A DNA stretch of 40,803 nt, from positions 1 through 40,803 of the forward strand of contig JAOZVS010000135.1 in the NCBI GenBank assembly GCA_025869435.1, written 5' to 3'. Source of the DNA: Zavarzinia sp. (GTDB taxonomy: Bacteria; Pseudomonadota; Alphaproteobacteria; Zavarziniales; Zavarziniaceae). The notes beneath the pieces were generated by a model. It was not told the DNA's origin. It saw nothing but the letters and a program-made list of their open reading frames with translations, and made no database searches. Positions 1-40,803 of the stretch are shown here, in pieces. How positions within the stretch are numbered: position 1 is the first letter of the stretch; each line of letters starts with the position of its first letter. The position numbers were made by a program, and so were the translations under genes.

Positions 1-1
1 G

Positions 2-355
2 CAGGGCCGCGTGGTCGCCATGGTGGGTGACGGGCTGAACGATGCCCCGGCGCTGGCCGCGGCCGATCTCGGCATCGCCATGGCCGGCGGCGTCGATGTC
101 GCGCTGGCGACCGCCGGCATCACCCTGATGCGTCCCGATCCCCGGCTGGTGCCGGCCGCCCTCGATCTCGCGGCGGCGGTTTCGGCCAAGATCCGCTCGA
201 ACCTGTTCTGGGCCTTCGCCTATAATGTCGTCGGTATTCCGCTGGCGGCGGCGGGCCTGCTGTCGCCCGTGGTCGCCGGCATCGCCATGGCGGCCAGCAG
301 CGTCAGCGTCCTCGGCAATGCCCTGCTCCTGCGCCGCTGGCGCCCGGGGAAGTGA
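2..355 (+). CDS. copA: Cu+-translocating P-type ATPase, C-terminal fragment (cut by window edge)
   Basis: Partial gene: the reading frame is open from the first bases, so the N-terminal metal-binding domains, TM1-6 and the phosphorylated Asp lie outside the window. The visible 117 residues begin just before the hinge motif GDGLNDAPAL of the P domain and end with the last two membrane helices. TM7 carries a YN pair and the last helix an MAASS motif; these are the Cu+ transport-site residues of P1B-1 ATPases (family knowledge), so export of Cu+ (or Ag+) from the cytoplasm is the likely role. The next gene is a CueR-type regulator whose SD lies across this gene's stop codon, which supports a copper-efflux operon. 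The promoter and any CueR operator are outside the window. Confidence 0.9.
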   Translation, partial: QGRVVAMVGDGLNDAPALAAADLGIAMAGGVDVALATAGITLMRPDPRLVPAALDLAAAVSAKIRSNLFWAFAYNVVGIPLAAAGLLSPVVAGIAMAASSVSVLGNALLLRRWRPGK

Positions 356-366
356 GGAGAATGCAG

Positions 367-789
367 ATGAATATCGGCGAAGCCGCCGCCGCCTCCGGCG
401 TTTCGGCCAAGATGATCCGGCATTACGAAAGCATCGGCCTGCTGACTCCGGCGCCGCGCTCCGCCGCCGGCTATCGCCACTATGCCGGGCGGGACGTGGA
501 GACTCTGCGTTTCATCCGCCGCTCGCGCGATCTCGGCTTCTCGCTCGACGCCATTTCCGGCCTGCTCGACCTCTGGCGCGATCGGGGCCGCGCCTCGGCC
601 GAGGTGAAGCAGATGGCCCTCGCCCATGTCGAGGCGCTGGAGACCAAGATCGCCGAGCTTCAATCCATGGCCCGCACGCTGCATCATCTGGCCGACGCCT
701 GCCACGGCGACGACCGGCCGGATTGCCCTATACTCGACGACCTCGCCCGCGGCGGACAGGACGAGGCTTGCGCCTGCCATATCGAATGA
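367..789 (+). CDS. cueR: MerR-family copper-responsive regulator (CueR type)
   Basis: A 140-residue MerR-family activator. The N-terminal winged helix (about residues 1-70, beginning MNIGEAAAASGVSAK) binds the spacer of target promoters; a dimerisation coiled coil follows (about 75-110); the metal loop has Cys112 and Cys120 (ACHGDDRPDCPI), the spacing and numbering of E. coli CueR Cu+ ligands. A second C-terminal CACH cluster is also typical. I chose ATG 367 because AGGAG (355-359) sits 7 nt upstream; ATG 361 would be too close and GTG 352 has no SD. It directly follows copA, so copper-induced activation of copA is inferred. Gold or silver sensing cannot be excluded from sequence alone. Confidence 0.9.
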   Translation: MNIGEAAAASGVSAKMIRHYESIGLLTPAPRSAAGYRHYAGRDVETLRFIRRSRDLGFSLDAISGLLDLWRDRGRASAEVKQMALAHVEALETKIAELQSMARTLHHLADACHGDDRPDCPILDDLARGGQDEACACHIE

Positions 790-804
790 GATTCAATTTG
801 CATT

Positions 805-818
805 CCGGCGCGCGCCGG
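805..818. other. 14-nt perfect GC palindrome between cueR and the GFA gene
   Basis: CCGGCGCGCGCCGG is self-complementary and lies 15 nt after the cueR stop. It could fold as a short hairpin at the end of the copA-cueR transcript, but there is no T-run after it, so terminator function is weakly supported. Confidence 0.3.
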
Positions 819-847
819 GAACAATGCCGCGCGAGGGAGAGTCGAGG

Positions 848-1261
848 ATGGACGACCGGAACAGGAGCCTCGAAGGCGGGTGTCTGTGCGGCGCGGTGCG
901 CTTCACGGCGCGCGGCCGATTCGGCGAAGTCAGCGTCTGCCACTGTTCGCAGTGCCGGCGCTGGCACGGGGCGCCCGGTCCCTATACTTCGGTGCGGCGC
1001 GACCGCCTGAGCTTCCACAACCAGCGCGGCCTTGCCTGGTATCGCTCCAGCGAGCGGGCGCGGCGCGGCTTCTGCCGGGAATGCGGCGCTTCGCTGTTCT
1101 GGGACAGGCCCGACCAGAGCTATACCGCCATTGCCCTGGGCGCCTTCGACGGGCCGACCGGCCTTGCCCAGGCGGTCCATATCTTCGTCGCCGACAAGGG
1201 CGATTCCTACTCGATCACCGACGGCCTGCCGCAATGGCCGGCCAGCCATCACGGCGGCTGA
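848..1261 (+). CDS. GFA / CENP-V family zinc protein
   Basis: A 137-residue member of the glutathione-dependent formaldehyde-activating (GFA) fold family. The zinc-binding cysteine pattern is complete: CLC (Cys12, Cys14), CHCSQC (Cys31, Cys33, Cys36) and CREC (Cys76, Cys79). Small cytoplasmic proteins of this family are often annotated as S-(hydroxymethyl)glutathione synthase, but that activity has been questioned for Gfa itself and most members have no proven substrate. ATG 848 has a purine-rich GAGGGAGAGTCGAGG upstream; the frame stays open further upstream through cueR, but that is a high-GC artefact. It is 16 kb from the frmA-fghA pair, so a link to formaldehyde metabolism is possible but not shown. 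Confidence 0.85.
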   Translation: MDDRNRSLEGGCLCGAVRFTARGRFGEVSVCHCSQCRRWHGAPGPYTSVRRDRLSFHNQRGLAWYRSSERARRGFCRECGASLFWDRPDQSYTAIALGAFDGPTGLAQAVHIFVADKGDSYSITDGLPQWPASHHGG

Positions 1262-1286
1262 GGCAGCCGCAACCCGAGGATATTTC

Positions 1287-2126
1287 ATGACCACGACCGA
1301 ACCTTCGGATATCGCCCCCGGCCTCGCTCAGCCGGACCTCGAGGCCGGCGTCCGCCTGCAGATGACCCCGGCGGGCCTCGCCATCGTCACCCTGGCCAAG
1401 CCCGAGAAGCACAATTGCTTCGACGAGGCGACGATCGAGCGCCTGTCGACCATTTTCGCCGACCTCGGCAATCAGGACAGCGTCCGCGCCGTGATCATAA
1501 GGGCTGAGGGCAAGAGCTTCTCGGCTGGCGGGGACCTGAACTGGATGCGGCGTCAGGCCGGCCAGATCTATGACGAGAATCTGGAAGACGCCCGCGGCCT
1601 CGCCGAGATGTTCGCCCGGCTGGACCGCCTGCCGATGCCGACGATCGCCCTCGTCGATGGCCCGGCCTATGGCGGCGGCGTCGGCCTCGTCGCCTGCTGC
1701 GACATCGCGCTGGCGACGCCGAACGCGGCCTTCGCCCTGTCGGAAGTGAAGATCGGCCTGATGCCGGCGACCATCGCGCCCTATGTCCTGCGCGCCATCG
1801 GTGCCCGCAACTGCCGGCGCTATTTCCAGACCGGCGAGCGTTTCGACGCCGCCGAAGCGCTGCGCATCGGCCTCGTCTCCGAACTGCTGCCCGATGCCCC
1901 GGCGCTGGAACACCGGGCCGACAAGCTGATCGAGACCATTTTCCTCAACGCCCCCGGCGCCGTCGCCCGGGCGAAAAGCCTGATCGCCGAGATCGAATTC
2001 CTGGAAATCGACGATGCCCTGGGCGAGATGACCGCCGTTTCCATCGCCAAGCGCCGCGCGACGGACGAGGCGAAGGAAGGCCTGTCGGCCTTCCTCGAGA
2101 AGCGCCGGCCCGCCTGGCAGGCGTGA
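1287..2126 (+). CDS. Enoyl-CoA hydratase/isomerase family, methylglutaconyl-CoA hydratase-like
   Basis: A 279-residue crotonase-fold enzyme. The oxyanion-hole loops are SAGGDLNWM (79-87) and GPAYGGGVGL (125-134), and the catalytic Glu is in LSEVKIGLMP (Glu153). The position where classic crotonase has its first Glu is Gly (GGGVGLVACCD); this, together with the DLNWMR and SEVKIGL signatures, is what I associate with LiuC-type 3-methylglutaconyl-CoA hydratases of leucine/acyclic terpene catabolism. No other liu gene (carboxylase, isovaleryl-CoA dehydrogenase, HMG-CoA lyase) is in view, so the substrate is an inference. ATG 1287 has GAGGA 6 nt upstream; the in-frame extension to 1032 overlaps the GFA gene and is rejected. 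Confidence 0.8.
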   Translation: MTTTEPSDIAPGLAQPDLEAGVRLQMTPAGLAIVTLAKPEKHNCFDEATIERLSTIFADLGNQDSVRAVIIRAEGKSFSAGGDLNWMRRQAGQIYDENLEDARGLAEMFARLDRLPMPTIALVDGPAYGGGVGLVACCDIALATPNAAFALSEVKIGLMPATIAPYVLRAIGARNCRRYFQTGERFDAAEALRIGLVSELLPDAPALEHRADKLIETIFLNAPGAVARAKSLIAEIEFLEIDDALGEMTAVSIAKRRATDEAKEGLSAFLEKRRPAWQA

Positions 2127-2135
2127 AGCAGGGCC

Positions 2136-2158
2136 GGGGGCGCGGATAACGCGCCCCC
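2136..2158. terminator. Bidirectional hairpin between convergent liuC-like gene and panC
   Basis: GGGGGCGCG (2136-2144) pairs perfectly with CGCGCCCCC (2150-2158) around a 5-nt GATAA loop. It lies between two convergent stop codons. There is no T-run on either side, so it may act as a transcript-end stabiliser or need Rho. Confidence 0.55.
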
Positions 2159-2167
2159 GATACCCGG

Positions 2168-3028
2168 TCAGACGGCGACGTTGTCGATCAGGCGGGTGGC
2201 GCCGACGAGGGCGGCGACCAGAAGCCGGGCCGGACGGTCCGCCCGCTCCAGCGGGGCGAGGGTCGCGGCATCGGCGAGATCGAGATATTGCACCTCGCGA
2301 AAGCCCGCCTTCAACAGGCGGGCGCGGCCGGCTTCCAGGATCGGGCCGGCGTCGATGCCCGAGCGCAGCTGGGTGGCGACGAAATTCAGCGTCGCCGGCA
2401 GGCTGGCGGCGATCGCCCGATCTTCTTCCGAGAGATAGGCATTGCGCGACGACATGGCGAGGCCGTCGGCCTCCCGCACCGTCGGGCCGGGGACGATCTC
2501 GGTATCGATGTCGAGATCGGCGACCAGGCGCTTCACGACGAGAAGCTGCTGGTAATCCTTCTCGCCGAAGACGGCGACATGGGGCTGGACCTGGTTCAGC
2601 AGCTTGGCGACCACGGTGGCGACGCCCGAGAAATGGGTCGGGCGGAACACGCCTTCCAGCCGTTCCGTGACGACGCCGACCGAAACCGTGGTCGCGGCGC
2701 CGGCCGGATACATTTCCTCGACCGAGGGGGAATAGAGCACGTCGACGCCGAAGGCGGCCAGCCGCGCGGCATCCGAGGCTTCCTGGCGCGGATATTTGCT
2801 GAAATCCTCGGTCGGGCCGAACTGGGTCGGATTGACGAAGATCGAGACGATGACGCGATCGGCCCGCTCCTTCGCGCGCTCGACCAGCGACAGGTGACCG
2901 GCGTGGAGCGCGCCCATGGTCGGCACGAAGCCGATGCGCAGGCCGGCCTTGCGCCAGTCGGCGACGGTCTGGCGCAGGCTCGCGACGGAACGGGCGACGG
3001 GCAGCGGCAGGTCAGGGGGCTGGGACAT
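2168..3028 (-). CDS. panC: Pantothenate synthetase (pantoate-beta-alanine ligase)
   Basis: A 286-residue cytoplasmic enzyme that joins (R)-pantoate and beta-alanine with ATP to make pantothenate, the CoA precursor. The nucleotidyltransferase signature HAGH is at residues 42-45 (PTMGALHAGH), FGEKDYQQL at about 154-162 and the KMSKS-like loop MSSRNAYLS at 192-200. Length matches the E. coli enzyme closely. I take the Met at 3028 as start; the frame runs on to 3109, but those 27 residues are Arg/Ser-rich and unlike the family, and the 3028 start has AGGAA upstream. panB and panD are not in the window. It is convergent with the hydratase gene. Confidence 0.95.
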   Translation of the reverse strand: MSQPPDLPLPVARSVASLRQTVADWRKAGLRIGFVPTMGALHAGHLSLVERAKERADRVIVSIFVNPTQFGPTEDFSKYPRQEASDAARLAAFGVDVLYSPSVEEMYPAGAATTVSVGVVTERLEGVFRPTHFSGVATVVAKLLNQVQPHVAVFGEKDYQQLLVVKRLVADLDIDTEIVPGPTVREADGLAMSSRNAYLSEEDRAIAASLPATLNFVATQLRSGIDAGPILEAGRARLLKAGFREVQYLDLADAATLAPLERADRPARLLVAALVGATRLIDNVAV

Positions 3029-3199
3029 TCGGCTGCGTTTCCTCGGTACGCGGGATCCGCTTTCGGCGGTTTTCGCCCCGCGAGTATGCCAGTCGCACCT
3101 TGAAGTCAATGTTTCCCTGCCCCATCAAGGGAGATACGGCAGGGCGCACTTCCGCCTCGCGGGTGGATTTCCCGCAAGCACCAGGGTTGAGACGAGACC

Positions 3200-4267
3200 A
3201 TGCGGACAGATCTTCAGAAAGAACTCGGGTTGCCGACGCCCATCGTGCAGGCGCCCATGGCCGGCGGGGCGACGCCGCCCGGCTTCATCCTGGCCTGCAT
3301 GAGGCTCGGCCTCCTCGGCTCCCTCGGCGCCGCCTATCTCTCGCCGGACGTCCTGAAGGCGCAGGTCGAGGAGATCGCCGCCGCCTCGGCCGCGCCGCTC
3401 AACATCAATCTGTTCCTGCCCTGCGGCCGGCCACCGGCGCCCGGCGTGGTCGAGGGGATGCTGGATCATCTCGCGCCGCTGCATGTCGCGGCCGGCCTGC
3501 CGGCACCCGCGCTGCCCGATCCGGCGGAGCAGGATTTCGCCGCCCAACTCACCATGCTGCGCCGCCTGCGGCCGAGGGTGGCCAGTTTCGTCTTCGGCTG
3601 TCCCGATGCCGGCATGGTCGCCGCCCTGAAGGCCGACGGCATCCTGGTGATCGGCGCCGCCACCCGTCTCGACGAGGCACGCCTGGTCGCCGCCAGCGGC
3701 GTCGACGCCATCGTCGCGCAAGGGGGCGAGGCGGGGGCGCATCGCGCGACCTTCATCGGCGGTTTCGAGGAAGGGCTGGTGCCCCTCCGCAGCCTCCTGC
3801 CGCAGATGGTGGCGGCCCTCGACATTCCGGTGATCGCGGCGGGCGGCCTGATGACGGGCGAGGATATCCGCGCCGCCCTCGAGGCCGGCGCCGCCCTGGC
3901 GCAGGTCGGCACGGCGCTGCTGCGGGCCGACGAATGCGGCATTCCTCAAGCCCATAAGGATGCGCTGGGCCGGGCCGCGGGCGAGGGGGCGGAGACGATG
4001 CTGATCCGACATTGGTCGGGCCGCGCGGCGAGGGGCCTCGCCAATGGCTTCACCCGGGGGCTCGACGCCGCCGGCATCGCCATTCCGCCCTTTCCCCTGC
4101 AGAACGCGATGACGCAGGCCTTGCGCGGCCACGGCCGGAAGACCGGCGACGCCGATCTCCTCGCCCTCTGGTGCGGCACAGGATATAGCGGTGCAAGGGC
4201 CGCGCCCCTGGCCGATATTGTGTCCCGGCTAGTCGCCGAGGCGGGTTTCCCGAGTCAGAATCATTGA
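3200..4267 (+). CDS. Nitronate monooxygenase family FMN protein (2-nitropropane dioxygenase-like)
   Basis: A 355-residue TIM-barrel flavoprotein. It starts with LPTPIVQAPMAGG (the usual phosphate/flavin-proximal strand), has the GGEAGAHR motif with the presumed catalytic His181, and a phosphate-binding AAGGLMTGED stretch near residue 215. Family members oxidise alkyl nitronates such as propionate-3-nitronate using O2 and FMN; some homologues instead reduce enoyl thioesters (FabK) or quinones, so exact substrate is open. A GAGACGAG stretch precedes ATG 3200. It stands alone between panC (divergent) and mipZ, so context gives no substrate clue. Confidence 0.85.
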   Translation: MRTDLQKELGLPTPIVQAPMAGGATPPGFILACMRLGLLGSLGAAYLSPDVLKAQVEEIAAASAAPLNINLFLPCGRPPAPGVVEGMLDHLAPLHVAAGLPAPALPDPAEQDFAAQLTMLRRLRPRVASFVFGCPDAGMVAALKADGILVIGAATRLDEARLVAASGVDAIVAQGGEAGAHRATFIGGFEEGLVPLRSLLPQMVAALDIPVIAAGGLMTGEDIRAALEAGAALAQVGTALLRADECGIPQAHKDALGRAAGEGAETMLIRHWSGRAARGLANGFTRGLDAAGIAIPPFPLQNAMTQALRGHGRKTGDADLLALWCGTGYSGARAAPLADIVSRLVAEAGFPSQNH

Positions 4268-4338
4268 CGGAACCCTTCGGTCCCCCGACCATGACCGGGT
4301 AGCCGACTCGCGGCTGAATTTTCTGCAGGCGGTATTCC

Positions 4339-5178
4339 ATGAGCGACGGCAGGCGCGCACATATCGTCGTCCTCGGTAACGAGAAGGGCGGCTCGGGCAA
4401 GTCCACCAGCGCGATGCATCTCGTCGTCGCCTTGCTGGAACAGGGCCGGCGGGTCGCCACCATCGATCTCGACGGCCGCCAGCGCACCCTGACCCGCTAT
4501 CTCGAAAACCGCGCCAAGGCGGTGGCCGAGGGCGCGAACATGCTGATGCCCAGCTTCGCCGTCGTCGTCCGCAGCGAAATCCCCGATTTCCACGAAGCCC
4601 AGGCCGACGAGCGCAATCGCTTTCTCGGCGTGCTGGAGCCCTATGTCGACAATCACGATGTCGTCATCATCGATTGTCCCGGCTCCGACAGTTTCATGTC
4701 GCGCCTCGCCCATGGCTGCGCCGACACGCTGCTGACCCCGATGAACGACAGTTTCATCGATCTCGACCTGATCGCCCGGGTCGATCCCAACGATCATGCG
4801 ATCCTCGGCCCCTCGCTCTATTCCGAACTCGTGTGGGAAATGCGCAAGCGCCGCGCCCGCACCGGCGGCACCATCGACTGGCTGGTGATGCGCAACCGCG
4901 TCGGCCATCTCGATGCCCGCAACAAGCGCCGGGTCTCGGAAGTTCTGGCCCGCCTCGCCAAGCGGATCGGCTTCCGGGTCGTCGCCGGCCTGTCCGAGCG
5001 CGTCACCTACCGCGAGTTGTTCCTGCAGGGCCTGACCATGCTCGATCTCGGTCGCACCGGCCAGACCCTGACCATGTCGGAAGTCGCCGCCCGGCAGGAG
5101 GTGCGAACCCTCGTCGCCTCCCTCGACCTGCCGCCGGTCTCGCGCGACGCCGCGCCGCTGGTCAGCGCGGCGGAATAG
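4339..5178 (+). CDS. mipZ: MipZ, ParA-like ATPase positioning the division plane
   Basis: A 279-residue P-loop ATPase. In alphaproteobacteria MipZ forms a gradient from the ParB-bound origin regions and inhibits FtsZ polymerisation near the poles, so the Z ring forms at midcell. The deviant Walker A motif GNEKGGSGKST (13-23, signature Lys16) and IDCPGSDS (Walker B region, Asp112) are present. What separates it from ParA is the alphaproteobacterial MipZ sequence: IDLDGRQRT, TPMNDSFIDLDL, PSLYSELVWE and the C-terminal YRELFLQGLTMLDL. No parB or partition gene is adjacent, again MipZ-like. ATG 4339 is preceded by only a weak SD (GGCGGT). Confidence 0.92.
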   Translation: MSDGRRAHIVVLGNEKGGSGKSTSAMHLVVALLEQGRRVATIDLDGRQRTLTRYLENRAKAVAEGANMLMPSFAVVVRSEIPDFHEAQADERNRFLGVLEPYVDNHDVVIIDCPGSDSFMSRLAHGCADTLLTPMNDSFIDLDLIARVDPNDHAILGPSLYSELVWEMRKRRARTGGTIDWLVMRNRVGHLDARNKRRVSEVLARLAKRIGFRVVAGLSERVTYRELFLQGLTMLDLGRTGQTLTMSEVAARQEVRTLVASLDLPPVSRDAAPLVSAAE

Positions 5179-5285
5179 GCGCCTCCGGGGAACCCGGGCG
5201 TGATTGGCGCGTTGCTATAGGCGCCTGCCTCGTGGCATGAAGTCGCGAGTGAATTTCACGCCCTGAAGGTCAGAGTCTCCCCGAA

Positions 5286-6164
5286 ATGACGATCAAGATC
5301 CGCAAAGCCGTGTTCCCCGTCGGTGGCCTCGGAACCCGTTTCCTGCCGGCGACCAAGGCCATGCCCAAGGAAATGCTGCCGGTCGTCGACAAGCCGCTGA
5401 TCCATTACGCGATGGAAGAGGCCAAGGCCGCCGGTTGCGACCATTTCATCTTCGTCACCAGCCGCGGCAAGACCGCCCTCGAGGATCATTTCGACCGCCA
5501 TTTCGAGCTGGAAGAAACCCTGTCCCGCCGGGGCAAGACCGCCGAACTCGAGGCGCTGCGCGCCTGGCAACCCGGTCTCGGCCAGGTCTCCTATGTCCGC
5601 CAGCCCGAAGCCCTCGGCCTTGGCCATGCGGTGCTCTGCGCCAAGGAACTGGTGGGCGACGAGCCCTTCGCCGTCATCCTGCCGGACGATCTCGTCCTGG
5701 CCGGCCGGCCCTGCCTCGCCCAGATGGCCGACGCCTATGCCGGCGTCGGCGGCAACATGTTCGCGGTGATGGATGTCCCGCGCGAACATACCCAGCGCTA
5801 CGGCATTCTCTCGCCCGGCAAGGTCGATGGCCGCCTGACCGAGGTCAAGGGCCTCGTAGAGAAGCCGAAGCCCGAGGTCGCGCCCTCCACCCTCTCGGTG
5901 ATCGGCCGCTATATCCTGTCGCCCAAGGTCTTCGCGCATCTCGAAAGCCAGGAACGCGGCGCCGGCGGCGAGATCCAGCTGACTGACAGCCTCGCCAAGA
6001 TGATCGGCGAAGTGCCTTTCAACGGCTTCTCCTTCGAGGGCACCCGCTTCGACTGCGGCGACAAGGTCGGTTTCCTCGAAGCCAATATCGCTTTCGCGCT
6101 GGCCCGGCCGGACATCGGCCCCAAGCTCGCGCCTTTCATCGCGAAGACGGCGGCCGGTCTCTGA
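5286..6164 (+). CDS. galU: UTP-glucose-1-phosphate uridylyltransferase
   Basis: A 292-residue cytoplasmic nucleotidyltransferase making UDP-glucose from UTP and glucose-1-phosphate. The N-terminal nucleotide-binding signature GGLGTRFLPATKAMPKEMLP starts at residue 13, followed by KPLIHYAMEEA; VEKPKPEVAPS and GEIQLTDSLAKM are further GalU landmarks. Length is normal. It is the first gene of a three-gene operon with ugd (17-nt gap) and the phosphohexomutase, which together turn hexose-6-phosphate into UDP-glucuronate and other activated sugars for surface polysaccharide. The SD before ATG 5286 is weak. Confidence 0.95.
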   Translation: MTIKIRKAVFPVGGLGTRFLPATKAMPKEMLPVVDKPLIHYAMEEAKAAGCDHFIFVTSRGKTALEDHFDRHFELEETLSRRGKTAELEALRAWQPGLGQVSYVRQPEALGLGHAVLCAKELVGDEPFAVILPDDLVLAGRPCLAQMADAYAGVGGNMFAVMDVPREHTQRYGILSPGKVDGRLTEVKGLVEKPKPEVAPSTLSVIGRYILSPKVFAHLESQERGAGGEIQLTDSLAKMIGEVPFNGFSFEGTRFDCGDKVGFLEANIAFALARPDIGPKLAPFIAKTAAGL

Positions 6165-6181
6165 CCGCCTGAGGAGTTGCC

Positions 6182-7501
6182 ATGCGTGTAACCATGGTCG
6201 GCACCGGATACGTCGGTCTCGTTTCCGGTGCCTGTTTTTCCGAATTCGGCCATAACGTCATCTGCGTCGACAAGGACGAGAGCAAGATCGAGGCCCTGCG
6301 CCGGGGCGAGATCCCGATCTTCGAGCCGGGTCTCGACAAGCTGGTGTCCGAGAATGTCGCCGCCGGCCGCCTGTCCTTCTCGACGGACCTCGCCGGGTCG
6401 GTCCAGGGCGCCGACGCGGTCTTCATCGCGGTCGGCACGCCCAGCCGGCGCGGCGACGGCCACGCCGATCTTTCCTATGTCTATGCCGCGGCCGAGGAAA
6501 TCGCCGCCGCGCTGAAGAATTATGCCGTCATCATAACGAAATCGACCGTGCCGGTCGGCACCGGCGCCGAGGTCGAGCGGCGCATCCGGGCGCTGCGGCC
6601 CGACCTTGCCTTCGATGTCGCCTCGAACCCCGAGTTCCTGCGCGAAGGCTCGGCGATCGAGGATTTCCGCCGGCCCGACCGGGTCGTCGTCGGTACCGAG
6701 AGCGAGAAGGCGCGGGCGATCATGCGCCAGCTCTATCGCCCGCTGTTCCTTCTCGAGACGCCCTTCGTCTTCACCTCGCGCGAGACGTCCGAGCTGATCA
6801 AATACGCGGCCAACGCCTATCTCGCGACCAAGATCACCTTCATCAACGAGATGGCGGATCTGTGCGAGAAACTGGGCGGCGATGTGCAGGATGTCGCCCG
6901 CGGCATCGGCCTCGACGGCCGCATCGGCAAGAAATTCCTTCATGCCGGGCCGGGCTTCGGCGGCTCCTGCTTCCCCAAGGACACGCTCGCCCTGGTGCGG
7001 ACCGCGCGCGATGCCGGCTCGCCCAGCCGCATCGTCGAATCCGTCGTCGCGGTGAATGATGCCCGCAAGATCGCCATGGCCGACCGGGTGATCGCCGCCG
7101 CCGGGGGCGATGTCGCCGGCAAGACCGTGGGCGTGCTGGGCGTTACTTTCAAGCCGAACACCGACGACATGCGCGATGCGCCCTCGCTCGACATCCTGCC
7201 GCGCCTGATCGCGGCCGGCGCGACCATCCGGGCCTTTGACCCGGAAGGCATGAAGGCGGCCGCCGCGCTGATCCCCGGCGTCACCTGGGTTTCCAGCGCC
7301 TATGAGACCATGGCGGGGGCGGATGTCCTCGTCCTGATCACGGAATGGAACGAGTTCCGCGCCCTCGACCTCGGCCGGATGAAGGCGGCGATGAAAGTGC
7401 CGGTCATCGTCGACCTGCGCAATGTCTACCGCCCGGACGAAATGGCCGAGGCCGGCTTTTCCTATCATTCGATCGGCCGCGCGCCGGTTCAGCCCCATTG
7501 A
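6182..7501 (+). CDS. ugd: UDP-glucose 6-dehydrogenase
   Basis: A 439-residue NAD-dependent enzyme that oxidises UDP-glucose twice to UDP-glucuronate. The N-terminal Rossmann motif GTGYVGLV (7-14) binds NAD; Lys207 in LIKYAANAYLA and the nucleophile Cys263 in GFGGSCFPKD form the active site; the C-terminal UDP-binding domain has GVTFKPNTDDMRDAPS. Length is that of the family. GAGGAG (6171-6176) gives a strong SD for ATG 6182. Its substrate is the product of the upstream galU, which fixes its role in the operon. Confidence 0.95.
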   Translation: MRVTMVGTGYVGLVSGACFSEFGHNVICVDKDESKIEALRRGEIPIFEPGLDKLVSENVAAGRLSFSTDLAGSVQGADAVFIAVGTPSRRGDGHADLSYVYAAAEEIAAALKNYAVIITKSTVPVGTGAEVERRIRALRPDLAFDVASNPEFLREGSAIEDFRRPDRVVVGTESEKARAIMRQLYRPLFLLETPFVFTSRETSELIKYAANAYLATKITFINEMADLCEKLGGDVQDVARGIGLDGRIGKKFLHAGPGFGGSCFPKDTLALVRTARDAGSPSRIVESVVAVNDARKIAMADRVIAAAGGDVAGKTVGVLGVTFKPNTDDMRDAPSLDILPRLIAAGATIRAFDPEGMKAAAALIPGVTWVSSAYETMAGADVLVLITEWNEFRALDLGRMKAAMKVPVIVDLRNVYRPDEMAEAGFSYHSIGRAPVQPH

Positions 7502-7518
7502 TCCAGAGGAATTTCGAC

Positions 7519-8907
7519 GTGAGCAACGCCTATCAGTTCCACAAGTCGATCCTGCGCGAATATGACATTCGCGGCATCGTCGGCGAGACCCTGCATGAGA
7601 GCGATGCGACGGCCCTCGGCCGCGCCTTCGCCACCGCCGTTTCCCGCGCGACGGGCAAGGCGGCGCCGCAGATCGTCGTCGGGCGCGATGGCCGCGTGTC
7701 CTCCCCCGGCATGGAAGCCGCGCTGGTCGAGGGCCTGAAGGCCGCGGGCGCCGAGGTGATCCGCATCGGCACCGGCCCGACGCCGATGCTCTATTTCGCG
7801 GCGACCACCATGGGCACCGACGGCGGTATCCAGGTCACCGGCAGCCATAACCCGCCGCATCACAACGGCTTCAAGATGATGCTGGGCAAGAAGTCCTTCT
7901 TCGGCGAAAGCATCCAGGAGATCGGCCGCATTTCGGCGGCCGGCGACCTGAACGAAGGCGCGGGCAGCGACCACCACGAAGACATCAAGGACCGCTACAT
8001 CGCCCGCCTGCTCGAGGAAGCGGTGCCGAACAACCTCGCGATCGGCTGGGATCCGGGCAATGGCGCCGCCGGCGCCGTGCTGGGCCGCATCGTTGCCGGC
8101 CTGTCGGGCCGTCACATCATCATCAACGAGGCGGTGGACGGCACCTTCCCGAACCATCACCCCGATCCGACCGAGCCCGAGAACCTCGAACAGCTGCAGC
8201 ATCTCGTCGCCGAGAACAAGCTCGACCTCGGCATCGCCTTCGACGGCGACGCCGACCGCATCGGCGCGATCGACGCCAAGGGCCGCATCATCTGGGGCGA
8301 CCAGTTGCTGGCCATCCTCGCCGCCGACCTGCTGAAGGAGTTGCCGGGCTCGACCATCATCGCCGACGTGAAGGCGAGCCAGGTCCTGTTCGACGAGATC
8401 GCCCGCCTCGGCGGCAAGCCGCTGATGTGGAAGACCGGCCATTCGCTGATCAAGACCAAGATGGCCGAGACCGGCTCGCCCCTCGCTGGCGAAATGTCGG
8501 GCCATATCTTCTTCGCCGACCGTTTCTACGGCTTCGACGACGCCATCTATGCCGGCCTTCGCCTGATCACCGCCGTCGTCCATGCCGGCGTCTCGCTGGC
8601 GGACCTGCGCGACCGTCTGCCCGACACGGTGAACACGCCGGAGCTTCGCTTCGCCGTCGCCGAGGAAGAGAAATTCGGCATCGTCGAGAAGGTGAAGTCG
8701 GCCCTCGCCGCCGCCGGTGCCTCGGTCGACGCGACCGATGGTGTCCGCGTGAAGACCAATGACGGCTGGTGGCTGCTGCGCGCCTCCAACACCCAGGCGG
8801 TGCTGGTCGCCCGCGCCGAAGGCAGCGACGAAGCCGCCCTCGGCCGCCTGAAGGCCTCGCTCACGCAGGCGCTGGTCGCGGCGGGCGTTACCCCGCCGAA
8901 GATCTGA
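7519..8907 (+). CDS. Phosphomannomutase/phosphoglucomutase
   Basis: A 462-residue alpha-D-phosphohexomutase that interconverts hexose 6- and 1-phosphates. Four active-site loops are intact: phosphoserine loop TGSHNPPHHNG (Ser109), metal loop DGDADR (242-247), sugar loop GEMSGH (324-329) and phosphate loop RASNTQ (421-426). The GEMSGH type favours PMM/PGM (AlgC/ManB-like) over phosphoglucosamine mutase. I use GTG 7519, 17 nt after ugd, with AGAGGA 8 nt upstream; a longer reading into ugd is rejected. Supplying glucose-1-phosphate to GalU, and possibly mannose-1-phosphate, explains its place in the operon. Confidence 0.9.
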   Translation: MSNAYQFHKSILREYDIRGIVGETLHESDATALGRAFATAVSRATGKAAPQIVVGRDGRVSSPGMEAALVEGLKAAGAEVIRIGTGPTPMLYFAATTMGTDGGIQVTGSHNPPHHNGFKMMLGKKSFFGESIQEIGRISAAGDLNEGAGSDHHEDIKDRYIARLLEEAVPNNLAIGWDPGNGAAGAVLGRIVAGLSGRHIIINEAVDGTFPNHHPDPTEPENLEQLQHLVAENKLDLGIAFDGDADRIGAIDAKGRIIWGDQLLAILAADLLKELPGSTIIADVKASQVLFDEIARLGGKPLMWKTGHSLIKTKMAETGSPLAGEMSGHIFFADRFYGFDDAIYAGLRLITAVVHAGVSLADLRDRLPDTVNTPELRFAVAEEEKFGIVEKVKSALAAAGASVDATDGVRVKTNDGWWLLRASNTQAVLVARAEGSDEAALGRLKASLTQALVAAGVTPPKI

Positions 8908-8910
8908 GGG

Positions 8911-9046
8911 GCAATCTCTCCCTCTCCGCCCTTCAGGGGGGGAGAGGGCCGGGGTGAGGTGGGTCGAGACGTCGCTCGGGCGTTTCAGGAAAGAGTTTCC
9001 CTCCTCACCCAACCCTCTCCTCCAGGGAGGAGAGGGCTTTGTTTCC
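8911..9046. repeat. Palindromic intergenic repeat, family A, copy 1 (two modules)
   Basis: Two GC-rich hairpins fill the gap between the convergent phosphohexomutase and DUF983 genes. Module one pairs CCCTCTCC (8920-8927) with GGAGAGGG (8941-8948), with the inner CCC/GGG also able to pair, and is followed by CGGGGTGAGG. Module two pairs CCCTCTCCTCC (9013-9023) with GGAGGAGAGGG (9026-9036) and is preceded by GTTTCCCTCCTCACCC. The same modules recur at 27398-27483 and 35181-35236. The position suggests it also serves as a transcript end for both neighbours. Confidence 0.8.
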
Positions 9047-9063
9047 TTGAGGATGGGGCGAGA

Positions 9064-9513
9064 TTAAGCCGCGTCCGGTTTCGGCTCCGGCACCGGTTCG
9101 TCGTCATCGACGCCGAAACCATGCATCCGAAAGGCCCATTGCAGGGCGATGAGGCCGCCTTTCACGATGGGCAGCAGCACGAGCGACAGGATCAGGCACA
9201 GCGGCAGCCAGATCACCGCATGAAGCCATTCGGGCGGCGCCCAGGTCTGTTCGACGACGAGCAGGGCCGGCACCACGATATGGGCGACGATGGTGATGGT
9301 GAAATAGGGCGGGGCGTCATCCGCCTTGTGCAGGTCGAGCACTTCGCCGCACACCGGGCAGGCGTGATTCACCTTCAGATAGGCATTGAACATATGGCCC
9401 TCGCCGCAGCGGGGGCAGCGTAGCTTGGCGCCGTTCAGCAACGCCGGCTTCCAGTCCCGGGGCGCCGGCACGGCCGGATGTGGCGCGGTGCCGGTCTTCA
9501 CGTCGATGGGCAT
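9064..9513 (-). CDS. DUF983 family small membrane protein
   Basis: A 149-residue protein of unknown function. The N-terminal part has two CxxC pairs (RCPRCGEGHMF and ACPVCGE), the DUF983 hallmark, suggesting a metal-binding ribbon; two hydrophobic helices follow (about residues 73-90 and 100-120), then a Glu/Pro/Asp-rich cytoplasmic tail. It is last in the dprA-topA-rnr run, 25 nt after rnr, with GGAGAAA before ATG 9513. Association of DUF983 with rnr is something I recall as common in alphaproteobacteria; what it does there is not known to me. Confidence 0.85.
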   Translation of the reverse strand: MPIDVKTGTAPHPAVPAPRDWKPALLNGAKLRCPRCGEGHMFNAYLKVNHACPVCGEVLDLHKADDAPPYFTITIVAHIVVPALLVVEQTWAPPEWLHAVIWLPLCLILSLVLLPIVKGGLIALQWAFRMHGFGVDDDEPVPEPKPDAA

Positions 9514-9538
9514 AGGTTTCTCCGATCTCGACGTGTAC

Positions 9539-11827
9539 TTAAGTGCGCTTTCTGGACTTCTTCAAGGGTGCGCGACCCCGTGACGCGCCCGTGCCCGCGC
9601 CCCGGCGGAAGCGGGGGCCGGGGCGGGGGGCATCCTCGGCGCCGTCTTCGCCGTCGCCGGGCCGGGCGATGGAAAACACCAGGCCACCGGTGATCGGCGT
9701 CGCCTCGCGCAGGGTCACCTTCACCTGATCGCCGAGGGTGAAGCGATTGGCCGGGTTGCGCCCGATCAGGGCATGGGCCGCCTCGTCGTGGCGGAAGAAA
9801 TCATTGCCGAGGGAGGAAATGGGCACGAGGCCGTTGGCCCCGGTCTCGTCCAGGGTGACGAAGAGACCGAAGCGCGTAACGCCCGAGACCCGGGCGGTGA
9901 AGACCGCGCCCACCCGGTCGGCCATATAGGCGGCGAGGTATCGGTCGGTCGATTCCCGCTCCGCCGCCATGGCCCGGCGCTCGGTGGTCGAGATATGTTC
10001 GGCGGTTTCCTCGAACAGGGGCACCTCGTCGTCCGACAGGCCGCCGTCGCCAAGCTTGCAACCCCGGATGAGGGCGCGGTGGACGAGAATGTCGGCATAG
10101 CGCCGGATGGGCGAGGTGAAATGGGCGTAGCGCCGCAGGGCAAGGCCGAAATGGCCGATGTTCTCGGGCGTGTAAACCGCCTGGGCCTGGCTGCGGAGCA
10201 CGATTTCGGCGACCGCGCGGGCGTGCGGCCCCTCGGCCGTCCGGGCGAGGATGCCATTGAACTGCCGGGGTTTCAGCACCTGGCCCTTGGCCAGCTTGAT
10301 GTCGATGGTGCGCAGGAATTCGCGTAAAGCATCCAGCTTGGTCGCGGTTGGCTGGTCGTGCACCCGGTACATGCAGGGCTGGCGCCGCGTCTCCAGTTCC
10401 TCCGCCGCCGCGACATTGGCGAGGATCATGAATTCCTCGATCACGCGGTGGGCATCGAGGCGGGCGCGCGGCTCGATCGAGAGGACATGGCCGCTGGCGC
10501 CGAGGCGGATCACCCGCTCCGGCGCGTCGATCTCCAGAGGCTCCCGCTTCTCGCGGGCGATCATCACGGCCTTCCAGGCGGCCCACAGGGGCTTCAGCAC
10601 GGGCTCCAGCAGGGCGCCCGTGATGTCATCCGTGGTGCCGTCGATGGCATCCTGCGCCTGGGCGTAATGGACCCCGGCGGCGATGCGGATGAGGGCGCGG
10701 GTGAAGCGGTGCCGGATCTTGTTGCCCTCGGAATCGAGCCAGAGGTGCAGGGCGAGCGCCGCCCGGTCCTCCCCCTCGATCAGCGAGCAGAGGTCGGTCG
10801 ACAATTCCTCCGGCAGCATGGGCACCACGCGGTCGGGGAAATAGGCGGAATTGCCGCGCTCCCTCGCCGCCCGGTCGAGGGCGGAGTTGGGCCGGACGTA
10901 ATGGGCGACATCGGCGATGGCGACCACCACATGATGCCCGCCCGGGTTCTTCGGATCATCGTCCGGCTCGGCGAAGACGGCATCATCGTGATCGCGGGCA
11001 TCGACCGGGTCGATGGTGATGAGGGGCAGGGGGCGCAGGTCCTCGCGCTTGCCGAGGGCGACCGGCGCGGCCTTCCGGGCCTCCTTGATCGCCTCGGGTG
11101 GGAAGGCGACGGGGATGCCGTGGCTGTGGATGGCGATGAGGCTGATCGACTTGGCCTCGCCCATGTCGCCGAGACGCTCGCGCACGCGGACCTTGGGCAG
11201 GCCCATGGGGCGGCCGGGCACGGTCTCGGCCGAGACCAGCTCGCCGTCGAGGGCGCCCTTCAGGTCGGCGCTGTCGATGCGGTAATCGGTCTTGGAGCGG
11301 CGGTCGACGGAAACGAGCCGCGCCTCCCCCGATTTCTCGATGCGGATGACGCCCATCACCCGTTCCGCCTCGCGGGAGAGGGCGCGCATGATGGTGGCGC
11401 GATAGCGCGGATGACCCAGATGGTTCTCGCCCCGCTCGATCCGGGCCAGCACGCGGTCGCCGACCGTGGGGGCCGGGCCGGGGTGCTTGCCGGGCAGGAC
11501 GTCGATTTCCGGCACCTCCAGCCCTTCGGGCCATTGCACCGGGCGGGCCAGCAATTCGCCGTCCTCCGGCGCTTCGATCACCTCGATGACGGCGATCGAG
11601 GGCAGGGCACCGGCGGCGACGAGGCCGCGGCGGCGCTCCCGACCGACAATGCCCTGATCGGCCATTTCCGCCAGCAGGCGCTTCAGCTCGATCCTGGCAT
11701 CGCCGGTGATGCCGAAGGCGCGGGCGATTTCCCGCTTGCCGACCTTGCCGGGATGATCGGCCAGGAATTTGGCGATCTCTTCCTTGGTCGGAAGCGGGGT
11801 GCCGGCCCGGGGCGGACGCTTCGCCAC
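9539..11827 (-). CDS. rnr: Ribonuclease R (3'-5' exoribonuclease, RNB family)
   Basis: A 762-residue processive exoribonuclease that degrades structured RNA. An N-terminal winged-helix region (residues 1-70) is followed by cold-shock-like domains, the catalytic RNB domain with DPVDARDHDD (about 273-282, Mg2+-binding Asp cluster), and an S1 domain near 640-725. The C-terminus is basic (RRGAGTGASRGRAPLKKSRKRT region), as in other RNase R proteins that engage structured RNA. It starts 5 nt after the topA stop, so the two are translationally close and surely co-transcribed. Length is at the family norm. Confidence 0.95.
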   Translation of the reverse strand: MAKRPPRAGTPLPTKEEIAKFLADHPGKVGKREIARAFGITGDARIELKRLLAEMADQGIVGRERRRGLVAAGALPSIAVIEVIEAPEDGELLARPVQWPEGLEVPEIDVLPGKHPGPAPTVGDRVLARIERGENHLGHPRYRATIMRALSREAERVMGVIRIEKSGEARLVSVDRRSKTDYRIDSADLKGALDGELVSAETVPGRPMGLPKVRVRERLGDMGEAKSISLIAIHSHGIPVAFPPEAIKEARKAAPVALGKREDLRPLPLITIDPVDARDHDDAVFAEPDDDPKNPGGHHVVVAIADVAHYVRPNSALDRAARERGNSAYFPDRVVPMLPEELSTDLCSLIEGEDRAALALHLWLDSEGNKIRHRFTRALIRIAAGVHYAQAQDAIDGTTDDITGALLEPVLKPLWAAWKAVMIAREKREPLEIDAPERVIRLGASGHVLSIEPRARLDAHRVIEEFMILANVAAAEELETRRQPCMYRVHDQPTATKLDALREFLRTIDIKLAKGQVLKPRQFNGILARTAEGPHARAVAEIVLRSQAQAVYTPENIGHFGLALRRYAHFTSPIRRYADILVHRALIRGCKLGDGGLSDDEVPLFEETAEHISTTERRAMAAERESTDRYLAAYMADRVGAVFTARVSGVTRFGLFVTLDETGANGLVPISSLGNDFFRHDEAAHALIGRNPANRFTLGDQVKVTLREATPITGGLVFSIARPGDGEDGAEDAPRPGPRFRRGAGTGASRGRAPLKKSRKRT

Positions 11828-11832
11828 GCCGA

Positions 11833-14511
11833 TCAGCCCGCCTTCTTCTTGGCGGCGGCCGGTTTCTTGGCCGCGGGCTTCTTGGCGGCTTGCTTTTTCG
11901 CCGCCGGCTTCTTGGCCGGGGCCTTCTTCGCCGGGGTGTCCTCACCCTCGGCGGCGGCGGCTTTCCTGGGCGCGGGCTTCTTCGGTGCCGCCTTCTTCTT
12001 GCCGCCGCCCTTGGCCGCCTTGGCCGCGAGCAGGGCCAGGGCTTCCTCGATCGTCACCGACTGCGGATCATTGCCCTTGGGCAGGGTCGCGTAGATGCCA
12101 TTCCACGAAACGTAAGGGCCGAAGCGGCCGTCCATGATGGTGATGGGCTTGCCGTCCTCGGGGTGTTCGCCGAACGCCTTCAGGGGCTCCGCCGCCGCGC
12201 GCTTGCCGCGCTTCGGCGGCTCCGCCAGCAGGGCGACGGCGCGATTGAGGCCGATCGAGAAGACTTCCTCCGAGGTCGGCAGGTTCACATAGCGCCCATC
12301 GCACAGGATATAGGGGCCATAGCGGCCGATCCCGGCCTGGATCACCTTGCCGGTCTCGGGATGCGGGCCGACGTCGCGCGGCAGGGACAGCAGCGCGATC
12401 GCCTTGCCGAGGTCGACGGCATCGGGCGTCACATCCTTGGGCAGGCTGGCGCGCTTTGGCTTCTCGCCCTCGCCCTGCTGGACGTAAGGCCCGAAACGGC
12501 CGGAGCGGAGCGAGATCTTCTCGCCGCTCACGGGATCGTCGCCCAGGATCTTGATGCCGTCCTCGCCGATCGCGGTCTTCTGCGCATCGTCGCCCGCCAT
12601 GCCGAACTGCCGGGTGAAGCGGCATTCGGGATAATTGGTGCAGCCGATGAAGGCGCCGAACTTGCCGAGCTTCAGCGACAGGCGGCCGGTGCCGCAGGAT
12701 GGGCAGACGCGCGGATCCTTGCCATCCTCGCTCTCGGGGAACAGATGCGGGCCGAGGAGCTGGTCCAGCGCCTCGATCACATCGGAAATCTTCAGGTCCT
12801 TGGTGCCGTCGATCGCCGTGATGAAGTCGGTCCAGAAGGCGCGCAGCACTTCCTTCCAGCCGAGCTTGCCGGCCGAGACATCGTCGAGCTGTTCCTCGAG
12901 ATTGGCGGTGAAGCCATATTCGACGTACTTGGAGAAGAAACTCTCAAGGAAGGCGGTGACGAGGCGGCCCTTGTCCTCGGGGATGAAGCGGTTCTTCTCC
13001 ATCGTGACATAGGCGCGGTCGCGCAGCGTCGTCAGGATCGAGGCATAGGTCGACGGCCGGCCGATGCCCAATTCCTCCAGCTTCTTGACGAGGCTGGCTT
13101 CGGAATAGCGCGGCGGCGGTTCGGTGAAATGCTGGGCGATGGTGACCGGGCCACGACGCAGCCCTTCGTCCTTGACCAGGCGGGGCAGGTGGCCGCCCTC
13201 TTCATCGTCCTTGGACCGGTCGTCCTCGCCTTCCTGATAGAGGGTGAGGAAGCCGTCGAACAGCACCACGGAGCCGGTGGCCCGCAGCACGACATTCCTG
13301 TCGCGCGAGGTAACGTCGACCGTGGTCCGCTCCACCCGGGCGCTCGCCATCTGGGAGGCGAGGGCGCGTTTCCAGATCAGTTCGTATAGCCGCTGCTGGT
13401 CGGGATCGAGCCGGCGCAGCTTGTCGGGCAGACGGGCGAAATCGGTCGGCCGGATCGCCTCATGGGCCTCCTGCGCGTTCTTCGCCTTGGTCTTGTACAT
13501 CCGGGGCGCGTCCGGCACATAGGCCTTGCCGTAGCGGTCGTCGATCAGGCCGCGGGCGGCGTGGATCGCCTCGTTGGCCATGGAGACGCCATCGGTACGC
13601 ATGTAGGTGATGAGGCCGACGGTCTCGCCATCGACGTCGATACCTTCATAGAGCCGCTGGGCCAGCTGCATCGTGCGCTGGGCGGAAAAGCCCAGCTTGC
13701 GCGCCGCTTCCTGCTGCAGGGTCGAGGTGGTGAAGGGCGGCGCCGGATTGCGGAAGCCCGGCTTCGATTCGACGGCATCGACATGGAAGTCCCGGCGCTC
13801 GATCGCGGCCTTGGCCTCTTCCGCCTTCTCGGCATTGTTGATGTCGAACTTGTCGAGTTTCTTGCCGTCGAGATGGGTCAGGCGGGCGTCGAAGCCGCTG
13901 CCGTCGCCGGCCGCGAAATGCCCGAGCACCGACCAGTATTCCTGGGTCTTGAACCGCTCGATCTCCAGTTCGCGGTCGCAGATCAGGCGCAGCGTGACCG
14001 ATTGCACCCGGCCGGCCGAACGGGCGCCCGGCAGTTTCCGCCACAGCACCGGCGACAGGGTGAAGCCGACGAGATAATCGAGCGCGCGGCGGGCGAGATA
14101 GGCGTCGATCAGTTCCTGGTCGAGGATGCGCGGCGCCTTGATCGCCGCGGTCACCGCCGATTTGGTGATCTCGTTGAAGGTGATGCGGCCAACCTCGACC
14201 CCCTTCAGCGCCTTCTTCTCGTTCAGGATCTGCAGCACATGCCAGGAAATCGCCTCGCCCTCGCGATCCGGATCGGTGGCGAGATAGAGGCGATGGGCGC
14301 CCTTCAGCGCCTTGGCGATGTCGGCGATCCGTTTCTTGGCGTCAGCGTCGATTTCCCAATCCATGGCGAAATCTTCGTTGGGGCGGACGGAGCCGTCCTT
14401 GGCGGGGAGATCGCGGACATGACCGAAGCTCGCGAGCACGGTGTAATCGTGCCCGAGATACTTGTTGATGGTCTTGGCCTTCGCCGGCGACTCGACGATG
14501 ACGACGTTCAT
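11833..14511 (-). CDS. topA: DNA topoisomerase I (type IA)
   Basis: An 892-residue enzyme that relaxes negative supercoils. The Toprim domain opens the protein (VIVESPAKAKTI, Glu7; acidic ATDPDREGEA, 78-87); the cleavage tyrosine is Tyr303 in ITYMRTDG. A four-Cys zinc ribbon (CPSCGTG... GCTNYPEC) comes near residue 600 and is followed by repeated RFGPYV/RYGPYI modules that bind single strands. The last 55 residues are a Lys/Ala/Pro tail with KKPAAKK repeats, expected to bind DNA non-specifically. Gene order dprA-topA-rnr is typical. ATG 14511 matches the family start exactly. Confidence 0.96.
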   Translation of the reverse strand: MNVVIVESPAKAKTINKYLGHDYTVLASFGHVRDLPAKDGSVRPNEDFAMDWEIDADAKKRIADIAKALKGAHRLYLATDPDREGEAISWHVLQILNEKKALKGVEVGRITFNEITKSAVTAAIKAPRILDQELIDAYLARRALDYLVGFTLSPVLWRKLPGARSAGRVQSVTLRLICDRELEIERFKTQEYWSVLGHFAAGDGSGFDARLTHLDGKKLDKFDINNAEKAEEAKAAIERRDFHVDAVESKPGFRNPAPPFTTSTLQQEAARKLGFSAQRTMQLAQRLYEGIDVDGETVGLITYMRTDGVSMANEAIHAARGLIDDRYGKAYVPDAPRMYKTKAKNAQEAHEAIRPTDFARLPDKLRRLDPDQQRLYELIWKRALASQMASARVERTTVDVTSRDRNVVLRATGSVVLFDGFLTLYQEGEDDRSKDDEEGGHLPRLVKDEGLRRGPVTIAQHFTEPPPRYSEASLVKKLEELGIGRPSTYASILTTLRDRAYVTMEKNRFIPEDKGRLVTAFLESFFSKYVEYGFTANLEEQLDDVSAGKLGWKEVLRAFWTDFITAIDGTKDLKISDVIEALDQLLGPHLFPESEDGKDPRVCPSCGTGRLSLKLGKFGAFIGCTNYPECRFTRQFGMAGDDAQKTAIGEDGIKILGDDPVSGEKISLRSGRFGPYVQQGEGEKPKRASLPKDVTPDAVDLGKAIALLSLPRDVGPHPETGKVIQAGIGRYGPYILCDGRYVNLPTSEEVFSIGLNRAVALLAEPPKRGKRAAAEPLKAFGEHPEDGKPITIMDGRFGPYVSWNGIYATLPKGNDPQSVTIEEALALLAAKAAKGGGKKKAAPKKPAPRKAAAAEGEDTPAKKAPAKKPAAKKQAAKKPAAKKPAAAKKKAG

Positions 14512-14547
14512 TGGGTCTCGGTTCTACAGCGCAGAAGCAAAAAACGG

Positions 14548-15660
14548 TCAGATCAGCGAGACCCGCCCGCCGGCATGGCGCATCAGGCGGCCAGCCAGTT
14601 CCAGTTCGAGCAAAATGGTGAAAACTACAGGGAGTGTCAATTCGGCTTGCCTGAGCAACTCGTCGACGGCAATCGGAACAGGTGAAAGAAGCTGGACGAT
14701 CCGGGCCCGGTTGCGCTCGATCTCCCGCTCGTCCGGGGGGCTTGCCGGGCCGGCAGCATAACCGTCGCGCGCGGGCTCGGCCAATGGAACCTCGACCATC
14801 GGGCTGAGAATATCAACCACTTCGGCACCCGACTCGACAAGACGGGCGCCCTGGCGGATCAGGTCGTTGGCGCCCCGGGCCCGGGGATCGAGCGGACTGC
14901 CGGGCACCGCCATCACTTCGCGGCCCTGTTCGAGGGCGAAGCGCGCGGTGATCAGGCTACCCGACTTCAGCGCCGCCTCGACCACGACGACGCCAAGGGC
15001 AAGGCCCGAGATCAGGCGGTTGCGGCGGGGGAAATGGCGGGCCTGGGGCTGGGTTGCGACCGGCATTTCGGCGACGACGAGGCCGGCCTCGGCGACGCGG
15101 GCCTGCAGGTCGGCATGTTCCGGCGGATAGACGACATCGATGCCGCCGGCGACGACGGCGATGGTCCCCGTGTCGAGCGCGGCGATATGGGCGACGCCGT
15201 CGATGCCCCGGGCCAGGCCCGAAACCACGACCATCCCGCTGCGGCCGATATCCCCCGCCATCTCGCGGGCGAGGCGTTGGCCGGCCGCCGAGGCATTGCG
15301 GGCGCCGACCATGGCCGCCGCCGGCTGGCGCGCAAGGCCGATATGGCCCTTCACGGTGATCAGTGGCGGCGCCGCCTCGATCGCGGCGAGAAGGCGGGGA
15401 TAGTCGGCGTCGCCCTTGGCCAGGAAACGGGCGCCGGCCTTCTCGGTCGCCGCGATCTCGCGCTCGGCCTCGGCTTTGGTGGGCACGCGCAGCGCCTTGC
15501 CGCCGCCCCTGCGGGCGAGACCGGGCAGGGCATCGAGCGCCGCCGCCGCCGTGCCGTAGAGCGACAGCAGATGATCGAAGGCGACCGGCCCCACCGTCTC
15601 CGTGCGGATCAGGCGCAACCGGTCGACGAGGTCACCGCCAGAAATTGTCCTGTTGCTCAC
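14548..15660 (-). CDS. dprA: DNA processing protein DprA (Smf)
   Basis: A 370-residue protein that binds incoming single-stranded DNA and loads RecA during transformation. The Rossmann-like core is clear: MVGARNASAAGQ, VVSGLARGIDGVAH, AVVAGGIDVVYPPEH and SGSLITARFALEQGREV. A C-terminal winged-helix region (from about residue 300) follows. I prefer GTG 15660 because GGAG lies 5 nt upstream and the protein then begins close to the conserved LRLIRTETVGPVAF; ATG 15687 (379 residues) has no SD. An open frame running on to 16032 overlaps the transporter gene and is not real. Competence genes are not otherwise visible. Confidence 0.93.
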   Translation of the reverse strand: MSNRTISGGDLVDRLRLIRTETVGPVAFDHLLSLYGTAAAALDALPGLARRGGGKALRVPTKAEAEREIAATEKAGARFLAKGDADYPRLLAAIEAAPPLITVKGHIGLARQPAAAMVGARNASAAGQRLAREMAGDIGRSGMVVVSGLARGIDGVAHIAALDTGTIAVVAGGIDVVYPPEHADLQARVAEAGLVVAEMPVATQPQARHFPRRNRLISGLALGVVVVEAALKSGSLITARFALEQGREVMAVPGSPLDPRARGANDLIRQGARLVESGAEVVDILSPMVEVPLAEPARDGYAAGPASPPDEREIERNRARIVQLLSPVPIAVDELLRQAELTLPVVFTILLELELAGRLMRHAGGRVSLI

Positions 15661-15710
15661 ATGCGCTCCGCTCTTGGGCGGATGCATTGTGGACGGGCTT
15701 TTCGTTCGCC

Positions 15711-16700
15711 TCAAGCCTGTGTGGTGGGTTTGGCGGCTTCCGTGCCGTGGTGATTGGCGATCACCGAGACGATCACCAGCTGCAGGAAGTGATAGATCAT
15801 GATCGGTGCAATGATCAGGCCCAGGGCCGGATTGGCGCCGAAGATGATGCCGGCCAGCGGCACGCCGGTCGCCAGCGATTTCTTCGAGCCGCAGAACAGG
15901 GCGGCGATCCGGTCCTCGCGGTTGAAATGCATCAGCTTGCAGGGGATCGTCAGCACGCCGTAGACGATGAAGAAGAGGACGACCGAGGCGACGGCGATCT
16001 CGACCAGCATCGCCGGGTCGTGCTGTTGCCACAGGCCGCTTTCGACGGAATCGCAGAAGGAATTATAGACGATCGCCAGGATCACGGTCCGATCCATCAG
16101 CTTGATCAGCCCGGCATGGCGCGTCGCCCAGCCGACCAGCGGCCGGTGCAGCATCTGGCCGATCACGGTCGGCAGCAGGACGAGCAGCACGATCTTCAGG
16201 ATGACGGTGCCGAGCGGCAGGGCGGGCGCCCCGCTCTGGCTCAGGTACCAGGCCATCAGGGCCGGGGTGGCGAAGACGCCGATCAGGCTCGACAGGCTGG
16301 CGTTGAACAGCGCGCCCGGGACATTGCCCTTCGCCATCGAGGTCATGGCGACCGACGAGGACACGGTGGAGGGCAGGGCGGCGACATAGAAGAAGCCGGC
16401 CCAGATCTCCGGCGGGAACAGCGGTGTCACCGCCTTCTCGGCGCCGAGGGTGATCAGCGGGAACAGCACGAAGGTCCCGACGACGACGACGAGATGCAGC
16501 CGCCACTGCATGAGGCCGGCCCGCATCTTCTCGGGCGCGAGGGTCAGGCCATAGAGAAAGAAGACCACGGCGATGCCGTAGGACGAGACCCATTCCATAT
16601 GGAGAAAGCCGCCGGTCCGGCCCGGCTCCGGCAGGAGCACCGCCAGCACGACCATGCCGAACAGCGACAGCAGGAAGGGATCGGTCAGGACTTTTTTCAT
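15711..16700 (-). CDS. SBF-like transporter (bile acid:sodium symporter family, YfeH type)
   Basis: A 329-residue integral membrane protein with about ten hydrophobic helices. The crossing-helix motifs PSTVSSSVAMTSMAKGN (residues about 110-126) and FCGSKKSLATGVPLA are those of the SBF-like branch of the BASS family, where polar residues in broken helices bind Na+ and substrate. Substrate is unknown; related proteins are linked to organic anions or, more loosely, arsenite. It lies 50 nt upstream of dprA on the same strand and just after the terminator for fghA, so it probably has its own promoter and may read into dprA. Confidence 0.85.
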   Translation of the reverse strand: MKKVLTDPFLLSLFGMVVLAVLLPEPGRTGGFLHMEWVSSYGIAVVFFLYGLTLAPEKMRAGLMQWRLHLVVVVGTFVLFPLITLGAEKAVTPLFPPEIWAGFFYVAALPSTVSSSVAMTSMAKGNVPGALFNASLSSLIGVFATPALMAWYLSQSGAPALPLGTVILKIVLLVLLPTVIGQMLHRPLVGWATRHAGLIKLMDRTVILAIVYNSFCDSVESGLWQQHDPAMLVEIAVASVVLFFIVYGVLTIPCKLMHFNREDRIAALFCGSKKSLATGVPLAGIIFGANPALGLIIAPIMIYHFLQLVIVSVIANHHGTEAAKPTTQA

Positions 16701-16713
16701 CGGCGCGAACAGT

Positions 16714-16753
16714 CAAAAAACAGGCAGGAAGGCGCGACCTTGCCCGTCCTGCC
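16714..16753 (-). terminator. Intrinsic terminator downstream of fghA
   Basis: Read on the minus strand, GGCAGGA (16753-16747) pairs with TCCTGCC (16729-16723) around a partly paired loop, followed by TG and six T (16720-16715). It is 30 nt beyond the fghA stop and is the only hairpin plus T-run terminator I found in the window. Confidence 0.8.
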
Positions 16754-16782
16754 CGCGACCTGTCCATCGCCTTGTCTGCAGA

Positions 16783-17622
16783 TCAGCTCTTCAGGCGCAT
16801 GGCGTGCCAGCCGATGTGGCTGGCCATGAAGGTCGAGATGAAGTGGTAGGAATGGTCATAGCCTTCCTGCAGGCGAAGGGTGAGGTCGATCCCGGCCCGG
16901 TCGCAGGCGGCCTTCAGCAATTCGGGCTTCAGCTGGCCTTCGAGGAAATTATCCGCCGTGCCCTGATCGACCAGGATCTCGGCCAGACGGGCGCCATCCT
17001 CGATCAGGGCGACGGCATCATGGCGGCGCCATTTCGCCGGATCGGCGCCGAGATAGGCGGGAAACGCCTTCTGGCCCCAGGGCACCCGCGCCGGCGCGAC
17101 GATCGGCGCGAAGGCCGAGACCGAGCGGAAACGGCCGGGGTGGCGCAGCGCGACGGTGAGCGCGCCGTGCCCGCCCATGGAATGGCCGGTGATGCCCTGG
17201 CGGCTCATGTCGAGCGGGAAATGCGCGGCGATCAGGGCCGGCAATTCCTCCGTCACATAGGTCCACATGTTGAAGTGCGGCGCCCAGGGCGCCTGCGTCG
17301 CGTCGACATAGAAGCCCGCGCCCTGGCCGAGGTCATAGGCGTCGTCATTGGCGACACCCTCGCCGCGCGGGCTGGTGTCCGGGCAGAGGATGGCGATGCC
17401 ATGTTCCGCCGCCGCTTTCCGATACTCGCCCTTGTCCATGACATTGGCATGGCTGCAGGTCAGGCCCGAGAGATAGGTGACGAGGGGCACCTTGCCCGCC
17501 CTGGCCTGCGGTGGCAGGTAAAGCGCGAAGGTCATGCTGCCGCCGGTCGCCGTGGAGGCGTGGCGATAGACACCCTGAAGGCCTTCGTGGGCCTTGTGCA
17601 GTTCGACGGTTTCGAAGGTCAT
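16783..17622 (-). CDS. fghA: S-formylglutathione hydrolase
   Basis: A 279-residue alpha/beta-hydrolase of the esterase D family that splits S-formylglutathione to formate and glutathione, the second step of formaldehyde detoxification. The nucleophile elbow is GHSMGG (Ser148), with Asp224 (QGTADNFL) and His257 (YDHSYHF) completing the triad; LSGLTC with Cys56 is conserved in the family. It follows frmA on the same strand, with a palindromic repeat in the 119-nt gap between them, and is closed by the terminator at 16714-16753. Confidence 0.95.
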   Translation of the reverse strand: MTFETVELHKAHEGLQGVYRHASTATGGSMTFALYLPPQARAGKVPLVTYLSGLTCSHANVMDKGEYRKAAAEHGIAILCPDTSPRGEGVANDDAYDLGQGAGFYVDATQAPWAPHFNMWTYVTEELPALIAAHFPLDMSRQGITGHSMGGHGALTVALRHPGRFRSVSAFAPIVAPARVPWGQKAFPAYLGADPAKWRRHDAVALIEDGARLAEILVDQGTADNFLEGQLKPELLKAACDRAGIDLTLRLQEGYDHSYHFISTFMASHIGWHAMRLKS

Positions 17623-17649
17623 GCCGGGGTTCCGATGCTCTCCTCAAGC

Positions 17650-17738
17650 GTCATCCCGGCGAAGGCCGGGAATCCCGAGGGAGGTGATATTGTGCCTTAT
17701 CCATCGCGTGGTCCCGGCTTTCACCGGGACCACGATCC
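17650..17738. repeat. Palindromic intergenic repeat, family B, copy 1
   Basis: Two hairpins: CCCGGC (17655-17660) / GCCGGG (17665-17670) with a GAAG loop, and an 11-bp stem CGTGGTCCCGG (17707-17717) / CCGGGACCACG (17724-17734) with a 6-nt loop. The opening GTCATCCCGGCGAAGGCCGG is a widespread alphaproteobacterial repeat signature. The element sits between frmA and fghA in the same operon. A second copy is at 37453-37533. Confidence 0.8.
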
Positions 17739-17741
17739 GGC

Positions 17742-18851
<1,110 letters not shown>

Positions 18852-19042
18852 CACGGATTCTCCCTGTTCATGGCGGCGCGCAGTGTTCCAGAGCGGCGCC
18901 GGACAGGCAACCGCGCCGTCCGCGCATGGGCCCCTGCGTCGGCCGGGACGGTCGAGGTCCGGGGGATTGCCCGTTCCGCTGGCGTTCTTTCCACAAACTC
19001 CCTATATGTGTCGTCCCTATTGAAGTAGAGACCCGGAACAGA

Positions 19043-20419
19043 ATGATGGGTAAGCCCTGGAGCCTAGACAGCTGGCGCAACCTGCCGATCAAGCAGGTGC
19101 CCGAGTATCCCGATGCCGCGCAGATCGCGGCGGTCGAGGAGAAGCTCCGGTCCTATCCGCCGCTGGTGTTCGCGGGCGAGGCGCGGAACCTGAAGAAATC
19201 GCTGGGCGAAGTGGCCGAGGGGCGGGCTTTCCTGCTCCAGGGTGGCGACTGCGCCGAGAGTTTCGCCGAGTTCCACCCGAACAATATCCGCGACATGTTC
19301 CGCGTCATCCTGCAGATGGCCGTGGTGCTGACCTTCGCGGCCTCCTGCCCGGTGGTGAAGGTCGGCCGTATCGCCGGCCAATTCGCCAAGCCGCGTTCGG
19401 CCCCGAACGAGGAGATCGGCGGCGTCACGCTGCCGTCCTATCGCGGTGACAATGTCAACGGCCCGGAATTCACGGCCGAGGCGCGGGTCCCCGACCCGAA
19501 CCGCCTGCTGCAGGCCTATGGCCAGTCGGCGGCGACGCTGAATCTGATCCGCGCCTTCGCCCAGGGCGGCTATGCCGATCTTGCCCAGGTGAACCGCTGG
19601 AACATGGGCTTCGTCTCCGGTCCCGCCATGGAACGGTATCGCGACATCGCCCAGCGCATCGAGGAATCGCTGAACTTCATGCGCGCCTGCGGCGTGACCG
19701 GCGAGACGACCCCCGCGCTGCGCCAGACCGATTTCTACACCAGCCACGAGGCGCTGCTGCTCGGCTACGAGCAGGCGATGACCCGCGAGGATTCGACCCA
19801 GGGCGGCTGGTACGACACCTCGGCCCATATGCTGTGGATCGGCGAGCGCACCCGCAATCTCGATGGCGCCCATGTCGAGTTCATGCGCGGCATCAAGAAC
19901 CCGATCGGCTGCAAGGTCGGCCCGACCATGGAGCCGGACGAGCTGATCCGCCTGATCGATGCCCTCAACCCGAACAACGAGGCCGGCCGCCTGACCCTGA
20001 TCACCCGCATGGGCCACGATCAGGTCGAGCGCAAGCTGCCGGCCCTCGCCCGCGCGGTGAAGCGGGAAGGGCGCAAGGTCGTCTGGTCCTGCGATCCGAT
20101 GCATGGCAACACGATCAAGTCGGCGTCCGGCCTGAAGACAAGGCCGTTCGACCGCATCCTGACCGAGACGCGGGGCTTCTTCGCCGTTCATCAGTCGGAA
20201 GGCACCTATGCCGGCGGCATCCACCTCGAGATGACCGGGCAGAATGTCACCGAATGCATCGGCGGCGCGGTCGACATCGTCGACGAGCAACTGGGCGATC
20301 GCTACATCACCCATTGCGACCCGCGCCTCAATGCCTCGCAGGCGCTGGAACTCGCCTTCCTGCTGGCCGAAGGGATCAAGCAGGAAAGGGTGGGCGCCAT
20401 GCTGGCCGCTGCCTCGTGA
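19043..20419 (+). CDS. 3-deoxy-7-phosphoheptulonate synthase, class II (plant-type)
   Basis: A 458-residue enzyme condensing phosphoenolpyruvate and erythrose-4-phosphate, the entry to the shikimate pathway. Class II signatures are obvious: [31 protein letters not shown] (metal-ligand Cys70), [14 protein letters not shown], and the C-terminal [15 protein letters not shown] and [17 protein letters not shown]. Start is ATG 19043 (or 19046); the longer frame to 18926 adds residues unlike the family. A TCCCTATATG stretch about 35 nt upstream may be part of its promoter; the 190-nt gap to the divergent frmA must hold both promoters. Other aro genes are absent. Confidence 0.93.
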
Positions 20420-20463
20420 CGGTGCTGTAATAGGCCCTCGGAACCTTGAGTCTGAGGGATCAA

Positions 20464-21111
20464 ATGACTGAACATGCCAGCGACCCGGGGGTGATCCTCG
20501 TCGATCATCCCCTGGTCCAGCACAAGCTGACCATCATGCGGAAGAAGGAAACCTCCACCTTGGGGTTCCGTCGTCTGCTGGGCGAGATCGCCATGCTGCT
20601 CGCCTATGAGGTGCTGCGCGACGTGCCGACCGAACTCGTCGAGATCGAGACGCCGATCAAGACCTGCATGATGCCGCAACTCGCCGGCAAGAAGCTCTGC
20701 CTCGTCTCGGTGCTGCGCGCGGGCGACGGGCTTCTGTCGGGGATGCTCGATATCCTGCCGGCGGCCCGGGTCGGCCATGTCGGTCTTTATCGCGATCCCA
20801 AGACACTACAGGCGGTCGAATATTTCCTGAAGCTGCCACGCGATATCGACGAGCGCATGGCGATCGTGCTCGATCCCATGCTGGCGACCGGGAATTCCGC
20901 CGTCGCCGCCATCAACAAGGTGAAACAGGCCGGCTGCAGCTCGATCAAATTCGTCTCGCTGCTCTCGGCGCCGGAAGGCATCGCCACCCTCCGCAAGGCG
21001 CATCCCGATGTCACGGTCTATACCGCCGCCATCGACGAATGCCTGAATGATCACGGCTATATCGTGCCCGGCCTCGGCGATGCCGGCGACCGCCTGTTCG
21101 GCACCAAGTAA
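20464..21111 (+). CDS. upp: Uracil phosphoribosyltransferase
   Basis: A 215-residue cytoplasmic salvage enzyme making UMP from uracil and PRPP. The PRPP-binding loop [11 protein letters not shown] (about 135-145), the [11 protein letters not shown] motif (80-90) and the C-terminal uracil-binding [17 protein letters not shown] are all diagnostic, and length is typical. ATG 20464 has GAGGG 5 nt upstream. It follows the DAHP synthase by 44 nt on the same strand, so co-transcription is possible, though the functions are unrelated. Confidence 0.96.
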
Positions 21112-21128
21112 CCCCGTCTCCCGGGGTT
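21110..21128. terminator. Shared hairpin terminator between convergent upp and MOSC gene
   Basis: AACCCCG (21110-21116, overlapping the upp stop codon) pairs perfectly with CGGGGTT (21122-21128) around a 5-nt loop, followed by TCC on the plus strand. It lies 4 nt short of the MOSC stop, so it can end both transcripts. Confidence 0.6.
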
Positions 21129-21132
21129 TCCG

Positions 21133-21678
21133 TCACACCGGCGCCAGCGCCTGACGGGGCGGGGCGGGCAGGGTGATCGTGATGGCATCGCCGGGCTGGA
21201 CCGGGCCATCGCGGAGCACGATCGCCATCACGCCCGCTTTCCGCACCAGTTGGCCGGCGGCGTCGCGGCCGAGCACGGCCTGGGTCAGGCCTTGCTGGAA
21301 ACCATCGATCTGGACGCAGGGGTTGCGCAGGCCGGTCAGTTCGACCTCGGCCAGGGCGCCGAGGCGCAGCCTGGTGCCGCGTGGCAGGGCGAGGAGATCG
21401 AGGCCCCTTGTGGTGACATTCTCGCCCAGCTCGGCCGGGCGCACGACAAAGCCGGCGCGGGCCAAGTCCTCGAACAATTCGGCATGGATCAGGTGGAGCT
21501 GGCGCAGGTTCGGCTGCATCCGGTCGCGGGCGACGCGGGAGCGATGCTGGACATTCACGCCGGCATGCGCGTCGCCGATCACGCCAAGCCCGGCCATCAG
21601 CTCGATGCGGGGCAGGGGCTGCTTGCTGAAGCCGTGACGAGGACTGGCGGCGACAGCGACAACGACGGGATCAGACAT
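21133..21678 (-). CDS. MOSC domain-containing protein
   Basis: A 181-residue protein formed almost entirely of a MOSC domain, the sulfur-carrier beta-barrel found at the end of molybdenum-cofactor sulfurases and in YiiM/mARC proteins. The family landmarks PLPRIELMAGLGVIGDAHAG, FVVRPAELGENVTTRGLDL and LRNPCVQID with the sulfur-carrying Cys121 are present. No PLP-dependent sulfurase domain or ferredoxin domain is fused, so it resembles stand-alone YiiM-like proteins acting on N-hydroxylated or sulfur-transfer substrates. It is convergent with upp. Confidence 0.88.
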   Translation of the reverse strand: MSDPVVVAVAASPRHGFSKQPLPRIELMAGLGVIGDAHAGVNVQHRSRVARDRMQPNLRQLHLIHAELFEDLARAGFVVRPAELGENVTTRGLDLLALPRGTRLRLGALAEVELTGLRNPCVQIDGFQQGLTQAVLGRDAAGQLVRKAGVMAIVLRDGPVQPGDAITITLPAPPRQALAPV

Positions 21679-21752
21679 GCGACACTCCCCGGATCGGCGG
21701 GCCGCACTATGGGCCAGCCGAAGGGGAGGGGCAAGATGGCGTCAGGCCGCCG

Positions 21753-22004
21753 TCAGGCGTTGAGGTCGTCGACCGACCACAGGTTCAGCGGACCCTGATG
21801 GGCATTCAGCGTGCCCTTCTGGCGCATGGCGGCGACGGCATGGGCGACGAGGTCGCGGGCCTGGGCTTCCGGTTCCTGTGCCATCATCAGGCGCTTCACC
21901 GCGGCATCGATCACGGCCGGGCGATTGGGAATCTCGCCCAGGGCCTGGACTTTCAGAATGGCGGCCTGGATGGCTTTTTCGGCATCGGCGAGGGTGGCAT
22001 TCAT
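21753..22004 (-). CDS. Small hypothetical protein (83 residues)
   Basis: I do not recognise this protein. From ATG 22004 it reads as a soluble, probably all-helical polypeptide, with an N-terminal amphipathic helix (ADAEKAIQAAILKVQALG) and a second after IPNRPAVIDAA, ending NLWSVDDLNA. It has no membrane segment, cysteine or signal peptide. GGA lies about 8 nt upstream of the start; the longer frame to 22136 adds an unlikely basic stretch. It is divergent from the ECF sigma operon and could share its control region, and it precedes the MOSC gene by 74 nt on the same strand. Function unknown. Confidence 0.6.
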   Translation of the reverse strand: MNATLADAEKAIQAAILKVQALGEIPNRPAVIDAAVKRLMMAQEPEAQARDLVAHAVAAMRQKGTLNAHQGPLNLWSVDDLNA

Positions 22005-22246
22005 GGGAGTATCCTTTCCTTGCATCCGTCGATAAGGCGTGGTGCCGCTTGGTTGACTGTTCCTTCCGGATGGACTTGTCCAATTGCGATCATGGCATCC
22101 GAATGTGGTGGAACCGTGGCGGCGTCCGGGTCCCATTTACGTCGCGTCATCGACAGGATTCCTTGCGCTGCGTCATTCGGTGGGGACGACGGCGATTTGT
22201 CGCATTTTCCGGGGAAGGAAAGCGGGCGCGGCAGCGTATATGGACC

Positions 22247-22780
22247 ATGACGCAGGATACGATCAGAGCGCGGGTGATCGGGGAACTCGGCCCCTTGCGC
22301 CGCTATGCCCTGGCCCTGACGCGGGATGCCGTCGCCGCCGACGATCTCGTGCAGGAAGCCCTGCTGCGCGCTTTCGAGCGCCGGTCGAGCTTCCGCCCGG
22401 ATGGACCCTTGCGCAGCTGGCTGCTGTCGATCCTGCACAATTGCTTCATCGATGGCCGTCGCCGCGACGATGCGCGGGGCCGGCGCGATGCCGCCTTCAT
22501 GGCCGATGAGCACAGCGCCCCGGCACAGGAGCACGCAGTGCGCCTCGGCCAGGTGGCGGCCGCCTTCCTCGGTCTGCCGGCCGAACAGCGCGCGGGGCTG
22601 CACCTTGTCGCGGTCGAGGGTCTGTCCTACGCCGAAGCGGCCGCGATCCTCGATATTCCCGCCGGTACCCTGATGTCGCGCATCAGCCGGGCGCGCGCGG
22701 CGCTGCGGTCGATGGAAGACGGCCAGGGCCGGCCGCATGGCCTTCGTTTGGTGGGAGGGGCAGATGACCCAGCCGGTTGA
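22247..22780 (+). CDS. ECF-type RNA polymerase sigma factor
   Basis: A 177-residue group 4 sigma factor with only regions 2 and 4. Region 2 spans about residues 10-75 (DDLVQEALLRAFE for core binding, GPLRSWLLSILHNCFID for -10 recognition); region 4 about 100-155 (LPAEQRAGLHLVAVEGLSYAEAAAILDIPAGT, the helix-turn-helix for the -35). The tail of about 20 residues is flexible. ATG 22247 matches the family start but has only a weak SD. The next gene, overlapping by 17 nt, encodes its probable anti-sigma factor. I could not find a convincing autoregulated promoter upstream. Confidence 0.92.
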   Translation: MTQDTIRARVIGELGPLRRYALALTRDAVAADDLVQEALLRAFERRSSFRPDGPLRSWLLSILHNCFIDGRRRDDARGRRDAAFMADEHSAPAQEHAVRLGQVAAAFLGLPAEQRAGLHLVAVEGLSYAEAAAILDIPAGTLMSRISRARAALRSMEDGQGRPHGLRLVGGADDPAG

Positions 22781-23531
22781 TCCGATCACCGCCTTCGACC
22801 TCGACGCTTTCGTCGACGACCAGCTGCCGCCCGCGCGGCGGATCGAGGTCGCGAGCCATCTGGCGGGTGATCCCGCCGCCGCCGCGAAGGTGATGGCCGA
22901 CATCGGCCGGCGCGATGCCCTGCGCCTCGCCTTTCCGCCGCCGGATCAGCCGGACCCCGCGCTGGTCGATGCCGCCGGTCGTCTGGCCGAGGGGCTGGAA
23001 CGTCGCCGTCCCATGGGCGCGCTGCGCCGGATCGCCGCCGTGCTGGCCATCGGCTTTGTTGGCTGGGCCGCCCATGGCGTGCTGGGACCGATGATGATTT
23101 CCGACAGTATCGCCTCCGCCCGGCCCCCTGCCTTCGTCGATGATGCGCTGCGCGCCCATCAGGCGGCCTTGCTGCGGATGGAGGCCCATGACGGCGCCGT
23201 CGAGTCCTTCGACGCCGACGAAATCCGGGCCGCAACGGCGATGACCCTGCCCATGTTGCCGGGGGGCTGGCGTGTCCTCGACCTGCAGATCTTCCCCTCG
23301 ACCTATGGGCCGAGCGTGGAGATGACGCTGGATGCCGACCGTCTTGGCCCGCTGTCGCTCTTCGCCGTGCGGCCGGGCGATTTCGCCGTCACCCCGGTTT
23401 CCATCGCCCCCGGCGGCGGGCCGGCGGCGGTCTACTGGCAGATGGGCGAAGTCGCCTATGCCCTGACTGGTGGCGGCGACGAAAAAGCCCTGGCCGATGC
23501 GGCAGCCACCCTTTCCAACAGCCTGTTCTGA
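22764..23531 (+). CDS. Membrane anti-sigma factor without a zinc motif
   Basis: A 255-residue single-pass membrane protein. The N-terminal cytoplasmic part (1-85) has the anti-sigma start TAFDLDAFVDDQLPPARRIEVASHLAGDP, typical of regulators that clamp ECF sigma factors. A single hydrophobic helix (about 87-108, LRRIAAVLAIGFVGWAAHGVLG) leads to a periplasmic domain of about 145 residues. No HxxxCxxC zinc motif exists and I see no Cys in the protein, so redox sensing by that route is unlikely. GGGAGGGG gives a strong SD for ATG 22764; the overlap with the sigma gene implies translational coupling. The periplasmic domain is the presumed sensor. Confidence 0.82.
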   Translation: MTQPVDPITAFDLDAFVDDQLPPARRIEVASHLAGDPAAAAKVMADIGRRDALRLAFPPPDQPDPALVDAAGRLAEGLERRRPMGALRRIAAVLAIGFVGWAAHGVLGPMMISDSIASARPPAFVDDALRAHQAALLRMEAHDGAVESFDADEIRAATAMTLPMLPGGWRVLDLQIFPSTYGPSVEMTLDADRLGPLSLFAVRPGDFAVTPVSIAPGGGPAAVYWQMGEVAYALTGGGDEKALADAAATLSNSLF

Positions 23532-23553
23532 ACACCGACAAGGAGGATGTGAC

Positions 23554-24267
23554 GTGAACAACCCGAATTATGCCTGGCAGGCCGGTGCCGCCACGCGCGG
23601 CGCCCTGTTCGACGAGGGCCTGCGCCGCCACATGCTGCGGATCTACAACTACATGGGCCTCGGCCTCGTGGTCACGGGCCTTGTCGCCTTCATCGTCGGC
23701 ACGACGCCGGCGCTGTTCGTGCCGATCTTCGGCACGCCCCTGAAGTGGGTGGTGATGCTGGCACCGCTGGCCTTCATCTTCTTCTTCTCGTTCCGCATCG
23801 AGAAAATGTCGGCCGGCACGGCGCAGGGCATGTTCTGGGCCTTCTGCGCGGTCATGGGCCTGTCCATGGCCTCGATCTTCCTGGTCTTCACCGGGACCAG
23901 CATCGCGCGGACCTTCTTCATCGCCGCCGCGATGTTCGGCGCCACCAGCCTCTATGGCTACACGACCAAGCAGGACCTGTCGAAATTCGGCTCGTTCCTG
24001 ATCATGGGTCTGATCGGCGTCGTCATCGCCTCGGTCGTGAACATCTTCCTGGGCTCCAGCGCGCTGCAGTTCATCGTCTCGGTCGCCGGCATCCTCGTCT
24101 TCGTCGGCCTGACCGCCTGGGATACCCAGTCGATCAAGGAGCAGTATGCGTCCAACTACGACGCGGAATCGCAGCAGAAGATGGCGGTGTTCGGTGCCCT
24201 GTCGCTGTATCTGAACTTCATCAACATCTTCCAGCTGCTGCTGAACCTGACCGGCGAGCGGGAATAA
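23554..24267 (+). CDS. Bax inhibitor-1 / YccA family membrane protein
   Basis: A 237-residue polytopic protein with about seven hydrophobic helices, beginning after a short N-terminal cytoplasmic stretch and ending FINIFQLLLNLTGERE. The family motifs GATSLYGYTTKQDLSKFGSF and FVGLTAWDTQSIKEQY are clear; the Asp pairs in the latter region correspond to the pH-sensitive Ca2+-leak residues of characterised bacterial BI-1 homologues. In E. coli YccA instead regulates the FtsH protease. GTG 23554 has AGGAGG 7 nt upstream. Only 22 nt separate it from the anti-sigma gene, so it is very likely part of that operon. Confidence 0.92.
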   Translation: MNNPNYAWQAGAATRGALFDEGLRRHMLRIYNYMGLGLVVTGLVAFIVGTTPALFVPIFGTPLKWVVMLAPLAFIFFFSFRIEKMSAGTAQGMFWAFCAVMGLSMASIFLVFTGTSIARTFFIAAAMFGATSLYGYTTKQDLSKFGSFLIMGLIGVVIASVVNIFLGSSALQFIVSVAGILVFVGLTAWDTQSIKEQYASNYDAESQQKMAVFGALSLYLNFINIFQLLLNLTGERE

Positions 24268-24287
24268 CGCGCTTCACAGGGAAAATC

Positions 24288-24310
24288 GCAGGGAGCCACG
24301 CGCTCCCTGC
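24288..24310 (+). terminator. Hairpin terminator after the sigma/anti-sigma/BI-1 operon
   Basis: GCAGGGAGC (24288-24296) pairs perfectly with GCTCCCTGC (24302-24310) around CACGC, followed by TTCGCATT. It starts 20 nt after the BI-1 stop codon. The T content downstream is low, so efficiency is uncertain. Confidence 0.6.
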
Positions 24311-24366
24311 TTCGCATTCGGGCCACGGCTGCTTACATTTGTTCCCGCAGTAGGGAAGGCGTAGCC

Positions 24367-26079
24367 ATGGCGAAATACGACACGAGTTTCCTCGAGCGCA
24401 TGATCGATCAGGCCCTCGGCCGGATGGAAGCGGATGTCGTCATCCGCAACACGCGCTTCCTTAATGTCTTTACCGCCGAAATCGCCGAGGGCGACATCGC
24501 CATCTGCGGCGACCGCATCGTCGGCACCTACGAAGGCTATCGCGGCAGGATCGAGATCGATGGCCGGGGCCTCATTGCCGTGCCCGGCTTCATCGATACC
24601 CATGTCCATGTCGAATCCTGCCTGATCGCGCCCGGCGAATTCGACCGCTGCGTGCTGCCGCGCGGCACGACGACGGCGATCTGCGACCCGCATGAAATCT
24701 GCAACGTGATGGGCACCCGGGGCCTCGACTATTTCCTCGAGGCGGCGGCGGGCACGGTCATGGACCTGCGGGTCCAGCTTTCGTCCTGCGTGCCGGCGAC
24801 CCATCTCGAGACCTCGGGCGCGACCCTGACCGCCGACGACCTGGTGAAATACAAGGGCCACAAGCATTCGATCGGCCTTGCCGAATTCATGAATGTGCCG
24901 GGCGTCCTCTACAAGGACCCGGACGTCCTCGCCAAGCTCGCGGCCTTCGAGGGTTGCCATATCGACGGCCATTCGCCCATGCTGTCGGGCCGGGATCTGA
25001 ACGCCTATCTTTCCTGCGGCATCCGCAACTGCCACGAGACCACGAGCCTGCCCGAGGCGCGGGAGAAGCTGCGCAAGGGCATGCAGGTGCTGATCCGCGA
25101 AGGCACGGTGTGCAAGGACGTGGACACGCTCTCGCCGATCATCACCGCCGATACCTCGTCCTTCGTCGCCTTCTGCACCGATGATCGCAACCCCCTCGAC
25201 ATTCACGAGGAAGGCCATGTCGATTACCTGATCCGGCGCGCGATCCGGGCCGGCGTGCCCGTCGCCCATGCTTACCGTGCCGCCTCCTGGTCGGCGGCAC
25301 AGGGCTTTGGCCTCCGCGATCGGGGCGTGATCGCGCCCGGGCGCCGGGCCGATATCGTGCTGCTGAACGATCTCGCGGGTTGCGACGTGAACAGCGTGAT
25401 CTCGGCCGGGCGTATCGTGACCCCCGGCCTGTTCGACAGCCGTGTGCTGCCGACACCGATCGGCCTCGATTCCATGAAGCTGGCCCCGGTGGAGGCGGCG
25501 GATTTCATCACCCGTTCCTCCTCGCCGACCGGCGCGGTGATCGGGGTCGAGGCGGGCTCGGTCGTCACCGCTCACCTGACCATGACGCTGCCCTACAAGG
25601 ACGGCATCCGCCTGCCGGATCCGGAAAACGACGTGCTGAAGGTCTGCGTCGTCGCCCGCCACGGCAAGAACCGCAACATCGGCCGGGGCTTCGTCAAGGG
25701 CTTCGGCCTTGTCCGGGGCGCCCTTGCTTCCTCGGTCGGGCACGACAGCCACAATGTCTGTGTCGTCGGCCAGGACGATGCCGAGATGGCCATCGCCGTG
25801 AACCGCCTGATCGAGATCGGCGGCGGTTTCGTCGCCGTGGTGGGGGGCAGGGTGGTGGGCGAACTGGCCCTGCCCATGGCCGGTCTCATCTCGCTGAAGC
25901 CGTTCGAGGGGGTGCGCACCGACCTCGTCGCCCTGCGCAAGGTCGTGCGCGAACTGGGCTGCCCGCTGCCCGAGCCCTTCCTGCAGCTGGCCTTCCTGCC
26001 GCTGCCGGTGATCCCCCATCTGAAGATCACCGACAAGGGCGTCGTCGACGTCGACAGGTTCGAGCTTATCGCGGCCTGA
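24367..26079 (+). CDS. ade: Adenine deaminase
   Basis: A 570-residue amidohydrolase-superfamily enzyme converting adenine to hypoxanthine and ammonia. The first metal site is HVHVESC (His79, His81), typical of the bacterial Ade branch; GTTTAICDPHEICNVMG, HKHSIGLAEFMNVPG, CTDDRNPLDI and the C-terminal SSVGHDSHNVCVVG complete the family pattern. Length fits. A purine-rich GTAGGGAAGG precedes ATG 24367. Its 3' end overlaps that of the convergent guanine deaminase by 14 nt, so the two purine-base deaminases are physically paired; hypoxanthine and xanthine would be their products. Confidence 0.95.
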   Translation: MAKYDTSFLERMIDQALGRMEADVVIRNTRFLNVFTAEIAEGDIAICGDRIVGTYEGYRGRIEIDGRGLIAVPGFIDTHVHVESCLIAPGEFDRCVLPRGTTTAICDPHEICNVMGTRGLDYFLEAAAGTVMDLRVQLSSCVPATHLETSGATLTADDLVKYKGHKHSIGLAEFMNVPGVLYKDPDVLAKLAAFEGCHIDGHSPMLSGRDLNAYLSCGIRNCHETTSLPEAREKLRKGMQVLIREGTVCKDVDTLSPIITADTSSFVAFCTDDRNPLDIHEEGHVDYLIRRAIRAGVPVAHAYRAASWSAAQGFGLRDRGVIAPGRRADIVLLNDLAGCDVNSVISAGRIVTPGLFDSRVLPTPIGLDSMKLAPVEAADFITRSSSPTGAVIGVEAGSVVTAHLTMTLPYKDGIRLPDPENDVLKVCVVARHGKNRNIGRGFVKGFGLVRGALASSVGHDSHNVCVVGQDDAEMAIAVNRLIEIGGGFVAVVGGRVVGELALPMAGLISLKPFEGVRTDLVALRKVVRELGCPLPEPFLQLAFLPLPVIPHLKITDKGVVDVDRFELIAA

Positions 26080-27367
26080 CCGCCCGCTCGCCGGCGACAT
26101 AGGTGGCGGCGACCGAGCGGTCGTCGCCCATGATCATCAGGACGAAGAGTTCCTGCTCGATATCATCCTCGATCGCGGTCATGCGGTGCGCCATGGCCGG
26201 GGTGGCCGCGGCGTCGAGGACGACGACATCGGCTTCCGTCCCGATGTCGAGGGTGCCGATCTCATGGCCGAGGCCCAGCACCTCGGCATTGCCGCGCGTC
26301 ATCATGTGGAAGGCGTCGAGCGGGCGCAGGGTCTGCCGGCGCAATTGCAGCACCTTATAGGCCTCGCCCGCGGTCGCCAGCATCGAATAGGAGGTGCCGC
26401 CGCCGACATCGGTGGCGAGGCCGATCCGCACGCCCCCCGCCGCCAGCCGGTCGCGGTCAAACAGGCCGGAGCCGAGGAACGTGTTCGAGGTCGGGCAGAA
26501 CACGGCGATCGAGCCGCTGTCGGCCAGCATGGCGACCTCGCTGTCGTCGAGATGGATGCTGTGTCCGAAGAGCGAGCGCGGCCCCATCACGCCGAAGTGG
26601 CGATAGACGTCGGCGTAATTCCTCGCCCAGGGGTAGATCTCGCGGACGAAGGCGATTTCCTTGTCGTTCTCCGACAGATGGGTCTGGAGATAGACGCCGT
26701 CGTGCTCGCGCATGAGGGCGGCGCAGGCCTCCATCTGTTCGTCGGTCGAGGTGATGGCGAAGCGCGGGGTGACGGCATAGAGCTGGCGGCCGGTGCCATG
26801 CCAGCGCGCGATCAGGTCCTTCACCGAGTCATAAGACCCCTGGGCCGTGTCCATCAGCCAGGGCGGGGCATTGCGGTCCATCATCGACTTGCCGGCGATC
26901 ATGCGGGTATGGGCGGCCGCGCTCGCCTCGAAGAAGGCATCGGCGGCGGCGGCATGGACGGTGCCATAGACGACGGCGGTGGTCGTGCCGTTGGCCAGCA
27001 GTTCATCGATGAAGAAACGCGCCATGGCCGAGGCGACGTCCGGATCGGCGAGGCGGGATTCCTCGGGGAAGGTATAGCGCTCGAGCCAGTCCATCAGCTG
27101 GGTGCCGAAGGCCGCGATGACCCGGCTTTGCGGGTAATGAATATGCAGGTCGATGAAGCCGGGCAGGATCAGCCTGCCCGAATGATCGTCGACGGGCATG
27201 TCGCCCAGGGTCGGCAGCAGCAGGCTGGCCGGGCCGCGCCGGGTGATGCGGCCGCCCTCCATCACCAGGATGCCGTCGTCGAGGTAGCGCAGGGCGCCCT
27301 TGCCGGCGCTGGCCGGATCGGCCGTGAAGTCGAGCAGGCGGCCGCGGAGGGCGCGGGGATGGGTCAT
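26066..27367 (-). CDS. guaD: Guanine deaminase
   Basis: A 433-residue amidohydrolase converting guanine to xanthine. The zinc-binding motif FIDLHIHYPQS (His75, His77) with its trailing PQ is typical of GuaD; further ligands are in LQTHLSEN, FGHSIHLDDSE and the Asp of ATDVGGGTSYSM. I place the start at ATG 27367 (MTHPRALRGR); upstream in-frame codons read into the family A repeat. It lies 123 nt downstream of the binding-protein gene of the nucleoside importer on the same strand, so it is probably the last gene of that operon, and it is convergent with ade. Confidence 0.94.
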   Translation of the reverse strand: MTHPRALRGRLLDFTADPASAGKGALRYLDDGILVMEGGRITRRGPASLLLPTLGDMPVDDHSGRLILPGFIDLHIHYPQSRVIAAFGTQLMDWLERYTFPEESRLADPDVASAMARFFIDELLANGTTTAVVYGTVHAAAADAFFEASAAAHTRMIAGKSMMDRNAPPWLMDTAQGSYDSVKDLIARWHGTGRQLYAVTPRFAITSTDEQMEACAALMREHDGVYLQTHLSENDKEIAFVREIYPWARNYADVYRHFGVMGPRSLFGHSIHLDDSEVAMLADSGSIAVFCPTSNTFLGSGLFDRDRLAAGGVRIGLATDVGGGTSYSMLATAGEAYKVLQLRRQTLRPLDAFHMMTRGNAEVLGLGHEIGTLDIGTEADVVVLDAAATPAMAHRMTAIEDDIEQELFVLMIMGDDRSVAATYVAGERAVRPR

Positions 27368-27397
27368 GGTTGCTTCTTCTGGAATGGGCTCGGAAAT

Positions 27398-27483
27398 CCC
27401 CCTCACCCCGGCCCTCTCCCCCAAGGGGGCGAGGGAGAACAGCCCTCTCCTCCCGGGAGGAGAGGGTGGGGTGAGGAGGGAAA
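27398..27483. repeat. Palindromic intergenic repeat, family A, copy 2
   Basis: Starts CCCCCTCACCCCGGCCCTC, has CCCCC/GGGGG pairing, then a 24-nt perfect palindrome at 27443-27466 (half-site CCCTCTCCTCCC), and closes with GGGGTGAGGAGGGAAAC. The terminal CCTCACCCC and GGGGTGAGG are also mutually complementary, so the whole element can fold on itself. It fills most of the gap between guaD and the binding-protein gene. Confidence 0.85.
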
Positions 27484-27490
27484 CGCCGTT

Positions 27491-28576
27491 TTACGCCGAA
27501 ACGCCTTCGACGTACCAGTTCATGCCGAGCAACTCGCCGTCCGCCAGCTTGGCGCCATCGGCGACTTTCACTTCACCCTTCTGATCCTTGATCGGGCCGG
27601 TGAAGGGATGGATCGAGCCGTCGATGATGCCGGCCTTGATCGCGTCGGCGGAAGCGCGCAGCTCGGCCGGAACCGCGTCGCCATAGGGGGCGAGGGACAG
27701 ATAGCCTTCCTTCAGGCCGTGCCAGGTGTCGGACGTCTTCCAGGTGCCGTCGAGCACGGCCTGGGCGCGCTCGATGTAATAGGGGCCCCATTCGTCGACG
27801 ATGGCGGTCAGCTGGGCCTTGGGCGCGAAGGACTTCATGTCCGAGGCCTGGCCGACGCCGAGCATGCCGCGCTGTTCGGCGATCTGCAGCGGCGCCGGGC
27901 TGTCGGTGTGCTGGGTGATGATGTCGACGCCCTGATCGATCAGCGCCTTGGCGGCGTCGCCTTCCTTGCCCGGGTCGTACCAGGAATTGATCCAGACCAC
28001 CTTCACCTCGGCATCCGGGCGGATCTTGCGGGCCCAGATCGCGGTGGCGTTGATGCCCATGACGACTTCGGGGATCGGCACCGAGGCGATATAGCCGATC
28101 TTGCCGGTCTTGGTCAGGCTGCCGGCGAGATGGCCGACGACGGCGCGGCCTTCGTAGAAGCGCGAGTTGTAGACCGAGAGATTGGGCGCGGTCTTGAAGC
28201 CGGTGGCATGTTCGAAGAAGACCTTGGGGAAGGCCTTGGCCACCTTCAGCGTCGGCTCCATGTAGCCGAAGGACGAGGTGAAGATCAGCTTGTTGCCGTC
28301 GACGGCGAGCTTGCGGATGACGCGCTCGGCGTCCGGGCCTTCGGCGACATTCTCGACATAGGTCGTCTTCACGAGATCGCCGAATTTGGCCTCGACCGCC
28401 TTGCGGCCGAGATCATGGCCATGGGTCCAGCCGAAATCGCCGACCGGGCCGACATAGATGAAGCCGATCTTCAGCGGGTCGGCCGCGCTCGCCCGTTGCA
28501 GGGGGCCGCTGGCCAGGGTCAGGCCGGCGGCGGCGCTGCCGACGATAAAGGTGCGGCGGTCGATAGGTCTGATCAT
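27491..28576 (-). CDS. BMP-family ABC transporter substrate-binding protein (purine nucleoside type)
   Basis: A 361-residue periplasmic binding protein of the basic membrane protein/PnrA family, whose known members bind purine nucleosides. The N-terminus RRTFIVGSAAAGLTLAS is a twin-arginine-like signal with probable cleavage after ASA (residues 29-31); there is no lipobox Cys, unlike many Gram-positive BMP lipoproteins. The mature start DPLKIGFIYVGPVGDFGWTHGHDLG is characteristic. It comes after ATPase and both permeases in the operon, 45 nt beyond the second permease, and is followed by guaD, which supports a purine ligand. Confidence 0.9.
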   Translation of the reverse strand: MIRPIDRRTFIVGSAAAGLTLASGPLQRASAADPLKIGFIYVGPVGDFGWTHGHDLGRKAVEAKFGDLVKTTYVENVAEGPDAERVIRKLAVDGNKLIFTSSFGYMEPTLKVAKAFPKVFFEHATGFKTAPNLSVYNSRFYEGRAVVGHLAGSLTKTGKIGYIASVPIPEVVMGINATAIWARKIRPDAEVKVVWINSWYDPGKEGDAAKALIDQGVDIITQHTDSPAPLQIAEQRGMLGVGQASDMKSFAPKAQLTAIVDEWGPYYIERAQAVLDGTWKTSDTWHGLKEGYLSLAPYGDAVPAELRASADAIKAGIIDGSIHPFTGPIKDQKGEVKVADGAKLADGELLGMNWYVEGVSA

Positions 28577-28621
28577 CTGGGGCTCCGGTAGAGGGATGCG
28601 GTTTGAGACGACGAGGGGTGA

Positions 28622-29551
28622 TCAGCTTGCCGGGCGGAAGGGTTTGCCGAGGCAGGCCGGTGCATCCAGCCTGCCCCGCCAGGGGCCGGCCGAAATCACG
28701 GTCAGGACGATGATGGTGGCGAGATAGGGCAGCATGTTCATGACCTGCGACGGGATGCCGATGCCGCCCGAACCCTGCAGGTAAAGCTGCAGGATGGTGA
28801 CGCCGCCGAAGATATAGGCGCCGCCCAGCACGCGCCACGGCCGCCACGAGGCGAAGGCGACCAGGGCGAGGGCGATCCAGCCGCGGCCCGCCGTCATCCC
28901 CTCCACCCACATGGGCGTGTAGGAGAGCGAGAGATAGGCCCCGGCGATGCCGCTGCACAATCCGCCGAACATGACGGCGAGATAGCGCACCTTGATCACG
29001 TCATAGCCGATCGAATGGGCCGAGAGATCGGATTCGCCGACCGCCCGCAGGATGAGGCCGGCCCGCGACGATTTCAGGAACCAGGCGACCAGCACGGTCA
29101 TGGCGACCGAGCCATAGACCAGGATGTCATGGCCGAAGAGCAGGGGGCCGATCACCGGCAGGTCGGAAATGCCGGGGATCGACAGCGCGCCCAGCTTCTC
29201 GACCGGGGTGCCGATGTAACTGCTGCCGATCAGCGACGAGACGCCGATGCCGAAGATGGTGAGGGCAAGGCCGGTCGCCACCTGGTTGGCCATCAGCGTC
29301 AAGGTCAGCAGGCCGAAGACGAGGGAGAGGGTGATACCGGCGAAAGCCGCCGCGATGATGCCGAGCAGGGCGCTGCCCGAGCCGACGGTGACCGCGAAGG
29401 CGATGACGGCGCCGACCAGCATCATGCCCTCGACCCCGAGGTTGAGGACGCCCGACTTTTCGGTGACCAGTTCGCCGATCGACGCCAGCAGCAGGGGGGT
29501 CGCCGCCGCGATGACGGTCAGCAGCATGGGCAGGATTGTGTCGATATTCAT
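28622..29551 (-). CDS. BMP-type ABC transporter permease 2 (YufQ/NupQ-like)
   Basis: A 309-residue inner-membrane permease with about eight to ten hydrophobic helices. TEKSGVLNLGVEGMMLVGAV near the N-terminus is the signature shared by this permease class, and RAVGESDLSAHSIGYDV is the cytoplasmic coupling loop that contacts the ATPase. It starts 3 nt after the stop of the first permease. It should pair with that permease as the transmembrane heterodimer of the importer. Confidence 0.9.
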   Translation of the reverse strand: MNIDTILPMLLTVIAAATPLLLASIGELVTEKSGVLNLGVEGMMLVGAVIAFAVTVGSGSALLGIIAAAFAGITLSLVFGLLTLTLMANQVATGLALTIFGIGVSSLIGSSYIGTPVEKLGALSIPGISDLPVIGPLLFGHDILVYGSVAMTVLVAWFLKSSRAGLILRAVGESDLSAHSIGYDVIKVRYLAVMFGGLCSGIAGAYLSLSYTPMWVEGMTAGRGWIALALVAFASWRPWRVLGGAYIFGGVTILQLYLQGSGGIGIPSQVMNMLPYLATIIVLTVISAGPWRGRLDAPACLGKPFRPAS

Positions 29552-29554
29552 GGC

Positions 29555-30631
29555 TCAGGCCCCCTCGACCAGCGGTTTCAGGCGACGTACCCGGTAACGC
29601 ACCAGGAAGTCGGACGCGAGCAGGAAGAACAGCAACATGCCCTGGAACACGCCGGTCACCGCCTGGGGCAGGTTCAGGTTGATCTGGGCATTCTCGCCGC
29701 CCATGTAGGACAGCGCCATCAAAAGCCCCGAGGCGATGATGCCAAGGGGGTGCAGCCGGCCGAGGAAGGCGACGATGATCGCCGTGAAGCCGTAACCGGG
29801 CGAGATATTGGGCACGAGCTGGCCGATCGGCCCCGCGACCTCGAAGGTGCCGGCGAGGCCGGCCAGCGCGCCTGTCAGCATCAGGCAGAACCAGGTGAGC
29901 TTCGTGCGGTCGAAACCGGCATAGCGGGCGGCGGCGGGGGCGGAGCCGAGGGTCCTGATCTGGAAACCGATGATGGTCCTGGTCAGCAGCACCCAGACGG
30001 CGACGGCGGCCAGCAGGGCGACGATGAAGCCGGCATGGAGACGTGTCTCTTCCCAGATGATCGGCAGGATCGCGCTGTCGCTGAACATGCGCGACTGCGG
30101 GAAGTTGAAGCCCATCGGGTCCTTCAGCGGGCCGAAGACGAGAACGGCGAGAAACAGCGTGGCGACATAGGTCAGCATCAGGCTGGTCAGGATTTCGTTC
30201 ACGTTGAATTTCGTCTTCAGGAAGGCGGGAATGGCGGCATAGGCCGCCCCGCCCGCCATGCCGGCGATGGCCATCAGGGGCAGGATGTAGAAACCCGTCT
30301 CCTCCCAGAAGGCGAGGGCGACGGCGCCGCCGCAGACCGCGCCGAGGGTCAGTTGCCCTTCGGCGCCGATGTTCCATATATTGGCGCGGTAACCAAGGGC
30401 AAGGCCGATCGCGATCATGATCAGCGGCGCCGCCTTCACCCCGAGTTCAGAGAGGCCGTATTTGGTCTCGAGCGGCGAGATGAAGAATTCATAGAGCGCC
30501 TCGAAGGGATCGGCCCCGAGCAGCATGAACAGGAAGAAACCGGCGACCACCGTGGCGAAGACGGCGATGAAGGGCGTCATATAGAGCATTCGCGTCGAGA
30601 TCTGTCGGCGCGCTTCGATCTTCAGGGCCAT
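29555..30631 (-). CDS. BMP-type ABC transporter permease 1 (YufP/NupP-like)
   Basis: A 358-residue inner-membrane permease. After an amphipathic N-terminus come about ten hydrophobic helices; YRANIWNIGAEGQLTLGAV is the permease-class signature and RTLGSAPAAARYAGFDRTK the ATPase-contact loop. Longer than its partner, as usual for this pair. Its start lies 1 nt after the ATPase stop, indicating translational coupling. Confidence 0.9.
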   Translation of the reverse strand: MALKIEARRQISTRMLYMTPFIAVFATVVAGFFLFMLLGADPFEALYEFFISPLETKYGLSELGVKAAPLIMIAIGLALGYRANIWNIGAEGQLTLGAVCGGAVALAFWEETGFYILPLMAIAGMAGGAAYAAIPAFLKTKFNVNEILTSLMLTYVATLFLAVLVFGPLKDPMGFNFPQSRMFSDSAILPIIWEETRLHAGFIVALLAAVAVWVLLTRTIIGFQIRTLGSAPAAARYAGFDRTKLTWFCLMLTGALAGLAGTFEVAGPIGQLVPNISPGYGFTAIIVAFLGRLHPLGIIASGLLMALSYMGGENAQINLNLPQAVTGVFQGMLLFFLLASDFLVRYRVRRLKPLVEGA

Positions 30632-30632
30632 G

Positions 30633-32189
30633 TCAGGCGGCTCCCTTTTCCGGCGTGCCGTGAATGCCGCCCATCAGAAGGCCGATCTCCTCGACCGAGA
30701 CGGTCGAGGCCGGCATGGCTTCGGAGACTTGCCCCGCGTTAATGACCGCGATCCGGTCCGACAGGGTCAGCAATTCGTCGAGATCCTGCGAGATGACGAG
30801 GATGGCGCTGCCGGTGCCGGCGAGGTCGACCAGCGCCTGCTGGATCGTGGCGGCGGCGGCGGCGTCGACGCCCCAGGTCGGCTGGGCGACGACGAGGATT
30901 TCCGGCTTCTGCAGGATTTCCCGGCCGACGATGAATTTCTGCAGGTTGCCGCCCGACAGGCTGCCGGCGGCTGTTTCGGTGCCTGGTGTTCGCACGTCGA
31001 AACGCTTGATCACCTCGGCGGCGAAGCCGCGCGCTTTCGCGGTGTCGAGGAAACCGCCCTTCATGAAGCCCATGCGCTTGTGGGCGGACAGCATGGCATT
31101 GTCGGTCAGCGACATGTCGGGCACGGCGCCGTGGCCGTTCCGCTCCTCGGGCACGGTACAAAGGCCGAGCTTGCGCCTCGCGGCGGGGCCGAGGCGACCG
31201 ACGGGCTTGCCGTCGACGATCACGGCGCCCGGCGTCGCCGCCTTGCGCTCCCCGGCGATGGCGGCGAGGAGGTCGCCCTGGCCATTGCCGGCGACCCCGG
31301 CGATGCCCAGGATCTCGCCGCCGCGAAGCGACAGGTTGATGCTTTTCAGCGGCACGCCATGGGCCATTTCCGGCGCCATGGACAGAGCCTTCAACTCCAT
31401 GCGGATGGGGCCGGTGCCCTTGCCCGCCTCGCGTCGCGCGACGCTGCGGAATTCGGCGCCGATCATCAGCTGCGCCATGCTGCGCGCTGTCTCTTCCCGC
31501 GGGTCGCAGGCGGCGACCACCTTGCCGCCGCGCAGGATGGTGGCCTGGTCGCAGAGTTCCTTGATCTCGTTCAGCTTGTGGCTGATGTAGAGGATCGAGC
31601 AGCCCTCGGCCTTCAGCTTGCGCAGGGTCTCGAACAGCTTGCCCACTTCCTGGGGGGTGAGCACCGAGGTCGGCTCGTCCATGACGAGGAGGCGGGGCGA
31701 CTGCAGCAGGCAGCGCACGACCTCGATCCGCTGACGCTCGCCGACCGACAGGGTGTGAACCTCGCGGGCGGGATCGAGCGGCAGGCCATAGGATTCCGAG
31801 ACCTCGCGGATGCGTTTCGCCAGGGCCGCCCGGTCCTTGCCCGGGTCGTCCATGCCGAGGGCGACATTGTCGAGCACGGTCATCGCCTCGAACAGCGAGA
31901 AATGCTGAAACACCATGCCGATGCCGAGGGTCCGCGCCGCATGGGGGCTGGGGACGTCGACTTCCCGCCCGTCCCACACGATCGCGCCGGAATCCGGTTT
32001 CAGGATGCCGTAGATCTGCTTCACCAGCGTGCTTTTGCCCGCGCCATTCTCGCCGAGAAGGGCGTGGATTTCGCCGGGCGCGACCTTGAAGCTGACGTCG
32101 CTATTGGCGATGACGCCTGGAAACGCCTTGGTGATGCCGCTCAATTCCAGGCGCGGATGTTCCTTCACGGCCTTGTCCGATGGCTCCAT
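30633..32189 (-). CDS. BMP-type ABC transporter ATP-binding protein (tandem ABC domains)
   Basis: A 518-residue ATPase with two ABC domains, like ribose and nucleoside importers. Domain one has Walker A GENGAGKST (46-54), signature LSVGERQRIE and Walker B LLVMDEPTS. Domain two is degenerate at its P-loop (GVAGNGQGDLLAAIAGE) but keeps the signature LSGGNLQKFIVGRE, which is normal for the family. I start at Met 32189 (MEPSDKAVKE); the frame extends to 32258 but adds non-conserved residues. First gene of the importer operon; the gap upstream (32190-32392) holds its promoter, back-to-back with that of the aminotransferase operon. Confidence 0.92.
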   Translation of the reverse strand: MEPSDKAVKEHPRLELSGITKAFPGVIANSDVSFKVAPGEIHALLGENGAGKSTLVKQIYGILKPDSGAIVWDGREVDVPSPHAARTLGIGMVFQHFSLFEAMTVLDNVALGMDDPGKDRAALAKRIREVSESYGLPLDPAREVHTLSVGERQRIEVVRCLLQSPRLLVMDEPTSVLTPQEVGKLFETLRKLKAEGCSILYISHKLNEIKELCDQATILRGGKVVAACDPREETARSMAQLMIGAEFRSVARREAGKGTGPIRMELKALSMAPEMAHGVPLKSINLSLRGGEILGIAGVAGNGQGDLLAAIAGERKAATPGAVIVDGKPVGRLGPAARRKLGLCTVPEERNGHGAVPDMSLTDNAMLSAHKRMGFMKGGFLDTAKARGFAAEVIKRFDVRTPGTETAAGSLSGGNLQKFIVGREILQKPEILVVAQPTWGVDAAAAATIQQALVDLAGTGSAILVISQDLDELLTLSDRIAVINAGQVSEAMPASTVSVEEIGLLMGGIHGTPEKGAA

Positions 32190-32226
32190 GCCCAACCCCG
32201 ATCCCCGCCAAACCCTGTAACGCCAG

Positions 32227-32245
32227 TGCAGCATATGGCGCTGCA
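32227..32245. promoter_or_regulatory. Inverted repeat TGCAGC-N7-GCTGCA, candidate operator
   Basis: Six-base arms (32227-32232 and 32240-32245) around ATATGGC lie in the divergent gap between the nucleoside importer (start 32189) and the aminotransferase operon (start 32393). Position and size fit an operator for a dimeric regulator; no regulator gene is adjacent, so the protein is unknown. Confidence 0.35.
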
Positions 32246-32268
32246 TCATGACAACCATTGCCCACGGC

Positions 32269-32274
32269 TATAAT
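32269..32274 (+). promoter_or_regulatory. Candidate -10 box TATAAT for the aminotransferase operon
   Basis: A perfect sigma-70 -10 hexamer in a locally AT-rich stretch (GGCTATAATGTTTTTC), 118 nt before the aminotransferase start. The only -35-like hexamer nearby is ATGACA at 32248-32253, with a short 15-nt spacer, so support is partial. Confidence 0.35.
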
Positions 32275-32392
32275 GTTTTTCGGGTTTTCGAGACAATCAA
32301 CGAAGTTGCCCGGCGAGGGGCGTTTCCCTCCCCTTGAAAGCGGCACTTCGGGCGCGCACTCTGGCGGCCCTACCTGAGGTGCGCTTTCGAAA

Positions 32393-33754
32393 ATGACTCA
32401 AGCCGGCAGCAACCGTCGCCCGTCCAATCTCTTCTACCAGAGCGGCACGCGCCGTCCGCCCGTCGACCGGGCCGAGGGCATCTATATCTGGGATCAATAT
32501 GGCGGGCGCCGGATCGACGGCTCTTCGGGCGCCATGGTGGTCAATATCGGCCATTCCAACCCCTACGTCCTCGACGCCATGAAGCGCCAGATGGACAAAT
32601 GCACCTTCGCCTATCGTCTGCATTACGAGAATGACGCGGCGGAAGACCTGGCGACCAGGCTGTGCGACTTGGCGCCGGCCGAATTCAACCGGGTGTTCTT
32701 CGTCTCCGGCGGCTCGGAAGCCGTGGAATCCTGCCTGAAGCTGGCTCGGCAATATGCCGTCGCGACCGGCCAAGCCTCGCGCTTCAAGGTGATCTCGCGC
32801 TTTCCGTCGTATCACGGCTGTACCCTGGGCGCGCTCGCCATCACCGGCTATGCCGCGCTGGCCGCGCCCTTCGCGCCGATGATGCACGAGATGCCGAAGA
32901 TCCCGGCGCCCACCGCCTATCTCGACCGCGATCAGCTTACGATGGAAGAGCGCGGCATCCGCTACGCCGACTTGCTGGAGGCGGAAATCCGGGCGCAGGG
33001 GCCGGACACCGTGCTCGCCTTCATCATGGAGCCGGTGGGCGGGGCCTCCACGGGTGCCCTGGTCGCGCCCGACAGCTATTACCCGCGGGTGCGCGAGATC
33101 TGCAGCAAATACGGCGTCATCCTGATCCACGACGAGGTGATGAGCGGGGCGGGGCGCACCGGCAAATTCCTCGGCGGCGATCATTGGCCCGGCCGGCCCG
33201 ACCTGATCGCCCTCTCGAAGGGCATCGGCTCCGGCTATTGCCCGCTGGGCGCCATGCTCGCGCCCGACTGGATGGTGCAGCCCGTGCTCGAGAAGGGCGG
33301 CTTCCTGCACGGCTTTACCTATGCCGGCAATCCGCTCGCCTCGGCCGCCGGTCTCGCCGTGCTCGAGGTGATGGAGAAGGAAGACCTGATCGGCAACGCC
33401 GCCCGCATGGGCGAGGTGATCCGCGATAGGCTTGAAGGGCTGAAGCCGCGCTTTCCCTTCATCGGCGATGTGCGCGGCAAGGGCCTCTTGCTGGCGGCCG
33501 AGATGGTCGCCGACCCGGAGACGATGCTACCCCTGCCGGCCCATCTGAACGCCTATCAGCGGATCATCGATATCGCCTATGACAAGGGCCTGATCATCTA
33601 TTCGCGGCGGACCCGCGGCGGCAACGAGGGCGACCATTTCCTGGTCTGCCCGCCGATGATCATCACGCCGGCGCAGGTCGACGAGATGATGGCGATCATC
33701 GAGGACAGCCTCGACACCCTCGCCCGCGAACTCGACCTGCCCAGAGGACTATGA
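32393..33754 (+). CDS. Class III PLP-dependent aminotransferase
   Basis: A 453-residue omega-aminotransferase-type enzyme. SGGSEAVESCLKLARQY (105-121) binds the cofactor phosphate, IHDEVMSG holds the PLP-ring Asp247, and the Schiff-base Lys276 is in LIALSKGIGSGYCPLGAM. Such enzymes move the amino group of omega-amino acids, diamines or beta-amino acids to pyruvate or 2-oxoglutarate; the substrate here is not readable from sequence. GAGGTG lies 11 nt before ATG 32393. It is first in an operon with BKACE, a GNAT acetyltransferase and an M20 hydrolase, suggesting catabolism of an amino-containing keto acid. Confidence 0.9.
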   Translation: MTQAGSNRRPSNLFYQSGTRRPPVDRAEGIYIWDQYGGRRIDGSSGAMVVNIGHSNPYVLDAMKRQMDKCTFAYRLHYENDAAEDLATRLCDLAPAEFNRVFFVSGGSEAVESCLKLARQYAVATGQASRFKVISRFPSYHGCTLGALAITGYAALAAPFAPMMHEMPKIPAPTAYLDRDQLTMEERGIRYADLLEAEIRAQGPDTVLAFIMEPVGGASTGALVAPDSYYPRVREICSKYGVILIHDEVMSGAGRTGKFLGGDHWPGRPDLIALSKGIGSGYCPLGAMLAPDWMVQPVLEKGGFLHGFTYAGNPLASAAGLAVLEVMEKEDLIGNAARMGEVIRDRLEGLKPRFPFIGDVRGKGLLLAAEMVADPETMLPLPAHLNAYQRIIDIAYDKGLIIYSRRTRGGNEGDHFLVCPPMIITPAQVDEMMAIIEDSLDTLARELDLPRGL

Positions 33755-33756
33755 TC

Positions 33757-34689
33757 ATGGCTGCCCGCAAGGTCGTCATTTCCTGCGCCGTCACCGGCTC
33801 GATCCACACCCCGACCATGAGCGACTATCTGCCCTATACGCCGGACGATATCGCGGCGCAGGCGATCGAGGCGGCGGAGGCCGGGGCCGCCATCCTGCAT
33901 CTTCACGCCCGCGACCCCAAGGATGGACGGCCGAGCCCGGATCCGGACGTTTTCATGCAGTTCCTGCCGCGCATCCGCCAGGCCTGCGATGCGGTCGTCA
34001 ACATAACGACCGGCGGATCGTCTGCGATGACCCTGGACGAGCGGCTGGCGGCACCCCTCCGCGCCAGCCCCGAGATGTGCTCCCTCAACATGGGCTCGAT
34101 GAATTTCGGCCTGTTCCCGGCGGTCGAGCGTTACACCGAGTGGAAGTTCGACTGGGAGCCGAAGCTGCTGGAGAACACCCGCGACACGATCTTCAAGAAT
34201 ACCTTCAAGGATATCGAAGGCATTCTCGACAGGCTGGGCAAGGGCTGCGGCGCCAAGTTCGAGTTCGAGTGTTACGACGTCGGCCATCTCTACACCCTCG
34301 CCCATTTCCGCGACCGGGGGCTCGTCAAGGCGCCGCTGTTCATCCAGTTCGTGCTCGGCGTCCTCGGCGGCATCGGGCCGGACCCGGAAAACCTCATCCA
34401 CATGAAGCGGATCGCCGACAAGCTGTTCGGCGACGATTACCAGTTCTCGGTCCTCGGCGCAGGCCGGCACCAGATGCCGCTGGTCACCATGAGCGCGATC
34501 ATGGGCGGCCATGTCCGCGTCGGCCTCGAGGACAGCATCACGCTGGGCCGCGGCCGGCTGGCGAAATCGAACGCGGAACAGGTCGCGCGCATCCGCGACA
34601 TCCTGGAAAGCCTGTCGCTGGAAATCGCGACCCCGGACGACGCCCGCGCCATCCTCGGCCTCAAGGGCGGGGATCGGGTGGCGTTTTGA
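33757..34689 (+). CDS. Beta-keto acid cleavage enzyme (BKACE, DUF849 family)
   Basis: A 310-residue TIM-barrel zinc enzyme. Family members, first known as 3-keto-5-aminohexanoate cleavage enzyme, condense a beta-keto acid with acetyl-CoA and split it to acetoacetate plus a new CoA ester. Zinc ligands His48 and His50 (LHLHARD) and the catalytic-site Glu258 of RVGLEDS are present; TTGGSS, SLNMGSMNFG and FECYDVGHL line the pocket. I choose ATG 33757 since AGAGGA lies 8 nt upstream; ATG 33751, which overlaps the previous stop, has only 2 nt spacing. Different BKACEs use different substrates, so no specific acid is assigned. Confidence 0.9.
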   Translation: MAARKVVISCAVTGSIHTPTMSDYLPYTPDDIAAQAIEAAEAGAAILHLHARDPKDGRPSPDPDVFMQFLPRIRQACDAVVNITTGGSSAMTLDERLAAPLRASPEMCSLNMGSMNFGLFPAVERYTEWKFDWEPKLLENTRDTIFKNTFKDIEGILDRLGKGCGAKFEFECYDVGHLYTLAHFRDRGLVKAPLFIQFVLGVLGGIGPDPENLIHMKRIADKLFGDDYQFSVLGAGRHQMPLVTMSAIMGGHVRVGLEDSITLGRGRLAKSNAEQVARIRDILESLSLEIATPDDARAILGLKGGDRVAF

Positions 34690-35162
34690 TCCGCCTCGCC
34701 ACCATCGCGGATGCCGAGGCGATCCATGCCATGATCCTCGGCATCGGTGCCGTGCTCGGTCAGGCGCATAAGATCGCCGGCACGGTTGAGGATTTGCGGC
34801 GCTGGGGCTTCGGTCCCGACCCCGCGTTCGAGGCGCTGATCGCGGAGGAGGGGGGGCGGCCGGTCGGCCTCTGCCTCTATTTCCGCTCGTTCTCGACCTG
34901 GCGCGGGCGGCCCGGGGCCTATGTTCAGGACCTGTATGTCGATCCCGCCTGCCGGGGCGGCGGCTGGGGCCGGCGCCTGCTCGCGGCCTGCGCCGCGCGC
35001 GCGGCGGAAAAGGGCGGCGCCTATATCCGCCTGTCGGTCGATGCCGCCAATATCGCGGCGCAAGGTTTCTATGCCCGCGCCGGCTTCCGCCATGCCGCCG
35101 ACGATCTCATTCACCAGATCGACGGCGAGGATTTCCGGCGGCTGGCGGGGGAAGTTGTTTGA
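34686..35162 (+). CDS. GNAT N-acetyltransferase, SSAT-like
   Basis: A 158-residue acetyl-CoA-dependent N-acetyltransferase. The GNAT fold shows as IRLATIADAEAI (strand 1), LYFRSFSTWRGRPGAYVQDLYV (strands 4-5), the CoA pyrophosphate loop CRGGGWGRRLL, and FYARAGF (motif B). The FSTWRGR...LYVDP arrangement resembles spermidine/spermine acetyltransferases, so a diamine or amino-group acceptor is my inference. The only reasonable start is TTG 34686, which overlaps the BKACE stop (TTGA), implying translational coupling; ATG codons further in would remove strand 1. Confidence 0.82.
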   Translation: MIRLATIADAEAIHAMILGIGAVLGQAHKIAGTVEDLRRWGFGPDPAFEALIAEEGGRPVGLCLYFRSFSTWRGRPGAYVQDLYVDPACRGGGWGRRLLAACAARAAEKGGAYIRLSVDAANIAAQGFYARAGFRHAADDLIHQIDGEDFRRLAGEVV

Positions 35163-35180
35163 AATGGCGGAGCCTTCCCA

Positions 35181-35236
35181 CCTCACCCCGGCCCTCTCCC
35201 CCCAGAGGGCGGAGAGGGTTGGGTGAGGAGGGAAAC
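35181..35236. repeat. Palindromic intergenic repeat, family A, copy 3
   Basis: A single-module copy: outer arms CCTCACCC (35181-35188) / GGGTGAGG (35221-35228), inner arms CCCTCTCC (35192-35199) / GGAGAGGG (35211-35218), closing with AGGGAAAC. It occupies the gap between the acetyltransferase and the M20 hydrolase gene on the same strand. Confidence 0.85.
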
Positions 35237-35259
35237 ACCGGCCCTGGGAGTGACCGAAA

Positions 35260-36546
35260 ATGAGCCTCGATCCCGCGCTTTCCGCCGACATCAAGAATGC
35301 CGTCGCCAGTCTCGCCGATGAAGGCACGGTCCTTCTGGCCGATCTGGTGCGCGAGGGCAGCGTGCTGGGCGAGGAGGCGGGCGCGCAAGCCCTGATGGCC
35401 GAGCGGTTCGCCGACATGGGTCTCGACGTCGACCGGTTCGAGATCGATCTGGCCGCGATCCGGGACCTGCCGGGTTTCTCGCCGCCGGTGATCGATGTCT
35501 ACAAGGGGCGGGAGAATGTCGTCGGGCGTCATGTGCCGAAGGCGGCGACGGGCAAGTCGCTGATCTTGAACGGCCATATCGACGTGGTGCCGACCGGGCC
35601 GGAAGCGCTCTGGACCACGCCGCCCTTCGTTCCGAGGATAGAGGACGGCAAGCTCTACGGTCGGGGCGCGGGCGACATGAAGGCGGGCATCGCCGCCTAT
35701 TGCATGGCCTTCGATGCCCTGGCGCGTCTTGGCCTGCAGCCGGCGGCGCCGGTCTATCTGCAATCGGTGATCGAGGAAGAATGCACGGGCAATGGCGCCC
35801 TCGCCTGTCTCGCCCGGGGCTACCGGGCCGATGCCGCCATCATCCCCGAGCCCTTCGACCAGAGCCTGCTGATCGCGCAATTGGGCGTGATGTGGCTGAG
35901 CGTCGATCTGGTCGGCAAGCCGGCCCATGTGCTGGACACATCGGCCGGGACCAATGCGATCGAGGCGGTCTATGCCCTGTTCGATGCCCTGCGCGGGGTG
36001 GAGGCGGCCTGGAACGCGCCCGGTTTCCGCCATGCCTGCTACCGCGATCACAAGCATCCGGTGAATTTCAACCTGGGCCGGATTTCGGGCGGCGAATGGC
36101 CGTCGTCTGTGCCTTGCGCCGCTTCGATCGACGTCCGTGTCGGCTTCTATCCCGGCATGACGATTTCAGGCGTGAAGCAGGCGCTGGAGGCGGCGATCGC
36201 GGCGGCGGTGGCGGAGCGACCCCCCTTGCGCGGGGCGCAGGTGAAGATCCGCTACAAGGGCTTTCAGGCCGAGGGCTGCGCCATCGACCCGCAGGACCCG
36301 CTGCTCGTCGGCCTTCGCCGCGCCCATGAGGCGGTGAGCGGAAAACCGATCATCGAACTCGCCTCCACCGCGACGACCGATGCCCGTTTCTTCATCCTTT
36401 ACGGTGATACGCCGGCGACCTGCTACGGCCCCAGGGCCGGCAGCATCCACGGTATCGACGAATGGGTCGAACTCTCGACCATGATCGAGGTCGCCCAGGT
36501 CCTCGCGCTGTTCATGGCGGATTGGTGCGGGGTGGAGAGACGCTGA
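35260..36546 (+). CDS. M20 family metallohydrolase (ArgE/DapE-like deacylase)
   Basis: A 428-residue dizinc amidohydrolase. Metal and catalytic residues are in NGHIDVVP (His106, Asp108), GRGAGDMKAG (bridging Asp139), IEEECTGN (general base Glu172 and ligand Glu173) and GSIHGIDE (His about 397); the dimerisation lid lies between. ArgE/DapE relatives remove acetyl or succinyl groups from amino compounds; exact substrate unknown. It is the last gene of the aminotransferase-BKACE-acetyltransferase run, separated from it by a repeat. Its last 35 nt overlap the 3' end of the convergent LysR gene. Confidence 0.88.
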   Translation: MSLDPALSADIKNAVASLADEGTVLLADLVREGSVLGEEAGAQALMAERFADMGLDVDRFEIDLAAIRDLPGFSPPVIDVYKGRENVVGRHVPKAATGKSLILNGHIDVVPTGPEALWTTPPFVPRIEDGKLYGRGAGDMKAGIAAYCMAFDALARLGLQPAAPVYLQSVIEEECTGNGALACLARGYRADAAIIPEPFDQSLLIAQLGVMWLSVDLVGKPAHVLDTSAGTNAIEAVYALFDALRGVEAAWNAPGFRHACYRDHKHPVNFNLGRISGGEWPSSVPCAASIDVRVGFYPGMTISGVKQALEAAIAAAVAERPPLRGAQVKIRYKGFQAEGCAIDPQDPLLVGLRRAHEAVSGKPIIELASTATTDARFFILYGDTPATCYGPRAGSIHGIDEWVELSTMIEVAQVLALFMADWCGVERR

Positions 36547-37432
36547 GCAGCCAGTCGCGGAAGGCGATCAGGGCGGGCAGGCCACGTTTCGCTTCCGGAT
36601 AGGCGAAGAAATAGCCCTGCTGGCTGGTGACCCTGGCGTCGAACAGCACCGACAATTCGCCCCTTCCGATCTCGTCGGCGACCAGCACCTGCGGGGCGAG
36701 GGCGACGCCGAGGCCGGCGACCGCCGCCTGCAGCACTTGCGCGAATTGCTCGAAGGAAATGCGCGGCTGGCCGGGCTGGGCTTCGATGCCCTGGCTCTCG
36801 AACCATTCGCCCCAGGCCTTGGGCCGCGTCGCCTGGACGAGGAGCGTGGCCCGGGCGAGGTCCTGCGGTCGCCGCCAGCCCTCGCTGGCGATCAGGGCGG
36901 GGGCGGCGACGGGCACCAACACCTCGCCCATCAGGGGATGCAGCACGGCGCCCGGCCAATGGGCGTCGCCGAAATGGATGGCGGCATCGAGGCCCTCGCG
37001 CTCGAAATCGAAGGGGCGGAGGCGGGTCGAAAAACGGATCGTCACCTCCGGATGCTGGCGAAAGAAATCGGGCAGGCGAGGGATCAGCCAGCGGGTGCCG
37101 ATGGTCGGCAGGATCGCGAGGTCGAGGGTGCCGCCCTTGCCCTTGAAGGCGATGGTCTGCGCCGTGGCCGAGGCGAAGCGGGCGAGCGTGTCGCGCATGG
37201 ACTCGGCATAGAAACGGCCGGCCTCGGTCAGATGCACGCGCTGGCGCCGCCGCTCGAACAGCGCGAGGCCAAGGCGCGCCTCGAGGTCCTTCACCTGGCG
37301 GCTGACCGCGCCTTGCGTCAGGTTCAGCTCCGTCGCCGCCTTGGTGAAACTGCCCAGCCGCGCCGCCGCCTCGAAGGCGACGAGACTGCCGAGTGGCGGG
37401 ATCAGGCGGCGGCTGAAACTGTCGGTCATCAT
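36512..37432 (-). CDS. LysR-type transcriptional regulator of the glutarate genes (GcdR-like)
   Basis: A 306-residue LysR regulator. The N-terminal winged helix-turn-helix is LVAFEAAARLGSFTKAATELNLTQGAVSRQVKDLE (about 17-51); the remainder is the two-lobed effector domain (LAILPTIGTRWLIPRLP, AAIHFGDAHWPG, QAAVAGLGVALAPQ), of the GcvA-like subgroup. It is transcribed away from glutaryl-CoA dehydrogenase and a CoA-transferase, the same arrangement as gcdR-gcdHG in Pseudomonas, so glutarate or glutaryl-CoA is the presumed inducer. Two palindromes in the divergent gap (37557-37592) are its likely operator. ATG 37432 or 37429 are equally possible starts. Confidence 0.88.
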   Translation of the reverse strand: MMTDSFSRRLIPPLGSLVAFEAAARLGSFTKAATELNLTQGAVSRQVKDLEARLGLALFERRRQRVHLTEAGRFYAESMRDTLARFASATAQTIAFKGKGGTLDLAILPTIGTRWLIPRLPDFFRQHPEVTIRFSTRLRPFDFEREGLDAAIHFGDAHWPGAVLHPLMGEVLVPVAAPALIASEGWRRPQDLARATLLVQATRPKAWGEWFESQGIEAQPGQPRISFEQFAQVLQAAVAGLGVALAPQVLVADEIGRGELSVLFDARVTSQQGYFFAYPEAKRGLPALIAFRDWLLSVSPPRTNPP

Positions 37433-37452
37433 GGGGGCTCATGAGTGATCAT

Positions 37453-37533
37453 TCGTCGTCCCGGCGAAGGCCGGGACCTTGTGCCGAAGAGGCGCCCCAT
37501 CGGATAAAGGTTCCGGCCTTCGCCGGAACGACG
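37453..37533. repeat. Palindromic intergenic repeat, family B, copy 2
   Basis: Two 8-bp hairpins: GTCCCGGC (37458-37465) / GCCGGGAC (37470-37477) with a GAAG loop and GTTCCGGC (37510-37517) / GCCGGAAC (37522-37529) with a CTTC loop. The arms are also mutually inverted (CGTCGTCCCGG at the left, CCGGAACGACG at the right), so the whole unit is one long inverted repeat. It lies in the divergent lysR-gcdH gap. Confidence 0.85.
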
Positions 37534-37556
37534 AGGTGGGTTTGACGGTAGCTCAC

Positions 37557-37592
37557 TTGATGAGGAAGAGTCATCAACTTGATGCCGCATCA
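37557..37592. promoter_or_regulatory. Double palindrome, probable LysR (GcdR-like) operator
   Basis: TTGATGA (37557-37563) and TCATCAA (37571-37577) form a perfect inverted repeat with a 7-nt spacer and contain the T-N11-A core expected for LysR regulators. Two nucleotides later TGATGC-C-GCATCA (37580-37592) is another perfect palindrome with the same TGATG half-site. Together they give four half-sites, matching the recognition plus activation site layout, 64 nt before the gcdH start. Confidence 0.7.
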
Positions 37593-37655
37593 TTCGTTGC
37601 CCGACGCCCCCGGCTGGTTCATCCTGCGGGACAGACAAGCCCCTTGGAGAGAGTC

Positions 37656-38846
37656 ATGTCCTCGTCGCGCGCCATTTTCGCCTGGGAAGATCCGTTCCTT
37701 CTGGAAGAGCAACTGACCGAGGACGAGCGCCTGGTGCGCGACAGCGTTCGCGCCTATGCCCAGGAAAAGCTGATGCCGCGCGTGCTCTCGGCCTTCCGGG
37801 ACGAGCGTTTCGACCGCGAGATCATGAGCGAGATGGGGGAACTCGGTTTCCTCGGCTCGACCCTGCCGGAGGAATACGGCGGCTCGGCCGCATCCTATGT
37901 CGCCTATGGTCTCGCCGCGCGGGAAGTGGAGCGGGTCGATTCCGGCTATCGCTCGGCGATGAGCGTGCAGTCGTCCCTCGTCATGCACCCCATTTACGCC
38001 TATGGCAGCGAGATTCAGCGCAAGAAATATCTGCCGAAACTCGCCACCGGCGAATGGGTCGGCTGCTTCGGCCTGACCGAGCCCGATCACGGCTCCGATC
38101 CCGGCGGGATGCGGACGCGGGCGAAGAAAGTCGATGGCGGTTACATCCTGCATGGCTCCAAGATGTGGATCACCAATGCGCCGATCGCCGATCTCGCCGT
38201 CGTCTGGGCCAAGTCGGAGGCCCATGACAATGCGATCAAGGGTTTCGTGGTCGAGCGCGGCTTCGCCGGCTTCTCCACCCCGGCGATCGAGAACAAGCTC
38301 TCGCTCCGCGCCTCGATCACCGGCGAGATCGTGCTCGAAGACGTCTTCGTGCCGGACGAGAACCTGCTGCCCAACGCCTCCGGTCTCGGCGGGCCGTTCG
38401 GCTGTCTGAACCGGGCGCGTTACGGCATTTCCTGGGGCGCGCTGGGCGCCGCCGAATTCTGCTGGCACGCGGCCCGGCAATATACACTGGACCGCAAGCA
38501 GTTCGGCCGCCCGCTGGCCCAGACCCAGCTCGTCCAGAAGAAGCTCGCTGACATGCAGACCGAAATCACCCTCGGGCTTCAGGCCTCGCTCCGCGTCGGG
38601 CGCCTGATGGACGAGGGCAAGGTCCTGCCGGAAGCGATCTCGCTGGTGAAGCGCAACAATTGCGGTAAGTCGCTGGATATCGCCCGCCAGTCCCGCGACA
38701 TGCATGGCGGCAATGGTATCTCGGGCGAATTCCATGTCATCCGTCACCTGCTGAACCTCGAAACCGTCAATACCTACGAGGGCACGCATGACGTTCACGC
38801 CCTGATCCTCGGCCGGGCGCAGACGGGCCTTCAGGCGTTCTTCTGA
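37656..38846 (+). CDS. gcdH: Glutaryl-CoA dehydrogenase
   Basis: A 396-residue FAD enzyme of the acyl-CoA dehydrogenase family that oxidises and decarboxylates glutaryl-CoA to crotonyl-CoA and CO2 in lysine, tryptophan and glutarate breakdown. The GCDH-specific signatures are unmistakable: [17 protein letters not shown] with Arg99, which binds the gamma-carboxylate, and [17 protein letters not shown] with the catalytic base Glu375. [13 protein letters not shown] and [11 protein letters not shown] bind FAD. ATG 37656 has GGAGAGAG upstream; the open frame extending to 37479 is not coding. The CoA-transferase gene follows after 2 nt. Confidence 0.96.
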
Positions 38847-38848
38847 TC

Positions 38849-40015
38849 ATGTCGGACGCCCCCCTCGCCGGACTGAAGGTCGTCGAACTGGCCCGCATCC
38901 TGGCCGGTCCCTGGGCCGGCCAGATCTTGGCCGACCTCGGCGCCGACGTGATCAAGATCGAAAAACCGGGGGAGGGGGACGACACGCGGGGCTGGGGTCC
39001 GCCCTTCATACCGGCGGCCGACGGCTCCAGCCTCGGCGCCGCCTATTTCCATTCCTGTAACCGGGGGAAACGCTCGGTCGCCGTTGATATCGCGACGCCG
39101 GAAGGTCAGGTGGCGGTGCGCGCGCTGGTCGCCGAAGCCGACGTGCTGATCGAGAATTTCAAGGTCGGCGGCCTTGCCCGCTATGGGCTCGACTATGCCA
39201 GCCTCGCCGCGATCAATCCCCGCCTCGTCTATTGCTCGATCACCGGTTTCGGCCAGGATGGGCCCTATGCCAAGCGCGCCGGCTACGACCTGATGATCCA
39301 GGGCCTCGGCGGCATCATGAGCCTGACCGGCGAGAGGGAAGGCGAGCCGCAGCGGGTGGGCGTGCCCCTCGTCGATCTCTTCACCGGGGTCTATTCCGTC
39401 GTCGCGATCCAGGCCGCGCTGGCGGAGCGTCAACGCTCCGGCCTTGGCCAGCATATCGACATGGCCCTGCTGGATACCCAGGTGGCGATCCTCGGCAATC
39501 ATGCCCATGCTTACCTCACGACCGGCACGGTGCCGACCCGCCAGGGCAATGCCCATCCCAGCATCGTGCCCTATCAGGCCTTTTCCGCTTCGGACGGCCA
39601 CCTGATCCTCGCCGTCGGCAACGACGGGCAATTCCGCAAGGCGGTGGAAGCCCTTGGCCTGCCCGAACTCGCGACCGATCCCCGCTTCAGCACCAATGCC
39701 GACCGGGTGCGCAACCGCGCCGAGCTGATCCCCATGCTCGCCGCCCGGATGGCGGGGATGAAGCGCGACGATCTCCTCGCCGCTTTCGAGAAGGTCGGCG
39801 TGCCGGCGGGGCCGATCAACACGGTGGCGCAGGTTTTCGCCGATCCGCAGGTCCAGCACCGTCACATGCAGCTGGAACTCGATTTCGGAGGGGCGCCGGT
39901 GCCGGGCGTGCGCACGCCCATCCGCTTCTCGCGCAGCCCCCTCGTGCTCGATCGGCCGGCGCCGTCGCTTGGCCAGCACACGGACGAGGTTCTCGGCCCG
40001 GCCTCGGAGGGGTGA
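38849..40015 (+). CDS. Class III CoA-transferase (CaiB/BaiF), probable succinyl-CoA:glutarate CoA-transferase
   Basis: A 388-residue family III CoA-transferase. The start LAGLKVVELARILAGPWAGQILADLGADVIKIEKPG and the covalent-intermediate Asp176 (GVPLVDLFTG) define the family; GVPAGPINTVAQVFADPQV is a conserved C-terminal block. Family members move CoA between carboxylates via an aspartyl-CoA thioester. Because it is 2 nt behind gcdH and under a LysR gene, the sensible role is activation of free glutarate to glutaryl-CoA (equivalent to human SUGCT and Pseudomonas GcdG). Substrate is inferred from context. Confidence 0.88.
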   Translation: MSDAPLAGLKVVELARILAGPWAGQILADLGADVIKIEKPGEGDDTRGWGPPFIPAADGSSLGAAYFHSCNRGKRSVAVDIATPEGQVAVRALVAEADVLIENFKVGGLARYGLDYASLAAINPRLVYCSITGFGQDGPYAKRAGYDLMIQGLGGIMSLTGEREGEPQRVGVPLVDLFTGVYSVVAIQAALAERQRSGLGQHIDMALLDTQVAILGNHAHAYLTTGTVPTRQGNAHPSIVPYQAFSASDGHLILAVGNDGQFRKAVEALGLPELATDPRFSTNADRVRNRAELIPMLAARMAGMKRDDLLAAFEKVGVPAGPINTVAQVFADPQVQHRHMQLELDFGGAPVPGVRTPIRFSRSPLVLDRPAPSLGQHTDEVLGPASEG

Positions 40016-40031
40016 TCTCATTCGGTGAGGC

Positions 40032-40045
40032 TTGACCTGTGTCAA
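40032..40045. promoter_or_regulatory. FNR/FixK-type box TTGAC-N4-GTCAA
   Basis: TTGACCTGTGTCAA is a perfect inverted repeat matching the FNR/FixK/Dnr consensus TTGAY-N4-RTCAA. Its centre is 72 nt before the Spy-like gene start; activation from a class II site would put the transcription start near 40080 with a leader of about 30 nt. Also 17 nt after the CoA-transferase stop. Confidence 0.6.
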
Positions 40046-40110
40046 TGACGCCGCACTCCCATCGGGCCGGACTGGCGGGAGCGGGCATTCACGAGACAAG
40101 GACAAGAACG

Positions 40111-40665
40111 ATGAACCTCATTTCCCGACAATCGGCACTGGCTCTGGCGGCCGTGTTGCTGATCGCGACCCCGGTCGCGGCCCAATCCGGTGGACCGGGC
40201 GGCGGCTATGGCATGATCGGCGGCACCTGTCCGAGCATGGGCATGATGGGCCCGGGCGGCATGGGTCCGGGTGGCATGGGCCCGGGTGGCATGGGCATGG
40301 GCCAGGGTGGCGGCCCCGGCATGGGACGCCGGGGCATGGGCATGGGGGCGATGATCGATGCCCGCCTTGCCTATCTCAAGGCCCAGCTCGGCATCACCGA
40401 GGCGCAAGCCAAGGTCTGGGCCGCCTATGAAGATACGGTGAAGAACAGGGCCGCCGGCCGTCTGGGCAACCATGACGCGATGATGGACGCGAAGGCCAAT
40501 GGCACCGCCATCGATCGGCTGGACCTGCGCATTGCCGCCATGGAAACCATGATCGATCTTCTGAAATCGACGCGCGAGGCGACGGTCGCCCTCTACGACA
40601 GTCTCTCGGCCGAGCAGAAGGTGGTCGCCGACCAGTTGATCGGCAACGACTGCGGCGCCATGTAG
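40111..40665 (+). CDS. Periplasmic Spy/CpxP-like protein, Met/Gly-rich
   Basis: A 184-residue exported protein. Signal peptide: hydrophobic ALALAAVLLIATPVAA (9-24), cleavage expected after about residue 24. The mature N-terminus (25-90) is a low-complexity Gly/Met segment with three MGPGG units and many MGM motifs; the rest (from DARLAYLKAQLGITEAQAKVW) is helical with the LTxxQ-like pattern of Spy/CpxP chaperones and ends in NDCGAM. Spy-type proteins bind unfolded periplasmic proteins; Met-rich stretches often bind Cu+. The FNR-type box upstream suggests oxygen-dependent control. Metal binding and chaperone function are inference. Confidence 0.75.
   Translation: MNLISRQSALALAAVLLIATPVAAQSGGPGGGYGMIGGTCPSMGMMGPGGMGPGGMGPGGMGMGQGGGPGMGRRGMGMGAMIDARLAYLKAQLGITEAQAKVWAAYEDTVKNRAAGRLGNHDAMMDAKANGTAIDRLDLRIAAMETMIDLLKSTREATVALYDSLSAEQKVVADQLIGNDCGAM
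40246..40290 (+). repeat. Three 15-nt tandem repeats encoding MGPGG
   Basis: Units at 40246-40260, 40261-40275 and 40276-40290 differ only at third codon positions (ATGGGCCCGGGCGGC, ATGGGTCCGGGTGGC, ATGGGCCCGGGTGGC). In-frame copy-number change is possible here without breaking the gene. Confidence 0.85.
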
Positions 40666-40683
40666 GTCCCGCGCTTCCGGCCT

Positions 40684-40703
40684 CCCGGGGCATATGCTCC
40701 GGG
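40684..40703. terminator. Hairpin after the Spy-like gene
   Basis: CCCGGGGCATATGCTCCGGG is a near-perfect palindrome (one G-T pair) centred on GCATATGC, starting 18 nt after the stop codon. No T-run follows, so it is only a candidate transcript end. The remaining sequence to the window edge shows no gene I can support. Confidence 0.4.
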
Positions 40704-40803
40704 GGCTGCCGGCCCTGACGCCCATTCCGGCGGCATTTTCCATCCGATTTCATCCGAACGCGCTCGACCGACGGGCGCGGGACATTGGCGCCATGCCCAG
40801 GCC

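Follow-up and report, generated by a model that had tools for sequence, protein, structure and literature searches.

A four-gene operon in Zavarzinia that probably serves acetyl-protected catabolism of beta-lysine

Which compound is broken down by an operon that brings together an amine-handling enzyme, a beta-keto acid cleavage enzyme (BKACE), an acetyltransferase and a deacylase? Such an operon lies on the plus strand of a 40,803-nucleotide contig from the alphaproteobacterium Zavarzinia sp., here called the window (JAOZVS010000135.1, assembly GCA_025869435.1). It encodes a class III aminotransferase (AT; 32393–33754; PF00202, Aminotran_3, 308 bits), a BKACE (33751–34689), which matches PF05853 over its full length (profile positions 1–274 of 274, 369 bits), a GNAT acetyltransferase with a TTG start (34686–35162; Acetyltransf_1, 65 bits) and an M20 deacylase of the ArgE/DapE type (35260–36546; Peptidase_M20, 116 bits). 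All four genes are genuine, as the first-pass annotation had observed. The tight packing which it described is found among the first three genes, where the AT overlaps the BKACE, and the BKACE the GNAT, by 4 bases, but not at the M20 gene, which follows after 97 bp (35163–35259), a gap that is not tiny. This unstranded interval holds a GC-rich, dispersed, REP-like inverted repeat, whose motif CCCTCTCC...GGAGAGGG recurs in the window at 8920–8941, 9013–9029 and 27443–27459.

The four genes probably constitute an acetyl-protected pathway for a beta-amino acid, most likely imported beta-lysine (3,6-diaminohexanoate). From gene content and neighbourhood we infer a substrate, an order of steps and a set of products, of which the best reading is conversion of beta-lysine to acetoacetate and 4-aminobutyrate. 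The GNAT would place an acetyl group on the distal, side-chain amine; the AT, acting as an N6-acetyl-beta-lysine:oxo-acid transaminase that yields a 3-oxo acid, would then turn the 3-amino group into a ketone to give 6-acetamido-3-oxohexanoate. The BKACE would convert this compound and acetyl-CoA to acetoacetate and 4-acetamidobutyryl-CoA, and the M20 enzyme would deacetylate 4-acetamidobutyryl-(CoA) to 4-aminobutyrate. By capping the amine, the acetyl group would stop two compounds from closing into rings, the free 6-amino-3-ketone and 4-aminobutyryl-CoA.

The earlier description of this operon as uncharacterised needs some care, as the chemistry fits Barker's L-beta-lysine pathway of Pseudomonas, which is known from purified enzymes (EC 2.3.1.264, 2.6.1.65 and 3.5.1.51). 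The four activities of that pathway appear to match the four gene families of the window one to one. To our knowledge no genes have been assigned to its transaminase or deacetylase. Literature searches found no paper on Barker's pathway, and among the papers listed (20 of up to 4,649 per search, mostly from outside subscription journals) none shows such a gene cluster in its title or abstract opening.

The neighbourhood of the AT was surveyed in 100 loci, the 80 named ones being the best 80 of 536 relatives. Three loci with an AT of less than 60% identity were excluded, and one duplicate (L028 = L076) and 15 loci with short flanks were removed from the other 97, leaving 81 AT loci with both flanks. 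Because the gene caller missed some genes, neighbours were counted by tblastn with our own reference proteins, a procedure which divergent GNATs or thiolases may escape; sampling is uneven, a 30-row clade of the AT tree being made up of Mesorhizobium and its kin. The AT is accompanied by a BKACE in 54 of the 81 loci, by a CoA-transferase A/B pair in 17 and by neither in 10, and the two never occur together. A thiolase stands near the AT in 13 of the 17 CoA-transferase loci versus none of the 54 BKACE loci. For a free beta-keto acid, BKACE offers one way onward and CoA-transferase with thiolase another. The deacylase varies as well: it is of the APAH/HDAC type only in 53 loci, M20 only in 20, both in one (L092, where the 34% identical HDAC homologue is on the opposite strand) and not found in seven. 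The one HDAC-type protein searched, from L036, is nearest to acetylpolyamine amidohydrolases. On the 82-row AT tree the BKACE/CoA-transferase labels need four changes and the HDAC-type/M20 labels six, in each case forced by supported branches. Repeated module swaps on one AT lineage thus support transamination to a beta-keto acid, its CoA-dependent cleavage and an acetyl-protected amine. The first-pass proposal of a catabolic unit, in which a beta-keto acid is made and cleaved while an amine is protected by acetylation, is supported, the swaps of BKACE and M20 fitting each step.

Joint conservation of the four genes, which had also been proposed, holds for the widespread AT–BKACE pair but less so for the others, since a GNAT is near the AT in 59 of the 81 loci and BKACE and M20 occur together in only four (three Zavarzinia, one Microvirga); outside Zavarzinia the BKACE–M20 combination is almost absent from these loci. 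Across the class 289 genomes were sampled, with at most five AT candidates scored in each; 18 of them carry an AT with 60% identity or more, and a BKACE adjoins it in 14 of the 18, counts to which the window genome contributes along with three others of its genus. This adjacency is not due to chance. Six further genomes of the sample have an AT of 50–56% identity, none with a BKACE beside it. At three loci (L043–L045) the cleavage, GNAT and deacylase modules are all absent from the AT strand within 7 kb. Four plasmid-borne ATs (39–47% identity) are too distant to count either way: no partner of the operon kind was found in Deinococcus (L161) or Vibrio (L162, without annotation), an M20 gene adjoins the AT in Rhodococcus (L163) with an acetyl-CoA acetyltransferase 7 kb away, and in Phaeobacter (L167) there are a thiolase-domain gene and, 5 kb away, a pca block of which one gene carries a BKACE annotation.

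One link to beta-lysine comes from Bacillus, where an operon which we take to be of the yodPQRST type (L160) has the order AT, CoA-transferase A, B, 'peptidase', ablB, ablA. AblB is a beta-lysine acetyltransferase, and ablA (kamA) encodes lysine 2,3-aminomutase. The two operons are homologous in their AT and M20 protein, and both also comprise an N-acetyltransferase and a beta-keto acid module. They differ in that the Bacillus operon has the aminomutase, AblB and the CoA-transferase pair, whereas the window operon is without an aminomutase and has a different GNAT and a BKACE. That AT, CoA-transferase A/B and M20 stand beside ablB and ablA in Bacillus is one reason for favouring beta-lysine as the substrate. 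Identity between Bacillus and the window is 36% for the AT and 34% for the M20 protein, and the Bacillus families are in both cases the second-best NCBIfam matches, below their cut-offs. The window AT scores 425.7 bits against PRK07483 and 408.6 against PRK06917, the Bacillus AT family, likewise below cut-off in both; the M20 protein passes PRK06837 (523 bits, cut-off 376) and scores 309 bits against PRK06915 (cut-off 428), to which the Bacillus 'peptidase' belongs. The presumed PLP lysine of the AT, K276, is invariant in a 13-row alignment, as are H106, D108, D139, E173, E174, E197 and H397 of the M20 protein in a five-row alignment that includes Bacillus. The placement of the Bacillus AT in the AT tree is unsure. 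A Rhodobacteraceae locus (L165) shows the AT-A-B-M20 order of Bacillus, followed by a thiolase. In the available part of a 2019 survey, KamA function in Bacillus is called undetermined (PMC6522883).

The GNAT also points towards beta-lysine, in that its best solved match is chain 12jc, a 'thialysine acetyltransferase' (3.7e-23), followed by 2fe7, a 'probable N-acetyltransferase' (1.5e-22), and 2bei, 'diamine acetyltransferase 2' (2.1e-12). AblB (TIGR03827) is not among the 13 families that it matches. The BKACE favours the same substrate, as it passes a model named after a neutral substrate, NF053538 (537 versus 430 bits), and fails the Kce model NF052387 (246 versus 382 bits) and the 3-oxoadipate model (172 versus 350 bits); the full name of NF053538, 3,5-dioxohexanoate:acetyl-CoA acetone transferase, is a label only. 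Kce of lysine fermentation shares the BKACE family and reaction type, but its substrate is a free amine. Paracoccus denitrificans BKACE15 (8rio) is a relative at 383 bits; according to the available text of PMC11961710 it accepts neutral C5–C6 beta-keto acids, and a role in an aromatic-compound context is suggested there. Two solved chains are nearer, 3e02 (436 bits) and 3e49 (420 bits), both named only as uncharacterised. Further features favour beta-lysine, namely binding proteins near the AT (lysine/arginine/ornithine-like in 31 of the 81 loci, PotD-like in nine), and the genes which all four Zavarzinia genomes have, above cut-off, for succinate semialdehyde dehydrogenase and a scoA/pcaI-type protein; the former adjoins a class III AT gene in three of the four. 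The earlier suggestion of a C5–C6 substrate survives, with a C6 diamino acid as the best guess.

Other observations weaken this reading: neither aminomutase, AblB nor a dedicated importer was found, and in 22 of the 81 loci tblastn found no GNAT within 9 kb of the AT. The ten loci without a cleavage module of either kind and the seven without a deacylase tell against it as well. Lysine 2,3-aminomutase (LAM_C) has no match in the window genome (75.5% complete), is absent from three congeners of 99–100% completeness, and has no strong match in any of the 18 class genomes with a close AT, four Zavarzinia included. LAM_C reaches at least 58 bits in 25 class genomes, of which only one (G187, AT 56% identical) is among the 24 with an AT. 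Neither KamA nor AblB was seen in the 100 AT loci. AblB has no match in the window genome and is above cut-off in none of 398 genomes of the phylum (63 have weak matches, the best 92 of 205 bits), and no bridging genome with both AblB and BKACE was found among them. Synthesis of beta-lysine from lysine was dropped, there being no aminomutase link in the window genome or the class; the substrate would consequently need to be imported, and no dedicated importer was seen beside the window operon.

These gaps lend some weight to the same acetyl-protected chemistry acting on a beta-amino acid other than beta-lysine, again with a distal amino group, such as beta-homolysine, a beta-arginine-derived compound, a beta-lysyl conjugate or imported N6-acetyl-beta-lysine, for which the GNAT would be accessory. 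The missing aminomutase and the loci without a GNAT would suit such a substrate, and an amidohydrolase-like DMFA2_C gene near the AT in 40 of the 81 loci hints at conjugates; it is nevertheless rather unlikely, albeit the foremost alternative, given that the Bacillus operon ties the AT–CoA-transferase–M20 set to beta-lysine and that a thialysine-type GNAT suits a lysine-sized side chain. Polyamine catabolism, in which the GNAT would acetylate a polyamine, the deacylase reverse this and the AT take a terminal amine, could draw on the PotD-like proteins, the HDAC-type deacylases (54 of 81 loci) and the likeness of the GNAT to diamine acetyltransferase 2. It is improbable, as transamination of a terminal amine gives an aldehyde, which is no substrate for BKACE or for CoA-transferase with thiolase, and no aldehyde dehydrogenase is among the four genes.

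Two further explanations have very little likelihood. The genes for a glutaryl-CoA-type acyl-CoA dehydrogenase (37656–38846) and a class III CoA-transferase (38849–40015), 1.1 kb downstream, are present as claimed and also follow the operon in its nearest relative, L026, which would fit a route to glutarate. They are not found by the operon in the congeners L027 and L028/L076, however, and a minus-strand LysR gene (36512–37432) intervenes; furthermore, both score below the cut-offs of glutarate-specific NCBIfam models (227 versus 470 and 583 versus 750 bits). The proposed glutarate link falls away in the survey, where a dehydrogenase homologue lies within 9 kb of the AT in two of 81 loci (L026 and, at 37% identity, L143) and the CoA-transferase in one. 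Nor is it at all likely that the BKACE acts on a non-nitrogen beta-keto acid, its neighbours being unlinked. Relatives of up to 74% identity do occur apart from the AT in other genomes, but when 27 AT-linked copies are placed on a tree with 20 selected unlinked ones, the linkage labels need just two changes, one of them forced by supported branches. Unlinked copy L217 falls beside an AT-linked group, and a single clade of AT-linked copies is not shown. The 4-base overlaps and the mutual exclusion of BKACE and CoA-transferase pair near the AT likewise argue against independence. Against the beta-lysine reading itself stands a BKACE locus without detectable AT or GNAT (L200), which combines a PotD-type transporter, BKACE and a DauA-like oxidase, with an HDAC-fold gene (34%) further on; a DauA-like oxidase is also present in nine of the 81 loci, which that reading leaves unexplained.

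It is attractive, albeit tentative, to consider that the operon represents a widespread alphaproteobacterial means of scavenging beta-lysine and its conjugates, and the first gene set for an acetyl-protected aerobic route with swapped cleavage and deacylase modules. Antibiotics, osmolytes and modified elongation factor are possible sources of beta-lysine. In such a scheme BKACE and CoA-transferase with thiolase have been interchanged several times on one AT lineage, and the deacylase position has alternated between M20 enzymes and those of the histone-deacetylase fold. If beta-lysine is indeed the substrate, genes would be at hand for N6-acetyl-beta-lysine transaminase and 4-acetamidobutyryl-CoA deacetylase, two enzymes for which we know of no sequence. 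A role would be proposed for the Bacillus ablA/kamA operon and a physiological substrate for a neutral-substrate branch of BKACE, and in many genomes RefSeq names could be made specific, among them '3-keto-5-aminohexanoate cleavage protein' as well as 'histone deacetylase family protein'.

The four plus-strand genes of the first-pass annotation are present as described, with families confirmed by Pfam and NCBIfam. A class III aminotransferase (32393-33754) is followed by a beta-keto acid cleavage enzyme (BKACE; 33751-34689) and a GNAT N-acetyltransferase with a TTG start (34686-35162), each overlapping its predecessor by 4 bases, and, after 97 bp, by an M20-type deacylase (35260-36546). Within the 97-bp gap lies a GC-rich inverted repeat whose halves also occur elsewhere in the window, at three sites; regulation of the deacylase may thus be separate from that of the rest of the run. 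The dispersed, REP-like repeat, CCCTCTCC...GGAGAGGG, is found at 8920-9036, 27412-27466 and 35180-35225, one copy being that of the gap.

The aminotransferase was sought in 289 genomes of the class (E 1e-120 or better). It was matched in 24, with at least 60% identity in 18, including the window genome (fragmented, 171 contigs, 75.5% complete) and three congeners. BKACE adjoins it in 14 of these 18; a CoA-transferase A/B pair stands there instead in three (G222, G117 and G194), and G015 has an APAH/HDAC-type deacylase gene without a nearby BKACE. At 50-56% identity BKACE adjoins the aminotransferase in none of six genomes. A wider set comprised the best 80 of 536 relatives as named loci and 20 fetched stretches; 81 loci were kept, leaving out three with aminotransferases below 60% identity, a duplicated genome and 15 whose flanks were short. 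Near the aminotransferase, these 81 loci carry BKACE (54), the CoA-transferase pair (17), neither (10) or both (0), and an HDAC-type deacylase only (53), M20 only (20), neither (seven) or both (one), with GNAT in 59. BKACE is combined with M20, as in the window, in only four, three from Zavarzinia and one from Microvirga, where M20 is positioned upstream. The module is therefore broadly distributed, whereas the exact run of four genes is restricted to Zavarzinia among the loci sampled. The nearest relative (L026:11148-11843, genome G169) has a 231-aa ORF between BKACE and GNAT, without a Pfam match and with a start that by eye resembles a signal peptide. Five Mesorhizobium loci (L101, L108, L119, L123 and L145) have aminotransferase, GNAT and HDAC-type genes without BKACE within 9 kb. 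L091, a record under the title Bacillus subtilis strain SK6B4, has an aminotransferase cluster of alphaproteobacterial type, its aminotransferase grouping with those of a Mesorhizobium MAG and Leucobacter; the record is likely mislabelled or contaminated.

Free beta-keto acids are cleaved by two known routes, CoA-transferase with thiolase, or BKACE alone. Queried with a Rhodobacteraceae thiolase, 13 of the 17 sampled CoA-transferase loci had a thiolase nearby, against none of the 54 BKACE loci (Fisher p 4e-11, relatedness of loci ignored). On a tree of 82 aminotransferases, supported branches force four changes between BKACE and CoA-transferase and six between HDAC-type and M20, so that modules have been replaced more than once. 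Since two alternative cleavage modules are repeatedly exchanged, the aminotransferase very probably turns a beta-amino acid into a beta-keto acid. Exchange of the deacylase between the unrelated M20 and HDAC-type folds, together with the presence of GNAT, argues for an N-acyl intermediate. The one HDAC-type protein searched is closest to acetylpolyamine amidohydrolases. A small hotdog-like thioesterase lies near 13 of the 54 BKACE loci and none of the 17 CoA-transferase loci; in Shinella (L164) the annotation of the gene close to the cluster reads 'thioesterase family protein'.

The four activities proposed for the run are those of the Pseudomonas L-beta-lysine pathway, reportedly from Barker's laboratory (1970s-1981); a literature search on that pathway found no relevant paper, judged by title. 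A Bacillus velezensis plasmid carries, in a single run, aminotransferase, CoA-transferase A and B, 'peptidase' (M20), ablB ('putative beta-lysine N-acetyltransferase') and ablA ('lysine 2,3-aminomutase'). Rhodobacteraceae M382 (L165) shares its aminotransferase-A-B-M20 order and has an extra thiolase; amidohydrolase and alanine racemase genes (L165:13168-15443) extend this operon version. The Bacillus aminotransferase and M20 exceed the cut-offs of PRK06917 (767 bits) and PRK06915 (742 bits), the second-best families of their window counterparts. Among solved structures, the window GNAT best matches one that bears the name thialysine acetyltransferase, with a lysine-like substrate, and lysine/arginine/ornithine-like or PotD-like importers directly precede the aminotransferase in many relatives. 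Together these sequence-level features suggest beta-lysine (3,6-diaminohexanoate), and we lean modestly towards it, or its acetyl form, as the substrate. In an aminotransferase tree, 24 cluster enzymes form a group (99/97) that is separate from 13 Zavarzinia paralogues; the Bacillus enzyme is on a long branch, its exact position unsure. Without a cap, 6-amino-3-oxohexanoate and 4-aminobutyryl-CoA would cyclise, the former giving a five-membered imine and the latter a lactam; blocking both ring closures would be the chemical reason for an acetyl cap. The window BKACE passes the NF053538 cut-off and falls below those of the Kce and 3-oxoadipate models, a pattern that fits a neutral, capped substrate. 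Likely sinks for the proposed products are succinate semialdehyde dehydrogenase and a scoA/pcaI-type gene, both of which exceed their cut-offs in all four Zavarzinia genomes; the dehydrogenase gene adjoins a class III aminotransferase gene in three (G000, G169 and G266). Bastard's BKACE groups, as relayed in PMC4922564, include G1 (hydrophobic and non-charged polar) and G5 (positively charged). A Bacillus PLP-enzyme survey calls the physiological function of KamA (lysine 2,3-aminomutase) undetermined and speculatively assigns YodT a role in biotin metabolism (PMC6522883).

Strong matches to the aminomutase model LAM_C occur in none of the 18 class genomes with close aminotransferases (weak ones in G015, 24 bits, and G080, 28 bits), and AblB over cut-off in none of 398 phylum genomes. 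The window genome and its three congeners have no LAM_C match, and neither KamA nor AblB lies near the aminotransferase in 100 loci; the substrate must therefore be imported, its identity being one that we infer. For 22 of the 81 loci the search found no GNAT; there the compound may be imported ready-acetylated, or the gene may be elsewhere or too divergent for the queries used. No dedicated importer was seen in the window operon. The divergent ABC genes beside guanine deaminase (26066-32258) are kept in L026 and not found in the congener loci L027 or L028/L076. They belong to an apparent purine-salvage block (24367-32258). Its amidohydrolase resembles adenine deaminase by eye; the other five members, namely guanine deaminase (TIGR02967, 529 bits), a BMP-type binding protein, two permeases and an ABC ATPase, are divergent from the operon and, among congeners seen, kept only by L026.

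The first-pass annotation had tied the operon to downstream glutarate genes. In both the window and L026 the operon is indeed followed by the dehydrogenase and CoA-transferase concerned, yet homologues lie near only two and one, respectively, of the 81 sampled loci, neither was found in L027 or L028/L076, and a minus-strand LysR gene intervenes in the window; the link is therefore rejected. Other neighbours vary. Relatives with PotD frequently have an oxidase closest to D-arginine dehydrogenase DauA (one protein searched); it occurs in nine of the 81 loci, six of them with PotD, and one may speculate that it handles the other enantiomer. In L200:3905-10165 BKACE shares a run with a PotABCD-type transporter and a DauA-like oxidase, and an HDAC-fold gene (34%) lies beyond; aminotransferase and GNAT were not found there, and the oxidase has possibly been swapped in for the aminotransferase. 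A DMFA2_C (dimethylformamidase-like) gene lies near the aminotransferase in L031 (10786-12567) and in 40 of the 81 loci, and a creatininase-like gene (by eye) in five; such genes possibly free the amino acid from an amide.

Overall, the operon is real, its module is conserved, and its reading is specific and testable. The pathway that this module would serve is, with good probability, acetyl-protected beta-amino-acid catabolism.
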